Shown: positions 1 through 64,000 of the stretch, piece by piece | Position numbering within the stretch: position 1 is the stretch's first letter | Layout: each line of letters starts with the position of its first letter | Assembly (NCBI RefSeq): GCF_900104925.1 | Contig: NZ_LT629735.1 | Coordinates: forward strand, 2,835,001-2,899,000 | Origin: Opitutus sp. GAS368 | GTDB lineage: Bacteria; Verrucomicrobiota; Verrucomicrobiia; Opitutales; Opitutaceae | Direction of reading: 5' to 3' | Length of the DNA: 64,000 bases | The notes under the pieces: generated by a model | The model's database searches: none | The model's input: only the letters and a program-made list of their open reading frames with translations | What the model was told of the DNA's origin: nothing | Translations under genes and position numbers: made by a program

Positions 1-1036
<1,036 letters not shown>

Positions 1037-1132
1037 TGCAGATACCTGGTTTCTAGGCGTTTATTTCACCTGCTTACACGCAATCGGTTTGTCTGAGCTT
1101 TTTCTTCAATTTCTCCGCAAGGAGTAAGAGTT

Positions 1133-1248
1133 TCCTGGTGACCATATACCGGGGGTTCCACCCGTTCCCATCCCGAACACGGCCGTTAAGCCCCGCGTAG
1201 CCAATGGTAGTAGGACGTTAGGTCCCGCGAGAGTAGGTCGTTGCCAGG
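1133..1248 (+). rRNA. rrf: 5S ribosomal RNA
   Basis: A sequence of about 116 nt with the conserved core cccatcccgaacacgg and terminal arms that pair (cctgg at the 5' end, ccagg at the 3' end). It lies about 95 nt after the 23S gene and directly before a strong terminator. The ends are set by the terminal helix and may be off by one or two bases. Confidence 0.95.
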
Positions 1249-1253
1249 TTTAT

Positions 1254-1296
1254 GGCCCGGATGTTGCGAAAGCAGCGTCCGGGCCTTCTTGTTTTT
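1254..1296 (+). terminator. Rho-independent terminator of the rRNA operon
   Basis: A 14-bp stem (1254-1267 with 1272-1285, including two G-U pairs) closed by a GAAA tetraloop and followed by ttcttgttttt. It starts six bases after the 5S gene and should end rrn transcription before the amidohydrolase gene. Confidence 0.93.
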
Positions 1297-1345
1297 CGAG
1301 GTCACCGTAGGTTCGGGCGGATCTGGTCACGCCCTTTTCATTCCC

Positions 1346-3037
1346 ATGAAGATGTATCCCCGATTGCTGCTGCTGGTTGTGTTCGTGCTCCCCCTGCGCG
1401 CTGCGCCGGTCGACTTGCTCTTGCTGCACGGCAACATCTACACCGGCAGCACCGTGCAGCCCCGGGCCGAGGCCATCGCCGTGCGCGGCGGGCGCATCGT
1501 GTTCGCCGGCACCGAGGCCGAAGCCGAGCCATACCGGGCCGCCGCTGTCCGGATCATCGACCTCGGCGGCCGCACCCTGTTGCCCGGCCTGAACGACGCG
1601 CACATGCACCTCTGGGGGATCGGAAACCGCGAACTATCCTTCGACCTCGAGGGCACGAAGGGCATCCCCGAGCTCCGTGAACGGCTGCGGGTGCGCATCG
1701 CATCCGCCGGTCCGCGGAAATGGATCGTCGGCCGTGGCTGGATTGAGACGCACTGGGCGCCGGCCGCGTTCCCGACGGCCCGAGACCTCGACGACCTGTC
1801 GCCCGACAATCCTGTCGTGATGAAAAGGGCGGACGGCCATGCGCTTGTCGCCAACAGCGTGGCGTTGCGGCTGGCGCGCATCGACCGCACCACGCCGAAC
1901 CCATCCGGCGGCGAAATCCTGCGCTATCCCGACAGCGGCGAGGCCACCGGCATGCTGATCGACGAGGCGATGGGCCTGGTGGACCGCATCGTGCCACCGC
2001 CCACGCAGACGGAGATCGAGCAGGCGTTGATCACCGGGGCGCAGCGCGAGGTGGCGCTCGGCTGGACCGGCGTCCAGATCGCCGGCCACGATTTTGCCGA
2101 AGCCGAGACGGTCCGGCGGCTCGTGGCGGCGGGCAAAATCAAGCTGCGCATCTACGACGCCGTGAGCGCACCGGGTGCGGATGCCGACAGCCTTTTTGCG
2201 GCCGGCCCCGTGCTGGGCGAAAGCGACGGGCGCTACACGCGCCGGGGCGTCAAACTTTACATCGATGGTGCGCTCGGTTCCCGCGGCGCGGCACTGCTTG
2301 CGCCCTATCGCGATTACGCCTCGAGCGGCCTGCTCATGCACCAGCCGGCGAACCTGCTGCCCTTCCTGCAGGAGGCGTTGCGTCGCGGCTTCCAGGTGGA
2401 GACGCACGCCATCGGCGACCGGGGCAACCGCACCATGCTCGACCTCTACGAGCAGGCCCTCGCTTCCGTGCCGGCGGCGGAACGAAAAGTGGCCGAGCCG
2501 CGCTGGCGGATCGAGCACGCCCAGGTGCTCAGCGCCGCGGATATGCCGCGTTTCGCACAGCTGGGTGTCATTGCCTCGATGCAGCCCTCGCATGCCATCG
2601 GCGACCTCTACTTCGCGCCCAAGCGGCTGGGCTCGGAGCGCCTCGCCGGAGCCTATGCCTGGCAGTCGTTGCGGCAGGCGGGCGCAATGCTTGCGGGTGG
2701 CTCCGACGCGCCGGTGGAGCGCGGCGAGCCTATGATCGAGTTCTATGCCGCGGTCGCCCGTCGCTCGCTGGACGGCTTCGCGGATGCCGACTGGCATCTG
2801 GAGCAACGGCTGACGCGCGAGCAGGCGCTGCAAATGTTCACGGTCGGTCCGGCCTACGCGGCGTTCGAGGAACAGGAGCGCGGCACGATCGCGGCGGGCA
2901 AGCGCGCGGATTTCACCGTGCTGTCCGCCGATATCATGACGATTCCCGAGCCAGAAATCCTGAAAACCCGGTGCGTGATGACGATCGTGGGCGGCGAGAT
3001 CGTCTACGCCGCGCCCGACGCCCCGGCTGCGCCCTAG
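1346..3037 (+). CDS. Exported amidohydrolase (YtcJ-like, Amidohydro_3)
   Basis: 563 residues. A signal peptide (start MKMYPRLLLLVVFVLPLRAA) is followed by the beta-sandwich N-terminus of imidazolonase-like hydrolases and a TIM barrel with the metal motif NDAHMHL near residue 90, a GRGWIE motif, a lysine-containing strand (VVMKRADGHA), a YIDGALGSRGA segment, and late His and Asp ligands in IEHAQV and GGSDAPVERG. These fit YtcJ-type metal-dependent hydrolases, whose substrates are mostly unknown. The ATG at 1346 is chosen because the open frame upstream crosses the rRNA terminator and only this start gives a signal peptide. Its stop overlaps the convergent protease stop by 4 bp (a shared CTAG). 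Confidence 0.88.
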   Translation: MKMYPRLLLLVVFVLPLRAAPVDLLLLHGNIYTGSTVQPRAEAIAVRGGRIVFAGTEAEAEPYRAAAVRIIDLGGRTLLPGLNDAHMHLWGIGNRELSFDLEGTKGIPELRERLRVRIASAGPRKWIVGRGWIETHWAPAAFPTARDLDDLSPDNPVVMKRADGHALVANSVALRLARIDRTTPNPSGGEILRYPDSGEATGMLIDEAMGLVDRIVPPPTQTEIEQALITGAQREVALGWTGVQIAGHDFAEAETVRRLVAAGKIKLRIYDAVSAPGADADSLFAAGPVLGESDGRYTRRGVKLYIDGALGSRGAALLAPYRDYASSGLLMHQPANLLPFLQEALRRGFQVETHAIGDRGNRTMLDLYEQALASVPAAERKVAEPRWRIEHAQVLSAADMPRFAQLGVIASMQPSHAIGDLYFAPKRLGSERLAGAYAWQSLRQAGAMLAGGSDAPVERGEPMIEFYAAVARRSLDGFADADWHLEQRLTREQALQMFTVGPAYAAFEEQERGTIAAGKRADFTVLSADIMTIPEPEILKTRCVMTIVGGEIVYAAPDAPAAP

Positions 3038-4071
3038 GCGGGCACTTCGGCCGGCCGCACCGGCAGCACGATCCGCTCCGTGAGACGGACCAGGGTCAGG
3101 TTGGCAGGCAGGTCGATGTAGTCGGCCGTGAGCAACTGGTGCAGCTCGGTGACCGTTGGCACGGCGTGCGCGTCAAGCGCGACGATGATGTCGCCTTCGC
3201 GCAGGCCGGCGACCGCGGCGGGGCTGCCGGGAGTGAGATGGGAGACAAGCACCCCGGTGGCTTGATCGAGATGGTAGGCCCGGGCGACGGCGCGCAGCAG
3301 GGGCACAGTCTGGCCGCCGACCCCCAGATAGCTGCGGCGGATGCGTCCGTCCTTGATCAGCCACGCGGCGACCCAGCGCGCGAGGTTGCTGGCGATGGCG
3401 AAGCAGATGCCCTGCGCGGGGCGAATGATGGCGGTGTTCACCCCGATGACTTCCGCCCGGGTGTTGACGAGCGGGCCGCCGGAATTGCCGGGATTCAGCG
3501 CCGCGTCGGTTTGGATGATGTTGTCGATCGTGCGACCCGATTGCGTGCGCAACGAGCGGCCGAGGCCGCTGACGATGCCTGCGGTCACCGTTTGCTGGAA
3601 ACCCATCGGGCTGCCGAGGGCGATGGCGATCTGGCCCGGACGGACCCGGTCGGAATCGGCCAGAGGGAGATGGGGGAGTGGATCACTGCTGACGCGGACG
3701 ACGGCGAGGTCGGTGTGGGGATCCTCGCCCACGAGGTCGGCGCGCAGCCGCCGGCCGTCGGCCAGGTGCACATGCAGGGCGGAAGCGCCGTGGACGACGT
3801 GGCTGTTGGTCAGGGCATAGCCGTCGGGAGATAGAAAGAACCCCGAGCCGCTGCCGCCGGATGATTCGTCCAGGGATCGCTTGGCCCGGACCTCGAGGTG
3901 GACGACCGCTGCGCCCGCGGCCTCGACCGCGGCGGTGACCGCGGTCGAATAAGCATCCAGCAGCTGGGCGTCCGCCGGTGGCGGAGTGGAGGCGCGGGCC
4001 GAAAGCGAGTCGGTGGAAGAAAGAAAGGCGACCATGGAAAACCAAGGTCGCCAGAAATTTCCGTTTCGCAA
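3034..4071 (-). CDS. Trypsin-like serine protease with one PDZ domain
   Basis: 345 residues of the HtrA/DegS type: a chymotrypsin-fold protease with His91 (TNSHVVHG), Asp121 (HTDLAVV) and Ser197 (GNSGGPL), then one PDZ domain (about 255-340). One PDZ suggests a DegS/HtrA-like role in envelope quality control or signalling. The start is taken as TTG at 4071 because GGAG lies about 7 nt upstream and the extra residues make a hydrophobic N-terminus; the ATG at 4035 is the alternative. It follows the vWA gene by 22 bp, so the two may be co-transcribed. A second, two-PDZ protease lies at 42-43.5 kb. Confidence 0.88.
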   Translation of the reverse strand: MRNGNFWRPWFSMVAFLSSTDSLSARASTPPPADAQLLDAYSTAVTAAVEAAGAAVVHLEVRAKRSLDESSGGSGSGFFLSPDGYALTNSHVVHGASALHVHLADGRRLRADLVGEDPHTDLAVVRVSSDPLPHLPLADSDRVRPGQIAIALGSPMGFQQTVTAGIVSGLGRSLRTQSGRTIDNIIQTDAALNPGNSGGPLVNTRAEVIGVNTAIIRPAQGICFAIASNLARWVAAWLIKDGRIRRSYLGVGGQTVPLLRAVARAYHLDQATGVLVSHLTPGSPAAVAGLREGDIIVALDAHAVPTVTELHQLLTADYIDLPANLTLVRLTERIVLPVRPAEVPA

Positions 4072-4093
4072 CTGGGCGCTCCGGCGTCGGCGG

Positions 4094-5245
4094 TCAGCGC
4101 TTCTCCTCGAAGCGGTAGCCCTTCTCCCTGGCCTGGGTCTCCAGCGCCCGGAAAGCGTCGAGCTCCATGGCTCCGCCCTTGCCCTCCAGGTTCTTCATTT
4201 GCTTGGCGACCTCGGCGTCGCGCTTCGCGACGAGTTCGGCCAGTTCCGCCTGCAGCGTCCGGCGTTCCTCGACCTTCTTCGCGATCAACTCCTGACGGGC
4301 GCCGGGTGCCATCGCCTGGAGTTCGGGGGCGAGTTTCTCCTCGTCGAGTTTGTCGAGACTCTCGCGGCCGTTCATGACCTCGACGACCAGGTCACCGCGG
4401 CCGGAGAGCACCGCGCCGGCCTCGCCCTTGCCAAGGTAAGAGGAACGGTCGGCCATGGCCTCGGATGAAAGCGCCGCGAGCACGGACTTGTTCTTGGCGG
4501 CGTTTTCCTGCTCATCCTTGGAACCGTAGCGGATGATGGTGGCGTTGAGCTGGAGGTTGAGCCGGATGATTTCCTGGTCGTAGGGGGTCTCGATCTTGAT
4601 GGTGCCGCCGTCCTGCAGGATGGCGCTGTAGGTGCCGTTAGTCAGGGCGGCGATCTCGCGCCAGACTTCTTCGGTGCCGCTCAGCCGGCCGCATTGGAGT
4701 GTGTTGATCAGGATGCCTTTCCGGTTCGCAAGCCGGCAGGTTTCGGGATATTTGACGTCGTCGGGATAATCCATGTGCGGCCGGGCATCGCCCACGAGGA
4801 AGATGACGCGCAGCACCTCGGGATCGGTGCTCCACTGGAGGTCGCGCACGGCCTTGTGCAGCGCTTCGTTGACGGATTCCGGCTCGTCGCCGCCGCCCTC
4901 GGCCTCGAAGGCGTAGAGGTTGGTGTAAACCTCGTCGAGATTGCCGGTCAGACCGAACACCTTGGTGACATAGACGTCACCGCGGTCGCGGTAGCCCACG
5001 AGGCCGAAACGGATCTCGGGGGTGGGTTGGGCGGATTTCAGCTTGTTGGCGATGGCCCAGATCTTCTGCTTCGCGCCGGCGATCATGCCGCTCATCGAGC
5101 CGGTGGTATCGAGGACAAAGACCACCTCCATGCGCGGCCGGGCGGGACGCGGACTGCGGGCGTCGGCATCATGGGCGGACAATGGAGAAAGGAGGGCGAG
5201 GCCGGCCGCAGCGAGGGCGGCGAAAAAGAATGATTTGGGGCGCAT
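4094..5245 (-). CDS. Exported von Willebrand factor A domain protein
   Basis: 383 residues. A signal peptide (MRPKSFFFAALAAAGLALL) precedes a vWA domain (about 40-220) with an intact MIDAS motif DTTGSMS, then an alpha-helical, charged C-terminus (about 270-383) rich in Glu and Lys. vWA domains bind metal and protein ligands; the partner is not visible. The start at 5245 is selected because it begins the signal peptide; the open frame runs 27 codons further upstream without a plausible start. The upstream gap carries a structured repeat (5326-5425) shared with 15.3 kb. Confidence 0.82.
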   Translation of the reverse strand: MRPKSFFFAALAAAGLALLSPLSAHDADARSPRPARPRMEVVFVLDTTGSMSGMIAGAKQKIWAIANKLKSAQPTPEIRFGLVGYRDRGDVYVTKVFGLTGNLDEVYTNLYAFEAEGGGDEPESVNEALHKAVRDLQWSTDPEVLRVIFLVGDARPHMDYPDDVKYPETCRLANRKGILINTLQCGRLSGTEEVWREIAALTNGTYSAILQDGGTIKIETPYDQEIIRLNLQLNATIIRYGSKDEQENAAKNKSVLAALSSEAMADRSSYLGKGEAGAVLSGRGDLVVEVMNGRESLDKLDEEKLAPELQAMAPGARQELIAKKVEERRTLQAELAELVAKRDAEVAKQMKNLEGKGGAMELDAFRALETQAREKGYRFEEKR

Positions 5246-5325
5246 GCCAGGACGACGATCCGCCCGGGTCGTTCTTAGGCTTCGCCGAAGAAAAATGCGC
5301 GGGACGATCTTCCCGACCGGACGCA

Positions 5326-5425
5326 AGAAGGGCCGCCCTTGCGAGACGGCCCCTCACCTAACACACAGGTAGAGTATGCCTCCGCGGTGATTCGTCCGCC
5401 ATGGGGTATGCACAGTATTCCGCCG
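5326..5425 (-). other. Candidate structured RNA / repeat element, copy A
   Basis: About 100 nt between the antiporter and vWA genes, both on the minus strand, that aligns with 15299-15405. Shared on the minus strand: GGMATAC, CCCCAT, a second GGCATACT, TGTGTGTTAGGT, then an 8-bp hairpin GGGCCGTC/GGCGGCCC followed by CTTCTTG. The hairpin loop differs between copies while the stem is kept. It could be a small RNA, a cis-regulatory leader of the vWA gene, or a dispersed repeat. I know of no named family that it matches. Confidence 0.5.
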
Positions 5426-5437
5426 GGCGCAGGGGGC

Positions 5438-7048
5438 TCACTCCTCGGCCGGCGGCGGGGCGCCGCGCAGCACCGCCTCCTCGTGGTCGAGAAGTTGCTG
5501 CAACGGACGATGGACCTCGTCGGCGATTTTGCCGGTGCGCCAGAGTTCATCGACGGCGTGCCGCTCGGCCTGCAAAGCCGCGGTGCGATAGCGGTGGCCG
5601 GCCTGCCGGCGCCGCCGGGCGCTGCGGCGCGTTTCGCCCTCGGCCTCGAGCACGGCCAGCCGGTGCTCGTATTCGCCGATCACCTGGCCGAGGGCGGCCG
5701 CGTGGTCGGGGGCGGTGGCCTCGAACTCGAGTGCCCGCAGGGCCTGGAGGCCGGCGTCGACCGCCGTCGTGCGGGCCAGGCGTTCCTCCTGGGCGCGGGT
5801 GTCGTCTTCCCGCAGGCCGAGCCGCTGGATGAGCCGCTCCAGCGTCGTGCCCTGCACCAGCAGGGTCGCGGCAATGACCCCAAAGGCCAGGAAGATGACG
5901 ATGTCGCGGCCGGGAAAGGGCGAGCCGTCGGGCAGCAGCAGCGGAATCGACAGCGCGCCGGCGAGCGTAACCGTGCCGCGCATGCCGGCCCAGCCGAGCG
6001 CGAGTCCCGAGGCGGGACGCATTTCCCGGGTGCAGACGCCGGGCAGGAGGGCCGGCAGGTAAATCCCTGAGAAAACCCACGCCAGCCGCGCCACGATGGC
6101 CGCGCCGGAGACGGCCGCGGTGAAACCGAGCAGCTGGCCGGCCGAGTAGTGGTCGCGCACCGCTGCGAGCAAAGTCGGGAATTGAAGGCCAAGCAGCACG
6201 AACGCGATGCCGTTGAGCCAGAAAAGCAGCAGCCGCCAGACCGCAAAGGTGCTCTGGCGGGTCTCCACGTCTGTGCGCACGGGGTCGCGCCAGCCCGAAT
6301 AAAGCCCGGCGGCCACCACGGCCAGAATGCCGGAAACACCCAGGCGCTCGGCCGTGAGATAGGCGGCGAAGGGCGTCATCAGGTTCAAGGTGATCGCGAT
6401 ATGGGGGTCGTCGGCGTGCCAGCTCTGGAGCACATCCCGCAGCCGGCCGAGGCCATAGCCGATGGCGAGACCGGTCAGAAAACCGCCGACGGAGAGCAGC
6501 GAGAACTCGATCGCGATGCGGCTCAGCGAAAACCCGCCCGCCACGACCGCCGCGAGGGCGAACTTGAAGGCCACGAGGCCGGTCGCGTCGTTCATCAGGC
6601 TCTCGCCGTTCAACACCGTGGTCAGGCGCGCCGGCACGCGCAGGCGCTCGGTGATGGCGTTGACCGCCACGGCATCGGTGGGGGAGACGATGGCGCCGAG
6701 GGCGAAGGCCATCGCCAGCGGCAGGCCCGGCACGAGCCACCACGCGACCAGGCCGACGGCCACCGTGGTGAAAAGCACGAGCCCGATGGCGAGCGTGAGG
6801 ATGGCGCGCCGGGCGCGCACGAACTCCCGCAACGGCATCAGCCAGCCGTCGGCAAAAAGCAGCGGCGGCAGGAAGCACAGGAAGAAGAACCCGGGGTCGA
6901 GCGTGAGCTTCGGAAACGCCGGCACCAGCGCCGCCCCCACGCCACCGAGCAGGTAGGTGATCAGCTGCGGCCACGGCAGCCAGCGCCCGACGACGCTCAG
7001 GCTGGCGATCAGCAGGAGCAGGATCAGGGCGTGTTCAAAGGCGACCAT
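5438..7048 (-). CDS. CPA1-family Na+(K+)/H+ antiporter
   Basis: 536 residues with about 12 membrane segments in the first 400 and a cytoplasmic tail of about 135 residues, partly coiled and charged. CPA1 hallmarks are present: FALGAIVSPTDAVAV, and the ND pair in GESLMNDATGLVAFKFA that carries the ion-binding Asp. The family exchanges monovalent cations for protons in pH and salt homeostasis. The start MVAFEHALIL at 7048 puts the first helix at the N-terminus; longer frames add non-hydrophobic sequence. It is divergent from the PPK2 gene with a 99-bp gap. Confidence 0.9.
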   Translation of the reverse strand: MVAFEHALILLLLIASLSVVGRWLPWPQLITYLLGGVGAALVPAFPKLTLDPGFFFLCFLPPLLFADGWLMPLREFVRARRAILTLAIGLVLFTTVAVGLVAWWLVPGLPLAMAFALGAIVSPTDAVAVNAITERLRVPARLTTVLNGESLMNDATGLVAFKFALAAVVAGGFSLSRIAIEFSLLSVGGFLTGLAIGYGLGRLRDVLQSWHADDPHIAITLNLMTPFAAYLTAERLGVSGILAVVAAGLYSGWRDPVRTDVETRQSTFAVWRLLLFWLNGIAFVLLGLQFPTLLAAVRDHYSAGQLLGFTAAVSGAAIVARLAWVFSGIYLPALLPGVCTREMRPASGLALGWAGMRGTVTLAGALSIPLLLPDGSPFPGRDIVIFLAFGVIAATLLVQGTTLERLIQRLGLREDDTRAQEERLARTTAVDAGLQALRALEFEATAPDHAAALGQVIGEYEHRLAVLEAEGETRRSARRRRQAGHRYRTAALQAERHAVDELWRTGKIADEVHRPLQQLLDHEEAVLRGAPPPAEE

Positions 7049-7147
7049 GTGCGCCACGCTAGGGCCTTGGCGGCGTTCGTCGAGCGGGCATTGCCGGCCG
7101 CATCCCCGGCTCGACATCGCCGGGCCCGCCGCCACCTTCGGGAGCGC

Positions 7148-8623
7148 ATGGGGAAAGCCAAGCAGCGCCTCTCAAAAAAAGCCTACCAGGCCCGCGCCAG
7201 CCGGCTGCGCGAGGAACTCGTGCGGCTGCAGGTGGAGCTCAAGCAAGTGCCGTTCAAGGTGCTGCTCATCCTTGCCGGGCCCGAGGGCGCCGGCCGCGGC
7301 AATCTCCTTAACACGCTCGCCGAGTGGCTCGACCCGCGGGGCGTGGAAACCTTTTCCTATCATGCCCCGACGGAGAACGAGCGGGCCCATCCGCCCCAGT
7401 GGCGCTTCTGGCGCAGCCTGCCGGCGATCGGTCGCATCGGGCTCTATGCCGGCTCGTGGTATACCGAGACGCTCCGCGAGGAGGCGCGCGGCAAGCACGC
7501 CCTCGGCCATGTCGCCGGGGAGGCGGAGCGCATCCGCGACTTCGAGCAGCTCCTCGCCGACGGCGGGACACTCATCGTCAAGGTCTGGCTGCAGCTGTCG
7601 AAGGACGCGCAGGGCCGCCGACTGCGCACCTTGCGGGCCGAGCCGGCCACCGCCTGGCGCGTAACCGAGGAGGACTGGCACCACCACCGCATCTACGACC
7701 GCCTGGCCAAGACCGCGCGGCTCATCCGCGCCAAGACGGACCGCCCGGGCGCGCGCTGGCATATCATCGACGCCGAGGACGAACGCGCCCGGGACCTCGC
7801 GGTCGGGCAGCTGCTGCTCACCCAGTTCCGGCAGCAGCGAAAAAAAATGGCCCGGCTGCCGCGAGCGGTGGCGCCGCGGCGGGTGAAGCCGTTGCGCCCC
7901 TCCGGGCTGCGCCGACTGCAGACCCTCCCGCTGGACCAGGACCTGTCGGAGAAGGATTACGACGCCCTGCGCGAGAAGTGGCTGGGGCGCCTCAGCCGCG
8001 CGGTGCGCGCCGCGCTCGCGGCCGGCCGGTCCATCGTGTTCGCCTTCGAGGGGTGGGACGCAGCGGGGAAGGGCGGCGCCATCCGGCGGCTCACCAGCGC
8101 GATCGACCCGCGGGACTATAGCGTCATCCCGGTGGCCAAGCCCACGCCCGAGGAAAAACACGCGCATTATCTCTGGCGTTTCTGGCGGGACATCCCGCGG
8201 AACGGCCGCATGACCGTGTTCGACCGCTCCTGGTATGGCCGCGTGCTGGTGGAGCGGTTGGAGGGTTTCTGTCGCGAGGATGAATGGCGGCGCGCGTTTG
8301 CCGAGATCAACGGCTTCGAGCGGGAGCTCACGGACCACGGCACGATTGTCCTCAAATACTGGCTGCACGTGTCACACGCCGAGCAGCTGCGGCGCTTCCG
8401 CGAACGCGAGGCCACCCCGCACAAGCGGCACAAGATGAACGCCGAGGACTGGCGCAACCGGAAGAAGCGCGCGGCCTACGAGATCGCCGTCGGCGACATG
8501 CTTGCCCTCACGGACCGGAACAACGCCCCGTGGCACCTCGTACCCGCGGACAACAAGCGTTACGCCCGGCTGGAGGTGCTGCGCTCCGCGGCCCGGCAGA
8601 TCACCGCGGCCTTGGAAGAGTGA
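7148..8623 (+). CDS. Tandem-domain PPK2 polyphosphate:nucleotide phosphotransferase
   Basis: 491 residues holding two PPK2 domains. The C-terminal one is complete: Walker A GWDAAGKG at 302-309, the lid-type sequence HYLWRFWRDIP and the Walker-B-like FDRSWYGRVL. The N-terminal one keeps the fold and HPPQWRFWRSLP but its P-loop reads GPEGAGRG (Arg50 where Lys is expected). Two-domain PPK2 enzymes (class II, polyP:AMP phosphotransferase type) make ADP from AMP and polyphosphate, with only the C-terminal domain catalytic. A GGAG lies a few bases before the ATG. The long upstream open frame is antisense to the antiporter and was discarded. Confidence 0.9.
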   Translation: MGKAKQRLSKKAYQARASRLREELVRLQVELKQVPFKVLLILAGPEGAGRGNLLNTLAEWLDPRGVETFSYHAPTENERAHPPQWRFWRSLPAIGRIGLYAGSWYTETLREEARGKHALGHVAGEAERIRDFEQLLADGGTLIVKVWLQLSKDAQGRRLRTLRAEPATAWRVTEEDWHHHRIYDRLAKTARLIRAKTDRPGARWHIIDAEDERARDLAVGQLLLTQFRQQRKKMARLPRAVAPRRVKPLRPSGLRRLQTLPLDQDLSEKDYDALREKWLGRLSRAVRAALAAGRSIVFAFEGWDAAGKGGAIRRLTSAIDPRDYSVIPVAKPTPEEKHAHYLWRFWRDIPRNGRMTVFDRSWYGRVLVERLEGFCREDEWRRAFAEINGFERELTDHGTIVLKYWLHVSHAEQLRRFREREATPHKRHKMNAEDWRNRKKRAAYEIAVGDMLALTDRNNAPWHLVPADNKRYARLEVLRSAARQITAALEE

Positions 8624-8644
8624 CGGGCGGCCGTTGGCCCGCTC

Positions 8645-8965
8645 TTATGCGTCCAGGTCGACCACCCCGGTGGCGTGGCAGAGTGCCGTCAGCACCCGGA
8701 ATTCGGCACTGTCCTTGTCGTGGGCGGCGGGGGTAACCTTGAAACCGCTGGTCAGGAGCTGCATGACCCCGCTGTAGGTGGCGCCCTTGGCGGAAAGCTG
8801 GACTCGTTTCAGTGCCTGTGGTCCCGGCTGTAGAAAAGTGACTGCTGCGCCAAAGTGTTGCTTGGGTTCACTTTCGCCGTGGGCCGGTGCTCCGCGCACC
8901 GTGATTTCCATCCGCCCTTCGGGCGAATCGAACTTGAAGGGCATGTGCGGCAGTTTGATTTCCAT
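8645..8965 (-). CDS. Small protein of unknown function
   Basis: 106 residues, soluble, without a signal peptide. I do not recognise a family. It looks beta-rich in its first half (MEIKLPHMPFKFDSPEGRM) and has a compact helical second half ending in HATGVVDLDA. The ATG at 8965 is used; a TTG directly before it is possible. It is convergent with the PPK2 gene (21-bp gap) and divergent from the ArsR operon. Coding status rests on the open frame and codon use like its neighbours. Confidence 0.55.
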   Translation of the reverse strand: MEIKLPHMPFKFDSPEGRMEITVRGAPAHGESEPKQHFGAAVTFLQPGPQALKRVQLSAKGATYSGVMQLLTSGFKVTPAAHDKDSAEFRVLTALCHATGVVDLDA

Positions 8966-9082
8966 CAAGGAGGGTATCGCGGCAAAAGCGAATTAGCAAC
9001 AGTCCCGCACGGCTCATTTGGGCCGGGTCATGGTCCACTTTGCTCCGTCGCCGGCGGGCTTCGTTTTTTTCCATCCGAACTC

Positions 9083-9119
9083 TTGACAGCCGCGATTTCT
9101 TAGTTAACCAGATGGTTAA
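9083..9119 (+). promoter_or_regulatory. Promoter -35 and ArsR operator palindrome
   Basis: A consensus -35 hexamer TTGACA (9083-9088) is followed 15 bases later by the perfect inverted repeat TTAACCA-GA-TGGTTAA (9104-9119), which covers the expected -10 region and ends 17 bp before the arsR-type start codon. Operators of this AACCA/TGGTT form are characteristic of ArsR regulators paired with SRPBCC proteins. The placement implies autorepression by blocking RNA polymerase. Confidence 0.75.
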
Positions 9120-9136
9120 ACACAAAAGCAGGCGTC

Positions 9137-9499
9137 ATGTCTCCCGACCGTCTCAACGCCGTCTTTGCCGCGCTCGCCGATCCCACGCGACGCGCCATCC
9201 TCGAGCGGCTGGCCGAGGGCATGACCACGGTCACGCAGCTGGCGGAGCCGCACGACATGAGCCTGCCGGCGATTTCCAAGCACCTCGGGGTCTTGGAGCG
9301 CAGCGGCCTGATCGAGCGCAGCCGGGACGCCCAGTGGCGCCCGTGCCGCATCAAGGCTGCGCCGCTGAAGGAGGCGGTGGACTGGATCGGGCAATACCGC
9401 CGGCATTGGGAGGAGAGCTTTGACCGCCTCGACGATTACCTGAAGGAACTGCAATCCAAACAACCGCCCGCCGGCAAGAAACATGGTCGCAAGAAATAA
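9137..9499 (+). CDS. ArsR-family winged-helix repressor
   Basis: 120 residues. A winged helix-turn-helix (about 5-85) starts with the typical FAALADPTRRAILERL and has the recognition helix region MSLPAISKHLGVLERSGLI. No cysteine metal site like that of ArsR/SmtB is visible, so this is the SRPBCC-linked subtype, likely sensing something other than arsenite. The C-terminus is basic (KKHGRKK). It overlaps the next gene by 17 bp and lies downstream of the operator palindrome, so autoregulation of the whole operon is likely. Confidence 0.92.
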   Translation: MSPDRLNAVFAALADPTRRAILERLAEGMTTVTQLAEPHDMSLPAISKHLGVLERSGLIERSRDAQWRPCRIKAAPLKEAVDWIGQYRRHWEESFDRLDDYLKELQSKQPPAGKKHGRKK

Positions 9500-10007
9500 T
9501 CCCAAGCGTCCCGCTCAACTGAAACTCGTGCTGACACGGATCTTCGCCGCGCCGCGGCCGCTGGTTTATGCCGCGTGGACCAAACCGGAGCACATCCGCC
9601 AATGGAGCGCACCAAATGGCTTCACGATCCCGGTGAGCGAGGGTGACCTGCGGGTTGGCGGCAAGTGGCGCGCCTGCATGGTGTCACCGCAGGGAGAAAA
9701 GCTGTGGCTCGGCGGTATCTATCGCGAGATCGTCAAAAACAAGAAACTGGCCTTCACGCATGCGTGGGACGGTGGCGACGAGGAGACCCTGGTGACCGTG
9801 CGCTTGGCGGACCATCCCCGTGGCACGAAGATGATGTTCGTGCAATCCGGCTTCACGTCCGCGGGGTCCCGTGAAGGCCACGGTGGCGGTTGGGCGGAAT
9901 GCTTCGTTCTCCTCGGCCAACACCTGGCCGGCTTGAAACCCCTCAAGAGGAGCCCGGACGGCAAAAGATCACAAACCATGTCCGCCCGGCGCACCGCCGC
10001 TCGTTGA
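9483..10007 (+). CDS. SRPBCC (AHSA1-like) domain protein
   Basis: 174 residues. An Activator-of-Hsp90-ATPase-1-like START domain (about 10-150) with the family signature IFAAPRPLVYAAWTKPEHIRQW and the DLRVGGKW strand. Such proteins form hydrophobic ligand-binding cups; the ligand is unknown. The start codon lies inside the end of the ArsR gene (17-bp overlap), implying translational coupling. The last 25 residues are basic and unlike the domain. Confidence 0.88.
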   Translation: MVARNNPKRPAQLKLVLTRIFAAPRPLVYAAWTKPEHIRQWSAPNGFTIPVSEGDLRVGGKWRACMVSPQGEKLWLGGIYREIVKNKKLAFTHAWDGGDEETLVTVRLADHPRGTKMMFVQSGFTSAGSREGHGGGWAECFVLLGQHLAGLKPLKRSPDGKRSQTMSARRTAAR

Positions 10008-10048
10008 TTCGCTGAAGCCACGTTTAGATTCTCTTCCCGAAAACGATC

Positions 10049-11026
10049 ATGAACACCAAGGCAAAAACCTCCGTTGAAAGCACCTCCGATCGCGAGATCG
10101 TCATCACCCGGGTCCTTCACGCCCCGCGCGAACTCGTGTGGCAGGCCTGGACCGAACCGCAGCACGTCAAGAACTGGTGGGGCCCGCGCGGGTTCAGCAC
10201 CACGATCAAGAAGATGGATTTCCGCGTTGGCGGTGTGTGGGAGCATGTCATGCACGGGCCGGACGGCACAAACTATCCCAACAAGAGTACGTTCAAGGAA
10301 ATCGTGCCGCACGAGCGCATCACCTACCTGCACGGGGGCGGGCGGGAGGACGGCCCGGGCGCCTCTTTCACGGCGACCTGGACGTTCGAGACCGTCGGGG
10401 GCAACAAGACGCGGTTGACCGGCCGCATGATGTTCCCAACCGTCGAGGCCCGCGATTTCGTCGTAAAGGAATTTGGCGCCATCGAGGGCGGGAAGCAGAC
10501 GCTGGAGCGCGCATCCGAATACGTCGCCTCGCTGCAGGCCAAGCCCTTCATCATCTCCCGCGAGTTCGCCGCCCCGCTCGAGCTGGTATGGCAGGCTTGG
10601 ACGGAGCGCGACCGCTTTGCGCGATGGTTCGGCCCGAAGGGTTTCAGGCTGGCGGTGGTGAAATTCGATCTGCGTCCCGGCGGCATGATCCACTACAAGA
10701 TGGCGACGCCCGATGGGAAGGAAATGTGGGGCAAGGCCGTTTACCGCGAGATCGTGCCGCCCGCGAGGCTCGTCTGGATCAATTCGTTCTCGGACAAGGA
10801 TGGCGGCATCACGCGCCACCCGCTCACCACCGATCCCTGGCCGCTGCAGATGCTCACGGTCGTCACCTTCGCGGAAAACGCCGGCAAGACCACGGTGACG
10901 GTGAACTGGTGGCCCTATGAAGCCGATGCCGACGAGCGCCGGGTCTTCGATGCCGGCCACGAGAGCATGAAGATGGGCTGGGGCGGCACCTTCGAGCAGC
11001 TCAAGGCCTATCTGGGCAAAGCCTGA
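10049..11026 (+). CDS. Tandem SRPBCC protein (two fused AHSA1-like domains)
   Basis: 325 residues comprising two complete SRPBCC domains: the first about 12-160 (VLHAPRELVWQAWTEPQHVKNWW), the second about 168-322 (EFAAPLELVWQAWTERDRFARWF). The halves are clearly homologous and the open frame is uninterrupted, so this is a genuine fusion or internal duplication. Each half has its own ligand cavity; a paired cup could act as an internal dimer. It follows the single-domain SRPBCC gene by 41 bp in the same ArsR-headed operon. Confidence 0.9.
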   Translation: MNTKAKTSVESTSDREIVITRVLHAPRELVWQAWTEPQHVKNWWGPRGFSTTIKKMDFRVGGVWEHVMHGPDGTNYPNKSTFKEIVPHERITYLHGGGREDGPGASFTATWTFETVGGNKTRLTGRMMFPTVEARDFVVKEFGAIEGGKQTLERASEYVASLQAKPFIISREFAAPLELVWQAWTERDRFARWFGPKGFRLAVVKFDLRPGGMIHYKMATPDGKEMWGKAVYREIVPPARLVWINSFSDKDGGITRHPLTTDPWPLQMLTVVTFAENAGKTTVTVNWWPYEADADERRVFDAGHESMKMGWGGTFEQLKAYLGKA

Positions 11027-11084
11027 AAGATCGCTTCTTCCGGCCGCCCGAGAAAATCTGCCTACCAACAGGCCTGCCAAACCT

Positions 11085-11732
11085 ATGACCAAACTGCGGG
11101 TTCACTGCTTTACCGTTTCGCTCGACGGCTTCGGCGCCGGTCCTGGCCAGGACCTGGAGAATCCGATGGGAATTGGCGGCGGCGGCCTGCACCCGTGGCT
11201 CTTCGGCACCCGCACCGCCAACCAAATGTTCGGGCGGGAAGGAGGCGCGGCGGGAATCGACGACGACTTCGTGGCGCGCGGGAATGAGAACATCGGGGCA
11301 TGGATTCTGGGGCGCAACATGTTCGGCCCGATCCGCGGCACCTGGCCGGACGACAACTGGAAAGGGTGGTGGGGCGACAACCCGCCTTACCATGTCCCCG
11401 TGTTCGTCCTCACCCATCACGCGCGCGAACCGATCGCCATGACCGGTGGCACAACCTTCCACTTTGTCACGGGGGGCATCGAGGCCGCGCTCAAGCTCGC
11501 CACCGCGGCGGCCGGCGGCCGCGACATCCGGCTCGGCGGGGGCGTAGCCACCATCCAGCAGTATCTGCGCGCCGGACTTGTTGACGAGATGCACGTCGCC
11601 ATGTCACCGGTGGTCCTCGGTTCCGGCGAGAGTTTGTTCGCCGGCATGGACTTGGTGAAGCTCGGCTACGAGGTGGCCAGCTGCGCTTCCAGCTCGAGCG
11701 TCACGCACTATGTGCTGAAGAAAAAAGCCTGA
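11085..11732 (+). CDS. RibD C-terminal / dihydrofolate-reductase-like protein
   Basis: 215 residues with the DHFR-like fold of the RibD C-terminal family: start MTKLRVHCFTVSLDGFGAG, a nucleotide-binding GGGVATIQQYLRAGLVDEMH segment, and the strand SPVVLGSGESLF. This family includes NADPH-dependent reductases of unknown substrate and is often found beside ArsR/SRPBCC genes. It lies 58 bp after the tandem SRPBCC gene. Confidence 0.85.
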   Translation: MTKLRVHCFTVSLDGFGAGPGQDLENPMGIGGGGLHPWLFGTRTANQMFGREGGAAGIDDDFVARGNENIGAWILGRNMFGPIRGTWPDDNWKGWWGDNPPYHVPVFVLTHHAREPIAMTGGTTFHFVTGGIEAALKLATAAAGGRDIRLGGGVATIQQYLRAGLVDEMHVAMSPVVLGSGESLFAGMDLVKLGYEVASCASSSSVTHYVLKKKA

Positions 11733-11795
11733 TGACCTGTCCGGAAGGCGCCCACCTGTTCGTTGAGTCTCTGAACCCGCAACCCCTTTTCCCGC

Positions 11796-12299
11796 ATGAA
11801 AATCAAAACCACCCAAAAGATCACCCCGTTCCTCTGGTTCGCCGACCAGGCCGAGCCGGCCGCGAAGTTCTACGTTTCACTCTTCAAGAATTCGAAGATC
11901 AAGGTCGTCCACCGCTACGAGGAGGCCGGCGCCGGCGCCACCGGCCGGCCGAAGGGCTCGGTCATGACCGTGGCCTTCCAGCTGGCCGGCCAGGAATTCA
12001 CGGCGCTCAACGGCGGCCCGGTCTTCAAGTTCACCGAGGCCATCTCGCTGGTCGTCCACTGCACGGACCAGAAGGAGGTCGATTTCTTCTGGAAGAAGCT
12101 CACCGCCGGCGGGGGCGAGCCGGGCCAGTGCGGCTGGCTGAAGGACAGATACGGCCTCTCCTGGCAGATCGTCCCCGACGAATTGATGGAGCTGCTCGGC
12201 GACAGGGATCCCGCCAAGTCCCATCGCGTCATGGCGGCGCTCATGGACATGACCAAGATCGACCTCAAGGCCCTGCGGCGCGCCCACGCGGGCAAGTGA
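11796..12299 (+). CDS. VOC-superfamily protein (PhnB / 3-dmu-9_3-mt type)
   Basis: 167 residues with the betaalphabetabetabeta repeats of the vicinal-oxygen-chelate fold. The start [23 protein letters not shown] and the late segment [16 protein letters not shown] are diagnostic of the PhnB-like group often called 3-demethylubiquinone-9 3-methyltransferase; that name is historical and enzyme activity should not be assumed. It continues the ArsR operon after a 63-bp gap. Confidence 0.88.
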
Positions 12300-12350
12300 G
12301 GGCCGCTCTTCTGCGCTGACTTTCCCGCCCGACTCCCCAAGCCTGCCCCC

Positions 12351-12740
12351 ATGGAACCCACGAATCCCTCCGCCCCCGTCTCGAAAGGCGCTCTCTGGTC
12401 CGGCCGCATCATGAGCACGCTGCCCGTGTTGCTGCTGATCATGAGCGCCGTAATGAAAATCGCCCAGTCCGCCGAAGTCGTAAAAGGCTTTGCGGACTGG
12501 CCCGCAGGCAGTGCTGTCGCCATCGGCATCCTCGAGCTCACCTGCACGGCCCTCTACCTCATCCCACGCACCGCCGTGCTCGGGGCGATCCTGCTCGCCG
12601 CCTATCTCGGGGGTGCCACCGCCGTGTCTGTGCGCATGGGCGTCAATTTTGCCATGCCGGTCGTGTGCGGCGTGCTCGTCTGGGGCGGGCTCTACCTGCG
12701 CGATCCGCGGCTACGGGCGCTCATCCCGTTCGTGCGCTGA
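12351..12740 (+). CDS. DoxX-like membrane protein
   Basis: 129 residues with four predicted membrane helices (about 18-38, 50-72, 75-95 and 98-118), typical of DoxX-like/DUF4267 proteins. The first helix carries the family-like LPVLLLIMSAVMKIAQS. DoxX-like proteins often accompany ArsR, SRPBCC and VOC genes; their function is mostly unknown, with redox roles proposed for some. It is the last gene of the operon and convergent with the BON gene. Confidence 0.85.
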   Translation: MEPTNPSAPVSKGALWSGRIMSTLPVLLLIMSAVMKIAQSAEVVKGFADWPAGSAVAIGILELTCTALYLIPRTAVLGAILLAAYLGGATAVSVRMGVNFAMPVVCGVLVWGGLYLRDPRLRALIPFVR

Positions 12741-12762
12741 CTGCCCTGCGGCTCGGAGCAGG

Positions 12763-12793
12763 CAAAAAGAACGGCGGTGCCCCGCACCGCCGT
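12763..12793 (-). terminator. Rho-independent terminator of the BON-domain gene
   Basis: On the minus strand a CGGCGGTGC/GCACCGCCG stem is followed by ttcttttt. It ends 21 bp past the BON gene stop. The stem could also slow plus-strand transcription from the DoxX operon but lacks a U-tract in that direction. Confidence 0.8.
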
Positions 12794-12813
12794 AGATTGA
12801 GGCGAGGAGGGGA

Positions 12814-13560
12814 TCAGCCCTTCACGGTCATGGTGTTGCTCACCATGCGGACGCCGCGGACACCCTGAGCGAGGTGCGTGACGAGATCCTTCTCGGCCGC
12901 GGACGCGGCCTCGCCCTCAATGGCCACCATGCCCTCCTTGGTCGTGACTTTGGTCCGCAGCGCACTGGTGGACTTGTGCGTGAGCAGGGCGTATTTCACC
13001 TGGGCGGTGATGGAGGCATCGTCCATGCGCTCGGAGAGGGTGCGCGGATCGGCGGGGGTCTCGGGCACGGTGAGGAGGTTGTTCACGGACTTTACGCCCT
13101 CGATCTCCTGCACGTAGGCGGTGGTGAGTTCCTTCTGCGCGAGGGAGGCCGTGGTGCCGGTGAGAGTCACGACGCCGTCCTTGACGTCCACCTTGGTGTC
13201 CACCGCGCTCACGTTGCTCTTGAGGAGCAGCTTGGTGTGGATCTTGGTGGCGATCCAGCCGTCGGAATACTCGGGCGCGGGCGGCTCGACTTTGATCTGA
13301 TTGTCCACCTGCACGACGCCGGGCAGGTCGCGCACGGTGTTCTCGGCCAGCACGCGCTGGTCGGCATCTGGCACGCTGCCGGTGAGGGTCACGGTGCCGT
13401 CGAGGACCTTCACCTTCACGTTGTCCTCGAGCACGGTGCGGTAGTTGTAGGAAGCCCGGGCGGCGGACTCGATCTTGCGGTCGATCTCGGCATCCGCCCG
13501 GAGCAGCGCCGGGACAACGAGGAGCACGAGGCTGGCGGTCAGTTTGTTGAGCGGTTTCAT
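12814..13560 (-). CDS. Exported protein with three BON domains
   Basis: 248 residues. A signal peptide (MKPLNKLTASLVLLVVPALL) is followed by three BON repeats, about 24-92, 100-170 and 180-248, each with the VKVLDGTVTLTGSV-type strand pair. BON proteins such as OsmY act in the periplasm under osmotic or envelope stress and bind phospholipid. The ATG at 13560 is chosen over one two codons earlier because AAAGGA sits 5 nt before it. A terminator follows directly, so it is monocistronic. Confidence 0.88.
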   Translation of the reverse strand: MKPLNKLTASLVLLVVPALLRADAEIDRKIESAARASYNYRTVLEDNVKVKVLDGTVTLTGSVPDADQRVLAENTVRDLPGVVQVDNQIKVEPPAPEYSDGWIATKIHTKLLLKSNVSAVDTKVDVKDGVVTLTGTTASLAQKELTTAYVQEIEGVKSVNNLLTVPETPADPRTLSERMDDASITAQVKYALLTHKSTSALRTKVTTKEGMVAIEGEAASAAEKDLVTHLAQGVRGVRMVSNTMTVKG

Positions 13561-13903
13561 GTTCATCCTTTGGTTGAGGTTGGGCCGCATCAGGCCGGGG
13601 CCGCAGAAGGCGGACGCGCTGGACACGACACGACACTTCAGACCGGGAGCCGCAGCGTGCGGTTCGGAAGGATGCGGTAAATTCCCCAGCAAGTTTCGGG
13701 AGCGATTCCACCGCGTGCCGCCAATGCCGATGTCCGCACGACTTGACTCAAGCCCGTGCAGTCCGGTGCGGGGTGGGGAACTGACTCAAGCGGGGTATGA
13801 CTGGCGGGGTCCCGCCCAGGTTCCGGCAAAAGACCGGAAATATACCGCTCTGCGCCATCCTGCACTTGTCAGCGTGCCGGAAGATTCCAACAGTCGCGGG
13901 CCC
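13561..13903. other. Gene-free divergent promoter region
   Basis: 343 bp between the BON gene and the FKBP gene, which diverge from here. I see no convincing protein, RNA or repeat in it. Two similar direct copies of gactcaagc (about 13745 and 13783) with a shared gactcaag core are the only local pattern. It presumably carries promoters for both genes. Confidence 0.4.
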
Positions 13904-14632
13904 ATGAAACACCTTTCCCGTCCAGTCTCTCTCGTCCTGTCGCTTGCGGCCCTGGCCCTCGCCGGCTGCGGCAAGCAGTCGGCCTCAACCCAGACCGCCC
14001 AAAACGGACCGGCGGGCCCGGCGCCGGTCATTGCCTCGGTGGAGCAGAAGGTGAGCTATGGCATCGGTTACAACATGGGCGCCGGTCTCGCCCGGGACGG
14101 CACACTCACGGTGGACCAGGCGGTCCTCATCGTCGGCATCACGGACGGCCTGGCCAAGGCCAAGACCCGGTTGCCGGAAGAGGACCTCGAAGCGGCCTTT
14201 ACGGCGATGCAACAGAAGATGCGCGCCGCGCAGGCCGAGGCCGGCAAGAAGCAGCTGGCGGCCGGCAACGAGTATCTGGCCAAGAACAAGACGAAGCCCG
14301 GCGTGACGGTCACCGCCTCCGGCCTCCAGTATGAGGTGCTGAAGAGCGGCACCGGCCCGAAGCCCAAGCCGGCCGACACGGTGAGAGTGCATTACCATGG
14401 CACCTTGATCGACGGGACGGTCTTCGACAGCTCCGTCCAGCGCAACGAACCGGTGGAATTTGAGGTGACCGGCGTGATCCCCGGTTGGACCGAGGCGCTG
14501 CAGCTGATGTCGGTCGGCGACAAATGGAAGCTCACGATCCCGCCGGCCATCGGCTACGGGGCGCAGGACAAGGGACGGATCCCGCCGAACTCCGTGCTGA
14601 TCTTCGAGGTCGAGCTGCTCGCGATCAAGTAA
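13904..14632 (+). CDS. FKBP-type peptidyl-prolyl isomerase lipoprotein
   Basis: 242 residues. A lipoprotein signal with lipobox LAGC places it on the periplasmic face of a membrane. An N-terminal helical dimerisation domain like that of FkpA/Mip (about 45-125, KVSYGIGYNMGAGL) precedes an FKBP domain (about 140-242) with VRVHYHGTLIDGTVFDSS, VIPGWTEALQLM and IGYGAQ. It should help fold exported proteins. The start at 13904 is set by the lipoprotein signal; longer frames run into non-coding sequence. Confidence 0.93.
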   Translation: MKHLSRPVSLVLSLAALALAGCGKQSASTQTAQNGPAGPAPVIASVEQKVSYGIGYNMGAGLARDGTLTVDQAVLIVGITDGLAKAKTRLPEEDLEAAFTAMQQKMRAAQAEAGKKQLAAGNEYLAKNKTKPGVTVTASGLQYEVLKSGTGPKPKPADTVRVHYHGTLIDGTVFDSSVQRNEPVEFEVTGVIPGWTEALQLMSVGDKWKLTIPPAIGYGAQDKGRIPPNSVLIFEVELLAIK

Positions 14633-14643
14633 CGCGAGAAGGC

Positions 14644-14724
14644 GGATCGCGGAAACGCGAAAGGACGGAGAGACGGAACGGAACCCTGGTTCGCGTTTCC
14701 GCTCCTTCGTGCTTCCGTGATCTC
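14644..14724. repeat. Imperfect palindrome (GATCRCGGAARCRCGAA type)
   Basis: Arms ggatcgcggaaacgcgaa (14644 on) and the reverse complement of ttcgcgtttccgc...cttccgtgatctcc (to 14724). It fills the gap between the FKBP gene and the esterase remnant and belongs to the long-armed palindromes seen throughout the window. Confidence 0.65.
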
Positions 14725-14740
14725 CCTTGGGTGATTCCGG

Positions 14741-15295
14741 CTAGCGTTTCGTGCCGGCGAACAGCGCCGCCAGGCCGGTTGCGAAGGCCTCGGGCACCAC
14801 GTTGTAGTGGTCCTTCTTCGGGAAACGGCGGGAGATGATCTCCAGCCCGGCGAACGGCTGGGCGGCCAGCTGCTGCTCGAGCAGGGCGAGGCCGCCGGTC
14901 ATCGAAGCGGAATCCTTTTCGCCCACGCGAGGAAGAGCTTGCCCGGCAACTTGGCCTGCTTCGCCCGGAGGGCCGCCGCTCGACGGCTCATCGCCGTGGG
15001 CGACCGGCGTGTAATCGCGGCCGCGTTGGTTCGCGGGGTCGCCAAAGCGGGCGCCATAACCGACGCCGACAAACAACACGGGGGCGGCCTTGAGTACCGG
15101 GCGCAGATCGACGCGGTTGCCGAAGATGAAGTCGCCATCCATGCCCAGCACGACGGGCCAGGGCCCGGGCACCTTGGGTTCGACGACAAACAGCGCGTAG
15201 GTGGTGCCGGTCTCGGGCGAGGCGAGGGTGAAGGTGAAGGTCGGGGCCACGACCGGGATACCAGTTGCCGTTTTTGGCCAGGGCGAAAATTCCAA
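14741..15295 (-). pseudogene. Remnant of an exported-type alpha/beta-hydrolase esterase
   Basis: The N-terminal part (TFTFTLASPETGTTYALFVV, VVLGMDGDFIF) and the C-terminal part (GLEIISRRFPKKDHYNVVPEAF) match the esterase-D-like 'predicted alpha/beta superfamily hydrolase' family. Between them the core with the nucleophile GxSxG is missing, and near 14930-14960 the family-like sequence LPGKLFLAW sits in another frame than the following GEKDSASM. An internal deletion plus a frameshift is the simplest reading. The 5' end also lacks a signal peptide and runs into structured element B. A still-translated 184-residue frame exists but would lack the catalytic serine. Confidence 0.7.
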
Positions 15296-15298
15296 TCA

Positions 15299-15405
15299 GC
15301 AAGAAGGGCCGCCCACCCCTGGACGGCCCTTCATACCTAACACACACCAGCAGTATGCCACGGGATCGGGGCCGCGCCTATGGGGTGTTTGCGGTATGCC
15401 GCCCA
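15299..15405 (-). other. Candidate structured RNA / repeat element, copy B
   Basis: Second copy of the element at 5326-5425, again just downstream of a minus-strand gene (anti-sigma factor, 3 bp) and upstream of another (the esterase remnant). It keeps the GGCATAC blocks, CCCCAT, TGTGTGTTAGGT and the GGGCCGTCC/GGGCGGCCC stem, while the loop and spacers differ from copy A. Base changes outside the stem with the stem retained suggest selection on structure. Confidence 0.5.
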
Positions 15406-15407
15406 GG

Positions 15408-16175
15408 TCAGGGCCCGGCGGCACGGAAGGCCGCCACGAACTGGGCGAGTTCGGCGGCGGGCATTTCCGAGACCGCGAGGAAATTGAGGCCGCCCTGTGA
15501 CCAGCTTTCCGTGTTGTAGCCGCTGGCGCCCGACCGGCGGGCGGCAATGGGATCGGCGGGCCAGATGAAGAGATTGATGGCGTGCTGGCGGCGGTGAAAG
15601 ACCAGCGCGGCGGCGGGTCGGCCGTCGAGATGCTCCAGCCGGCCGCCGGTGAGTGGAAACCCGGCGGCGGCGAGATCGGTGACGGGCGGCGCGAAGTCCA
15701 GCTTGCCCGCGAACCACGGCTTCACCGTGTGCTGGTCGGTCGAGGCCACGTCCATGAGGTGGCCGGCCTGGAGCGAGCGGACGTGGTCCGCGACAGCCTC
15801 GTCCACGAGCAGATTGGCGCGGGCGCGGGCGTGGCCCCAGGCAAAGCCGACCAGCACGGCGAAGGCCAGGGAGGCGGCGAGACCGGCGACGTTCCAGACG
15901 GGCCAGAAGAGTGACGGGCGCCGGGCCGGGGCGCCGGCGGAAGCCGGCATGCCCCCGGCTTGCAGCGCCGCGCGGATCTTGCCGGCCAGTTGCGGCGGCG
16001 CGGTGAAGCGGGGCAGTGATTCGCGCAGGGCGGCGCGCCGGGCCCGCGCCGTCTCCGCGTGGCGGGTGCACTCCGCACAGGTGCGCAGATGGGCGGCGAG
16101 CTCGAGGTGGCGGACGAGGTCGAGTTCACCGTCCGTGTCGGCGTCGATGAGCGGGCGGGCTTGGTTACAGTCCAT
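15408..16175 (-). CDS. Anti-sigma factor with zinc-finger (ZAS) domain
   Basis: 255 residues. The N-terminal anti-sigma domain holds the HxxxCxxC motif in AAHLRTCAECTRH (about residues 27-39), then a linker, one membrane helix (about 92-112, LFWPVWNVAGLAASLAFAV) and a periplasmic domain. This is the usual layout of membrane anti-sigma factors that hold an ECF sigma factor until an envelope signal triggers release. The start at 16175 overlaps the sigma gene by 11 bp, indicating translational coupling. Confidence 0.9.
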   Translation of the reverse strand: MDCNQARPLIDADTDGELDLVRHLELAAHLRTCAECTRHAETARARRAALRESLPRFTAPPQLAGKIRAALQAGGMPASAGAPARRPSLFWPVWNVAGLAASLAFAVLVGFAWGHARARANLLVDEAVADHVRSLQAGHLMDVASTDQHTVKPWFAGKLDFAPPVTDLAAAGFPLTGGRLEHLDGRPAAALVFHRRQHAINLFIWPADPIAARRSGASGYNTESWSQGGLNFLAVSEMPAAELAQFVAAFRAAGP

Positions 16176-16710
16176 GAGAGGGTTCCTTTCCGGTGAGGGC
16201 CAGCAGCTCGGCTGACAATTTGTGGCGCGCGCGGGCGAGACGCGACATGACGGTGCCGAGCGGGATTTCCGCCACGGTAGCGATCTCCTTGTAGGCCAAG
16301 CCCTCGATTTCGTGCAGCACGAGAACCTCACGGAATTCGACCGGCAGGCGCTCGAGCGCCTGCCGGAGCAGTTCGCCCTTGGTCTCCCGCCAGGCAATCG
16401 CGTTGGTTTCGCCCGGGGCTTCCGCTGAGCCGTGGGCGGCTTCGTCGAATTCCTCCACCAGTGGTTCGCGACGGACCTGGCGCAGATGGGTGTAGCAGAC
16501 GTTGCGGACGATGGTCAGCAGCCACGCCCGGGCGTCGCCGCCGCGGAAACGGTCGAAGGCGCGCCACGCCCGCAGGCAGGCTTCCTGGACGGCGTCCTCC
16601 GCGTCCTGGTCGTTGCGCAGGATCCAGCGCGCCAGATTGTAGGCGGCATCCAGGTGAGGCAGCATGAGGTGGTCGAAAGTCGGCGGCACGTCGGGTGCGG
16701 GGGCTTCCAT
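16165..16710 (-). CDS. ECF-type RNA polymerase sigma factor
   Basis: 181 residues: region 2 (about 14-80, ILRNDQDAEDAVQEACLRAW) and region 4 (about 125-175, LPVEFREVLVLHEIEGLAYKEIATV with IPLGTVMSRLARARHKL). It directs RNA polymerase to an envelope- or stress-type regulon together with the downstream anti-sigma factor. The ATG at 16710 gives the usual family length; the open frame extends 56 codons upstream but with no homology-like sequence. The divergent phosphoesterase gene shares its promoter region. Confidence 0.93.
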   Translation of the reverse strand: MEAPAPDVPPTFDHLMLPHLDAAYNLARWILRNDQDAEDAVQEACLRAWRAFDRFRGGDARAWLLTIVRNVCYTHLRQVRREPLVEEFDEAAHGSAEAPGETNAIAWRETKGELLRQALERLPVEFREVLVLHEIEGLAYKEIATVAEIPLGTVMSRLARARHKLSAELLALTGKEPSHGL

Positions 16711-16864
16711 CGGGGGAGAGACGCCGGCGGGTCCCGTTTTATTCCCGGGGAGGTGAAAAAACGGCTTTTCGCCGGCAGAGGGAATAATCCCGGCCGCCGG
16801 GGCGTATTCAATGACAAAGGGCCCTTGTGCCCGCGCTTCGCTTCCAATCACCGCTTCCCTCCCC

Positions 16865-17830
16865 ATGAACGACCACATTGTCCACGATCACAACAACGAC
16901 GGCGTCGACCGCCGCGGCTTCTTGAAATGCATGGCCTGGGCCGGCACCGGCGTGCTCTGGTCCCTCAACGCCGGCGTGCTCACCTCGCGCGCGCTCGGCC
17001 AGACCATGGACGCCAAGGCGCTGCCCGCGCTGCCGGGCACGCTGAACTTTGTGCAGATCAGCGACAGCCACATCGGGTTCAAGAAACCCGCCAATACGGA
17101 CGTCGCGGCCACATTCCGCGAGACCATTGCCCGCATCAACGCGCAGCCGGTCGCGCCGGAGTTCATCCTGCACACCGGCGACCTCACGCACCTGGCCGAG
17201 GCGGAGGAGTTCGACTCGCTGGAGCAGATGCTGAAGGACTGCCGCACGAAGCAGGTGTTCTACGTGCCGGGCGAGCACGACATTCTCAACGACAACGGCG
17301 CGATGTATCGCGACCGCTTCGGCACGGGCACGCGCGGCCAGGGCTGGTTCAGCTTCGACCAGAAGGGCGTGCACTTCGTCGGCCTCGTCAACGTGCAGGG
17401 GGTCACCGAGGGCGGCCTCGGCGTGCTCGGCGCCGAGCAGCTCGACTGGCTGGAGAAGGACCTCGCGCCGCTGTCGGCCGAGACGCCGCTGGTGGTCTTT
17501 GCCCACGTGCCGCTCTGGATGGTCTATCCGAAGTGGGGATGGGGCACCGATGACGGCACCAAGGCGCTCGCGCTCATGAAGCGCTTTGGTTCCGTCACGG
17601 TGCTCAACGGCCACATCCACCAGGCCCTGCAGAAGATCGAGGGCAACATGACGTTCCACACGGCCCGCTCGACGGCCTTTCCGCAACCCGAGCCGGGCAC
17701 CGCGCCCAAGCCGGGCCCGATGGTCGTGGATGCCCCCAAGCTGCGGTCGTTCCTCGGCCTGACGAGCGTGTCCTACGTCGAGAACCACCCGACGCTGGCG
17801 ATCGTGGACTCGACGCTGGCTTCCGGCTGA
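16865..17830 (+). CDS. Tat-exported calcineurin-like metallophosphoesterase
   Basis: 321 residues. A twin-arginine signal (VDRRGFLKCMAWAGTG) predicts folded export with bound metals. The metallophosphoesterase core has ISDSHIG, HTGDLTH, VPGEHD, FAHVPL and NGHIHQ, the full set of dimetal ligands with GEHD replacing the usual GNHE/D. The start MNDHIVHD at 16865 gives a normal Tat N-region; an ATG at 16811 would add 18 residues. It is followed at 7 bp by a DUF2231-like membrane gene and a cytochrome gene. Confidence 0.9.
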   Translation: MNDHIVHDHNNDGVDRRGFLKCMAWAGTGVLWSLNAGVLTSRALGQTMDAKALPALPGTLNFVQISDSHIGFKKPANTDVAATFRETIARINAQPVAPEFILHTGDLTHLAEAEEFDSLEQMLKDCRTKQVFYVPGEHDILNDNGAMYRDRFGTGTRGQGWFSFDQKGVHFVGLVNVQGVTEGGLGVLGAEQLDWLEKDLAPLSAETPLVVFAHVPLWMVYPKWGWGTDDGTKALALMKRFGSVTVLNGHIHQALQKIEGNMTFHTARSTAFPQPEPGTAPKPGPMVVDAPKLRSFLGLTSVSYVENHPTLAIVDSTLASG

Positions 17831-17837
17831 GCGCGAC

Positions 17838-18260
17838 ATGGATCCGACGATCTGGGCGAAGGCGCACGGGGCGACCGTGCATTTCCCGCTCGCGCTCGCC
17901 CTCGGCTCGGGCGCGCTCGACGCGGCGGCGCTGGCGCTCGGCGCTCGGCCGGTGGCGCGCGACCTCCACGTCGCCGGTTACTGGACGATGGTGGGCGGCG
18001 CGTTGGGGAGCGTCCCGGCGGTCGCATCGGGCCTGCTCATGACCAAGGGCGGCCTGCTCGGCCACGGGGCGCTGCGGATGCACCACCTGTTCGTATGGCC
18101 CGCGTTCGCGCTGCTGGTGGCGCTGGCGATCTGGCGGGTCGGCACCGGCCCGGTGGCTCCGCGCCGGACCTTCATGTTTTACCTCGCGGTGGTCGCCGTG
18201 GCGGCCGGGCTGGTCTCCGCCGCCGGTTACTGGGGCGGGGAGATGATGATCGCGCGCTGA
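17838..18260 (+). CDS. DUF2231-like four-helix membrane protein
   Basis: 140 residues with four predicted helices and the family-like opening IWAKAHGATVHFPLALALGSG, with further His residues (LGHGALRMHHLF). DUF2231 proteins are small membrane proteins often next to cytochromes; the histidines could bind haem but this is inference. It is packed between the phosphoesterase (7-bp gap) and a c-type cytochrome (1-bp gap), so the three form one transcript. Confidence 0.8.
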   Translation: MDPTIWAKAHGATVHFPLALALGSGALDAAALALGARPVARDLHVAGYWTMVGGALGSVPAVASGLLMTKGGLLGHGALRMHHLFVWPAFALLVALAIWRVGTGPVAPRRTFMFYLAVVAVAAGLVSAAGYWGGEMMIAR

Positions 18261-18261
18261 C

Positions 18262-18660
18262 ATGAAAATCCCGGCCAGCCTCAAACTGCTCGCCCTCTCG
18301 GCCTTGGCCGGCGGGCTGGCGCTCACCACGGCCGTGGCCATGGGCAAGGTGCTGCAACGCCAGGCGGCCCGCAGTTCACACCAGCAACCGTCGCCGGAGC
18401 GGTTGTTCGAGGCCGCCACGCCGACCTCGCCGGAGCTGGTCGCGCACGGCCGGACCCTGTTCCTCGACAGCTGTGCGCATTGCCACGGGGCGGATGCCCG
18501 GGGCGACGAGGGGCCGGACCTGCACGACGTGCAGGTGAGCGACCGTTATATTGCCAACATCATCACCCATGGCATTCCGCATGAAATGCCCTCGTTCGCG
18601 AAGAAGCACGGTGCCGCCGACCTCGGCGCGCTCACGGCCTACGTGCGGTCGCTGGAGTGA
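18262..18660 (+). CDS. Small c-type cytochrome
   Basis: 132 residues with an N-terminal signal or anchor helix (about 5-27), one haem-binding CAHCHG motif (near residue 71) and a downstream Met ligand in HEMPSFAKK. This is a class I monohaem cytochrome c of the cbb3-subunit/SoxX-like size. It should carry electrons in the periplasm; the donor and acceptor are not evident. Co-transcribed with the DUF2231-like gene. Confidence 0.9.
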   Translation: MKIPASLKLLALSALAGGLALTTAVAMGKVLQRQAARSSHQQPSPERLFEAATPTSPELVAHGRTLFLDSCAHCHGADARGDEGPDLHDVQVSDRYIANIITHGIPHEMPSFAKKHGAADLGALTAYVRSLE

Positions 18661-18668
18661 GTTTGTGC

Positions 18669-19520
18669 TTATAGGCGTGGGATGATGAGCCCCCCATCCA
18701 CCATCACTACTTGGCCGGTGCTGAAGGGGAAATCACCGCGGGCGAGAGCCGCAACTGCTTTGCCGACATCTTCGGGGTAACCCCAGCGGGGCTGGATGCT
18801 CAGGCCTCCGGCGATGAGCTTGTCGTATTTCTCGGTCACGCCGGAGGTCATGTCGGTCTTGATGACACCGGGGCGGACTTCGTAAACGGGGATGCCATTG
18901 GCGCCGAGGCGCGTGGCGAAGAGTTGGGACATCATGCTCAGGCCGGCTTTGGCGATGCAGTATTCGCCGCGGTTGATCGAGACCACCGTCGCGGAAATCG
19001 ACGTGATGTTGATGATGATGGAGGTGAAGGCTGGGTTGGCTTTCCGGGCGGCGACCATGTCGCGGGCGAAGGCCTGGGTGAGGAAGAAGACGCCGCGGAG
19101 ATTCGTGCCGACGACGTGGTCGTAGGATTCTTCGGTGGTCTCGAGCAGGTCGGCGCGGACTTTGGGCGCCACGCCGGCGTTGTTGACCAGAAGGAAACCT
19201 GAAACCTGAGACCTGAAACCTGATCCGCCTTCGCTCTTCAAGCTACGGCGCGACTCGTCCGGATGCTTTGCATCAGGCGAGGAGGCGATGAAATCGTGGG
19301 TAGCCTTGTGGATCGCGGCGCGGCCTTCGGCGGAGCCGATGTCGCCGCGGGCGTAGCCGACGCGGATGCCGTGAGCGCGGAGCTGGGCGAGGGGCTCGGC
19401 GACGGCGGATTCATCGCGCACGCCGTTGATGACAAGGTCCCACTTCTCGGCGGCGAGCTTTTCGGCGATGCCGAAGCCAATGCCGCGTGAACCACCGGTG
19501 ACGAGAGCGACTTTAGACAT
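18669..19520 (-). CDS. Short-chain dehydrogenase with an in-frame repeat insertion
   Basis: 283 residues. A Rossmann SDR with TGGSRGIGFG cofactor motif, NNAG, catalytic Ser in ITSIS and Tyr/Lys in YCIAK. The family (3-oxoacyl-ACP-reductase-like) usually has about 255 residues; the surplus is a stretch of about 30 residues between the third strand region and NNAG encoded by repeat DNA (19191-19275). The catalytic residues are intact. In this sugar locus it may reduce a uronate-derived ketone, but substrate assignment is inference. Confidence 0.85.
   Translation of the reverse strand: MSKVALVTGGSRGIGFGIAEKLAAEKWDLVINGVRDESAVAEPLAQLRAHGIRVGYARGDIGSAEGRAAIHKATHDFIASSPDAKHPDESRRSLKSEGGSGFRSQVSGFLLVNNAGVAPKVRADLLETTEESYDHVVGTNLRGVFFLTQAFARDMVAARKANPAFTSIIINITSISATVVSINRGEYCIAKAGLSMMSQLFATRLGANGIPVYEVRPGVIKTDMTSGVTEKYDKLIAGGLSIQPRWGYPEDVGKAVAALARGDFPFSTGQVVMVDGGLIIPRL
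19191..19275 (-). repeat. Repeat DNA inserted in frame in the SDR gene
   Basis: The segment contains a simple reiterated motif (aaacctgaaacctgagacctg) followed by a tccgccttcgctc...agctacggcg palindrome-like block. It encodes the extra residues KSEGGSGFRSQVSGF just before LLVNNAG. The motif is foreign to SDR proteins, and its length keeps the frame open. Confidence 0.65.
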
Positions 19521-19587
19521 GAGAGGAAGGAGTTAACCACGAATGAACACGAAGAGACGCGAATGAGAAGCCGAACACCCCGGGTTT

Positions 19588-19685
19588 TTAACCACCAATG
19601 GCCACTAATGAATCACTAATCAGGACAGGAGAGCTTGGCCTTTTTGAAATCGGATTAGTGTCAATTAGTGTGGATTAGTGGTTAA
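19588..19685. repeat. Imperfect palindrome (TTAACCACTAAT type)
   Basis: Left arm taaccaccaatggccactaatgaatc... (from 19589) and right arm ...ggattagtggtta (to 19684) pair imperfectly around a 30-nt centre. A partial unit of another repeat (ttaaccacgaatgaacacg, from 19533) lies beside it. The pair fills the gap between the SDR and dehydrogenase genes. Confidence 0.75.
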
Positions 19686-19698
19686 AAGGTTTGGGGAT

Positions 19699-20847
19699 TT
19701 ATTTCAGGACAGGGACGTCGACCCACTTGCGCTCGGCCCAGGACTTCAGGCCGAGCTCGGCGAGCTGCACGCCCTTGGCGCCCTGGAAGAGATCCCATTG
19801 GAACGGCGAGCCGGTGACGACGTGTTTGAGGAAGAGCTCCCACTCGATCTTGAAGGCGTTGTCGTAAACGCCCTGGTCGGGGACGCGCGTCCAGCCGTCC
19901 TTGTATTTGATCGGACTGTCCACGTCGGGATTCCAGAGGCAGCGCGGCGTGGCGGCAAGGGACTGGGCCTTGCAATCGCGCAGACCGGCGACAGCGGAAC
20001 CCATCGTGCCGTCAACCTGGAGGGTGAGCAGGTCGTCGCGGTCGACGCGGACGTCCCACGAGGAGTTGAAGTGGCAGATGACGCCGTTCACGAGCTCGAA
20101 GGTCGCATAGGCGGAGTCGTCGGCGGTGCACTTGTAGGGCTGGCCGGTTTCGTCCCAGCGCTGGGGGATGTGGGTGGCGCCGAGGCAGGTGAGGCTCTTC
20201 ACCTCGCCGAAGAGGTTCTGGATGACATACTGCCAGTGGCAGAGCATGTCGACGATGATGCCGCCGTCGTCCTCCTTGCGGTAGTTCCATGACGGGCGCT
20301 GGAGCTTCTCGTGCTCGCCGGTGAAGACCCAGTAGCCGAACTCGCCGCGGACGGAGAGGATTTTGCCGAAGAAGCCGGTGTCGATGAGGTATTTCAGCTT
20401 CACGAGGCCGGGCAGCCAGAGCTTGTCCTGCACGACGCCGTGCTTGAGGCCGGCGGCCTTGACCTCCTTCGCGAGGGCGAGGGCCTCGGCGGAGGTGGTG
20501 GCGGTGGGCTTCTCGCAGTAGATGTGTTTCTTCGCGGCGATGGCCTTGCGGACGCCGATGGGGCGCTGGCCGGTGAGGGTGGCGTCGAAGTAGATCTGGT
20601 TGGCGGGGTTCGCCAGCTCGGCGTCGAGGTTGGCCGAGATGCGCGCGACGCCGGTGCGGGCGGCGAGGGCCTTCAGCTTCTCCTCGCTGCGGCCGACGAG
20701 GACCGGGTCAGGCATGATGACCTCGGAGTCGGAGAGCTTCACGCCGCCCTGATCGATGATGGCCTTGATGGAGCGGATGAGGTGCTGGTTGGTGCCCATG
20801 CGTCCCGTGACGCCGTTCATGATGATGCCGATTTTGTGAGTCTTCAT
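19699..20847 (-). CDS. Gfo/Idh/MocA-family oxidoreductase
   Basis: 382 residues. An N-terminal NAD(P)-binding Rossmann fold (IGIIMNGVTGRMG, then HIYCEKPTATT with the hallmark EKP near residue 122) and a C-terminal alpha/beta dimerisation domain. Members oxidise sugars, inositols or pseudo-sugars. The start MKTHKIG at 20847 puts the dinucleotide fold at the N-terminus. It sits with a TIM-barrel isomerase and uronide-processing genes, so a role in acidic sugar catabolism is likely but the substrate is unknown. Confidence 0.9.
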   Translation of the reverse strand: MKTHKIGIIMNGVTGRMGTNQHLIRSIKAIIDQGGVKLSDSEVIMPDPVLVGRSEEKLKALAARTGVARISANLDAELANPANQIYFDATLTGQRPIGVRKAIAAKKHIYCEKPTATTSAEALALAKEVKAAGLKHGVVQDKLWLPGLVKLKYLIDTGFFGKILSVRGEFGYWVFTGEHEKLQRPSWNYRKEDDGGIIVDMLCHWQYVIQNLFGEVKSLTCLGATHIPQRWDETGQPYKCTADDSAYATFELVNGVICHFNSSWDVRVDRDDLLTLQVDGTMGSAVAGLRDCKAQSLAATPRCLWNPDVDSPIKYKDGWTRVPDQGVYDNAFKIEWELFLKHVVTGSPFQWDLFQGAKGVQLAELGLKSWAERKWVDVPVLK

Positions 20848-20875
20848 ACGGTATTGGTGAAAGTGGTTAGAATTT

Positions 20876-20972
20876 TTTGTCACAGAGGACACGGAGGAGA
20901 CACAGAGTTTAGGGAGGATATTAAGGAAACTCGGTGCCCTCTGTGGTTTTTCCGTGTTCTCTGTGTCAAAAA
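20876..20972. repeat. Imperfect palindrome (CACAGAGGACACGGAG type)
   Basis: Arms cacagaggacacggaggag (20881 on) and ctctgtggtttttccgtgttctctgtg (to 20967) pair across about 30 nt. Same family as 23306-23395 and related to the ACACGGAGG repeats at 52.5 kb. Confidence 0.8.
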
Positions 20973-20985
20973 GAGATGGGATTGA

Positions 20986-21804
20986 TCACGCGTGGTCCTT
21001 ATAGGCTTGGACGATTTTCTTGAGATAGTCGTCTTGGTCCATGGCCCAGAGGCGGTTTGAGAACACTTCCACTTCATTGAAACCCTTGAAGCCGGCGGCC
21101 TCGGCCCAGGCGCGGATCCGGCGGAGCGGGATGCAACCCTCGCCCATGAGGCCGCGGTCGTTGAGCAGGTCGGTGGTCGGCGTGCGCCAGTCGCAGACGT
21201 GGTAGGCGAAGAGGGCCTTCAGTTTGCCGCAACGGGCGATCTCGGTCTCAAGCGCCGGGTCCCACCAGAGATGATAGACGTCCGCGGCGACGCCGATGTA
21301 AGGCGAGTGGATGGCCTCGACCATGTCGTTGGCCTGGCCGAGGGTGTTCACGGCTGAGCGTGAGTCGGCATACATCGGGTGCAGCGGCTCGATGGCGAGC
21401 TTTACGTTGGCGGCCTGACAATCGGGCAGGAGGGCGGCGATGCCGTCCTGGATTTGTTTGCGCGACTCGGTCAGCGGCTGGCCGGGGACGGCACCGCAGA
21501 CGAGAACGATGAGCGGCGCGCCGAGCGCGTGGGCCTCGTCGATGGCCTTGCGGTTGTCATCGAGCGCCTTGGCGCGATCGGCGGCGGTGGCGGCGGGAAA
21601 GAAACCGCCGCGGCAGAGGGAGACGATGGACAGGCCGTGGTCGCGCAGGAGCTGGCCGGTTTGCTTGATGTCGCGGCCGGCGAGCGTGTCGCGCCAGACG
21701 GTGATGCCCTTCACGCCAGCGGCGGCGAACTTGGCGGCAGACGTCTCGATCGCCCACGACTTGGTGGTGATGGTATGGATCGCGAGGCGGTCAAGAGGAG
21801 CCAT
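20986..21804 (-). CDS. Sugar phosphate isomerase/epimerase (AP endonuclease 2-like TIM barrel)
   Basis: 272 residues with the xylose-isomerase-like TIM barrel and metal ligands expected in LAIEPLHP, DVYHLWWDP, and HVCDWRTP, plus a late Glu in NEVEVFS. Often paired with Gfo/Idh dehydrogenases for keto-sugar isomerisation or epimerisation. It lies upstream of the dehydrogenase with a repeat in the 138-bp gap. Confidence 0.9.
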   Translation of the reverse strand: MAPLDRLAIHTITTKSWAIETSAAKFAAAGVKGITVWRDTLAGRDIKQTGQLLRDHGLSIVSLCRGGFFPAATAADRAKALDDNRKAIDEAHALGAPLIVLVCGAVPGQPLTESRKQIQDGIAALLPDCQAANVKLAIEPLHPMYADSRSAVNTLGQANDMVEAIHSPYIGVAADVYHLWWDPALETEIARCGKLKALFAYHVCDWRTPTTDLLNDRGLMGEGCIPLRRIRAWAEAAGFKGFNEVEVFSNRLWAMDQDDYLKKIVQAYKDHA

Positions 21805-21906
21805 AAGCGGTAAGCAACAAGCTTTAAGCTGAGTTAGCTGAGGAGGAGAAAAGAAGTTTGGTTCGGAAGCTTACAGCTTGGCGCTTAAAGCTTATAGCTG
21901 CTGCGC
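21805..21906. repeat. Imperfect palindrome (AAGCTTTAAGCTG type)
   Basis: taagcaacaagctttaagctg near 21811 and its imperfect inverse cagcttggcgcttaaagcttatagc near 21875 fill nearly the whole gap between the isomerase and GH88 genes. Confidence 0.7.
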
Positions 21907-23289
21907 TCAACCGCGCAGGCAGCCAAAGAAAGTGTAGTATTTCTCGCCGCGGATGATGCGCTGCAGGTAGAGCGCGGCCTCGCGGAGGTGGTAGTCGCCC
22001 CAGAGGCAGGCCTCGCCGCACGGGACCTTGCGGCCGACGGGGATGTGGTCCCAGCCGTTCGGGCGGTGATAGACGGAATGGAGCAGCAATCCCTGGTGAT
22101 TCGGCGCGGTGCCGAGATAGGGCTCGGCGAGCAGCGTGCGCATCGTGGTGAGGCCGGCCTGCCAGTATTTTTTGCCCTCGGCGGTCTCGGTGCCGAGGTA
22201 GCGGCCAAGCCGGAACAAGCCCTGCACGCCGATGGCGGCGGCGGAGCTGTCGACGGGCTCGAAATCATTGAACGGTTCCGCGTTGCGCGCGCGCCAGTCG
22301 CCGAGCTGGCCGAGGTGCGGGGCGCCGCCGTCCCAGTAGGGGATGCCGTCGAGCGCGGTGTTGGCGATGAACCAATCGCAGGTGGCCTTGGCGCCCTTGA
22401 GCATCTGGTCGCGGAGCTTCGCCTTGCCGCCGAAGGGCGCGAGGGCGGCCTCGGAGACGGTGTCGAGGAACTCGAGCTCCTCGGCAAAGCCGACCATGGC
22501 CCACGCGAGGCCGCGCGTCCAGGTGGTGAAGCCGGAGAAACCCTGCTGAGAGTTGGGGCAGCGGTAGCGGCCGTCGTTCGGGTTGAAGATGGCCTCGTGG
22601 GTCGTGCGACCGCGCTCGGCGGGAACGTCGTAGCTGTCACGGCCCTCGCCGTAGAAGATGGAATATTTCGCCGTGGCGTCGATGTGCTGCAGGCCGCGCT
22701 CGAGCAGGGAGTGCGCGGCGTCGTTCTCGCCCATGAGGCGGTGACCGAGGGCGTGGGCGACCATCACGATGCGGACCGAGCGGATGGTGTCGACGAAGAG
22801 GGAATGCGGGCCATTGAAGGAGTAGATGTAGCCTCCGCCCCCGTTGATCTTCGACCAGCGGGCGGCCTGGATGGCGCCGGATACCTTGAGCGCCAGCTCG
22901 CAGGACTCGATCTGGTCGGCGGGCAACCTGCCCTCGCGCTGGAGGCGCAGCCAGTTGCCGTAGGTGCTGAGATTGTTGAAGCCGTGGTCGTGCACGCCGG
23001 TGTGCGAGACGTGCGAAGCCATGCGCTTCGTGGTGTAGTCGGCGCCGCGCTTCGCGAAGGCCTTGTCGCCGGTGGCGTCGAACTGCAGCAGGTCGGAGCC
23101 ATACAGGAAGCCCTCGGTCCATTCGGTCCAGCCGCGCGCGGTGTATTGGCCGGCAACGGTGAACACCGGCGCGCCCTTGGCCGGATCGTAGTCGCGGTGG
23201 ATGAGATTGAGTTTGTCGCCGGAGACCTGCCAGAAATTCTCGAGGGCGGGGGCGAGCGCGGCGGCGTTGAGGGTTTGGTCAACTTTCAT
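21907..23289 (-). CDS. Glycoside hydrolase family 88-like unsaturated glucuronyl hydrolase
   Basis: 460 residues, an (alpha/alpha)6-barrel. WTEGFLYGSDLLQFDATGD and VHDHGFNN correspond to the family's WTxGF and HDxGF motifs that carry the catalytic Asp residues; a later HGSQ-like region and RCPNSQQGFSGFTTWTRGLAW fit GH88 too. These enzymes hydrate and cleave the unsaturated uronic acid left at the non-reducing end by polysaccharide lyases. No signal peptide is present, so it acts in the cytoplasm on imported oligosaccharides, consistent with the nearby lyase and symporter. Confidence 0.85.
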   Translation of the reverse strand: MKVDQTLNAAALAPALENFWQVSGDKLNLIHRDYDPAKGAPVFTVAGQYTARGWTEWTEGFLYGSDLLQFDATGDKAFAKRGADYTTKRMASHVSHTGVHDHGFNNLSTYGNWLRLQREGRLPADQIESCELALKVSGAIQAARWSKINGGGGYIYSFNGPHSLFVDTIRSVRIVMVAHALGHRLMGENDAAHSLLERGLQHIDATAKYSIFYGEGRDSYDVPAERGRTTHEAIFNPNDGRYRCPNSQQGFSGFTTWTRGLAWAMVGFAEELEFLDTVSEAALAPFGGKAKLRDQMLKGAKATCDWFIANTALDGIPYWDGGAPHLGQLGDWRARNAEPFNDFEPVDSSAAAIGVQGLFRLGRYLGTETAEGKKYWQAGLTTMRTLLAEPYLGTAPNHQGLLLHSVYHRPNGWDHIPVGRKVPCGEACLWGDYHLREAALYLQRIIRGEKYYTFFGCLRG

Positions 23290-23305
23290 GACGGAAGAAA
23301 GATTT

Positions 23306-23395
23306 TGTCACAGAGAACACAGAGGAGACACGGAGTTTGGGGAGGATTAAACGATGCTCTGAGTGCTCTGTGGATCTCGGTGCTCTCTGTGTCGA
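23306..23395. repeat. Imperfect palindrome (CACAGAGAACACAGAGG type)
   Basis: Arms cacagagaacacagaggag (23310 on) and ctctgtggatctcggtgctctctgtg (to 23392), in the gap between the GH88 and XRE-cupin genes. Same family as 20876-20972. Confidence 0.8.
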
Positions 23396-23410
23396 AGATC
23401 GGATGTATGA

Positions 23411-23989
23411 TTAGTAACGTTTGTCTTTTCGCAGGTGGAGGATGATGAACTTGGAGTCGGCGAGGGACTCGTAGGTGTGCTGCTGGATGGCGTCGAATTG
23501 CATGCACTGGCCGGTCTCGAGCACGCATTCCTCGTGCGGGAGGGTGAGGCGCAGCTTGCCCTCGAGCACCCAGCAGACCTCGGTGTCGTCGTGGTGGATC
23601 TCGGGACGTGAGACCTTGGAGCTGGCCGGAGCCGTGCCGAGGAAAGCCACGACGTTGGCGAAGCGGATCTGGCGGAACTTGAACTCGCCGGAGCGGTGGA
23701 AGTCTTCCGTGGAGCGGTGCGCAAGAGGCGACTCGGCCAGGGCGAGCAGGTCGGTGGCGCTCATGCCGAAGGCGCGGCCGAGACGGTAAAGGGTGTCGAG
23801 TTCGGCCGACTGCTGGTTGCGCTCCAGCTTGGAGATGACCGGCGCGGAGACGCCGGAAGCCTCGGACAAGTCGGCCAGCGTCATCTCGTGCTGCTCGCGC
23901 AGGCGGCGCAGCACACTGAAGTCGAACTTGGCGGGCGGGGTGGCCAAAGCGGCGCAGAGGCTTGCGGAGCCTGTTTTCTTGGCAAGCAA
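23411..23989 (-). CDS. XRE-family regulator with C-terminal cupin domain
   Basis: 192 residues: an HTH_3 domain (about 25-85, LRRLREQHEMTLADLSEASGVSAPVISKLERNQ) and a cupin (about 105-188) with EIHHDDTEVCWVLEGKLRL, whose His/Glu residues can bind metal or a small ligand. Regulators of this layout commonly sense sugar acids or amino compounds. Position between GH88 and the alginate lyase, on the same strand, suggests it controls this locus. Confidence 0.9.
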   Translation of the reverse strand: MLAKKTGSASLCAALATPPAKFDFSVLRRLREQHEMTLADLSEASGVSAPVISKLERNQQSAELDTLYRLGRAFGMSATDLLALAESPLAHRSTEDFHRSGEFKFRQIRFANVVAFLGTAPASSKVSRPEIHHDDTEVCWVLEGKLRLTLPHEECVLETGQCMQFDAIQQHTYESLADSKFIILHLRKDKRY

Positions 23990-24059
23990 TAAATTGATTC
24001 TATTTTAACTCCAAAGAAACAACCCCCGGGCAACCGCCGGGGACAACGACTTGACGGAC

Positions 24060-25121
24060 CTAAGGTTTGGCGTTCGCCGCCGCCTCGGCGAGCAGCGCGT
24101 CGAGGAAGCCCCTGGGCAGTTTCTCGTTCTGCGAGGTCGGCCACTTTTCCGGCGCCTGGTTGTAGGGCTTCAGGAAATCGAGCGCCTGGCGCAGGCTGGC
24201 GCCATTGGGCGCGGTGTAGTTCCAGAGATCGAGGCCGAGGGCGGCGGCGTGCCGGGCAACGACGGCCTGCGCCTCGAGATTGAAGCGGCTGTAACCGAGC
24301 CCGTCGACGCGGCGGATTTCCTCGGGCTGGCTGCCATCGGGCCGGATCTGGGCGGCGATGCGCGCCTTGTCCTCTTCGCACAGGGCGCGCGCGAGGTCGT
24401 CCCGGCCGACATAGCGGGCCATGGGGATGACCTGGGCGAGATACCAGGAGCCGTGGTTGTTCTTGGCGGCGTGCTCCTCCAAGGCGGTCTTCGCGGTGCC
24501 GAACCAGTGGAGGTAGGCGGTGAACCACTCGCGGATGGCGGCGTGCTCGGCCGGGGTCAGGGCGGGCGAATCCTCGAGCAGGCGCAGGCTGTCGATCACC
24601 TGGGCGAAGGCGCGGGTGTCGAGCATGCCCGCCGGGCTGCCGTGGTTGTGGTCATGACCGAGGCGCACCTGGGCGTATTCCAGGTTCGGGTTCATGTGCG
24701 TGGCGGGGGTGACGAACCAGGCGCGCAGCCATTCGCCGGCGCGACGGGCCGCGGCCTCGTCATGGTGCAGGCGCCACGCGGCGGCCAGTGCGCCGACGTT
24801 GTCAGCAAGCTGATCGATGCGGTGGCGGTCGCCGCGGGCGACCTGCTCGCGGTTGTGCTTTCCGTCGTGGCCGACGTAGGGCAGGCCGTCAGGCTTGGTC
24901 GGGTCGGGCCAGTAATAGCGGGCGTAGCTTATGTAATCGTGGATGTCGCCGCTCGCCGGCAGCTGGGTCTTCTCGGCGACGGTGGTGATGGGCGCTCTCA
25001 GGGCCGCCGGGGCCTTGGCGGCCAGCGCCGCGAGTTCGGCCTGGTTCAGATAGTAGGGCTCGGCGGCGGTCGCGGCGGATACGAGCAAGGAGGCGGGCAG
25101 GAGGATGCGGGGTATGATCAT
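24060..25121 (-). CDS. Exported alginate lyase family protein
   Basis: 353 residues. A signal peptide (MIIPRILLPASLLVSAATAA) and an all-alpha alginate-lyase domain (PF05426-type) with the catalytic-region motif KNNHGSWY (Asn-His) and a downstream RVDGLGYSRFN segment containing the expected Tyr. It should cleave alginate or a related polyuronate by beta-elimination in the periplasm, producing the unsaturated ends that a GH88 enzyme removes. The start at 25121 is fixed by the signal peptide; the frame is open far upstream through the next gene's antisense. Confidence 0.87.
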   Translation of the reverse strand: MIIPRILLPASLLVSAATAAEPYYLNQAELAALAAKAPAALRAPITTVAEKTQLPASGDIHDYISYARYYWPDPTKPDGLPYVGHDGKHNREQVARGDRHRIDQLADNVGALAAAWRLHHDEAAARRAGEWLRAWFVTPATHMNPNLEYAQVRLGHDHNHGSPAGMLDTRAFAQVIDSLRLLEDSPALTPAEHAAIREWFTAYLHWFGTAKTALEEHAAKNNHGSWYLAQVIPMARYVGRDDLARALCEEDKARIAAQIRPDGSQPEEIRRVDGLGYSRFNLEAQAVVARHAAALGLDLWNYTAPNGASLRQALDFLKPYNQAPEKWPTSQNEKLPRGFLDALLAEAAANAKP

Positions 25122-25159
25122 GGATGGTGAAGGGGTCCGGCCGCGCGGCGGCTGCACGA

Positions 25160-26170
25160 TCACGTGGAGTTGTCGTAGACCGTCGGGGTGATGACGGCCC
25201 GCAACGGCCGGTCCTCGGCGTAAGCCTGGATATTTTCCAATGCGAACGCGCCCGCGTCGCGCCGCCGGTCGGTGGTGGGGCCGGCGAGATGCGGGGTGAG
25301 CGTGACGTTGGCCAGGCCGCGCAGGCCGGAATCGATCGGCAACGGCTCGACGGCGAAGACATCGAGGCCCATGCTGATGCGGCCCTCCTGCGCGACGCGC
25401 ACCAGGCCCGGTTCGTCGACGACGGCGCCGCGGCCGACGTTGACGAAGACGCCGCCCGGCGGGATCAGGCGCAGGTGCTTCTCGGTCACGCTGCCGGTGG
25501 TCGCCGGGATGAGCGGGGCGAGTTCGACGATGATGTCGTTGTTGGCGAACAGATCCTCCAGCGACGTGGCGTGCTTGATGCCGTAGCGCGCCTCGGTGGC
25601 CGCGTCGAGGTCGGGGGCAAAGGCCGAGACGGTGCAGCCGAAGGGCGCGAGGAGCTTGAGGAGCTCGCGCGAGACGAGGCCGAAACCGTGCAGGCCGACA
25701 CGCCGGCCGTAGAGCGAGGCGGTTTCCGCGCTGCCGTTTTTCCAGCCGCCCTCGCGGTGCATGACGAGCGTCCAATGGGTGGCGCGGCGCAGGCAGGAGA
25801 GGATGTGGAACAGCGCCCACTCGGCGACGATGCGGCTGATGGAGCCGCCCCAGTTGGAGACGATCAGGCCGGCAGCGACTTGCTCGCGCGTGACGAGCTT
25901 CTTGACCGAGCCCGCGAGATGGCAGACGTAGCGGAGATTGGGCGGCAGGCGCTCCGGCAACGGCGGCGTCTTCCAGCAGGTGACCAGCACCTCCGGGTTG
26001 GCGGCGGCGAGGAGGCGGTGAAACTCCGCGGCGGACAGGCTGGCCGGGTCGACATGCGCGAAGCGCCCGGGCAGGGCGCGCAACCGGCCCCAAAGCGGCT
26101 CCGGCAGGAACTCGGCAATTTCCTGGACGCAGAGGGCGGCGAGAAGTGAAGCGGGGCGCGGCATGGGCAT
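25160..26170 (-). CDS. D-isomer-specific 2-hydroxyacid dehydrogenase
   Basis: 336 residues. The NAD domain has GLHGFGLVSRELL in place of the usual GxGxxG, and the catalytic set is present: Arg in VNVGRGAVVDE, Glu in DVFAVEPLP and His in LTPHLAGPT. It reduces a 2-keto acid or oxidises its D-hydroxyacid; in this locus a sugar-acid-derived keto acid is plausible. It lies 38 bp upstream of the lyase gene on the same strand. Confidence 0.9.
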   Translation of the reverse strand: MPMPRPASLLAALCVQEIAEFLPEPLWGRLRALPGRFAHVDPASLSAAEFHRLLAAANPEVLVTCWKTPPLPERLPPNLRYVCHLAGSVKKLVTREQVAAGLIVSNWGGSISRIVAEWALFHILSCLRRATHWTLVMHREGGWKNGSAETASLYGRRVGLHGFGLVSRELLKLLAPFGCTVSAFAPDLDAATEARYGIKHATSLEDLFANNDIIVELAPLIPATTGSVTEKHLRLIPPGGVFVNVGRGAVVDEPGLVRVAQEGRISMGLDVFAVEPLPIDSGLRGLANVTLTPHLAGPTTDRRRDAGAFALENIQAYAEDRPLRAVITPTVYDNST

Positions 26171-26339
26171 GCTATCCGGGAGCGGTGCAGGGCCGCAGCG
26201 TCGGCAAATGCGGCGGGGCAGCGTCCACCCTGATGGGTGCGCCGGATAGGGTAGGGAGGTAAAAGCACGGGCTTTCCACGAGAGTCAGGCATAGTGTGGC
26301 GGTTGGGTGCAAAAAGGCAGGATATCGTCGGTTAGATAG

Positions 26340-28097
26340 TTAACCAGCCCGGGAGTCCGTCCGTCGGGCACTGCGCAGCAGCACGGCTCCGACCAGCACC
26401 ACCAGCCCGCCGCAGCCGACAAAGGCCAGGCGCCCGAGCGGCGGGTTGGGAATCAGGGTCAGCAGGAGCACAAAGCTGCCGTAGGTGAGGCAGAGCCAGC
26501 CGACCGCGGCGGACTGGCGGGAGTCGTTGGCGTTGGCGGCGCCCTCTTCGCGGGCAAAATCGATCGGGGTGTCGAGCTGGGTGGCGAACGCCTCGACCGA
26601 CGCGCGGTGGGCCGCGGGGGATTGCTTCCAGAACAGGGAGCTGAAGAGGAACCAGCCCGTGCCGAGGGCGACGTTGCCGAAGAGCTGGATGCCTTGGCGC
26701 CAGTATTCCTGGGTGGCGGGGTCCAGCGGTGCCGTCTTCCCGAACCACATGGCGGCCCACTCGGGCGACAGGTAGCGGTCGATCAGCACCGAGCCGGTGA
26801 AGCCGACGAGGACGGTGCTCCAGCCCGACCAGGCCGGGGTGCGGCGGATGAGCAGCGCGAGGACGAGCGGCACGGTGATGGGGACGCCGATGAGGATGCT
26901 CACACGCTGCATCTGGAGAAAGAGGTTGAGCTGCTTGAGGTGGCTCATGCGCAGGGCGGTGAGGATGATGACGACGCCCAGGACCAGCGTGACGATCTTG
27001 CCGGCCTTGAGCAGGTGGCGGTCGGCGGCCTCGGGGCGCAGCACGGGCTGGTAGAAATTCTTGATGAAGATGCCCGCGCTCTTGTTGAGCCCGGCGTCCA
27101 TCGCCGACATGGTGGCCGCGAAGATGCCGCTGACGAGCAGGCCGAGCATGCCGACCGGCGCGACGGCGCGCGTGATGGCGATGAAGGCCGCCTCGTCCGG
27201 GTGCTCGAGGTTGGGGAACTGGCCGTGCAGGTCCGGGAAGAGGGCGCGCGCCGCCATCGGCGGGACGAACCAGACCACGATGCCGATGAGGTAGAGGCCG
27301 CTGCCGAGGAAGCCGGCCCAGCGGGCGTGGCGGCTGTCCTTGACGCTGAGATAGCGGTTCGCGTCGAGGAGGTTGTTGGTGCTGATGACCTGCTTCAGCA
27401 GCATCGCCGCGCACCACAGGCCGAGGAAGTCCGACTGCCAGAGCGCGCCGAAGTCGAGGTGGGAGGCGGGGACCTTCTCCAGGAAGCCGCCCCAGCCGCC
27501 CAGTTGGGCGATGGCCAGCACGGTGATGGTCAGGCATACCGGCATCAGGATCAGCATCTGGATGAAGTCGCCGGCGATGACGGCCCAGCTGCCCCCGAGC
27601 AGCGCGATGATCAGCACCATGAGCCCCAGGGCGATGATGGTGACGGAAAGGTCGAAGCCGAAGACGGCGGAGAAGAAGACCGCCACCGCGTTGAGATACA
27701 GCGTCGCCTGGAGCGTGCCGAGCGGCAGCTGCAGCCAGGTGAAGACCTGCTCGTTGGCCTTGCTGAAACGCCGGCGCACGGCCTCGATGCCGGTGACGAC
27801 GCGCATCTGCCGGAACTTTGGCGCGAAGTGGAGCGCGTTGATCAGGAAGCCGAGGGAATTGGCGACGTAGATGGTGATGATGGGCCAGCCCTTGCCGTAG
27901 GCCTGGCTGGCCGCACCGGTGAGGGTCCAGGCGCTGAAGGACATCATGAACGCCGAGCCGCCGACCATCCACCACAACGCCTTGCCCCCGCCGCGGAAAT
28001 AGTCGCTGACGTTGTTCACGAACCGGCGGAAGACCCAGCTGACCGCCAGCATGTAGCCGAAATAAAAAAGGAGGACGGCGTAGTCGTAGCGGGTCAT
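26340..28097 (-). CDS. Sodium:solute symporter (SSS family)
   Basis: 585 residues, about 14 membrane helices, with SSS signatures WWMVGGSAFMMSFSAWTLTG in the second helix and GIFAATMSAMDAGLNKSAGIFIKNF in the Na+-site helix (Ser-Ala-Met-Asp). Sodium-driven uptake of a sugar acid or oligouronide fits the neighbours. A candidate LacI-type operator lies 33 bp before its start (28130-28143). The 169-bp gap to the downstream dehydrogenase gene shows no clear signal. Confidence 0.92.
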   Translation of the reverse strand: MTRYDYAVLLFYFGYMLAVSWVFRRFVNNVSDYFRGGGKALWWMVGGSAFMMSFSAWTLTGAASQAYGKGWPIITIYVANSLGFLINALHFAPKFRQMRVVTGIEAVRRRFSKANEQVFTWLQLPLGTLQATLYLNAVAVFFSAVFGFDLSVTIIALGLMVLIIALLGGSWAVIAGDFIQMLILMPVCLTITVLAIAQLGGWGGFLEKVPASHLDFGALWQSDFLGLWCAAMLLKQVISTNNLLDANRYLSVKDSRHARWAGFLGSGLYLIGIVVWFVPPMAARALFPDLHGQFPNLEHPDEAAFIAITRAVAPVGMLGLLVSGIFAATMSAMDAGLNKSAGIFIKNFYQPVLRPEAADRHLLKAGKIVTLVLGVVIILTALRMSHLKQLNLFLQMQRVSILIGVPITVPLVLALLIRRTPAWSGWSTVLVGFTGSVLIDRYLSPEWAAMWFGKTAPLDPATQEYWRQGIQLFGNVALGTGWFLFSSLFWKQSPAAHRASVEAFATQLDTPIDFAREEGAANANDSRQSAAVGWLCLTYGSFVLLLTLIPNPPLGRLAFVGCGGLVVLVGAVLLRSARRTDSRAG

Positions 28098-28129
28098 GAC
28101 GGGGCAGGGTGACAGGCTGGCAGGCTTGA

Positions 28130-28143
28130 CTAATAATTATGAT
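28130..28143. promoter_or_regulatory. Candidate LacI-type operator upstream of the symporter
   Basis: CTAATAATTATGAT, with an 8-bp palindromic core ATAATTAT, matches at 12 of 14 positions a site before the lacI-type gene itself (29271-29284). The site lies where a promoter for the symporter would be. Confidence 0.5.
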
Positions 28144-28215
28144 CGACCAGGTCGGGCAACTCAGGCGCGCCGGGGCAGACGGGGCGGAAGGGGGGCCGGG
28201 GCATGGGGCGGGGAC

Positions 28216-29259
28216 CTAGCGCGCCGGGCCGGTCGAGTTGCCCACCACGAGCGGGGCGGGCAGCACCAGGTCGGTAAAGCCCTCGGCGGCCACGCCTTCG
28301 CCCATGACGAGGCGGGCCGCGGCCTCGCCCAGCTTGTCCGGGCTGGTGCCGGCGCCGGTGATGCGCAGGGCGCCCTCGATGCTGAGACGCGAGACGTCGG
28401 CCGAGGCCAGGCTGATGTCGCCCGGCACCTTCCAACCCTCGCGCTGCAGGCCGAGGGAGGCGCCCATGGCCATCTGGGTGTTGTAGGTGACGAAGGCGGT
28501 GGGGAAATCCTTCCGGCGTGCATGCTTCAGCATCGCGTGGATGGCCTCGGCCCCCTCGGCGCGATCCGCCTGCTTCAGCACGATGCTGTAGCGCGGGTCG
28601 AGGGCCAGGCCGAGCGGCTGGAGCGCGGCCTTGAGGGCGGTGAGGCGCGCGTCGTGGCGGCCGAGGGCGGCGTTGCCCCCGAGCCAGCCGATCCGCTGGT
28701 GGCCGAGGTTGAAGAGATGGCGGACGATCTCGGTGAGCGCCTCGGGCTCGTTGCCCAGCACGGAGTGGCAGAGGCCCTGGTAGCGCGCGGACACGGCGAC
28801 GATGCGCCGGGTGAGCTTGCACAAGCCGTCCATGAACGGGCGGGCCACCTCGCCCAGCACGACGACCCCGCCGAGGTGGTTGCTCGGGTGGAGGAACGAG
28901 CGCAGTTTCTCGGGCGTCAATTCATCCTCGGCGCCGAGGAAAACCAGCCGGTGGCCGTGGGCCTCCAGTTCCTGGTGCAGGCCATGCTGCACGTGGCCGA
29001 AATAGGTGCTCGGAATGTAGAGCCGCAACGGGGCGCGCAGGATGTAGCCGATCTGGCGGATGCGCGCCGAGTCGGGCGTCGACTCCACGCGCATGCCCTT
29101 CGGCAGGTAGCCCAGGGCGATGGCCCGCTCCCAGATCCGCTTGTAGGTGTCGGGATTGATGCCGACGCTGCGACCGTTGAGGGCGAGGGAGACGAGGGCC
29201 TGCGACACGCCGAGTTCCTTGGCGAGCAAGGTCTGGGAGATCTTCTTCTTGGGTCGCAC
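28216..29259 (-). CDS. LacI-family transcriptional regulator
   Basis: 347 residues. The N-terminal HTH (ISQTLLAKELGVSQALVSLALNG) is followed by a hinge and a periplasmic-binding-protein-like effector domain ending near SPDKLGEAAARLVMGEG. It starts with GTG at 29259. A sugar or uronide effector is expected. Matching sites before this gene and before the symporter suggest it regulates both. Confidence 0.92.
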   Translation of the reverse strand: MRPKKKISQTLLAKELGVSQALVSLALNGRSVGINPDTYKRIWERAIALGYLPKGMRVESTPDSARIRQIGYILRAPLRLYIPSTYFGHVQHGLHQELEAHGHRLVFLGAEDELTPEKLRSFLHPSNHLGGVVVLGEVARPFMDGLCKLTRRIVAVSARYQGLCHSVLGNEPEALTEIVRHLFNLGHQRIGWLGGNAALGRHDARLTALKAALQPLGLALDPRYSIVLKQADRAEGAEAIHAMLKHARRKDFPTAFVTYNTQMAMGASLGLQREGWKVPGDISLASADVSRLSIEGALRITGAGTSPDKLGEAAARLVMGEGVAAEGFTDLVLPAPLVVGNSTGPAR

Positions 29260-29270
29260 GGGAAAAACTT

Positions 29271-29284
29271 CTGATAACTATGAT
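29271..29284. promoter_or_regulatory. Candidate LacI-type operator upstream of the lacI-type gene
   Basis: CTGATAACTATGAT, 12 of 14 positions shared with the site before the symporter. It begins 12 bp before the GTG start and lies within the divergent region shared with the phosphatase gene, so it may act on both. Confidence 0.5.
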
Positions 29285-29448
29285 GAGCTTTCAATGTATT
29301 TATTAGGTGTCGGTTGGGTTAATTTTCCCCGCGATGGGCCCGCCAGAACCGGCCCGCCGCATGATTTCCTTTGCCCGCCGGCGGCGGGTCGCCTTTGAAT
29401 ACGGCCGGTCCATCTCCCGCGTTCCCCGTCCTCACCCGTTTCTCCGGC

Positions 29449-31119
29449 ATGACATTTTCCCCCAGTTGGCGGTCTTGCATTTTCAGCCTGTGCCTGCTGA
29501 TGGCCGGCAGCATCCGCGCCGATTCGCCGCCCCGGCTGGTGGTGGTGATCAGCATCGACCAGTGTCGCGCCGACTACTTGGAACGCTTCCGGCCGTTCTT
29601 CGGGCCGGACGGATTCAACCGCCTGCTGGGCGGGGGCGCCGTTTTCACCGACTGCCACCAGCGGCACTCGGTCACGAAGACTGCGCCCGGCCACGCGGTG
29701 ATGCTGAGCGGGGTGCATGCCAATCAACACGGGGTCATCGCCAACGACTGGCTGGACCGGGACAGCTTCGAACGGGTTTCCTGCGTGGGGGACAAGAGGG
29801 TGGAGATCGTGGGGTTGCCGCCCTCGAGTGCGCCGCGCCTGCCAGGCATCGACGATCCCTACCTGGGCCGGTCGCCCCGTAACCTGCTCGTCGCGACGGT
29901 GGGGGATGAATTGAAAAAGGCCGGGGCCGGCCGGCCCAAGGTCATCGGCATTTCCAACAAGGACCGGGCCGCGATCCTGATGAGCGGCCGGCAGGCCGAT
30001 GCCGCCTACTTCATGGAGAACGGCCGCATGGTCACGTCCACCTATTACATGCCGGCCCTGCCGGCTTGGGTTGCCGCCTGGAACGCCGCCGGCAAGGCCG
30101 ATGCCTTCTTCGGCAAGGTCTGGGACCGGGTGCTGCCCGTCGCGGACTATGCCGTGCAAGGGCCCGACGACGCGCCCGGCGAGGATGGGACGACCGACCA
30201 GCTCGGCGCGACCCTGCCAAAGGTCATCAATGGCGGCGAGACGAAGCCGGGCCCGAAGTTCTACGACGCCTTCGAAACCTCCCCGTTCAGCAACGAGGTG
30301 CTGGAGGATTTCGTGGAGACCGCGGTCACGAGCGAGAACCTGGGCGGGCGCGCCGGGGTCACCGACCTCCTGTGCGTGAGTTTTTCCGCCAACGACCATA
30401 TCGGGCACTTCTACGGGCCCGACAGCCATGAGATCATGGACAACATGGTGCGGATGGACCGGACGCTGGCGGGCTTCTTCAAGTTCCTCGACCGGGGCGT
30501 CGGCCTGAAGAACTGCACTATTGTGCTCACGGCCGACCACGGGGTCGCCCCGATGCCCGAGACGGTCCGCGCCCGCATGCCCGGGACGTCCGCCGGGCGG
30601 GTGGATACCGCCCTGCTGGAGCGCACCGTCGAGGCGGCCCTGAACCGGGTCTTCGGTCCGCTGCAGGACGGGAGCGCCTGGACGGTTCGCGACGACAACT
30701 GGTTCCTGCTCTATCCCGCCGCCATGAAGGAGAAGCAGGTCGCGCCCGCGGCGGCGCAGGCGGTGGTGCGCGACGCGCTGCTGACCCTCGATTTCATCGC
30801 GGCCGCCTACACGCGCGAGCAATTGGAAAAGGGCGGGCTCACGGACGAATCGGGCCGGGCGGCGCTGCTCAGCTTCAACCGCGCGCGCTCCGGCGACATA
30901 TTTTTCCAGACGAAGCCCTATTTCTTCAACAAGGCCACCGGCTCGACCCACGGCACGCCCTACGACTACGACACCCACGTGCCGTTGATCTGGTATGGCG
31001 CGGGCGTGAAACCCGGCGTGCATTCCGAGCGGGTGGGCGTGGACGACCTCGCCCCGACGCTGGCGCACCTGCTGGGTGTGCCGGCTCCGCCGCTGGCGGC
31101 CGGCCGGATCCTGTTCTAG
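29449..31119 (+). CDS. PafA-like exported alkaline phosphatase
   Basis: 556 residues with a signal peptide (MTFSPSWRSCIFSLCLLMAG). Alkaline-phosphatase-superfamily metal sites are visible: Asp37 in VVISIDQCRADY, the nucleophile Thr78 in TKTAPGHAVM, SANDHIGHFYGPDS, LTADHGVAP and a final His near YDTHVPLIW. It resembles PafA-type phosphate monoesterases, common in Bacteroidota and Verrucomicrobiota for phosphate release from organic esters. The start at 29449 gives the signal peptide; the frame is open 26 codons upstream. Confidence 0.9.
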   Translation: MTFSPSWRSCIFSLCLLMAGSIRADSPPRLVVVISIDQCRADYLERFRPFFGPDGFNRLLGGGAVFTDCHQRHSVTKTAPGHAVMLSGVHANQHGVIANDWLDRDSFERVSCVGDKRVEIVGLPPSSAPRLPGIDDPYLGRSPRNLLVATVGDELKKAGAGRPKVIGISNKDRAAILMSGRQADAAYFMENGRMVTSTYYMPALPAWVAAWNAAGKADAFFGKVWDRVLPVADYAVQGPDDAPGEDGTTDQLGATLPKVINGGETKPGPKFYDAFETSPFSNEVLEDFVETAVTSENLGGRAGVTDLLCVSFSANDHIGHFYGPDSHEIMDNMVRMDRTLAGFFKFLDRGVGLKNCTIVLTADHGVAPMPETVRARMPGTSAGRVDTALLERTVEAALNRVFGPLQDGSAWTVRDDNWFLLYPAAMKEKQVAPAAAQAVVRDALLTLDFIAAAYTREQLEKGGLTDESGRAALLSFNRARSGDIFFQTKPYFFNKATGSTHGTPYDYDTHVPLIWYGAGVKPGVHSERVGVDDLAPTLAHLLGVPAPPLAAGRILF

Positions 31120-31120
31120 G

Positions 31121-31918
31121 TCACCACCAGCGGCGCCGCGCGGCGAGGGTGAGGGCCTCGTCGAGCGGGACCAGGTAGGAGTGCCAGAGTTTTTCCCACT
31201 CGAGGCTGACGGTGCCGCCAAACTCCGCCGCCAGCACCGCGTGCAGCGGGGCGAGGGGAAACTCACCGTCGCCCGGCGACACATAGGTGAAGGGGTGGCG
31301 GGCACTCGGGCGGCTGATGCTGTCCTTCACATGGACGTGGACGATGTGGGGCTGGAGGGCCCGCCAGGTGGCGAGGGGATCCTCGCCGCCTTTGCGCCAC
31401 GTGTGATGCGTGTCCCAGAGAATCGCCGTGCCGGGCACCAGCGCGAGGAACGAACGGAGCGCCGCCGCGGTGCACAGAGTGTCGTGGGTCTCGACCATGA
31501 TCTCGGTTTTCCAACCGTGGGCTTTTTTCTCGGCGCGCCACCAGGCCGCGGTTTCGGCCATGGTGCGGAGGGTGGCGTCGTCCGCCCCCGTGCCGCCGTC
31601 GAAAACGCGCAGCCACGGAATGCCGCACGCCTCGGCCCACGGCACGCAGCGCAGGAAATCGGCGCGGTCCGCCGGCGTGCTGCCGGCGAGCTTGAGCGAC
31701 GTGTCGAGGGCGGCGATCGGCACCGGCGCGGACTTCAGCCGGGCCGCCAGCGCGGCAGGCGTCCCATAGCCGGCGGCCAGCACCGCGGGCAGATCGAGCG
31801 AGCCGGAAAGCGCGCGCAATTCCACGGCATCAAGGCCATGGCGCGCGGCGAGCGCGAAGACCTGCTCCAGCGAGTATTCCGGGCAACCCAGCGTGGAGAT
31901 TGCTCGGCGATAGGGCAT
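31121..31918 (-). CDS. Sugar phosphate isomerase/epimerase (TIM barrel)
   Basis: 265 residues of the xylose-isomerase-like fold, with Glu in IMVETHDTL, LWDTHHTW, HVHVKDS and a late Glu in VSLEWEKLW as the metal set. A second such enzyme in this window beside that at 21 kb. The ATG at 31918 is chosen over an upstream TTG. It ends one base after the convergent phosphatase gene. Confidence 0.9.
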   Translation of the reverse strand: MPYRRAISTLGCPEYSLEQVFALAARHGLDAVELRALSGSLDLPAVLAAGYGTPAALAARLKSAPVPIAALDTSLKLAGSTPADRADFLRCVPWAEACGIPWLRVFDGGTGADDATLRTMAETAAWWRAEKKAHGWKTEIMVETHDTLCTAAALRSFLALVPGTAILWDTHHTWRKGGEDPLATWRALQPHIVHVHVKDSISRPSARHPFTYVSPGDGEFPLAPLHAVLAAEFGGTVSLEWEKLWHSYLVPLDEALTLAARRRWW

Positions 31919-31969
31919 CGTTGGCAGCAAGGGATTCGCGGTGCGATTACTCCTTGCCTGCCAATAAAA

Positions 31970-32044
<75 letters not shown>

Positions 32045-32228
32045 GTGGCAAAAGAGGGGTCAAAAAGAGGCGGCCCCCCGGGCTTGTCAATCCCTCTGTC
32101 GTGTAAAAACGGGGAATTTCGGGAGTAAGACAAAGTTTTGATTGCATCGGCAAGGCGCGGCCGGTGAACTCGGCACCCTTTTCCATTACGCCTGCCTCCA
32201 ATTCCGGAGTCACAGGGGGAACGAAACC

Positions 32229-32999
32229 ATGAAGAAATACCAACTCACCGTCACGTCGCGCGAAGGCACCGGCCGCAGCGCTTCCCGCCGCCTCCGCAAG
32301 GCCGAGAAAATCCCCGCGATTCTCTACGGCAAGCACACGAAACCCGAGAATCTGGCCGTCAACGGCCCGGAATTCGTCAAGCTCCGCAAGGAAATCGGCG
32401 GCAAGGCCGCCCTCATCGAGCTGAAGCGCGATGCCGGCGCCACCGCGCTCTCCTTCCTCCAGGAGATCCAGCGCGACCCGATCACGGACAAGTATCTCCA
32501 CCTCGACCTTCAGGAAGTGAAGGAAAACGAGAAGATGATCATCAATGTCGGCATCCACGTCACCGGCGAGGCCTACGGCGTCAAGACCGAGGGCGGCATC
32601 CTCGAGACCGCCTCGCACCGCCTGCGCATCCGTTGCTTCCCGAAGGACCTGCCTGATTTCATCGAGGTGAACGTCACCGAGCTGAAGGTCGGCGAAACCA
32701 TCCACGTCAGCGAGCTGAAGCCCATCGCGGGCGTCGAGTTCCTGGACGACAAGAACCAGACCGTCGTGCTCTGCGTCGAGCCGCCGGCCGAGGAAGCTGC
32801 GCCGACCCCCGCGGCCGATGCCGCCGCCGCGCCCGCCGACGGTGCCGCCGCTCCGGCCGCCGATGGTGCCGCCGCTCCGGCCGCGGCCGGGGCCAAACCC
32901 GCCGATGGCAAAGCCGCCGCCGCGCCCGCCAAGGGCGATGCGAAGGCCGCCGCTCCCGCCGCGGGTGCCAAGCCCGCCGCTGCGCCCGCCAAGAAGTAA
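32229..32999 (+). CDS. rplY: 50S ribosomal protein bL25 (CTC form) with Ala/Pro-rich tail
   Basis: 256 residues. The N-terminal 5S-rRNA-binding L25 domain (about 1-90) is followed by the CTC/TL5 beta domain (about 95-182) and then about 70 residues made almost only of Ala, Pro, Lys, Asp and Gly. Most CTC proteins are about 190-220 residues, so the tail is unusually long and low-complexity. A Shine-Dalgarno-like aggggg precedes the ATG. First gene of rplY-pth-rpsF-ssb-rplI. Confidence 0.95.
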   Translation: MKKYQLTVTSREGTGRSASRRLRKAEKIPAILYGKHTKPENLAVNGPEFVKLRKEIGGKAALIELKRDAGATALSFLQEIQRDPITDKYLHLDLQEVKENEKMIINVGIHVTGEAYGVKTEGGILETASHRLRIRCFPKDLPDFIEVNVTELKVGETIHVSELKPIAGVEFLDDKNQTVVLCVEPPAEEAAPTPAADAAAAPADGAAAPAADGAAAPAAAGAKPADGKAAAAPAKGDAKAAAPAAGAKPAAAPAKK

Positions 33000-33058
33000 T
33001 TTCGTTTCCCGGGTCGCGCGTTCGCGCGCGGCCCGTTTTGCACGCTGTTCTTTGAGTC

Positions 33059-33658
33059 ATGTCCGTCACGCTGATCGCTGGACTGGGCAACCCCGGGCGC
33101 GAATACGCCGGCACCCGCCACAACCTCGGTTTCACCGTGGTTGAGGCCCTGGCTGCCGCCGAAGGCCTCAAGTGGAAAACAGAATCCCGCTTCGAGGCCG
33201 CCACCGCCCGCTGGGACGTCCGACCCGGTGTCACGCGACTCCTCGTCAAGCCGGCGACCTTCATGAATGACAGCGGCCGCGCCCTGCGCGGCCTGCTCGA
33301 CTTCCACCAGGCCGCCGTCAGCGACCTCATCGTGGCCTACGACGATCTCACGATCGACACGGGGTCCGTGAAGGTGTCGGTCACCGGCAGCGCCGGCGGC
33401 CACAAAGGCGTCGCCAGCCTGCTCGAGCACCTGGGCAGCGGTTTCGTCCGCTACCGGCTCGGCATCAACGAACCCCGGCCCGCCGGGATGGACCTCAAGG
33501 ACTTCGTGCTCGGAAAATTTTCCAAAGAACAAACCAAACTAATTGATCAAAAACTAACCTCCTTCGTGGACGGCCTCCGCCTGCTCATCAACCGCGGGCC
33601 CGCCGAAGCCATGAACACCCTCAATCGCCGAGACCACCATGAGCCAGAACAAGCGTAA
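33059..33658 (+). CDS. pth: Peptidyl-tRNA hydrolase
   Basis: 199 residues. Family motifs are complete: GLGNPGREYAGTRHNLGF with the catalytic His, KPATFMNDSGRAL, YDDLTIDTGSVKV and GSAGGHKGVASL. It frees tRNA from peptidyl-tRNA dropped by ribosomes. The rplY-pth pair is a classic linkage. Its end overlaps rpsF by 20 bp. Confidence 0.97.
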   Translation: MSVTLIAGLGNPGREYAGTRHNLGFTVVEALAAAEGLKWKTESRFEAATARWDVRPGVTRLLVKPATFMNDSGRALRGLLDFHQAAVSDLIVAYDDLTIDTGSVKVSVTGSAGGHKGVASLLEHLGSGFVRYRLGINEPRPAGMDLKDFVLGKFSKEQTKLIDQKLTSFVDGLRLLINRGPAEAMNTLNRRDHHEPEQA

Positions 33659-33935
33659 CTACAAAGCCTCCATCATCCTCGACAACCGCGGCAAGGAAGA
33701 CTCCGTCGAGCAACTGATCGAGGGCGTGAAGAAGGAAATTTCCGCCGTCCAGGGCGATGTCACCGCCGTCGAGAACATCGGCCGCCGCGACTTTGCCCGC
33801 AGGACCGACGACCAGTTCCCCTCCGGGGTCTACATCCAGGTGAACTTCTCCGCCCCGGCCAGCGCCCCCGCCCAGCTCCACGAGCGCCTGCGGCTCAACG
33901 AAAGCGTCTACCGCGCGCTCGTCGAGAACGCCTGA
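33639..33935 (+). CDS. rpsF: 30S ribosomal protein bS6
   Basis: 98 residues with the S6 ferredoxin-like fold (start NYKASIILDNRGKEDSVEQL) and the VENIGRRDFARR strand. Start codon lies within pth (20-bp overlap), giving translational coupling. Its usual partner gene rpsR (bS18) is not found next to it. Confidence 0.94.
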   Translation: MSQNKRNYKASIILDNRGKEDSVEQLIEGVKKEISAVQGDVTAVENIGRRDFARRTDDQFPSGVYIQVNFSAPASAPAQLHERLRLNESVYRALVENA

Positions 33936-33960
33936 GCGTTTTCGCGCCGCCCTCCCTCCC

Positions 33961-34425
33961 ATGGCCAATCTCAACAAAGTCATGCTTATCGGCAACCTGA
34001 CGCGCGATCCGGAACTCCGGGTCACGCCGAAGGGCACCGCCATCTGCCAGTTCAGCCTGGCCGTGAACCGCAAGTTCCGGGACGAGTCGGGTGCCGACCG
34101 GGAAGAGGTGACCTACGTGGATATCGAGGCCTGGGGCAAGTCGGGCGAGAACATCGCCAAGTATTGCACCAAGGGCCGCCCGCTCTTCGTCGAGGGCCGC
34201 CTGCGTCTCGACCAGTGGGAGGACAAGACGACCAAGGAAAAACGCAGCCGCATGAAGGTGGTCTGCGACAACTTCCAGTTCCTCGGCAGCGGCCGCGGCG
34301 ATGGCGCCGCCCCCGGCGGTGGCGAGGGCGGGGAAGCCCGCACCTACGCCCCGCGCGCCGGCAGCGCCCCCAAGCCCGCCGCCCCCGCGGCGCAGGAAAA
34401 CCTCGACGAAGACGTGCCGTTCTAA
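33961..34425 (+). CDS. ssb: Single-stranded DNA-binding protein
   Basis: 154 residues. The OB-fold (1-110) opens with NLNKVMLIGNLTRDPELR and includes VTYVDIEAWGKSGENIAKY; the Gly/Pro/Ala linker leads to the acidic tip DEDVPF that recruits replication partners. It sits in the conserved rpsF-ssb order, 25 bp after rpsF. Confidence 0.97.
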   Translation: MANLNKVMLIGNLTRDPELRVTPKGTAICQFSLAVNRKFRDESGADREEVTYVDIEAWGKSGENIAKYCTKGRPLFVEGRLRLDQWEDKTTKEKRSRMKVVCDNFQFLGSGRGDGAAPGGGEGGEARTYAPRAGSAPKPAAPAAQENLDEDVPF

Positions 34426-34430
34426 AAAAA

Positions 34431-34518
34431 GGCAGAAGGAAGAGGTCTGAATTAAGAACGATTCCTTCAGCACGACACCCACTACATTCATAATTCATCC
34501 TTCCTAATTCGTACTTTT
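34431..34518. repeat. Imperfect palindrome (GAAGGAAGAATTAAGAA type) in the ssb-rplI gap
   Basis: ggcagaaggaagaggtctga with ttaagaacg on the left, and attcataattcatccttcctaattcg on the right, are imperfect inverses. It occupies the 100-bp gap where rpsR lies in many bacteria. A related unit is at 40801-40895. Confidence 0.6.
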
Positions 34519-34525
34519 AAATCCC

Positions 34526-35002
34526 ATGGCTAACCACGAAGTTCTCCTCCTCAAACCGGTCGACGGCCTTGGTGCCGAAGGCGACCAGGTCAAAGTCCGC
34601 GCCGGCTACGCGCGCAATTTCCTCCTGCCCCAGGGCAAGGCGGTCCCGCTCACCCAGGCCAACCGCAAGCATGTCGAGGCCCTGAAGAAGGCCCGCGGCC
34701 TGCGCGAGGCCAAGGAGCTTGACGGCGCCCAGGCGCTCGCCAAGCAGATCGAGAAGGCGGGCATCGCCATCGCCGTGAAGACGGGCGAGGGCGGCAAGCT
34801 GTTCGGCGCCGTCACGGCGAACGACATCCACGCCAAGCTCACCGCCGCCGGCATCACGATCGAGAAGCGCCGCATCCACCTCGGCCAGCCCATCAAGACC
34901 CTCGGCAAGCACGAGGTGAAGATCAAGCTGCACCCTGAGGTCAGCGTCGAGCTCACCTTCGACGTCGTCTCCGAGAATCCGATTGAGCCGGCCGCGTCGT
35001 AA
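34526..35002 (+). CDS. rplI: 50S ribosomal protein bL9
   Basis: 158 residues. The N-terminal rRNA-binding domain starts EVLLLKPVDGLGAEGDQVKVRAGYARNFL-like in family order, followed by the long connecting helix and a C-terminal domain (about 80-150). The first gene after the repeat that follows ssb; a terminator closes the operon 20 bp after its stop. Confidence 0.96.
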   Translation: MANHEVLLLKPVDGLGAEGDQVKVRAGYARNFLLPQGKAVPLTQANRKHVEALKKARGLREAKELDGAQALAKQIEKAGIAIAVKTGEGGKLFGAVTANDIHAKLTAAGITIEKRRIHLGQPIKTLGKHEVKIKLHPEVSVELTFDVVSENPIEPAAS

Positions 35003-35021
35003 TCAACCATTTGCCCAACCC

Positions 35022-35050
35022 CGAGCTGCGGTTAAACCCGCAGCTTTTTT
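35022..35050 (+). terminator. Rho-independent terminator after rplI
   Basis: Stem agctgcggt/acccgcagct (one bulge) with a TTAA-type loop, followed by tttttt. It separates the ribosomal-protein operon from dnaB. Confidence 0.88.
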
Positions 35051-35150
35051 ATATCCAGCACGGGGCGGGCGGATTTGGAATAACCGATGAAGCGTTTGTC
35101 GATAATCGATGGTTGCGGCCGCCGCCTCGTGGCGGCTAACTGAACCACTC

Positions 35151-36581
35151 ATGGGCGAATCCGGCATCGAGCAACCGCGGGCAAAGGGGACGTCACGTTA
35201 TCCGGGGACGGAGCGCGCGGCGACCCTGCCGGCGTCAGCGCCGGACCGCTCGCCCCCGCACAGCGCGGAGGCCGAGGAGCATGTCATCGCCTGCTGCCTG
35301 CTCGACGGCAACGACACCATCGCGCGCTGCCTCGAGGCGCGCCTGGCCGCCGACTCGTTCTATTTCCCGGCCAACCGGCTGCTCTTCGAGATCATCGTCG
35401 AGCTCTACCAGAAGGGTTCGGCCGTCATGCTCGAGGTGCTGGCCGAGGAACTGAAGACCCGCCGCCAGCTCGAGGCCGTCGGCGGTTTCGCCTACCTCAT
35501 GCAGGTCACAGGCAAGATCCCGACGACCGCGCACGCCGGCTATTTCATCGAGAAGGTCCGCGAGAAGCACCTGTTGCGCGAGCTGATCAAGGCCGCCACC
35601 GGCGCGGTCGAGCAGGCCTACGGTTTCACCGGCGGGCTCGAGGAGTTCGTCGACAAGATCGAGCAGGATCTCTTCAAGGTCACGCAGGACCGCGTGAGCG
35701 ACAGCGCCCAGGAGATCAAGGAGTCCATCAAGGAGGCCAACACCGTCATCGCCAAGCTGCTCATGAAGAAAGGCGAGCTGACCGGCGTGACGTCGGGGTT
35801 CAAGGACCTCGACTCAATGACGTTCGGCTTCCAGCGCCAGGAAATGATCGTGATCGCGGCGCGCCCCTCGATGGGCAAGACCAGCTTCGCCCTCAACATC
35901 GCCGAGTCCGCCGCCCTGCCCAAGCCCGGCAAGGCCGAGCCGGTGGCGACCCTCATCTTCTCGCTCGAAATGAGCTCCTCCCAGCTCGCCCTGCGCATGC
36001 TGTGCGCCCGCTCGCGGGTGAACATGAAGCTGCTGCGCGACGGCCTTGTCAGCCGCGACGGCCACGAGGTCAACGCGCTCGGCCAGGCGGCCGAGGAGTT
36101 CAAGAAGGCCCCCATCCTCGTGGATGACTCGAGCGCGCTCACCATCATGGAAATGCGGGCCAAGGCGCGCCGCATCTACGCCCGCCGGAAGCTCGGCCTG
36201 ATTATTGTCGACTATTTGCAGCTGATCAACGGCACCGACTCCCGCGCGCCGCGCGAGCAGCAGGTGGCGGAAGTTTCGCGCGGATTAAAGGCGATGGCGA
36301 AGGAACTAGACCTCCCGGTCATAGTCCTAAGCCAGCTTAACCGCTCTTCGGAGAAGGAGAACCGCACGCCCCGCCTGTCGGACTTGCGCGAATCCGGCTC
36401 CATCGAGCAAGACGCCGACGTAGTCCTCATGTTGTCCCGCCCCAAGGAAGCCGACGAAAAATTCCAGACCGCTGCCGGTGCCGCGGATTTAATCGTTGCC
36501 AAGCAGCGCAACGGACCGGTAGGTGATTTGAAACTAACTTTCCTCCAAGAAATTACGCGCTTTGAAAACTTCACTCCGTAA
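35151..36581 (+). CDS. dnaB: Replicative DNA helicase DnaB
   Basis: 476 residues. The N-terminal domain (about 38-145, PPHSAEAEEHVIACCLLD) and RecA-like C-terminal domain with Walker A ARPSMGKTSFALN, Walker B IIVDYLQLI and the arginine-finger region SDLRESGSIEQDADVV. Start at 35151 is an ATG giving a short basic N-terminus; the frame is open 14 codons further. It overlaps bamA by 20 bp. Confidence 0.97.
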   Translation: MGESGIEQPRAKGTSRYPGTERAATLPASAPDRSPPHSAEAEEHVIACCLLDGNDTIARCLEARLAADSFYFPANRLLFEIIVELYQKGSAVMLEVLAEELKTRRQLEAVGGFAYLMQVTGKIPTTAHAGYFIEKVREKHLLRELIKAATGAVEQAYGFTGGLEEFVDKIEQDLFKVTQDRVSDSAQEIKESIKEANTVIAKLLMKKGELTGVTSGFKDLDSMTFGFQRQEMIVIAARPSMGKTSFALNIAESAALPKPGKAEPVATLIFSLEMSSSQLALRMLCARSRVNMKLLRDGLVSRDGHEVNALGQAAEEFKKAPILVDDSSALTIMEMRAKARRIYARRKLGLIIVDYLQLINGTDSRAPREQQVAEVSRGLKAMAKELDLPVIVLSQLNRSSEKENRTPRLSDLRESGSIEQDADVVLMLSRPKEADEKFQTAAGAADLIVAKQRNGPVGDLKLTFLQEITRFENFTP

Positions 36582-39000
36582 CCCGTTTGCGCGGGTTCTG
36601 CTCGCCACCATTTTCCTGTTTTCCGGCGCGTCCGGGCTCCACGCCCAGGACCAGCCGGCGACCGCGCAGCCCGAGGCGCCCGCCGGGCCGACCTACCGGG
36701 TGGGCACCATCACGATCAAGTTCGTGGGCATGGCCAACGTCAGCGAGCAGGTCGTGCGGGCCAACATGGCCTTGCGTGAGAACACCGACCTGGACGAGGC
36801 GCTGATCGACCGCGACATCCGCTCGCTCTACAAGACCCAGCTCTTCGAGTTCATCGAGGCCAAGCGCGAGCAGGCGGCGGGCAACGTGGTCAACCTCGTC
36901 TTCGAGGTAACGCCGAAATTCCGCGTCCTGGCGGTGAAGTTCGAGGGCCTCAAGGCCTACAAAGACCGCCGCCTGATGAAGGAAATCAAGTCCGTGGCCA
37001 ACGGCGCGCTCGACGAGCGCCAGATCAAGGACGACGCCCAGAAGATCTACGAGTTCTACCAAAAGGCGGGCTACAACCAGGCCCAGGTCACCTACAGCAT
37101 CGACCGCAACCGCAGCACGGGCTTCGGCACCATCACCTACAAGGTCCGCGAGGGCGCCCGGGTGAGGATCGCGGCCATCAACTTTGTCGGCAACGACCAC
37201 GTCAAGGCCGGGCGCCTCCGCAAGGAGATGGAGACCCGGAAATGGCACATGTTCTCCTGGCTGACCGGCGGCGGCCGCCTGAAGGACGACGAGTTCGACT
37301 CCGACCTCGGCAAACTGCGCGACTACTACAACGAGCAGGGCTACCTCGACGTGGAGATCGCCGAGGACAAGATCACCTTCGACTACCCGAAGCCCGACCG
37401 CCTCGTCATCACCATTCGCGTGAACGAGGGCCGCCAATACAAGCTCGGCGACGTCAGCTTCAAGGGGAACAAGATTTACTCCGACCGGATCCTCCGGTTC
37501 GTGCCGCGCCAGAAGAAGGGCATGATCTTCGTGCCCTCCAAACTCGACAAGGATGTCGAGACGCTCGAGGACTTTTACGGGCAGGTCGGCTACCTGCAGA
37601 CGCGCGTGCGCCTCGTCCGCAAGCCCAACCTCGCGACCGGCGACATTGACGTCGAATACCAGATCACCGAGAGCGAGAAGTTCCAGGTCGAGTCCATCGT
37701 CATCGAGGGCAACACCAAGACCAAGAGCGTCGTCATCCTGCGCGAGCTCGTCCTCGGCCCCGGCGACGTCTTCGACTCCCTCCGGATGAAGATCAGCAAG
37801 CTGCGCCTGGAGAACACGCGGTTCTTCGAGGACCCGGTCAACGTCACCGACGAGTCGACCAACATCCCCGGCCGCCGCAACCTGAAGATCTCGGTCCGCG
37901 AGGCGCGCACCGGCAACCTGACCTTCGGCGCCGGCTTCAGCTCGTTGGAGAAGGCGGTCGTCTTTGCCGAGGTCACCCAGTCGAACTTCGACCTGTTCAA
38001 CCGCCGCTCGTTCTTCCAGGGCGACGGCCAGAAATTCCGCCTGCGCTTCCAGATCGGCTCGCAGTCCAGCGAGATCATCCTGGCCTTTGAGGAACCCTAC
38101 CTCTTTGAACGCGAGCTGGCCCTCGGTTTCCAGATCTACCGCCAGACCTCCGACTACAACAGCGCCTTCTACCAGGAAATCCGCACCGGCGGCGAAGTCT
38201 ACCTGCGCAAGCGGCTCTTCAACTGGCTCGAGGGCCGGCTGTCCTATACCTACCAGGTGATTGACGTCGCCAACGTGACGGCAGGCGCGCCGCTCGCGAT
38301 CCAGCTGGCGGAGGGCAACTCGACGACCTCGAAGGTGACCCTGGCGCTCACGCAGGATTCGCGCGACAAGATCATCAACACCACCCGCGGCAACTACGCG
38401 ACCATGGAACTGGGCGTGGCCGGCGGCCCGCTCGGTGGCAGCAACAACTATTACAGCCTCGAGTTCCGCGGTTCGAAATTCTTCCCGATCGCCGAATTCC
38501 AGGAGCAGGTGCTGTCGGTCATCGGCCGCATCGGCGTGGAGGACAGCTTCGGGAAAAGCAACCGGCTGACCACCCGCACCATCACCGATCCCACCACGGG
38601 GCTGCCGGTGACCACCCTCCCGTATGTGCCCGGGGTGCCGTTCTACGACCGCCACTTCCTTGGCGGGCCGCAGGACCTGCGCGGCTTCGAGTTCCGCACC
38701 GTCGGCCCCAAGGACGCGAACGGCGAACCCATCGGCGGCAACAGCTACGGTTTCGTCAGCCTCGAATACTCGATGGATGTCGTGAAGCCCGTGCGCTTCG
38801 CCCTCTTCTATGACGCCGGTTTCGTGAACAAGAACGCCTACGACTTCAGCCCGGCGAGCTACAACGACAACTTTGGCATCGGCCTGCGCCTCTTCGTGGC
38901 CGGCGCGCCGCTCAGCCTGGACTTCGGCGTTCCGCTGACCGGCGACAAATACAACAAGAAGGGCACGCAGTTCAACTTCTCCTTCGGCACGCGCTTTTAA
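36562..39000 (+). CDS. bamA: Outer membrane protein assembly factor BamA
   Basis: 812 residues. Signal peptide (ARVLLATIFLFSGASGLHAQ), five POTRA repeats (about 45-435) and a 16-strand Omp85 barrel (about 440-812) ending in FGTRF with the terminal aromatic needed for membrane insertion. It folds beta-barrel proteins into the outer membrane. The start is TTG at 36562: no ATG lies before the first POTRA, and only this start gives a signal peptide. The start lies inside dnaB, so a low, coupled translation rate is possible. Confidence 0.95.
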   Translation: MKTSLRNPFARVLLATIFLFSGASGLHAQDQPATAQPEAPAGPTYRVGTITIKFVGMANVSEQVVRANMALRENTDLDEALIDRDIRSLYKTQLFEFIEAKREQAAGNVVNLVFEVTPKFRVLAVKFEGLKAYKDRRLMKEIKSVANGALDERQIKDDAQKIYEFYQKAGYNQAQVTYSIDRNRSTGFGTITYKVREGARVRIAAINFVGNDHVKAGRLRKEMETRKWHMFSWLTGGGRLKDDEFDSDLGKLRDYYNEQGYLDVEIAEDKITFDYPKPDRLVITIRVNEGRQYKLGDVSFKGNKIYSDRILRFVPRQKKGMIFVPSKLDKDVETLEDFYGQVGYLQTRVRLVRKPNLATGDIDVEYQITESEKFQVESIVIEGNTKTKSVVILRELVLGPGDVFDSLRMKISKLRLENTRFFEDPVNVTDESTNIPGRRNLKISVREARTGNLTFGAGFSSLEKAVVFAEVTQSNFDLFNRRSFFQGDGQKFRLRFQIGSQSSEIILAFEEPYLFERELALGFQIYRQTSDYNSAFYQEIRTGGEVYLRKRLFNWLEGRLSYTYQVIDVANVTAGAPLAIQLAEGNSTTSKVTLALTQDSRDKIINTTRGNYATMELGVAGGPLGGSNNYYSLEFRGSKFFPIAEFQEQVLSVIGRIGVEDSFGKSNRLTTRTITDPTTGLPVTTLPYVPGVPFYDRHFLGGPQDLRGFEFRTVGPKDANGEPIGGNSYGFVSLEYSMDVVKPVRFALFYDAGFVNKNAYDFSPASYNDNFGIGLRLFVAGAPLSLDFGVPLTGDKYNKKGTQFNFSFGTRF

Positions 39001-39022
39001 TCCCGCAACCTCACCCCTAATT

Positions 39023-39727
39023 ATGAACAAGATGATGATCCGCACCTTCCTGCTCCTGGCCGCCTGCGCCACCGGCACCACCGCGCTGCTCGCGCAGCCG
39101 GCCTTGAAACTTGTCACCGTCGACATGGCCAAGGCCTACGACACCTATTACAAGTCCGAGGATGCCATGGCCAAGTTCAACGATGCCCGCCAGAAGGCCC
39201 AGGAACAGGGCGAGGAGCTGCGCAAGCAGGGCCAGACCATGGTCGAGGAATACAAGGAGCTCGCCGAGCAGGCCAAGAGCACGCTGCTCAACCCCGAGGC
39301 CAAGGCCAAGGCCGAGCAGGCCCGGGACAAGAAGATGGAAGATATCCAGCGCAAGCAGGGCGAGCTGCAGAATTTCGTCCAGACCACCGACCGCCAGTTG
39401 CAGCAGCAGATGCTGACCCGCCGCGAGATGCTGCTCGATGAAATCAGCAAGGTCGTGACCGACCTGGCCAAGCGCAAGGGCGCCACCCTGGTCATCGACA
39501 AGTCCGGTCCGTCCGCCTTCCGCATCCCGATCGTGCTCTACGCGGATGCCGGCTATGAGATCACCGACGACGTGGTCGCCGAGTTGAACAAGGACCGCCC
39601 GCCGGCCGCCCCCGTGGCGCCGGCCCCGGCCAAGCCCGCCGCGGCCACGCCGGCGCCCGCGAGCCCGGCCCCGGGCTTCACGGTGCCGAACGTCAGCAAG
39701 CCCGCCGACCCGGCCAAGAAGCCGTAA
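39023..39727 (+). CDS. ompH: OmpH/Skp-family periplasmic chaperone
   Basis: 234 residues. Signal peptide ([20 protein letters not shown]), then the Skp core (about 28-175) with the long Lys/Glu-rich coiled-coil tentacles, and a Pro/Ala-rich tail of about 50 residues that Skp of enterobacteria lacks. It holds unfolded outer membrane proteins for BamA. Usual bamA-skp-lpxD linkage. A terminator hairpin follows within 10 bp. Confidence 0.93.
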
Positions 39728-39736
39728 GAATCCTTG

Positions 39737-39768
39737 CCAAGCCCTGTTCCACCGAACAGGGCTTTTTT
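39737..39768 (+). terminator. Terminator/attenuator between ompH and lpxD
   Basis: A perfect 9-bp stem AAGCCCTGTTC/GAACAGGGCTT with a short loop and six T residues. The lpxD ATG follows only 6 bp after the T-run, so lpxD has no room for a Shine-Dalgarno outside the hairpin. It probably lowers lpxD transcription relative to bamA-ompH. Confidence 0.88.
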
Positions 39769-39774
39769 GTGTCC

Positions 39775-40800
39775 ATGCAGGTCGCTTATACCCCCGCTGA
39801 GATCGCCGCCATCGTTGGCGCCCAACGCACCGCCGGTTCGACCACGGACCCGATCCGCGACATCGCCTCGCTGACCGCCGCCCGGGCGGGCGACCTGTCC
39901 TTCCTCGGCAATGCCAAATACCGCGCCCAGGTGGGCGCCAGCACGGCCACCGCGCTGCTGCTGCCGCTGGATTACACCGGCGAGCCCAGGCCGGGCCAAG
40001 TCTTCCTTTTCGTGGAGAACCCCTCCGTCGCGCTGGCCAAGGTCTGCGCCCGCATCGAGGCGGCGCTCTGGCCCAAGCCCGCCCCGGGCGTCCACCGGAG
40101 CGCGGTCGTGGCGTCGACGGCCCGGGTCGATGCCACGGCCCATGTCGGCCCGTTGTGCGTCGTCGAGGACGATGCGGTCGTCGGCCCCGGCAGCGTGCTG
40201 CAGGCCTCGGTCTTCGTCGGCCGCGGGGCGCGCGTGGGCGAGGGCTGCTATCTCATGCCCGGCGTCGTGCTCGGCGCCTCCTGCAGCCTCGGGCAGCGGG
40301 TCCGGCTTCAGCCGGGCGTGGTCATCGGCTCGGATGGTTTCGGCTACGAGTTCGTGAACGGCCGGCACGAAAAGATCCCGCAGATCGGGGTGGTGGTTAT
40401 CGGGGACGACGTCGAGATCGGCGCCAATTCCACCCTGGACCGCGCCCGCTTCAGCCGGACGGTCGTGGGGGAGGGCACCAAGATCGACAACATGGTGCAG
40501 ATCGCCCACAACGTCATCATCGGCAAGCACTGCATCCTGTGCGCCCAGGTCGGCATCTCCGGCAGCACCACGCTCGAGGACTACGTGATCCTGGGCGGCC
40601 AGGCCGGGGTGGGCGGCCACATCACGCTCGGCCAGGGCACCAAGGCCGGCGGCCAGACGGGCATCGCCTACGACACGCCGCCGGGCAGCTATCTCAACGG
40701 CACCCCGGCCATCCCCTACCTGCTGGAGCGTCGCCTGCAGGTGCTCCACCAGCGGCTGCCCGACCTCTTCAAGCGCGTCGAGGCGCTGGAGAAGAAGTAA
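39775..40800 (+). CDS. lpxD: UDP-3-O-acylglucosamine N-acyltransferase LpxD
   Basis: 341 residues. N-terminal uridine-binding domain (about 1-100) followed by a left-handed beta-helix of hexapeptide repeats ([18 protein letters not shown] onward), with the catalytic His region [13 protein letters not shown] and a C-terminal helix. Third step of lipid A synthesis. The ATG at 39775 is preferred to a GTG at 39769 that lies in the terminator's T-run edge. Lipid A synthesis means a diderm with LPS. Confidence 0.95.
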
Positions 40801-40895
40801 AAAGCAGGAAGGAAGAATCAGGAAGGGTGGCGGCTCGCGCCGCCGGTCAGCTGTTTCTTCGTTCTTAATACTTCCCTCATCCTTCTTAATTAATC
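40801..40895. repeat. Imperfect palindrome (GAAGGAAGAATCAGGAAGG type)
   Basis: aggaaggaagaatcaggaaggg (left) and cttccctcatccttcttaatt (right) are imperfect inverses around a ggcggctcgcgccgcc hairpin. It lies in the lpxD-prs gap and relates to the unit at 34431-34518. Confidence 0.6.
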
Positions 40896-40950
40896 TCCGC
40901 GGCCCTTTTCTCCTTCCCGCGTGCGTGCTTCTCCGCTACCACCGGCGGTA

Positions 40951-41898
40951 ATGAGGGACACGAAGCTCAAGATTTTCTCCGGCTCATCCAACCGCGCACT
41001 GGCAGAGGAAATCTGCTCGTCCATCGGCGTCCCGCTGGGCGACGCGACCGTCACCTGCTTCCCCGACGGCGAGTCGTTCGTGAAGATCAACGAGAACATC
41101 CGCGGCGCGGACGCCTATTTCATCCAGTCGACCTGCCCGCCGACCAACCATCACCTGATGGAGCTGCTGATCATGATCGACGCCGCCAAGCGCGCGTCGA
41201 CGCAGCGCATCACGGCCGTCATCCCGTTCTACGGCTACGCCCGGCAGGACCGCAAGGACCAGCCCCGCGTGCCCATCACGGCCAAGCTGGTCGCCAACCT
41301 CCTCATGTCGGCCGGCGCCAACCGCGTCCTGGCGATGGACCTGCACAGCCAGCAGATCCAGGGTTTCTTCGACATCCCGGTCGACCACCTCTTCGCCTCC
41401 CCGGTTTTCTTCGAATACCTCGCGACCAAGCGGAGCAACAAGCTCGTGGTCTTCTCCCCCGATGTCGGCGGCATGAAGATGGCCTCGGCCTACGCCGACG
41501 TCCTCGGCGCCTCGCTCGGCCTCGTGGCCAAGAAGCGCACCGGCGCCACCACCGTCGAGGCCATCAACGTGGTCGGCGAAGTGGACGGCTGCGATGTGCT
41601 GCTGGTGGACGACATCACCGAGACCGCCGGCACGCTCACCGCGGCCGCGAAAATCCTGAAAGACCACGGGGCGCGGAGCATCCGCGCGGCCGTCAGCCAC
41701 TGCGTGTTGAACGAGATCGCCTACGAACGCCTCAAGGGCGGCCTGATCGACGAGTTGATCACGACGAATTCCGTGCCGATCGACACCCGGGGCCTGCCCA
41801 TCACCGTCCTGAGCATCGCCCCGCTGCTGGGCGAGGCCATCCTGCGCATCAACACGAACGAGAGCGTCACGAGTCTTTTCAAGATCAAGGGTTTCTAG
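40951..41898 (+). CDS. prs: Ribose-phosphate pyrophosphokinase
   Basis: 315 residues. Class I PRPP synthase: KIFSGSSNRALAEEI, FPDGESFVKI, the flexible loop YGYARQDRKDQPRVPITAK, PDVGGMKMA and the PRPP site VLLVDDITETAGTLTAA. Makes PRPP for nucleotides, His and Trp. An ATG at 40951 aligns with the family N-terminus; a GTG at 40921 is possible but less likely. pyrE, a PRPP user, lies 1.7 kb downstream. Confidence 0.96.
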   Translation: MRDTKLKIFSGSSNRALAEEICSSIGVPLGDATVTCFPDGESFVKINENIRGADAYFIQSTCPPTNHHLMELLIMIDAAKRASTQRITAVIPFYGYARQDRKDQPRVPITAKLVANLLMSAGANRVLAMDLHSQQIQGFFDIPVDHLFASPVFFEYLATKRSNKLVVFSPDVGGMKMASAYADVLGASLGLVAKKRTGATTVEAINVVGEVDGCDVLLVDDITETAGTLTAAAKILKDHGARSIRAAVSHCVLNEIAYERLKGGLIDELITTNSVPIDTRGLPITVLSIAPLLGEAILRINTNESVTSLFKIKGF

Positions 41899-41910
41899 AA
41901 CGGCTGAAAT

Positions 41911-41993
41911 TGCAGGGCGGGATCGCCGTAGCCCGCCTCCGATCGAAAAAGCTCTCCGGTTCGAGGCGGGCTACGGTGATCCCACCCTGCCAC
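41911..41993. repeat. Imperfect palindrome (GGGCGGGATCGCCGTAGCCCGCC type)
   Basis: gcagggcgggatcgccgtag with cccgcctccgatcg on the left pair with cgaggcgggctacggtgatcccaccctgc on the right (41962-41990). It sits in the prs-protease gap. Confidence 0.85.
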
Positions 41994-42059
41994 CATGACG
42001 AGGTCCCCGCTTGCGGAACAGCCCGCCATGGCCAATGTCACTGTCCGCTCCAATTCCCT

Positions 42060-43499
<1,440 letters not shown>

Positions 43500-43518
43500 A
43501 AGATATCTTTCTCAAGAC

Positions 43519-43550
43519 CAAGGCGCACCCGATGGTGCGCCTTTTTGTTT
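43519..43550 (+). terminator. Rho-independent terminator after the Do protease gene
   Basis: Stem aaggcgcacc/ggtgcgcctt with a CGAT loop, then tttttgtttt. Convergent with pyrE. Confidence 0.92.
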
Positions 43551-43555
43551 TCGAC

Positions 43556-43584
43556 TGGAGGCGGGACTATCAGTCCCGCCTCCA
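43556..43584. repeat. Perfect palindrome (GGAGGCGGGACT / AGTCCCGCCTCC)
   Basis: 29 nt, two perfect 13-nt arms (tggaggcgggact and agtcccgcctcca) around ATC. Same unit forms the ends of composite repeats at 46392-46466 and 57634-57746. It lies between the protease terminator and pyrE. Confidence 0.92.
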
Positions 43585-43590
43585 TCTGAC

Positions 43591-44160
43591 CTAGCTCCCC
43601 GGCTTGGTGGCGGGGATCTTCGCCATCTCCGGCGGCACCTGGTCGGCCGGATAGGTGGGGTAGCTCATCGTGAGCAGCGAAAGGCAGGGCACATCAAACC
43701 TGGCCTGGCCGGCGCTGCGGTCGACCATCACGGCGACCGCGACGGCCGTGCCGCCGTGCTTTTTCACGATGTCGAGGCACTCCTGCACGCGGCCGCCGCG
43801 GGTGATGACGTCCTCGACCACGAGGACCTTCTCGCCCGGCTTGAAGGTGAAGCCGCGGCGCAGCACGAGGACGTTGTTTTCCTTCTCGGCGAAGATGAAC
43901 CGGCACCTGGACTGCCGCGCGACTTCCTGGCCGATGACCAGCCCGCCCATGGCCGGCGCCAGCACGGTGTCGTAGGCCAGCGCGCCGAGCTTCTGCTTGA
44001 GCAGGGTGCCGAGGCGCTCCACGGCCGGCATGTCCTGGCAGACCTGCGCGCATTGGAAGAAATGCCCGCTGTGCAGCCCCGAGCGCAGGATGAAATGCCC
44101 CTGTAGCAGCGCCTTGGTGCGGATGAAGATGTCGGTGACCTCCTGTTGAACGGCGTCCAT
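43591..44160 (-). CDS. pyrE: Orotate phosphoribosyltransferase
   Basis: 189 residues. Core motifs: GHFILRSGLHSGHFF (substrate loop), DTVLAPAMGGLVIGQEVA and the PRPP-binding VLVVEDVITRGGRVQE. Converts orotate and PRPP to OMP in pyrimidine synthesis. The ATG at 44160 gives the family length (MDAVQQEV); the upstream frame to 44220 is not homologous. Stands alone, flanked by palindromes on both sides. Confidence 0.95.
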   Translation of the reverse strand: MDAVQQEVTDIFIRTKALLQGHFILRSGLHSGHFFQCAQVCQDMPAVERLGTLLKQKLGALAYDTVLAPAMGGLVIGQEVARQSRCRFIFAEKENNVLVLRRGFTFKPGEKVLVVEDVITRGGRVQECLDIVKKHGGTAVAVAVMVDRSAGQARFDVPCLSLLTMSYPTYPADQVPPEMAKIPATKPGS

Positions 44161-44229
44161 GCGAAAAACGTGGGAGATTCCCGGGGCGAAGGGAATCCAT
44201 TTTTGTCCGGGACCGGCCAATCGGCCTGA

Positions 44230-44310
44230 TTTTCACCGGAGAGCGCGGAGGAAGCAGAGGATCTGGATTGGAATGATTTCTCCGCGTCCTCCGTGGTCTC
44301 CGGTAAAATG
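44230..44310. repeat. Imperfect palindrome (TCACCGGAGAGCGCGGAGGA type)
   Basis: ttttcaccggagagcgcggagga (left) and tccgcgtcctccgtggtctccggtaaaa (right) pair imperfectly. Divergent gap between pyrE and the MBL-fold gene. Confidence 0.75.
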
Positions 44311-44361
44311 GTTCGATGGTTCGGTCTTTCTGTTTTCCGCTTTTGTCCATAGCTTCCCCTC

Positions 44362-45213
44362 ATGCAACCCTCCCTCGACAAGCCCGCGCTCGAAGACGAG
44401 CTGGGGGACGTCCTCGAGAAGGCCGCGCGCAACGTGCCGCTGTCGATCGAAAGCCTGGCGCTGGCGGCCAAGGTGGACTACGGCCGGCTGCGCGACGCGC
44501 TGGACTACCGGCCGGACCTCACCACGCAGGAAGTCGGCCGGCTGGCCGCCGTGCTCAACCTCAACGAGGTCGGGCTGAACGCCCTCGCGCAGGGCCTTTA
44601 TCCGCTGCCCGCTGCGACGGGGCTGACGTTCCAGCTGCATCCGCTGCGCATGCCTTATGGCGTCGGCGTGGCGAACGCCTACCTGGTCAGCGCGGGCGGC
44701 GACAGCGCGATCCTCTTCGATACCGGGGCGAGCCATGCCGAGTTGCACCGGGCCTGGCCGGCGGAGATCCAGCGGCTCGACGCGGTGTTCGTCACGCACT
44801 ACGAGGCCGAGCACATCGGCGGGCTCGAGGTGGTGCTGCGCGAAAGCGAGCTGGGGCATTTCCACGGTCCGCCCAACGGCCGCTGGCCGGAGTGCCGCGG
44901 GCTGGGCGAGGGGCAGAGGGTCCGGGTGGGGGATTTCAATATCACGGCCTTCAGCACCCCGGGACATGCCGCGGAGCACAACTGTTACCTGGTGGAGTTC
45001 GCGACGCATCCGGCCGGACCGGCGCTGCTGATCTCGGGAGACCTGATTTTCGCGGGCTCGCTGGGCGGAGGCTATTTCTGCTGCCAGCGGCAGCTCACGC
45101 ATTCCGGACGCATCATGGGCCTGCTGGCCGATGACACCGTGATCGCACCCGGGCACGGCCCGCTGACCACCGCCGCCAACGAGCGGCGCTTCAACCCGTT
45201 TCTCGCCCGCTAG
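44362..45213 (+). CDS. Metallo-beta-lactamase-fold protein with N-terminal HTH-like domain
   Basis: 283 residues. Residues 1-75 are helical and read like an XRE-type HTH (LSIESLALAAKVDYGRLRDAL, TTQEVGRLAAVLNLNEVGLN). Residues 90-283 form the MBL fold: ANAYLVSAGGDSAILFDTG, the motif HYEAEH at 146-151, STPGHAAEHNCYL, LISGDLIFAGS and APGHGPLT. The usual HxHxDH is HxExEH here, keeping two His and replacing the middle His and the Asp by Glu. Could be a hydrolase of unusual metal chemistry, or a sensor. No signal peptide, so cytoplasmic. Confidence 0.85.
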   Translation: MQPSLDKPALEDELGDVLEKAARNVPLSIESLALAAKVDYGRLRDALDYRPDLTTQEVGRLAAVLNLNEVGLNALAQGLYPLPAATGLTFQLHPLRMPYGVGVANAYLVSAGGDSAILFDTGASHAELHRAWPAEIQRLDAVFVTHYEAEHIGGLEVVLRESELGHFHGPPNGRWPECRGLGEGQRVRVGDFNITAFSTPGHAAEHNCYLVEFATHPAGPALLISGDLIFAGSLGGGYFCCQRQLTHSGRIMGLLADDTVIAPGHGPLTTAANERRFNPFLAR

Positions 45214-45287
45214 GCCTTGGCGGTCCGGCCCGGTCGCCGTTCCGCGAAACGGCTTCCTCCCAGCCGCCGGATTGCTAGTTTGCGCCG

Positions 45288-46373
45288 ATGCCTGTCCCCT
45301 TTGTTGTCACCAAGTTCGACTTCCGGCCGCTCGACATCCCGCTGCACACGCCCTTCGGCATTTCCGGCGGAGCGCAGGCGATGGCCAACAACGTGCTCGT
45401 GACGGTCGGGCTGGAAGGCGGAGCGGTCGGCTATGGCGAGGCGGCCCCGCTGCCGCCTTACAACGGGGAAACCCAGGCGGACGCCCTCGCCACCCTGGCC
45501 GGGGCGCGCCGTTGGCTGGTCGGCCGGCACGCGGCGGACTGGCGCGCGTTGGCCGGGGAATTCCGCCAGCGCGGCGGCGGGCGGTGCGGCTCGGCCCAAT
45601 GCGCGTTCGAGATGGCGCTGCTCGACGCCCTGACCCGGCGCGACGGCACGCCGTTGTGGAAATTCTTCGGCGGCGCCGGCACGGCGCTCGAGACCGACAT
45701 GACCGTGACGACCGGCTCGCCCGAGCAGGCTGCGACAGACGCCCGCGCCATCCGGGCCCGGCGCATCCGCCTGATCAAGGTCAAGGTCGGCGGCCCCAAG
45801 GGCCCGGCTTACGACCTGGCGCGGCTGAAGGCGATCCACGAGGTGGCGCCGGACGCTCCGCTCATTCTCGACGGCAACGCCGGCGTTTCCCGCGCCGACG
45901 CCACCACGCTGGTGCAGGGCCTCCGCGGTCTCGGCATCAAACCGGCCCTGCTCGAGCAATGGCTGGCCAAGGACGATCTGGTTGGCCTGCGGGCGCTCGG
46001 CGAGGAAAGCGGCTGGTTGGTGGCCGGTGACGAGAGCGTCTGCTCGGCGGCCGACGCCCAGAAGCTGGCCGACGCCCAGGCGGTCCAGGTGCTCAACATC
46101 AAGCTGATGAAGGCCGGCATTGCGACCGCGCTCGAGATCGTCGCCGTCGCCCGTCGCACGGGCCTCGGTCTCATGATCGGCGGCAATGTCGAGTCGATCC
46201 TCGCGATGACCGTGTCGGCGTGCTTCGCGGCGGGGCAGGGGGGCTTCACCTTCGCCGACCTCGACACGCCGCTGTTCCTGGCGACGAACCCCTTCGACGG
46301 CGGCTTCGCCCTCGACGGCGGCGCCATCTCGGTGGCGCACATCACGGCCGGGCACGGCGTCGTGCCGAAATAG
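45288..46373 (+). CDS. Dipeptide (L-Ala-D/L-Glu) epimerase, enolase superfamily
   Basis: 361 residues. An N-terminal capping domain (about 1-125) then a modified TIM barrel with the lysine pair K164-x-K166 (IKVKVGG), metal ligands in LILDGNAG, LEQWLA and VAGDESV, the opposite lysine in VLNIKLMKAG, and the C-terminal ADLDTPLF motif characteristic of dipeptide epimerases. These enzymes convert L-Ala-D-Glu from murein stems into L-Ala-L-Glu so peptidases can use it. Neighbouring anmK and murQ support that role; the precise dipeptide is inferred. Confidence 0.88.
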   Translation: MPVPFVVTKFDFRPLDIPLHTPFGISGGAQAMANNVLVTVGLEGGAVGYGEAAPLPPYNGETQADALATLAGARRWLVGRHAADWRALAGEFRQRGGGRCGSAQCAFEMALLDALTRRDGTPLWKFFGGAGTALETDMTVTTGSPEQAATDARAIRARRIRLIKVKVGGPKGPAYDLARLKAIHEVAPDAPLILDGNAGVSRADATTLVQGLRGLGIKPALLEQWLAKDDLVGLRALGEESGWLVAGDESVCSAADAQKLADAQAVQVLNIKLMKAGIATALEIVAVARRTGLGLMIGGNVESILAMTVSACFAAGQGGFTFADLDTPLFLATNPFDGGFALDGGAISVAHITAGHGVVPK

Positions 46374-46391
46374 GCTGCGGGTCGGCTCAAC

Positions 46392-46466
46392 TGGAGGCGG
46401 GACTATCAGTCCCGCGAGGCATAAGGATCGCATGCGAAACCTGCGGGACTAATAGTCCCGCCTCCA
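46392..46466. repeat. Composite palindrome built from two GGAGGCGGGACT units
   Basis: Two copies of the unit, the left tggaggcgggactatcagtc and the right gggactaatagtcccgcctcca, flank about 30 nt of their own. It ends at the stop codon of the SSS gene (46467). Confidence 0.9.
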
Positions 46467-48017
46467 TCAGTCAGAGCGCTCCGTTGCCGGTCCGGGCCAC
46501 ACCGCCTTCACGACCCACGCTGTGCCAAGCGTCAGCGTGGTGCCGATCAGCGTGAACCACGGCCAGAAGACCTCGCCACCGAACAGTTTCATCCATGCGT
46601 CGCGCAGTCCCGGCACGTTCGGCGGCCAGTAGATCAGGTTCATGGCGAGGAAGGATACGATCATGCCCGCCATGGCGGCGCGGGCGCCGACCCGCCGGCC
46701 GAAGAGGGCGAGGATCAGCCCGCCGAGCAGCGCACCGCTGGTGAGGCCGCGCAGGGAGAAGGCGGCGTTGAGGACGAATTGCACCTCACGTGACAGCCAC
46801 GCCACGCCCACGAGCACGACCGCCCAGAAAACCGTCGAGAGCCGGCTGAACCGCAGGAAGTAGGCCTCGTCCCGGTCCCGCACCATCTGCCGGACAAAGT
46901 CCATGGTCGAAACCGACGCCAGCGCGGTGAGGGCGGAACTGATCGAGGACATCGCCGCCGCTAGAATGGCCACGAGCAGGAACCCCTTCAGCACGTGCGG
47001 CACCTCGGTCAGCATGAAGATCGGGAAGACGAAGTCCGTTGACTTGATACCCGGCCGGGCCTCGGGCAACGGAATTTGGAACGGATGGCTCTGGTAGAAC
47101 ACCCAGAGCATGACGCCCACGAGAAGGAAGATCAGGAACAACGGAAAGATCAGCACCGCGCTCAAGCCGAGCGCCTTCCGGCCGTCGGCCACGTCGCGGC
47201 AGGCGAGCACGCGCTGCACGATGAGCTGCTCGGCGCCGTGGGACGACAGCACCAGCACCGTGCCGCCGAGGACGCCCATCCAGAGGTTGAAGGGCGCGGA
47301 GAACGTGAAACGGGTGTTGAGCCACACGAGTTTCCCGGCCGCGCCCGCCTGGGCCAGCGCGGCGCCCCAGCCGCCGTCCAAGAGGGTCGGGATGTAGCAA
47401 AGCGCGAACAGGCCGCCGCCGAGGAAGAGCCCGAACTGCACCGCGTCGGTCCAGATGACCGCCTTCACCCCGCCGATGCAGGTGTAGAGCAGCGACAGGG
47501 TGACGAAGATCAGGATCGCGCCGAGGATCGGGTCGACGATGCCGCCGAGGCTGCAGACGCGCTCGCCCAGCATGAGCCGGATGGGAATGCAGGCGACGTA
47601 GACGCGCACGCCGGCCGCCAGCGTCTCGAGAAACAGGAAGAACGCACCCGCCAGCCGGCGCGGTCCGCGGCCGAGATGCTGCTCGAGCAGCTGGTAGGGC
47701 GAATAGATTTCACCCTTCAGGTAATGCGGCACCATCACGACGGCCAGGATGATGCGGGCCAGCACGTAGCCGAAGATCATCTGGATGAACATCAGGTCCG
47801 AGCCGTAGGCGATGGCCGGCACGCCGATGACCGTCAGCGCGCTGGTCTCGGCGGCGACGATCGAGAACCCGATGCCCCACCAGGGAATGTTGCGGCTGCC
47901 GAGGAAATAGTCGCGCGTGTTGCGCTGGTCCCGGCCGAGCCAGATCCCCAGGCCGATGATGCCGCCGAGATAGGCGACAATGACCAGCCAGTCGCCGGGG
48001 TTGAGGTAGCCGTTCAT
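46467..48017 (-). CDS. Sodium:solute symporter (SSS family)
   Basis: 516 residues, 13-14 membrane helices. WWGIGFSIVAAETSALTVIG in helix 2 and AILAAAMSSISSALTALASV in the Na+-site helix are SSS signatures. Close to sialic-acid/sugar-type SSS in layout (AAETSA). Between the epimerase and the deacylase-PBP4 fusion, it may import a released amino sugar, dipeptide or D-amino acid; substrate is inferred only from context. Confidence 0.9.
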   Translation of the reverse strand: MNGYLNPGDWLVIVAYLGGIIGLGIWLGRDQRNTRDYFLGSRNIPWWGIGFSIVAAETSALTVIGVPAIAYGSDLMFIQMIFGYVLARIILAVVMVPHYLKGEIYSPYQLLEQHLGRGPRRLAGAFFLFLETLAAGVRVYVACIPIRLMLGERVCSLGGIVDPILGAILIFVTLSLLYTCIGGVKAVIWTDAVQFGLFLGGGLFALCYIPTLLDGGWGAALAQAGAAGKLVWLNTRFTFSAPFNLWMGVLGGTVLVLSSHGAEQLIVQRVLACRDVADGRKALGLSAVLIFPLFLIFLLVGVMLWVFYQSHPFQIPLPEARPGIKSTDFVFPIFMLTEVPHVLKGFLLVAILAAAMSSISSALTALASVSTMDFVRQMVRDRDEAYFLRFSRLSTVFWAVVLVGVAWLSREVQFVLNAAFSLRGLTSGALLGGLILALFGRRVGARAAMAGMIVSFLAMNLIYWPPNVPGLRDAWMKLFGGEVFWPWFTLIGTTLTLGTAWVVKAVWPGPATERSD

Positions 48018-48099
48018 CCTGAGGGCCGCTATCGAGCGAAAACCCGCCGGGCATGGCGAGGCTAAAGGGGGAGCGCACTGACCGCAGCGCGCTGTTTGA

Positions 48100-48153
48100 T
48101 GGAGGACTCAGCTCCAGCTGAGCCGCGCGGCCCAGCTGGAGCTGGGCCCTCCA
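48100..48153. repeat. Palindrome (GGAGGACTCAGCTCCAGCTGAG type)
   Basis: ggaggactcagctccagctgag and cccagctggagctgggccctcc are imperfect inverses around ccgcgcgg. Upstream of both the divergent symporter and the deacylase-PBP4 gene. Confidence 0.85.
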
Positions 48154-48154
48154 A

Positions 48155-48261
48155 AAGGTGGAACCCGGCCTCCGGACGGGTTGGTTCGATGTGCGCGGAA
48201 GAAAACCGGCCCGGCCTGTCAGCCATAGGCTAGGCGGAGGCTGAAGGTCCGGTTCCACCTT
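48155..48261. repeat. Long palindrome (AAGGTGGAACCCGGCCTCCG ends)
   Basis: aaggtggaacccggcctccg at the left end and cggaggctgaaggtccggttccacctt at the right end pair with a few mismatches across about 60 nt. It lies directly beside the previous palindrome and fills the divergent promoter region. Confidence 0.85.
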
Positions 48262-48305
48262 ACGGATGGCTGGACACCAAGCACGTGGCCGGTGAAGAAT
48301 CCCCC

Positions 48306-51287
48306 ATGCGATTCATCCTCGGCGCGGCCGCCCTGCTGGCCTGCGTTCCCCTCGCCTCAGCGGAAGAATTCGACCTCATCATCCGCCACGGGCGGGTGGT
48401 CGACGGCACCGGCACCCCGGCCTTCTTCGCCGACGTCGCCGTGCGCGACGGCCACATCGCCCGCATTGGCCGGGTGGAGGGCACGGCGAAGGCCGAGATC
48501 GATGCCGCCGGGCTGATCGTCGCCCCGGGCTTCATTGACGTGCACACCCACGCCGACGAGGTCGCGGACCAGCCGCTGGCCGAGAACTTCCTGCGCATGG
48601 GCGTCACCTCGATCGTCGTCGGCAACTGCGGCGGCTCGGCGCTCGATGTCGCCAAGTTCTACCGCGACGTCGAGCACAACAGGGTTTCGATCAACGTGAC
48701 GACGCTCATCGGGCACAACACCGTACGCACGGCCGCCATGGGCGGCAGTTTCGACCGCGCCCCGACGCTCGGGGAGATGGCGAAGATGAAGGGCCTGGTC
48801 GATCGCGCGATGCAAGACGGCGCCGTGGGCCTCTCCACCGGGCTGATCTACCTGCCGGGGACGTTTGCCAAGACCGACGAGATCGTCGAGCTGGCCAAGG
48901 CCGTCACGCCCTACGGCGGCATCTACGCCAGCCACATGCGCCACGAGGACACGCGGATCTACGCCGCGCTCGACGAGGTGTTCGCGGTTGCGCGCGGGGC
49001 GCACCTGCGCGCCGAGGTTTCGCACCTCAAGCTTTCCGGCGAGAACGCCTGGGGCCAGGCCGACAAGGTCCTCGCCTACATCGAGGCAGCGCGGGCGAGC
49101 GGCCTCGATATCACCCAGGACCAATATGCCTACACCGCGTCGAGCACGACCATGCGGCAGCTGATCCCCGACGACGCGTTCAACGGCGGCCACGCGCATT
49201 TCATGGCGGTCCTCGACGACCCGATAAAGAAGGCCGATTTGGTGATGCGCATGAAGCAGAACATCCTGACCCGCGGCCGGGCGGATTACGCCTACGCGGT
49301 GGTGGCGTCGTTCCGCCACGACACCTCGATCAACGGGATGAACATCCTCGAGGCGGCCAAGAAGCTCCACGGCTCCGATTCGCTCGACGCCCAGATCGAG
49401 GTGATCCTCGACTTTGAGAAAAACGGCGGCGCCCAGGGCGTGTTTCACGGCATGGACGAGCAGGACCTGCAGAAGTTCATGCGCCACCCGAACACCATGA
49501 TCGCCTCGGACAGCGGGATTCGCGAGTTCGGCAAGGACGTCCCGCATCCCCGCGGCTACGGCAACAACGCCCGGGTCCTGGGCCGTTACGTGCGCGACCT
49601 GAAGGTGCTCACCCTCGAGGACGCCGTCCGCAAGATGACCAGCCTGCCGGCCACGACCTACCGCTTTACCGGCCGCGGCGAATTGAAGGAAGGCAACTGG
49701 GCCGACATTGCGGTCTTCGACCCCGAGAAGATCGGCGATCCCTCCACCTACGCCGACCCGCACCATTATGCCATCGGCGTGCCCTGGGTCCTCGTCAACG
49801 GCGTGCCCGTCATCGCGCAGGGCGAGCACACCGGCGCGAAGCCGGGCATGGCCTGCCGCTTTGCCGGCGCGCAGGTCGCGCTGCAGGCGCAGCTCGAGGC
49901 CTACGTCACCCAGCCGAAGTTTGCCGGCGCCTTCTGGGGCGTGAAGGTCGTCTCGCTCGACACCGGCCGCACGCTCTTCGCGCACGCGGCGGACGCACGG
50001 ATGAGCCCGGCCTCGAACAGCAAGCTTTACGCCTGCGCGCTCGCGCTCGACCAGCTGGGCGGCGACTACCGGATCGTGACGCCCCTGCTCGCCACGGCTC
50101 CGGTGGATGCGGCCGGGAACATCAAGGGCGACCTGATCATCAGCGGCCGGGGCGACCCGGGCTGGAACCCGCGGATGGAAAAGAAGGATTTCTGGACGGC
50201 GTTCGAACCGTTCATCGCCGCACTGAAGCAGGCCGGCGTGAAGCGCGTCACCGGCGATCTCGTGGCCGATGCGACCTGGCTGCGCGAACCACCGCAGGGC
50301 GCGGGCTGGGCGGTGGGCGACCTGCAGGATGATTACGGCGCGGAGATCTCGGCGATCTCGCTCGACGAGAACTATGTCGACCTGCACGTCACGCCGGCGA
50401 AGGAGATCGGGCAGCCCGGCGTCGCGGAATTCAAGCAACCGTTGAGCGGCCTGGTGCTCGACAACCGCACCGTCACGACCGCCGCGGGCGGCCAGCGCCA
50501 CCTCCAGGTGCAGCGCCTCCCCGGCGAGAACCGCGTGCTGTTGCAGGGGGAACTGCCCCTGGGCGGCAAGGCGGAGGAAACCGGGGTCACGATGGAGCGG
50601 CCGGCCGACTGGTTCGCCACCTGCCTGCGCGAGGCGCTCAAGCGCGCCGGCATCCCGGTCGAGGGCAAGGCCGTCGGCGTCCGCTGGCCCGAGCCGCCCC
50701 GCCCCGGCGCGGTGAAGCTGGGCGAAGTCGCGTCCGCGCCGCTGCGCGAGATCGTCGCGACGATCATGAAGCCGTCGCAAAACCTGAAGACCGACCTGGT
50801 GTTCGACCACCTGGGTGAACTGCGGCGCAAGCCGGACACGCCGGCCTGGCGGCAATCCGACGAACTGGCCGTGGCGGCCCTGGACGGGTTCCTCGCGACG
50901 GCCGGCGTCGCGAAGGGTCACACGATTTTCGAGGAAGGCTCGGGCCTGTCCCGCAACAACCTCACCACGGCCGACGCCACGGTGCGCCTGCTCCAGTTCA
51001 TGGCCGCGCACAAGGAGCACGACGCCTTCGTCGCGGCGCTGCCCGTCGCCGGCGTGGACGGCTCGCTGCGCCGGCGCATGAAGGGCACGGCGGCCGAGGG
51101 CAATGTCCGTGCCAAGACCGGCACGCTGCGCTACGCGAGTTCACTCTCGGGCTACGTGACCACGGCGGCGGGCGAGAAACTCGCATTCAGCCTGATGGTA
51201 AACCGCTACCCGGTGCCGGACGACGCCAAGGCCGGCGATCCGCTCGACGAACTGGCGGTGCTGCTGGCGCAATACGGCGGGAAATGA
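48306..51287 (+). CDS. Exported fusion: N-acyl-D-amino-acid deacylase + PBP4-type D,D-peptidase
   Basis: 993 residues with a signal peptide (MRFILGAAALLACVPLASA). Residues about 20-510 are a D-aminoacylase-type amidohydrolase: HxH at 80/82 (DVHTHAD), GNCGGSA, STGLIYLPGTFAKTDEI, SHMRHEDTR, EVSHLKLSG, and ASDSGIR late in the barrel. Residues about 520-993 are a peptidase S13 (PBP4/DacB) with all three active-site motifs: SNSK at 570-573, SRN at 882-884, KTG at 937-939. The frame is continuous with no stop or repeat at the joint. It would remove terminal D-Ala or cut D,D-crosslinks and then free N-acylated D-amino acids. The ATG at 48306 gives the signal peptide. Confidence 0.93.
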   Translation: MRFILGAAALLACVPLASAEEFDLIIRHGRVVDGTGTPAFFADVAVRDGHIARIGRVEGTAKAEIDAAGLIVAPGFIDVHTHADEVADQPLAENFLRMGVTSIVVGNCGGSALDVAKFYRDVEHNRVSINVTTLIGHNTVRTAAMGGSFDRAPTLGEMAKMKGLVDRAMQDGAVGLSTGLIYLPGTFAKTDEIVELAKAVTPYGGIYASHMRHEDTRIYAALDEVFAVARGAHLRAEVSHLKLSGENAWGQADKVLAYIEAARASGLDITQDQYAYTASSTTMRQLIPDDAFNGGHAHFMAVLDDPIKKADLVMRMKQNILTRGRADYAYAVVASFRHDTSINGMNILEAAKKLHGSDSLDAQIEVILDFEKNGGAQGVFHGMDEQDLQKFMRHPNTMIASDSGIREFGKDVPHPRGYGNNARVLGRYVRDLKVLTLEDAVRKMTSLPATTYRFTGRGELKEGNWADIAVFDPEKIGDPSTYADPHHYAIGVPWVLVNGVPVIAQGEHTGAKPGMACRFAGAQVALQAQLEAYVTQPKFAGAFWGVKVVSLDTGRTLFAHAADARMSPASNSKLYACALALDQLGGDYRIVTPLLATAPVDAAGNIKGDLIISGRGDPGWNPRMEKKDFWTAFEPFIAALKQAGVKRVTGDLVADATWLREPPQGAGWAVGDLQDDYGAEISAISLDENYVDLHVTPAKEIGQPGVAEFKQPLSGLVLDNRTVTTAAGGQRHLQVQRLPGENRVLLQGELPLGGKAEETGVTMERPADWFATCLREALKRAGIPVEGKAVGVRWPEPPRPGAVKLGEVASAPLREIVATIMKPSQNLKTDLVFDHLGELRRKPDTPAWRQSDELAVAALDGFLATAGVAKGHTIFEEGSGLSRNNLTTADATVRLLQFMAAHKEHDAFVAALPVAGVDGSLRRRMKGTAAEGNVRAKTGTLRYASSLSGYVTTAAGEKLAFSLMVNRYPVPDDAKAGDPLDELAVLLAQYGGK

Positions 51288-51314
51288 AGAGATGAATCCG
51301 CGGGCCAAACGATA

Positions 51315-51375
51315 TGTAGGGTCGGCGCTTGCGCCGACCTATGCACGCGAGGTCGCCGCAAGCAGCGACCCTACA
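51315..51375. repeat. Palindrome (TGTAGGGTCGGCGCTTGC type)
   Basis: tgtagggtcggcgcttgcgc on the left, gcaagcagcgaccctaca on the right, with smaller internal inverses. Same family as the inner element at 56231-56286. Lies in the gap before the NagX-like gene. Confidence 0.9.
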
Positions 51376-51383
51376 TTGCTGAA

Positions 51384-52523
51384 ATGAACCCTCCGGCCCG
51401 CCTCGTCTCCCTCGACGCGTTTCGCGGCGCGACGATCGCGGGCATGCTGCTCGTGAACAACCCCGGCTCGTGGAGCGACATCTACCCGCCGCTGGAACAC
51501 GCGCCGTGGAACGGGTGGACGCCGACCGACATGATCTTTCCCTTCTTCCTGTGGATCATCGGCGTGGCGATGACGCTGTCGTTTGCGCGGCGGGTCGGGC
51601 AGGGGGCCGATCGCAGCCAGCTTTTCCGGCATGTAGTCATCCGCGCGGCCATTATCTTCGGGGTCGGGATTTTCCTGGTGATGTTCCCGTTCGGGCTGCT
51701 GCCCGAGCAACATTTCTCCTTCGCGAAGATGCGCATCCCCGGCGTGCTCCAGCGCATCGGGCTCTGTTACCTGGCGGCCGGGGCGATTTTCCTGCGCACC
51801 GGCTGGCGCGGGCAGCTCGCGTGGGCCGTCGGGCTGCTGGCCGGTTACTGGGCGCTGCTGGTCTGCGTGCCGGTGCCCGGCTATGGCGCCGGCGTGCTCG
51901 AGCCGACGGGCAACCTTTGCTGGTGGATCGATTCCCACGTGCTGGCCGGCCACACGTGGAGCGGGGCGCCGGTGCCGGGTTTCGACCCCGAGGGCATCCT
52001 CTCCACCCTGCCGGCGATCGCCACCACGCTGCTCGGGGTGCTGGCCGGCCAGATGATGCGCCGCTGGTCGGGCGGGGCGCTGACCGCCCGGTTGCTCGGG
52101 GGCGGTGGGGCGTTGCTGACGCTTGGAGCGCTGATGTCCCTGGTGCTGCCGATCAACAAGAATCTCTGGACCAGCTCCTATGCCGTGTTCATGGCCGGCT
52201 GGGCCCTGGTGCTGCTCGCGGTGTTTCACTGGCTCATCGACGTGCGCGGCTGGTCGCGCTGGGCCGCGCCGCTCGTGATCTACGGCACCAACGCCCTCGC
52301 GATGTTCGTGTCGGCCGGCGTGCTGGGCAAGCTGCTCTACCTCATCAAGTGGACCGGCGCGGACGGGCAGGGCATCACGCTGAAGGGCTGCATCTACCGG
52401 AACGCGTTCGTGCCGCTGGCCAGCCCGGTGAACGCCTCGCTGCTCTTCGCGCTGGCGTTTGTGCTGCTGCACTTCGCCTTCGCGTGGATCCTGTGGCGCC
52501 GGAAGTGGTTCGTGAAAATCTGA
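51384..52523 (+). CDS. NagX-like (HGSNAT/DUF5009-type) membrane protein
   Basis: 379 residues with 10-11 predicted membrane helices. The N-terminus RLVSLDAFRGATIAGMLLVNNPG and WNGWTPTDMIFPFFLWIIG are the signature of the heparan-alpha-glucosaminide N-acetyltransferase catalytic family; bacterial members called NagX lie in GlcNAc/MurNAc clusters. It could acetylate or help move amino sugars through the inner membrane. The start is the first ATG after the palindrome; the stop of the fusion gene is 97 bp upstream. Confidence 0.9.
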   Translation: MNPPARLVSLDAFRGATIAGMLLVNNPGSWSDIYPPLEHAPWNGWTPTDMIFPFFLWIIGVAMTLSFARRVGQGADRSQLFRHVVIRAAIIFGVGIFLVMFPFGLLPEQHFSFAKMRIPGVLQRIGLCYLAAGAIFLRTGWRGQLAWAVGLLAGYWALLVCVPVPGYGAGVLEPTGNLCWWIDSHVLAGHTWSGAPVPGFDPEGILSTLPAIATTLLGVLAGQMMRRWSGGALTARLLGGGGALLTLGALMSLVLPINKNLWTSSYAVFMAGWALVLLAVFHWLIDVRGWSRWAAPLVIYGTNALAMFVSAGVLGKLLYLIKWTGADGQGITLKGCIYRNAFVPLASPVNASLLFALAFVLLHFAFAWILWRRKWFVKI

Positions 52524-52533
52524 CCGGATTTGT

Positions 52534-52771
52534 TTAAACACGGAGGACACGGAGGTTTTCCCGCGGATTACACGGATTAACGCGGATGAATCTGCTATGC
52601 CTGTCATCCTGAACGGAGTGCAGGATCCGTAACGACAGATGATAGCGCACATCCCGCTGGATTCTTCGCTATGCTCAAAATGACAGAGGGCTTGGATGGA
52701 TTGTTTATCCGCGGTCATCCGTGTAATCCGCGGGAAAACCTCTGCGTCCTCTGCGTTAAAACCTGCCTTAG
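52534..52771. repeat. Nested composite palindrome
   Basis: Outer arms: gtttaaacacggaggacacg...ccgcggattacacggattaa (from 52534) and ttatccgcgg...ccgtgtaatccgcggg...ctctgcgtcctctgcg (to 52756). Inner arms: tgtcatcctgaacggagtgc (52602) and tgctcaaaatgaca (to 52685). One palindrome type appears to have landed inside another. It lies in the long gap before the TonB receptor gene. Confidence 0.85.
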
Positions 52772-53041
52772 GCTTCATTCTCAGAACGCCGTCGAGACGG
52801 CGAAGTCCGCCGGGACGTTCCGCGTGGCCTACGGTCTCTCGCCGCCGCCGCCGAGAAGGGTGGGTGGAGGATCGGAGGAGTAGGTAGAAATGATGGGTAA
52901 TTTGACAATTCCGCCACAAAAGAGTGTGGCTTGCGGGGACCGCGCCGGGCGATCCGGAGAGGGACAGGAATTTCTTTGTCAAGGCATGGGGAAGCCCTTA
53001 GTCGTTTTTTCGTCCCTAGCCTTCACCAACACACCTTCTGG

Positions 53042-53063
53042 CCGCGGCGCGTTTTCGCCGCGG
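53042..53063 (+). promoter_or_regulatory. Leader hairpin before the TonB-receptor start codon
   Basis: A perfect 8-bp G+C stem CCGCGGCG/CGCCGCGG with loop CGTTTT ends 18 bp before the start codon. A TTGACA hexamer lies at 52902-52907. The hairpin would sit in the 5' untranslated leader close to the ribosome site and might affect translation. Confidence 0.4.
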
Positions 53064-53081
53064 TGGAAATACTACATCATT

Positions 53082-55994
53082 ATGAGCAAACCCATGTCTC
53101 GTCGTCTGGGCCTGATTCAGGCCATCCCCGCATGCTTCGGCATCGTTCTGTTCGGCCTCCTGGCTCCCTCCGTCGCGGCCCAGACCACCGCCCCGGCCGA
53201 CACCGCGAATGAACCGGTCAAGCTGGAGAAGCTGGTCGTCACCGGCTCCCTGATCAAGCGCGTGGCCGACTACGGCGCCGTGCCGATGGACATCATCACT
53301 CCCGCCGAGCTCGACCAGCAGGGCGTCACCAGCGTCGAACAAATGGTGATGAACCTGAACATCAACGGCAATTCCCTGGACAACCTCGCCAGCAACTCCG
53401 ACGTCGCCACCGGCGGCGCCGCGACCCGCGGCATCAACGGCTCCACGGGAGCCAACCTGCGCTTCCAGGGCTCCAACGCCACGCTGGTCCTCGTCAACGG
53501 CCGCCGCGTCGCCCAGCACGGCCTGAACGGCGGCGGCACCGTCGACCTCAACTCGATCCCCGTGCAGGCCATCAAGCGCATCGAGGTGCTCAAGGACGGC
53601 GCCTCGTCCATCTACGGCACCGACGCCATCGGCGGCGTGATCAATTTCATCCTCAAGGACGACTACCAGGGCCTGGCGGTCAAGACCGGCTTCGACGTCA
53701 CCCAGGAGGGCGGCGCCGACATCTACCGGGCGTCCATCGTCGGCGGCTACGGCAACCTGAACAAGGACAAGTTCAATGTCATGGCCTCCCTGTCGTATGC
53801 CGACAACACGCGCCTCCTCGGCAGCCAGCGCTCCTGGGTCAACACCCAGCAGCCGGACCGCGGCATCTCGGCCGATACGCGCGGCACCCCGTTCGCCACC
53901 CTCTCCGGACTCACCACGCTCTCCAACGTGCTCAGCGGCGCCACCAGCAAGGGCAGCTTCTTTGATCCCACCATCGGGCTGTCGGTCTCCACGGTCAACA
54001 CCCTCGTGCTGCAGGGGGCGGGCGCCCTCGCCGGCACCGGGATGTATCCGTATGATTATCAACTCTGGTCCAATGCCTCCACCAAGTATGGTGCGACGAT
54101 GGACACCGGCGTGACCGCCGCCCTGCAGCAGCCGGTGAAGAACACCAATTTGGTGACCTCGGCCGCCTACAAGGTGGGCGACACGATCTTCCGGTTCGAA
54201 GGGCTCTTCGGCCGGTCGCAGTCCACGAAGTATTTCTCCGCGCAGCAGATCACGTCCGCCCAGACCACCAGCACGGTGTCCCTGCCCAACGGCACGCTCG
54301 TGCCCAATCCGCTCGCCGGCCTCGCCTATCCGAGCACGGCGCCCGGCTATGCCGCGGTGTTCAACACCCTGGTCGCGGCCTTCCCCCAGCTGGCGGGCAA
54401 CAACGGCCTCCCCATGACCTTCCGCTGGCGCCTTTACCCGGGCGGACCGCGGGAATACTCCACCCAGAGCGACACCTGGCGCGCGCTGGTTTCGGCCGAG
54501 GGTCCGGTGCCGTTCCTCAAGGACTGGGATTACAACGCGAGTCTTTCCCGGGCCAGCAGCAAGAGCTATTCGGTGCTGACCAGCGGCTATTATTACACGG
54601 CCGGGCTGGCGAACCTCATCAACACCGGTGTGCTGAATCCCTTCTCCTTCACCCAGACCGATTCCGCCCTGCAGCAGCTCGCGGCCGTCTCGGCCGCCGG
54701 CGTGAAACTTTACGGCGGCACCTACACGACCGACAACTTCAACGCCTCCGCCACGGGTCCGGTGTGGAAACTGCCCGCCGGCGACCTGCAGGCGGCGTTG
54801 GGCGTCGATTACGCCAAGGAGGGATTTACCCTGGCTGGTGACCAACGCCCGAACGCCAACACGGCCGCCGCGCTGATTGCCAACGCCCCGTTTGACAATT
54901 CCAACGCCACGCTGGGCACGCTGACCCGCACGGTTAAGGCGGTCTTCGCCGAACTCGACATTCCCGTCATCAAAGGCGTCGACTTCAATCCCTCCGTGCG
55001 CACCGATAATTACAGCGGGTTTGGCACCACGACCAACCCGAAGTATACGCTGCGCATCCAGCCGGCCGAATGGCTGCTTTTCCGCGGTTCCTACAGCACC
55101 GGCTTCCGCGTGCCGACCTTCGCGCAGGAATACTTCCCGGCGATCACGCAGCCGGGTTCCTCCGCGATCGTTGATCCGACCAACGGCAATGTGGTCAACA
55201 GCTACAACGTCCGGACGGGCAGCGAGTCCAGCCTCAACCCCGAGACCGCGCGGATGAAGTCGGTGGGCGTGGTTATCTCCCCCAACAAGCACCTGAGCTT
55301 CAGCGCGGACTGGTGGAGCATCGACCGCAAGGGCACGATTGCCACGCTCTCCGTCTCCACCATCCTGGCCAATTACACCCTGTTCCCCGACCGCCTGATC
55401 CGCGACGCCAGCGGCGTGCTCAACACGATCGACGACACCTATATCAACGCGGGCGAGGCGCTCACGGAAGGCATCGAGCTCGGCGCCCACGCCAATCAGG
55501 ATCTGTTCGGCGGCGTGGTTTCGGCGGACTTTGATCTCGGCGACCTGCTGGTGAAGAAGTCGCGCATCCTCGCCTCCACCCCGTTCGGTCCCACCGAGGT
55601 CGGCCGGTTCACCCGCTTCAGCGATCTGGGCATCAAATACAAGGCCACCCTCGCGTTGAACTACCGCCGGAAGGACTGGGCCTTCACGCTCACCCAGATC
55701 TACCGTTCCGGCTACATGGACAACCCGGAGGGCAACATCGGGCTCGGGACCTATCTCCCGCCGAATTGGAACCCCAAGGTCGCTTCCTACACGCTCTATA
55801 ACCTGACGGCCAGCTACACGGGCCTGATCAAGAACCTGACCCTTGTCGCCGGCATCAAGAACCTCTTCAACACCAACCCGCCGTTCTCCGCCTACTACGA
55901 CACCAACTCGGGTGCGGGCAGCGATTGGGACCCGCGCGTGGGTGACCCGCGCGGCCGGTCCTTCGTCCTGTCCGCGGAATACAAGTTCTTCTGA
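53082..55994 (+). CDS. TonB-dependent outer membrane receptor
   Basis: 970 residues. Signal peptide (GIVLFGLLAPSVAAQ), a plug domain (about 50-180) with KLEKLVVTGSLIKRVADYGAVP, LVNGRRVA and the SSIYGTDAIGGVINFILK end, and a 22-strand barrel ending in RSFVLSAEYKFF with a terminal Phe. Takes up large or scarce substrates using TonB energy. No SusD partner is next to it. Position between NagX and M20/anmK/murQ genes suggests muropeptides or amino sugars as cargo; inference only. Confidence 0.93.
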   Translation: MSKPMSRRLGLIQAIPACFGIVLFGLLAPSVAAQTTAPADTANEPVKLEKLVVTGSLIKRVADYGAVPMDIITPAELDQQGVTSVEQMVMNLNINGNSLDNLASNSDVATGGAATRGINGSTGANLRFQGSNATLVLVNGRRVAQHGLNGGGTVDLNSIPVQAIKRIEVLKDGASSIYGTDAIGGVINFILKDDYQGLAVKTGFDVTQEGGADIYRASIVGGYGNLNKDKFNVMASLSYADNTRLLGSQRSWVNTQQPDRGISADTRGTPFATLSGLTTLSNVLSGATSKGSFFDPTIGLSVSTVNTLVLQGAGALAGTGMYPYDYQLWSNASTKYGATMDTGVTAALQQPVKNTNLVTSAAYKVGDTIFRFEGLFGRSQSTKYFSAQQITSAQTTSTVSLPNGTLVPNPLAGLAYPSTAPGYAAVFNTLVAAFPQLAGNNGLPMTFRWRLYPGGPREYSTQSDTWRALVSAEGPVPFLKDWDYNASLSRASSKSYSVLTSGYYYTAGLANLINTGVLNPFSFTQTDSALQQLAAVSAAGVKLYGGTYTTDNFNASATGPVWKLPAGDLQAALGVDYAKEGFTLAGDQRPNANTAAALIANAPFDNSNATLGTLTRTVKAVFAELDIPVIKGVDFNPSVRTDNYSGFGTTTNPKYTLRIQPAEWLLFRGSYSTGFRVPTFAQEYFPAITQPGSSAIVDPTNGNVVNSYNVRTGSESSLNPETARMKSVGVVISPNKHLSFSADWWSIDRKGTIATLSVSTILANYTLFPDRLIRDASGVLNTIDDTYINAGEALTEGIELGAHANQDLFGGVVSADFDLGDLLVKKSRILASTPFGPTEVGRFTRFSDLGIKYKATLALNYRRKDWAFTLTQIYRSGYMDNPEGNIGLGTYLPPNWNPKVASYTLYNLTASYTGLIKNLTLVAGIKNLFNTNPPFSAYYDTNSGAGSDWDPRVGDPRGRSFVLSAEYKFF

Positions 55995-56020
55995 GCTTCG
56001 GGCCTTGATCTCATCCACGC

Positions 56021-56052
56021 AGGGGCGGTCCTTCCGGATCGCCCCTTTGCTT
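56021..56052 (+). terminator. Rho-independent-type terminator after the TonB receptor gene
   Basis: Stem ggggcggtcc/ggatcgcccc with a TTCC loop and a weak T-run (tttgcttct), 27 bp past the stop codon. Confidence 0.75.
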
Positions 56053-56153
56053 CTCTCCTGCATGAAGCGCCTCTTCCGCCCCGGTCTGGCGTTTGCCGCC
56101 GCCGCGTCCCCTGCACGTCACGCTCCCCGGCGGCGCGCTCGCGAAATCCTGAT

Positions 56154-56390
56154 CCAGATTCACAGGAGAACGCAGAAATCGCAGAGAAATCAAATCACTC
56201 CCCAGTCATGAATCTGCACGATGCATTGGAATGTAGGGTCGCCGCTTGCCGGCGGACCGGTCCGGCGACAAGCGCCGACCCTGCAGGACGTTTGCTGACC
56301 ACGAATCCAAACTCACCGACGTCGTCTCCCGGCTCATCCTGCCGGGAGCCAACGCTTGATCTCTGCGCTCTCTGCGACCTCCTGTAAATC
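56154..56390. repeat. Nested palindromes before the M20 peptidase gene
   Basis: Outer arms ttcacaggagaacgcagaaatcg (56159 on) and cgctctctgcgacctcctgta (to 56387). Inner unit tgtagggtcgccgcttgc...aagcgccgaccctgca (56231-56286) of the same family as 51315-51375. The inner element looks inserted in the outer one, and the outer unit's right arm ends just before the start codon at 56392. The rest of the 397-bp gap shows nothing else. Confidence 0.85.
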
Positions 56391-56391
56391 G

Positions 56392-57621
56392 ATGTCTTCC
56401 GTATCCGTTCCTCCCGTCATCACTGCGCTTTCGACCCGCACCCCGGCCCTGGCCGCGTTGCTCGAGCGCTGGGCCAACATCAACTCCGGTTCCCAGCACG
56501 CCGCCGGACTCGCCCGCATGGCGGCCGAGCTGCGCGCCGTGTTCAGCGCAGCCTTTCCGGCCGCCGCGTTCGAGGAGCTCTCCGCCGACGCCCCGGGCTT
56601 CAACCCGCCGGGCGCGAAGGCGCTGCGCTTCCGCCTGCGTCCGTTCGCGGCCCGCCAGGTTTTCCTTTGCGGACACTACGACACCGTCTACGCCGCGGAC
56701 GATGCCTTTCAGACCTGCCGGTGGCTTGACGACGGGACGCTCAACGGCCCGGGCGTGACCGACATGAAGGGCGGCCTGGTCGTGCTGCTGGCCGCGCTCG
56801 AGGCCTTTGAACAGACGCCGTCGGCCGCCAACCTCGGCTGGGAGGTGCTGCTCACGCCCGACGAGGAGACCGGTTCGCACGGCACGCGGGCGATGTTCGA
56901 GGCCGCCGCGCGGCGCAACCATTTCGGCTTTGTCTTCGAGCCCGCCCGCCCCAGCGGCGACATCATCCACTCGCGCAAGGGCACGGGCGGCATCACGGCC
57001 ATCTGCCGCGGCCGCGCGGCGCACGCGGCGAAGATCCCGAACGACGGTCGCAACGCCATCCTCGGCCTCGCGGAATTCCTGCTCGCCGCCGCGAAGATTC
57101 CGGCGGAGATGCCGGGCGTGCTGGTCAACGTCGGCAACATTCGCGGCGGCAGCGCCGCGACCAACGTCGTGCCGGATTTCGCGCAGGCCGAGCTCGACCT
57201 CCGCATCACGCGCCTGGCGGACCAGGCACCGCTCTTCGCCCGGCTGGAAACCCTGGCCCGCGAGACCGGGGCCGCGCAGGGTGTGACATTCGAGCTCATC
57301 GGCGGTCTCAACCGGCCGCCGAAGGAGAATCATCCCACCGAGGCCGCCTTGTTCCCGGAGTTCCAGCGGGCCGCGCAGGATGTCGGCCTCAAGCCGTTCG
57401 GCTGGGTCCACGGTGGCGGCGCCTCCGACGGCAACTTCCTCGGCGCCGCCGGGCTGCCGTGCTTTGATGGCATCGGGCCCGAGGGCGACCACCTGCACAG
57501 CACGCGCGAATTCTGCCGCATCGCGACGATCGCCCCGCGGGCGCAGAACGTCGCGCTGTTTCTGCATCGGCTGGCGACGGGCGAGATTTCGCTGCCGGCG
57601 GCTGCAGGCCATGGGGGCTGA
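56392..57621 (+). CDS. M20-family peptidase (carboxypeptidase G2-like)
   Basis: 409 residues. Dizinc site residues: His95 and Asp97 (CGHYDTVY), bridging Asp124 (GVTDMKGG), catalytic Glu158 and ligand Glu159 (TPDEETGS), a later Asp/Glu in FEPARPSG and His near HLHSTREF. A lid dimerisation domain lies at about 200-310. CPG2 relatives remove C-terminal Glu or split dipeptides, so this enzyme could split L-Ala-L-Glu made by the epimerase. No signal peptide; cytoplasmic. Start at 56392 follows the repeat. Confidence 0.9.
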   Translation: MSSVSVPPVITALSTRTPALAALLERWANINSGSQHAAGLARMAAELRAVFSAAFPAAAFEELSADAPGFNPPGAKALRFRLRPFAARQVFLCGHYDTVYAADDAFQTCRWLDDGTLNGPGVTDMKGGLVVLLAALEAFEQTPSAANLGWEVLLTPDEETGSHGTRAMFEAAARRNHFGFVFEPARPSGDIIHSRKGTGGITAICRGRAAHAAKIPNDGRNAILGLAEFLLAAAKIPAEMPGVLVNVGNIRGGSAATNVVPDFAQAELDLRITRLADQAPLFARLETLARETGAAQGVTFELIGGLNRPPKENHPTEAALFPEFQRAAQDVGLKPFGWVHGGGASDGNFLGAAGLPCFDGIGPEGDHLHSTREFCRIATIAPRAQNVALFLHRLATGEISLPAAAGHGG

Positions 57622-57633
57622 GATTCCATTTGG

Positions 57634-57746
57634 TTGGAGGCGGGACCATCAGTCCCGCGGGTTGCCGGTGGAGGGCCGGTCTCCGCACCGGCCTCGGCTG
57701 GTCCGGAGACCAGCCATCCAAAACGGGACTGATAGTCCCGCCTCCA
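57634..57746. repeat. Composite palindrome with GGAGGCGGGAC ends
   Basis: The left tggaggcgggaccatcagtc and right gggactgatagtcccgcctcca units match the repeats at 43556 and 46392. Between them is another inverted pair, ggtctccgcaccggcc and ggtccggagacc. Third copy of this family in 14 kb. Confidence 0.9.
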
Positions 57747-57785
57747 TTTCGGCAATCTTATACCAATCGCCTCAAGCTACTGCAC

Positions 57786-57875
57786 TCTACACCAAGGTCG
57801 CCAAGACCGCGAAGCAGATCCTGCGCTGGGAAATATCTCTGCGTTCTTTGCGGCCTTCGGGTAAAGGCTTTGGGT
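57786..57875. repeat. Imperfect palindrome (CTACACCAAGGTCGCCAAG type)
   Basis: ctacaccaaggtcgccaagaccgcgaag (left) and ctctgcgttctttgcggccttcgggtaaag (right) pair loosely. Similar units at 61750-61835. Confidence 0.6.
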
Positions 57876-57883
57876 GTTTGGTA

Positions 57884-58999
57884 TTACTCCGGCAGGAACA
57901 GGCCGCCGAGCACCGCCGGGCGCTGCGCGCCGGTGACGACCGGGGAGTTGCCGGGTTGGGCGTGCCAGCGCTGGCGCGCGAGCCAGGCGAACGCCATGGC
58001 CTCGACCCAACCGGCGGCCACGCCGAGCGCATCGGTCCGGTCCACCGCGGCGCGGGGCAGCAGTCCCCGCAGCGCGGCCATCAGGGCGGGGTTGTTCGCC
58101 CCGCCGCCGCAGACAAAGACGCCGGGAGCATCCGTCCCCGCGGCTTGCCGGATGGCGGTGGCGATTGTTTGCGCCGTGAGCGCCAGCAGCGTGGCCTGCA
58201 CATCGGCGTCGGCGACGGAGCCGGCCGCCGTCAGGTGCCGTTCCAGCCAGGCCGGCGAGAAATATTCCGGGCCCGTGCTCTTGGGCGGCGTTTTCTTGAA
58301 GTAAGGATCCGCCAGCAAGGCGGCGAGCAGCGCGGGCGCGAGGCGGCCGCGGGCGGCAAGAGCGCCGTCGCGATCCATGGGTTGCTGGAGCACCCGGCGG
58401 CTCCAGGCATCCATGAGCGTGTTGCCGGGGCCGGTGTCGAAACCGGCGATCGGCGCGTCCGCCCGCCCGGGCAACACGGTCAGGTTGGCGATGCCGCCGA
58501 TGTTGACCACCACGCGGTCCTGGCCCGCCGCGCGGAAAACCGCCTCGTGAAACGCCGGCACCAGCGGGGCCCCTTGGCCGCCGAGCGCCATGTCCTTGCG
58601 GCGGAAGTCCGCCACGACCGGGATGCCGGTCAAGGCTGCAATCACGTTCGGGTCGCCGATCTGCAGGGTGAAGGCCGCCGGACCGGCAGGGCGGTGGCGG
58701 ATGGTCTGGCCGTGGCTGCCGACGGCGCCGACGGCCTCGGGCGGCAGCGCCGCCTTGGCCAGCAGTTCATTGACGGCCTGCGCGAAGCACCGGCCGGCCA
58801 GCACGTCGGCCCGGCCCAGGCGGTCGATCTCGTTTTCCCCCGGCGTGCCCAGCGCGAGCAGCTCCCGGCGCAATTCCTCCGGGTAGGGCAGGGAGTGCGA
58901 CGCCACCAGGGCGGGCTGCGGGTCAAAGCGCACCAGCGCCACGTCGATGCCGTCGATGCTTGTGCCCGAGAGCGCGCCGATGAAGAGTTCCGGTTTCAA
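57884..58999 (-). CDS. anmK: Anhydro-N-acetylmuramic acid kinase
   Basis: 371 residues of the ASKHA kinase superfamily. FIGALSGTSIDGIDVALV (phosphate-1), GSHGQTIRHRP, VADFRRKDMALGGQGAPLVP (with the catalytic Asp), VNIGGIANLTVL and FDTGPGNTLMD match AnmK throughout. It hydrolyses the 1,6-anhydro bond of anhydroMurNAc and makes MurNAc-6-phosphate, the substrate of MurQ encoded just across the 55-bp divergent gap. Confidence 0.96.
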   Translation of the reverse strand: MKPELFIGALSGTSIDGIDVALVRFDPQPALVASHSLPYPEELRRELLALGTPGENEIDRLGRADVLAGRCFAQAVNELLAKAALPPEAVGAVGSHGQTIRHRPAGPAAFTLQIGDPNVIAALTGIPVVADFRRKDMALGGQGAPLVPAFHEAVFRAAGQDRVVVNIGGIANLTVLPGRADAPIAGFDTGPGNTLMDAWSRRVLQQPMDRDGALAARGRLAPALLAALLADPYFKKTPPKSTGPEYFSPAWLERHLTAAGSVADADVQATLLALTAQTIATAIRQAAGTDAPGVFVCGGGANNPALMAALRGLLPRAAVDRTDALGVAAGWVEAMAFAWLARQRWHAQPGNSPVVTGAQRPAVLGGLFLPE

Positions 59000-59054
59000 G
59001 GCCTCCTTTCAATGAGCGTCCGGTCCGGCCGCCGCAACCCAGGAATCCCCCGCC

Positions 59055-59945
59055 ATGCTCCCGACTGAAACTCCCAGCGACCAGCATCCCGATCTGGATC
59101 TTTATCCGACCGAAGAACTCGTGGGCGCGTTCACCGCCGACCAGGTCCACGCCGCCAACGTCGTGCACGCCGCCGCCGCCGCGCTCGCGCGGGCGGTGGA
59201 CGCGGCCGTCCCGCGCCTCGCGGCCGGGGGCCGGCTCATCTACGCCGGCGCCGGCACCTCGGGCCGCCTCGGCCTGCTCGACAGCGTGGAGCTGTTCCCG
59301 ACCTTCGGCTGGCCCAAGGCGCGCGCCCTCGCGCTGATCGCCGGCGGCAAGCCGGCGCTGTTCGAGGCCGTGGAGGGTGCGGAGGACGACCGGGCCCAGG
59401 GCGCGGCGGATCTGCGGGCGCTCGCCCCGACGGCCCAGGACGTGGTCATCGCCCTCGCGGCCTCGGGCGCCACGCCCTATGCCCTTGGCGTGCTGGAAGC
59501 GGCCCAGGCCGCCGGCGCCCTGACCATCGGGATCGCCAACAATCCCGATGCGCCGGTCACGCGCGCGGCGGCGGTGGGCATCACGCTCGCCACCGGCAGC
59601 GAGACGATTTCCGGCAGCACGCGCCTCAAGGCCGGCACCGCCCAGAAGATCGCGCTCAACACGCTCTCCAGCTCCATCATGGTCCGGCTGCACAAGGTCT
59701 ACGGCAACCTGATGGTCGATGTGCTCCCGACCAACGCCAAGCTCTACCGGCGGGCGCTGGCCCTCACGGTGCGGGCGAGCGGGGCCGACGAGGCCGCGGC
59801 GCGTGCGGTGCTCGAGCAGTGCAATTACCACGTGAAGACCGCCATCGTGGCGCTGCGCCTGAAGTCGGATGTGGCGGCCGCCCGGGCCGCCCTCGATCGC
59901 GCCGCCGGCAGCGTGCGGCAGGCGCTCGGGGAGGCGAAGAAATGA
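59055..59945 (+). CDS. murQ: N-acetylmuramic acid 6-phosphate etherase
   Basis: 296 residues, one SIS domain with sugar-phosphate motifs YAGAGTSGRLGLLDSVEL, AVEGAEDD (catalytic Glu region), ALAASGATPYALGV and SGSTRLKAGTAQKIALN. It cleaves D-lactate from MurNAc-6-P to give GlcNAc-6-P. Divergent from anmK and followed by the DigH-like lipoprotein; an ATG at 59942 overlaps its stop. Confidence 0.97.
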   Translation: MLPTETPSDQHPDLDLYPTEELVGAFTADQVHAANVVHAAAAALARAVDAAVPRLAAGGRLIYAGAGTSGRLGLLDSVELFPTFGWPKARALALIAGGKPALFEAVEGAEDDRAQGAADLRALAPTAQDVVIALAASGATPYALGVLEAAQAAGALTIGIANNPDAPVTRAAAVGITLATGSETISGSTRLKAGTAQKIALNTLSSSIMVRLHKVYGNLMVDVLPTNAKLYRRALALTVRASGADEAAARAVLEQCNYHVKTAIVALRLKSDVAAARAALDRAAGSVRQALGEAKK

Positions 59946-59955
59946 GCGTGGTGAA

Positions 59956-60022
59956 GGTAGGGCGAATCCTCTGGATGAGCCGTTGGCGTTCGTGCGGCTC
60001 GTCAGGGACGACTCGCCCTACC
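59956..60022. repeat. Palindrome at the 5' end of the DigH-like gene
   Basis: ggtagggcgaatcctctgg (left) and gggacgactcgccctacc (right) with inner gatgagcc/ggctcgtc. It begins 10 bp after the murQ stop and ends at the base before the ATG at 60023. It is absent from the protein family's usual N-terminus, so it is an insertion. Confidence 0.88.
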
Positions 60023-61537
60023 ATGGGATGGTGTCTCTTGGCCGGGCTGGTGGTCCTTCTCGCCGGGTGCGTGACGCCCCTGCGCACGGTGGTCGCCCCG
60101 CCGCCGGCGCCGCGCGAGTTCCGCGCCGTCTGGGTCGCCACCGTGGCCAACATCGACTGGCCGTCGCAGACCGGGCTGCCGGTGGCGCAGCAGCGCGCCG
60201 AGATGATCACGCTGCTCGACCGGGCCCGCGCCCTGAAATTCAACGCCGTCATCCTGCAGGTGCGGCCGGCCGCCGACGCGCTCTACCCGTCGAAGCTCGA
60301 GCCGTGGTCCGAATACCTCAGCGGCACCCAGGGTGTCGCGCCGGCCCCGCTGTATGATCCGTTGCAGGAGTGGATCACCGAGGCGCACCGCCGCGGCCTC
60401 GAGCTGCACGCGTGGTTCAATCCCTACCGCGCCCGGCACGACAAGGCGAAGTCCGCGTTCGCGCCGACGCACATCGCCCGGACGCACCCGGACTCGGTGA
60501 AGCGCTATGGCGACTTCTGGTGGATGGATCCGGGTGACGAATTCGCCTCCCAGCGCACGCTGGCGGTGGTTGATGACGTGGTCCGGCGCTACGACGTGGA
60601 TGGGATCCACATCGACGACTATTTTTATCCGTATCCCATCCCGGCCCCGTTGCCCAAGGGCAAAAAGCTCGCACCCGGGGAGGCGGCGCCGGTCGTGGAT
60701 TTTCCGGATGACGCCTCGTGGCAACGCTATCGTGCCGCCGGCGGCAAGCTGGAGCGCGCGGACTGGCGGCGGGAAAACGTCAACCAGCTGATTGAGCAGC
60801 TGCACGCCCACGTCCACGCCCTCAAACCGTGGGTGAAATTCGGCATCAGTCCCTTCGGGCTCGGCCGGCCCGACCGCCGGCCGCCCGGCATCGAGGGCTT
60901 CAGCCAATACGACAAGCTCTACGCCGACGCGGAGCTCTGGCTCCAGCGGGGCTGGCTCGATTACTTCGCGCCGCAGCTCTACTGGCGCGCGGGTCAGAAA
61001 GGCCAGGATTTCGGCACGCTGCTCGACTACTGGGCCCGGCAGAACACCATGCAGCGCCACGTCTGGCCCGGCCTCTACACGAGCGCGATCGGCGACGCGC
61101 CCAAGGGCTGGACCCCGGAGGACATCCTCAGGCAGATCAGCCTCGTCCGCGCGGATCCGCGCTTCACGGGCCACATCCAATACAGCATGGTGGCGCTGCT
61201 CGAGGACCGCCACGGCATCGCGCAAAAGCTGGCGGTGGCCGCCTATGCAGACGAGGCGCTCGTGCCGGCCACACCGTGGCTCGACGCGACCCCGCCCGCG
61301 GTCCCCCAGCTGAAGCGGCAGAAATCCGGCGCGGTCGCCATCCTTCCGACCCCGGGCAAGCCCGCGGCCAGCTATGCCCTCTGGCGCCAGCAGGACGGGG
61401 CGTGGAAATTCTCCATCCTGCCGGCCGGCCCCAACCTGATTCCGGCCGCCGCCACGGAGAACCTGGTGGTCTCGGCGGTGGACCGGCTGGGCAACGAAAG
61501 CGCGCGCGTCACCCTGCCGGGGATCGTTGCGCGCTGA
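60023..61537 (+). CDS. DigH-like glycosidase lipoprotein (GHL10/DUF187 family)
   Basis: 504 residues. Lipobox LAGC (MGWCLLAGLVVLLAGC) then a GHL10 TIM barrel with FRAVWVATVANIDWPSQTGL, VILQVRPAADALYPS, HAWFNPYRARHD, GIHIDDYFYPYP, and GISPFGLGRPDR, DYFAPQLYWR, followed by a fibronectin-like C-terminus. Members include E. coli DigH (YddW), which cuts stem-free peptidoglycan strands. The ATG at 60023 starts right after the palindrome; a frame from 59942, overlapping the murQ stop, would add 27 basic residues before the lipoprotein signal. Probably co-transcribed with murQ. Confidence 0.9.
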   Translation: MGWCLLAGLVVLLAGCVTPLRTVVAPPPAPREFRAVWVATVANIDWPSQTGLPVAQQRAEMITLLDRARALKFNAVILQVRPAADALYPSKLEPWSEYLSGTQGVAPAPLYDPLQEWITEAHRRGLELHAWFNPYRARHDKAKSAFAPTHIARTHPDSVKRYGDFWWMDPGDEFASQRTLAVVDDVVRRYDVDGIHIDDYFYPYPIPAPLPKGKKLAPGEAAPVVDFPDDASWQRYRAAGGKLERADWRRENVNQLIEQLHAHVHALKPWVKFGISPFGLGRPDRRPPGIEGFSQYDKLYADAELWLQRGWLDYFAPQLYWRAGQKGQDFGTLLDYWARQNTMQRHVWPGLYTSAIGDAPKGWTPEDILRQISLVRADPRFTGHIQYSMVALLEDRHGIAQKLAVAAYADEALVPATPWLDATPPAVPQLKRQKSGAVAILPTPGKPAASYALWRQQDGAWKFSILPAGPNLIPAAATENLVVSAVDRLGNESARVTLPGIVAR

Positions 61538-61577
61538 GCGCGCCGCTGGAGCGGTATCAGACAAGTTCGGTTCATAT

Positions 61578-61655
61578 TGTAGGAGCCTGCTTGCAGGCGA
61601 TTCAGGCGTGGGGATGGCTCCGCGGGTCAAAATCGCCTGCAAGCAGGCTCCTACA
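61578..61655. repeat. Palindrome (TGTAGGAGCCTGCTTGCAGGCGA type)
   Basis: tgtaggagcctgcttgcagg at the left and cctgcaagcaggctcctaca at the right end pair perfectly over more than 20 bp. First of a series of repeats filling 61538-62510. Confidence 0.92.
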
Positions 61656-61749
61656 TTCGGGAATTGGTCTCTTGAGATTAAGCAGCGAACTTATCTGACG
61701 GGACACTGGAGCGGTTTAACCTGATACCGATTACGATTTGGGATGAGAC

Positions 61750-61835
61750 TTTACACCAAGATCGCAAAGAACGCAGAGTAGATTCATGCTCAAATGATTG
61801 GGTGCTTTGTGTCCTTGGCGACCTTCGCGTGAAAA
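61750..61835. repeat. Imperfect palindrome (TTTACACCAAGATCGCAAAG type)
   Basis: tttacaccaagatcgcaaagaac (left) and ctttgtgtccttggcgacc with ttcgcgtgaaa (right) are imperfect inverses. Confidence 0.7.
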
Positions 61836-61867
61836 ATCCGATACCGATTGGTAATTGGTATGAGATG

Positions 61868-61952
61868 TAGCCGCGAAAGAACCCATGGAGCGCAATAGAA
61901 GCGCAGCTGAATGGATGGTCTTTGTGCTCCTTGCGTTCTTTTGCGGCTGAAA
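61868..61952. repeat. Imperfect palindrome (GCCGCGAAAGAACCCATGGAGCGC type)
   Basis: tagccgcgaaagaacccatg (left) and gctccttgcgttcttttgcggct (right). Confidence 0.75.
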
Positions 61953-62009
61953 ATCCGGTTCTGATCCGGCTCGATTTTCCCTGATATACGCCAGGCCTCG
62001 GTTTCGAGG

Positions 62010-62203
62010 CCTGGCACTACTCCGTCAGGTATATGATGCCTCGAGCGACACCCCCGCCCTGCCGGGCACCCCTCTCCAGAGGGGACCCAAACCAACGCCG
62101 GCGATAATCCCCTCTGGCGAGGGGCCTGTCGGCCACAGGCCCGGCGACGGCTGATGGCGCGGAGCGACGGGTGTGTTGGAACCTAACGGAGTAGTGCCAG
62201 GGA
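62010..62203. repeat. Nested palindrome with CCTGGCACTACTCCGT ends
   Basis: Outer arms cctggcactactccgtcagg (62010 on) and cctaacggagtagtgccagg (to 62201) flank a second pair, cccctctccagagggg and cccctctggcgagggg. Confidence 0.85.
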
Positions 62204-62223
62204 GTGTTTTCTAAGCTCGGAAG

Positions 62224-62426
62224 GGGGACCACTAAAAGGATTCCGCCAGCGGCGGAATCTACTTTCACTGCTCCGGCTGATCGCCTCCGCCGACAGGTTC
62301 AGGGGGCGGCTGATCGCCGCCCTCTCTGCCCGCGATTAGCGGGCCCCCGAAACCCACCGCGCAGGCGATCAGCCGGAGCGGTTTCCGTGGATTTCACCCT
62401 TGGTGAAATCCCATTAGTGGTTCTTT
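62224..62426. repeat. Long composite palindrome
   Basis: gaccactaaaaggattccgcc (left) and cccattagtggttc (right) enclose gctccggctgatcgcct (62270) and aggcgatcagccggagc (to 62379), a perfect 17-bp inverse pair, plus smaller hairpins. With the three preceding units it explains most of the 973-bp gap between the DigH-like gene and the small toxin-antitoxin pair; no gene was seen there. Confidence 0.85.
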
Positions 62427-62510
62427 TCGGAGGTTGGAAGACACACCCTGGCCCGCGGCTCTGCCGGAAGCCGCACTTGCTTTTTGAAGCAGGAAAACTA
62501 TCCCAGATTC

Positions 62511-62720
62511 ATGCCTTCCGCTGTCGCACCCAAGCCTGCTTCCACCCGTGGTCACCGGGCGGCGGGGCGCAAACTCGCGGGTGCGGAGATCCGGAGCCGG
62601 CTGGAGCAGATTGAACTGGCGACGGTAAGCGCATTGCGGGCATTGCAGATGGATATCGATGGTGACGAGGGCACTCCCTCGGCCACCGTGATCAAGCGGG
62701 CCCGGGCGGGTCTGCGGTGA
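62511..62720 (+). CDS. Putative antitoxin (upstream partner of the ParE-like protein)
   Basis: 69 residues, basic N-terminus and a helical centre (RSRLEQIELATVSALRALQM). Not recognised as a known antitoxin family, but its stop overlaps the start of the ParE-like gene by 4 bp (GTGA), the normal order for parDE-type pairs. The ATG at 62511 is used; a TTG at 62484 has a better-placed AG-rich stretch and would add 9 residues. Confidence 0.6.
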   Translation: MPSAVAPKPASTRGHRAAGRKLAGAEIRSRLEQIELATVSALRALQMDIDGDEGTPSATVIKRARAGLR

Positions 62721-63004
62721 AGGCGAGCTTCAACCGGCTGGCGGAGGCGGAGTTGATCGCGGCGGCGCGCTATCTGCAAACCGAAGCCGGATTAGGCCGG
62801 GAGTTCTTGAATGAGTATCAGGCTTGGGAGGGGCGCACCCGCCGGTTTCCCGCGTCATGTCCGGAGATCGCGCCCGGCGTCCGTTGCGGTTTTCTGAAGC
62901 GGTTCAAATATCATGTCACCTACACCATCCGGGGCGACACCCTGCGGATTCTGTATGTGCGTTCCGCCCGACAGGCTCCGTTAAGAAATCTGCTGCGCGG
63001 TTAG
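62717..63004 (+). CDS. ParE/RelE-superfamily toxin-like protein
   Basis: 95 residues with the ParE-type order: helix-helix-strand (FNRLAEAELIAAARYLQTEAGLG), a helical pair and the strand triplet FLKRFKYHVTYTIRGDTLRILYVRSARQ that ends the fold. ParE toxins target DNA gyrase; RelE types cut mRNA. Starts with GTG overlapping the putative antitoxin. Located beside the densest repeat region of the window. Confidence 0.8.
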   Translation: MKASFNRLAEAELIAAARYLQTEAGLGREFLNEYQAWEGRTRRFPASCPEIAPGVRCGFLKRFKYHVTYTIRGDTLRILYVRSARQAPLRNLLRG

Positions 63005-63053
63005 CCGGCGGTTCATCAGATCAGGGCAACCTCACTCTTATTTAACAGGCTCT

Positions 63054-64000
63054 CTAGGGCGCACCGGGCGCGCCCTCGGGCAGCGTCGGCAACCGGAGCA
63101 GCCGGCGGGCGCCGTTGATAACCTTGTCCCACTGCAAGGCCGGGCCCGGGTCGGTCTTGTTGGTCTGGATGTGGTAATGGCCGAGCACCCCGTGGTATTT
63201 CGCGAGGTCGTCGTCCGCCAGCTTCTGCGGGATCAGCCGGCCCTTGGCGTCGCGGGGGTAGTCGCAGGTGATGTTCGGGAAGACCTTGCAGAGCGTGGCG
63301 GTGAGGCGGATCAACGCGGCGTATTGCTGCGGCGTGAAGTCGTATTGTTCGAGCGCCTCGCCTTGGATGACCCCGTGCACGGGGTCGGGCCGGGCGGGAT
63401 GGCCGGTGAAGCCCGGCGTGCGGAACATCGGGTCGCCGAGCTTCTCCGGCACCTTGATGTAGGGCTGCCCCTTGGCGTCGCGCGGATACCAGTCGTCGAG
63501 CGGCTGCCGCTCCTTGGCCGGGTAGGCGCCGATGTTCGCGATCTCGATGCCGATGGAGCGGTCGTTGCTGATCGTGGCATGCCGGGCGCGCTCCTTGAGG
63601 TCGAGCGTCTGGTAGATGGTGCCGTCGAGATCCAGCATGAAGTGGACGCTCAGGTCGCGGTGGTCCTGCAAGGTGTTGAAGCAATACCTGCTGATGCCCG
63701 CCACGTCGTAGTGCAGGACGAACTGGTCCACGACGCGCTGCAGCGCCGGCAGGTCCCAGCCGCCGCCACGGTGGAGTTCGATTTCCTCCGGGGTCAGCGA
63801 TTTCTGCCGCAGGCTGTAGCGGTTGGGCGACCCGAACTTGGGCAGCGCGGCGATCGTCTTGTCCCAGTCGCTCTCGGCGAAGGGCGCGAAGCGCCGCTCG
63901 ACGCGGTAGGCGTCGTAACCGCCCGGATCCATCCAGGTCACGACCTTCGTGCCGGTGTGGAAGAGCTGGCCGGCGACGACAATCTCGTCCCCCTTGCGCG
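63054..64000 (-). CDS. N-acetylmuramoyl-L-alanine amidase (Ami_2), 5' end outside the window
   Basis: At least 315 residues visible; the frame stays open to the last base, and residues upstream of the first ATG/GTG (ending GTKVVTWMDPGG) read as coding, so the N-terminus is beyond the window. Ami_2/AmpD-type zinc residues: His in FVLHYDVAG, GIEIANIG with the Glu, and LGHYHIQTNKTDPG with His and Asp. It cuts the MurNAc-L-Ala bond, freeing stem peptides from glycan. Convergent with the toxin-like gene, and the last member of the peptidoglycan locus visible here. Confidence 0.9.
   Translation of the reverse strand, partial: RKGDEIVVAGQLFHTGTKVVTWMDPGGYDAYRVERRFAPFAESDWDKTIAALPKFGSPNRYSLRQKSLTPEEIELHRGGGWDLPALQRVVDQFVLHYDVAGISRYCFNTLQDHRDLSVHFMLDLDGTIYQTLDLKERARHATISNDRSIGIEIANIGAYPAKERQPLDDWYPRDAKGQPYIKVPEKLGDPMFRTPGFTGHPARPDPVHGVIQGEALEQYDFTPQQYAALIRLTATLCKVFPNITCDYPRDAKGRLIPQKLADDDLAKYHGVLGHYHIQTNKTDPGPALQWDKVINGARRLLRLPTLPEGAPGAP

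Follow-up and report, generated by a model that had tools for sequence, protein, structure and literature searches.

A single open reading frame in the window, the 64,000-nucleotide stretch of Opitutus sp. GAS368 DNA analysed here, encodes an exported protein that joins a D-aminoacylase-type amidohydrolase (AH) to an S13/PBP4-type D,D-peptidase, both of them enzyme types whose known relatives cleave bonds to D-amino acids, and we propose, with moderate confidence, that it is a periplasmic two-enzyme protein that dismantles peptidoglycan-derived peptides containing D-residues. The PBP4 half would remove terminal D-Ala and open D-Ala-mDAP crosslinks, after which the AH half would hydrolyze amide bonds in which the nitrogen is contributed by a D-amino acid carrying a free carboxylate, candidate targets being (i) the C-terminal D-residue of the trimmed stem peptide or (ii) small N-acyl-D-amino acids. 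The products could then be taken up by way of a neighbouring symporter and a TonB system, with final breakdown by an epimerase, an M20 peptidase, AnmK, and MurQ. A literature search, with most subscription journals outside its reach, disclosed no paper on an AH-S13 fusion protein.

The fusion frame runs uninterrupted from its ATG to its stop (Table 1), with an in-frame GTG upstream at 48285 and a third-position GC of 0.92, a coding pattern. Both domains score above their Pfam cut-offs, Amidohydro_3 at residues 64-502 (77.6 bits, cut-off 29.7) and Peptidase_S13 (PF02113) at residues 526-982 (325.6 bits, cut-off 22.8), and the second half also matches TIGR00666 (PBP4; 270.2 bits, cut-off 107.8). 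The N-terminal signal peptide outranks every other part of the protein in hydrophobicity, and the scan shows no such segment at the joint; the joint itself, which the preliminary description had placed at about residues 510-520, is real and lies at about residues 518-526. Ten fused loci were found in separate assemblies, comprising the window, L006 (JANYAM010000148.1), which carries the same two-domain frame and is 93% identical, and eight further genomes, one of which (G068) lacks the N-terminus, cut by a contig end. The linker varies from 4 to 31 residues across the ten proteins. Purifying selection acts on both halves, with dN/dS values of 0.12 (AH) and 0.16 (PBP4) between the window and L006, and of 0.13-0.27 and 0.16-0.33, respectively, for the other three pairs computed. 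The one-frame, exported architecture first proposed is thus borne out. An assembly artefact, frameshift, or missed stop merging two adjoining genes could be imagined from L072-L074, where the AH and PBP4 genes are near neighbours, but there they occupy opposite strands, and the ten fused loci, whose frames are open, whose domain order is kept, and whose halves both show purifying selection, refute this explanation; neither a shifted frame nor an overlooked stop accounts for the joint.

Table 1. Features of the fusion gene and of its surroundings, with positions in the window
Feature	Position	Strand	Basis or remark
MR/MLE-superfamily dipeptide epimerase, L-Ala-D/L-Glu epimerase type	45288..46373	+	NCBIfam scores under curated cut-offs
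Sodium:solute symporter (SSF)	46467..48017	-	profile match
Fusion gene, D-aminoacylase-type AH + S13/PBP4 D,D-peptidase	48306..51287	+	993 aa
N-terminal signal peptide, about residues 1-19	48306..48362	+	hydrophobicity scan
AH domain, residues 1-518	48306..49859	+	domain and structure-sequence alignments
H80-T-H82, amidohydrolase metal site	48543..48551	+	invariant in 22/22 AH sequences
C108, metal-binding Cys of subtype V amidohydrolases	48627..48629	+	alignment; PMC12017989 (available part)
H210, metal ligand	48933..48935	+	alignment; PMC12017989 (available part)
H240 (metal ligand) and K242 (substrate carboxylate)	49023..49031	+	alignment; PMC12017989 (available part)
D402, catalytic Asp	49509..49511	+	alignment; PMC12017989 (available part)
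R416, substrate carboxylate	49551..49553	+	alignment; PMC12017989 (available part)
Linker, residues 519-525, 7 residues	49860..49880	+	
S13/PBP4 domain, residues 526-993	49881..51284	+	
SxxK, S570-N-S-K573	50013..50024	+	aligned with solved PBP4s
SxN, S824-Q-N826	50775..50783	+	aligned with solved PBP4s
KTG, K937-T-G939	51114..51122	+	aligned with solved PBP4s
NagX-like membrane acyltransferase	51384..52523	+	183 bits, below cut-off 480
TonB-dependent receptor	52890..55994	+	profile match
M20 metallopeptidase	56356..57621	+	NF005602, 405 bits, cut-off 357
AnmK, anhydro-N-acetylmuramic acid kinase	57884..58999	-	NF007139, 495 bits, cut-off 367
MurQ, N-acetylmuramic acid 6-phosphate etherase	59055..59945	+	NF003915, 350 bits, cut-off 168; TIGR00274, 284.5 bits, under cut-off 302
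GHL10 glycosyl hydrolase-like protein	59819..61537	+	true start probably further downstream
Amidase_2 N-acetylmuramoyl-L-alanine amidase, AmpD-like	63054..63941	-	43.7 bits, under AmpD equivalog cut-off 143

The preliminary description credited both halves with complete active-site motifs, which stands for HxH, SNSK, and KTG. The metal site of the AH half is larger than claimed, including also C108, H210, H240, and D402, which are invariant across 22 AH sequences and align with the 3gip and 1m7j structures; K242, Y274, R416, S280, and Y182 are equally invariant. According to the available part of PMC12017989, the Cys, His, and His metal ligands and the catalytic Asp are common to D-aminoacylases, in which a Lys, Tyr, Arg, Ser, and Tyr set binds the α-carboxylate and the acyl group, and a Thr rather than Ser after the anchoring Ser separates them from the sugar-acid deacetylase OngB. 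By its metal, catalytic, and carboxylate- and acyl-binding residues, the AH half is predicted to be a subtype V D-aminoacylase-like enzyme. Its match to the PRK09061 amidohydrolase subfamily (NCBIfam) reaches 206 bits, under the curated cut-off of 340. The best solved relatives comprise (i) BbDam (3gip/3giq), an N-acyl-D-glutamate deacylase, (ii) AfDam (1m7j), a D-aminoacylase, and (iii) 9g5m, an 'amidohydrolase family protein', scoring 391, 377, and 382 bits, respectively, against the AH family profile. The window AH shares with BbDam and AfDam the metal, catalytic, and carboxylate residues and the Thr at the D-aminoacylase position but, unlike them, is exported and fused. In these two enzymes, a loop of the insertion domain sets side-chain specificity; because this loop does not align by profile in the window AH, it has no assignable counterpart of Arg295 (D-Glu) or Leu298 (hydrophobic), and a single-sequence alignment of the same loop places D289/D290 near the BbDam Arg295 position. 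We regard it as very improbable that the AH half is instead an OngB-like sugar-acid deacetylase that partners the NagX-like glucosamine acetyltransferase on amino-sugar acids: the NagX-like gene adjoins the fusion gene, and the OngB structure lies within the eight best PDB sequences for AH (339 bits), but both 3gip and 1m7j outscore it, and T281, the D-aminoacylase-type residue replaced by Ser in OngB, is present in 22 of 22 AH sequences, a determinant taken from the available part of PMC12017989.

In the PBP4 half, the S, K, S, N, K, T, and G of the SxxK, SxN, and KTG motifs are invariant across 23 sequences. The true SxN motif is SQN at 824-826; the SRN at 882-884, initially taken for it, belongs to a different conserved stretch. 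Structures 1w5d, 2wke, and 2ex2, which we take to be DacC from B. subtilis, the R39 enzyme, and PBP4 from E. coli, respectively, give full-length profile matches of 302, 299, and 223 bits and share the three motifs, with SQN in the window protein in place of the SNN of 1w5d. Compared to known S13 enzymes, the signal peptide proper to this half is replaced by the AH domain. The score against the DacB equivalog PRK11113 (181.9 bits) falls under the cut-off of 527.

The surroundings of the gene read as a cell-wall-fragment (muropeptide-catabolism) island, comprising the epimerase, SSF symporter, NagX-like protein, TonB receptor, M20 peptidase, AnmK, MurQ, and AmpD-like amidase, a reading limited by the epimerase, NagX-like, and AmpD-like proteins all scoring below curated cut-offs. 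Sequence and gene context together support the link of the fusion to cell-wall peptides drawn in the preliminary description, and a stepwise trimming of stem peptides by the fusion is a plausible hypothesis. Outside the window, a NagX-like gene or a symporter lies within the stretch examined at 26 of the 31 unfused PBP4 loci inspected, and PBP4 was found in 28 of the 30 AnmK genomes of the family sample; AnmK was not found in two of the nine fused genomes of that sample (G047 and G038).

As sampled, the fusion is apparently confined to one family, Opitutaceae, where it occurs in 9 of 200 genomes. Outside the family, it was absent from the 18 S13-bearing genomes of a phylum sample and was not seen in 387 phylum genomes (part of that scan scored only the best two candidates per genome), and none of 104 plasmid records matched 80% of the query at a single site; a scan of genome contigs found one fused locus of seven. 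The ten fused loci contradict the notion that relatives always carry the halves as separate genes, yet S13 is not fused to AH in 39 of the 48 S13-bearing family genomes. With a close AH defined by 50% identity or more, the 200 family genomes comprise 44 with PBP4 and a close AH, 4 with PBP4 alone, 8 with AH alone, and 144 with neither; since the genomes are related, Fisher p-values for this co-occurrence are not independent tests. Within the window's own genus, 11 genomes were sampled, and six of them show neither half. S66 was not found in the window's genome and is also absent from 188 of the 200 family genomes, a distribution that does not support AH as a stand-in for the S66 LdcA.

To judge from their trees, the AH and PBP4 halves have different histories: the window AH groups with one relative, the window PBP4 and epimerase with another, and identity and dS change stepwise at the joint. 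Simple descent of both halves from a single fusion is not upheld for PBP4, whose tree test stands against one clade of all ten fused sequences (p-AU 0.001); without G068, whose PBP4 half groups with unfused genes, the p-value is 0.396. For AH, neither one clade of fused sequences (p 0.535) nor, on AH data alone, a grouping of the window, JANYAM, and G037 (p 0.238) is rejected, so that the case for an exchange comes from the PBP4 test, the step in identity and dS at the joint, and the epimerase and NagX trees. The TonB-receptor tree, which has no G037 row, gives a third grouping, the window with G021 and G038 (100/100), indicating that other island genes were reshuffled too. A reshuffled joint argues against a tight substrate relay and, given the variable linkers and the independent recombination of the halves, the tether most likely serves to export the two enzymes together and hold them at a fixed ratio, not to form a rigid relay.

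The same observations (variable linkers, discordant trees, and the placement of the G068 PBP4 half) would also suit independent periplasmic enzymes with unrelated substrates, tethered only by genome rearrangement, the AH half using free environmental N-acetyl-D-amino acids; known D-aminoacylases act on such compounds (PMC12017989, available part), and AH is present in archaea. We consider this possible but rather doubtful, given that the unfused halves co-occur too (the 44 of 48 PBP4 genomes above), that AH relatives recur beside β-lactamase-fold hydrolases in several phyla, and that in G040, G074, and G116 the epimerase lies next to an unfused AH, though not in four others of their genus (G096, G133, G149, and G177). 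At another 17 unfused AH loci, 15 of them from the family and 2 from outside it (some stretches short), none of the sought neighbours was found; four of these loci come from that same genus.

Distant AH relatives often, but not always, lie near β-lactamase-fold serine hydrolases or dipeptide epimerases. Within about 5 kb of AH, 15 annotated plasmid neighbourhoods hold a serine hydrolase in nine cases (adjacent in six of these nine; the remaining six neighbourhoods lack one), a dipeptide epimerase or DgcA in five, DUF1611/DgcN in five, and lysA in three; no linked gene was seen in H30, H34, and H47. None of these gene names occurs in four 50-kb control stretches (185 features), although a menC-named enolase-superfamily gene close to an M20 gene and a class D β-lactamase are present there and would enter a looser count. 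The six adjacent pairs, on plasmids of Cetobacterium, Deinococcus, Natrialba, and Croceicoccus, are accompanied in four cases by lysA, an epimerase, or DUF1611; unlike in the window, the genes are separate, the adjacent hydrolases examined belong to PF00144 or PF13354 rather than S13, and AH is only about 32-41% identical to that of the window. Eight of the 15 neighbourhoods are haloarchaeal, so the wider AH family is not tied to the peptidoglycan of the host itself. The PF13354 gene that follows AH in L070 was considered as a PBP4 remnant and rejected, the profile comparison giving a weak match (probability 4.9%).

A more far-reaching and distinctly tentative reading, which we judge unlikely, is that the fusion represents the covalent form of a recurring, undescribed module of a D-specific serine peptidase and a D-aminoacylase, with AH working on peptides as a metal-dependent carboxypeptidase and taking off D-residues at the C-terminus, such as D-Ala from mDAP-D-Ala. 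Between them, the two halves would break down the D-amino acid portion of stem peptides in the periplasm, as a counterpart of the cytoplasmic L,D-carboxypeptidase found elsewhere. If confirmed, a role of the fusion in dismantling D-residue peptides would give the D-aminoacylase family a natural function in cell-wall peptide turnover, provide a pair of tethered enzymes open to assay both singly and jointly, and point to a cassette (AH, serine hydrolase, dipeptide epimerase, and sometimes lysA or DgcN) that may let some bacteria and haloarchaea feed on such peptides. The putative cell-wall-fragment island is of interest in itself, because members of the verrucomicrobial subdivision containing Opitutaceae had been described, in the available part of PMC5303756, as devoid of muramic acid and DAP.

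The preliminary description of this stretch had proposed that one exported protein joins a D-aminoacylase to a PBP4-type D,D-peptidase, and the fusion is borne out: a D-aminoacylase-type amidohydrolase (AH) and an S13/PBP4 domain lie in a single open frame with scores above their Pfam cut-offs (see table), the TIGR00666 PBP4 cut-off is also exceeded, and third-position GC is typical of a real gene. The closest solved structures are (i) 3gip (N-acyl-D-glutamate deacylase), 9g5m and 1m7j (D-aminoacylase) for the AH half, and (ii) the PBP4-type 1w5d for the PBP4 half. The fusion brings together two known enzyme families in a new way without amounting to a new kind of enzyme, and a literature search of limited coverage did not find it in print. 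Because a hydrophobicity scan of the whole protein peaks at an N-terminal hydrophobic leader and finds no leader-like stretch at the joint, a single signal would serve both domains of the putatively exported protein; the unfused PBP4 genes of relatives (loci L073, L074, L107) have leaders at their own N-termini. An antisense frame opposite the fusion is of a kind common in GC-rich DNA.

Features of the fusion locus and of related loci
Feature	Location	Strand	Size or domains
Fusion gene, window	48306-51287	+	993 residues
Amidohydro_3 match, fusion	residues 64-502		
Peptidase_S13 match, fusion	residues 526-982		
Antisense open frame, window	48357-51020	-	887 aa
Fusion gene, genome G037	L069:8064-11117	-	linker of 31 residues
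PBP4-sulfatase frame, genome G043	L076:5473-8607	-	PF02113 41-499, PF00884 553-840
AH homologue with C-terminal extension	L075:5577-8630	-	~490 extra residues
Beta-lactamase2-type gene, genome G031	L070:9641-10597	+	

Both active sites appear intact from the alignments. In 22 AH rows, H80, H82, C108, Y182, H210, H240, K242, Y274, S280, T281, D402 and R416 are invariant and align with the positions for metal binding, catalysis and carboxylate anchoring shared by D-aminoacylases according to the accessible text of PMC12017989. The same text describes a Thr/Ser difference that sets D-aminoacylases apart from the sugar-acid deacetylase OngB, and at this position the window protein, unlike OngB, has the Thr (T281) of the D-aminoacylase type. 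The AH side-chain pocket sits in an insertion region that the profile leaves unaligned. In 23 PBP4 rows, S570, K573, S824, N826 and K937-T-G939 are invariant; among the motifs initially called complete, HxH (H80, H82), SxxK (S570, K573) and KTG stand, whereas SRN is another conserved stretch, the invariant SxN residues being S824 and N826.

The fusion is real and seen in one family only. Among 200 sampled genomes of the window's family (apparently Opitutaceae, going by the nearest named records), 48 carry S13 (49 genes), and nine of these genes, including that of G068, whose N-terminus is missing at a contig end, are fused to an AH; they span five genera, with five in the window's genus and one in each of four others. 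Neither half was seen in six of 11 sampled genomes of the window's own genus. A tenth fused locus, on a contig of a public Opitutus MAG (L006), is 93% identical to the window fusion; the scan that yielded it gave six more loci, all with AH alone. Across the phylum sample, S13 occurs in 28 of 387 genomes, all four fused ones belonging to the window's family, and no S13 frame exceeds 587 aa in the 18 S13 genomes outside it. The dN/dS ratios between window and L006 (0.12 for AH, 0.16 for PBP4) and in three further pairs (0.13-0.33 over both halves) show that purifying selection acts on both halves. This selection and the ten fused loci rule out an assembly accident; the halves are not always separate in relatives, and the recurrence of the open fused frame under selection disposes of a missed stop or frameshift at the joint.

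The genes around the fusion comprise a dipeptide-epimerase-type gene, a sodium:solute symporter, a NagX-like gene, a TonB receptor, an M20 peptidase, AnmK, MurQ, a GHL10 protein and an AmpD-like amidase, a predicted cell-wall-fragment neighbourhood. AnmK scores above its curated cut-off, as does MurQ for two models but not for a third; no curated cut-off is reached by the epimerase, NagX-like or AmpD-like genes. Downstream of the fusion, the NagX-like gene lies within ~1.1 kb in nine of ten fused loci, and, where the upstream side is covered, the epimerase lies upstream in eight of nine, with a close symporter in between in five of the nine. Since most of the unfused PBP4 loci inspected (26/31) also have a NagX-like gene or symporter in the examined stretch, the fusion most simply occupies the ancestral PBP4 site, to which the AH moved. 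A possible intermediate occurs in G040, G074 and G116 (L072-L074), where epimerase and AH adjoin PBP4 and NagX in divergent orientation. No such neighbours were seen at seventeen other unfused AH loci (15 in the family, four in the genus of these three genomes), some stretches being short.

Other arrangements were encountered among relatives. The G043 frame, in which an unfused-type PBP4 runs into a sulfatase, is a second, different PBP4 fusion or a lost stop. The in-frame extension of the L075 homologue (36% identity) has no Pfam match, and in G031 a beta-lactamase2-type gene begins ~20 bases past an unfused AH close to the fused type.

The two halves have distinct histories. Window and L006 group with G187 in the AH tree (99/97) and with G037 in the PBP4 tree (100/99), and a tree that puts their PBP4 halves with G187 and G047 fails the AU test (p-AU 0.00013); the AH data by themselves are compatible with the alternative grouping (p 0.238). 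Across the joint, identity between window and G187 drops from ~0.9 to ~0.65, with an increase in dS from 0.48 to 0.80, against a dS of 0.55 on either side for G037. The epimerase tree matches PBP4 (window, L006 and G037 together, 96/95), the NagX tree unites the window with G037 and G071 (98/98), apart from G187, and the TonB-receptor tree differs from both, placing the window with G021 and G038. Because of these conflicts and the shifts at the joint, the AH half most likely arrived by exchange from one fused gene to another, and other parts of the island were reshuffled too. The G068 fusion is a swap or a second fusion: its PBP4 half clusters with unfused genes (100/100), and it lacks a Cys found before the joint in nine fused proteins. 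The G037 linker, compared with 4-13 residues in the others, resembles an insert.

From family knowledge, the PBP4 half would remove D-Ala and open crosslinks, and the AH half would hydrolyse an amide on a D-residue whose carboxylate is free; what the two share chemically would be the bond to a D-amino acid whose alpha-carboxylate is free. Stem-peptide bonds of this type are D-Ala-D-Ala, D-Ala-mDAP, mDAP-D-Ala and L-Ala-D-Glu. DAP was present in four Opitutaceae strains tested, according to the accessible text of PMC5303756. A tether is favoured over a rigid relay because linkers vary and the joint shows exchange.

The presence of the two halves is linked across the 200 genomes (PBP4 with close AH, at 50% identity or more, 44; PBP4 only, 4; AH only, 8; neither, 144), a significance inflated by kinship. 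PBP4 occurs in 28 of 30 AnmK genomes, and 20 PBP4 genomes are without AnmK. The window's genome has one S11 D,D-peptidase and an AmpG-like protein scoring below cut-off. No S66 L,D-carboxypeptidase was found in it; S66 is also missing from 188 of the 200 genomes, and its absence here is therefore uninformative about AH.

More distantly, 104 plasmid records match the whole fusion protein, none covering >80% of it in one place. Fifteen annotated neighbourhoods of AH relatives (~32-41% identity; eight haloarchaeal), a small, plasmid-borne sample hand-picked for annotation and genus spread among the matches listed (of 51 matching records), include, within ~5 kb, (i) a serine hydrolase in nine, adjacent in six, (ii) a dipeptide epimerase or DgcA in five, (iii) DUF1611/DgcN in five, and (iv) lysA in three; three have none of these. 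Eight serine hydrolases checked carry PF00144 (seven) or PF13354 (one), and two Cetobacterium plasmids have overlapping genes for the serine hydrolase and AH, downstream of lysA and an M20 peptidase. Four 50-kb control stretches, drawn from four of the sampled plasmids and carrying 185 features, contain none of these gene names, although a menC-named gene of the enolase superfamily close to an M20 gene and a class D beta-lactamase are present in them. Haloarchaea are not known to have peptidoglycan of their own. Haloarchaeal plasmids L125, L126, L128 and L130 combine D-aminoacylase and dipeptide epimerase, variously with DUF1611, NlpC/P60 or lysA, gene sets that look like stem-peptide catabolism.
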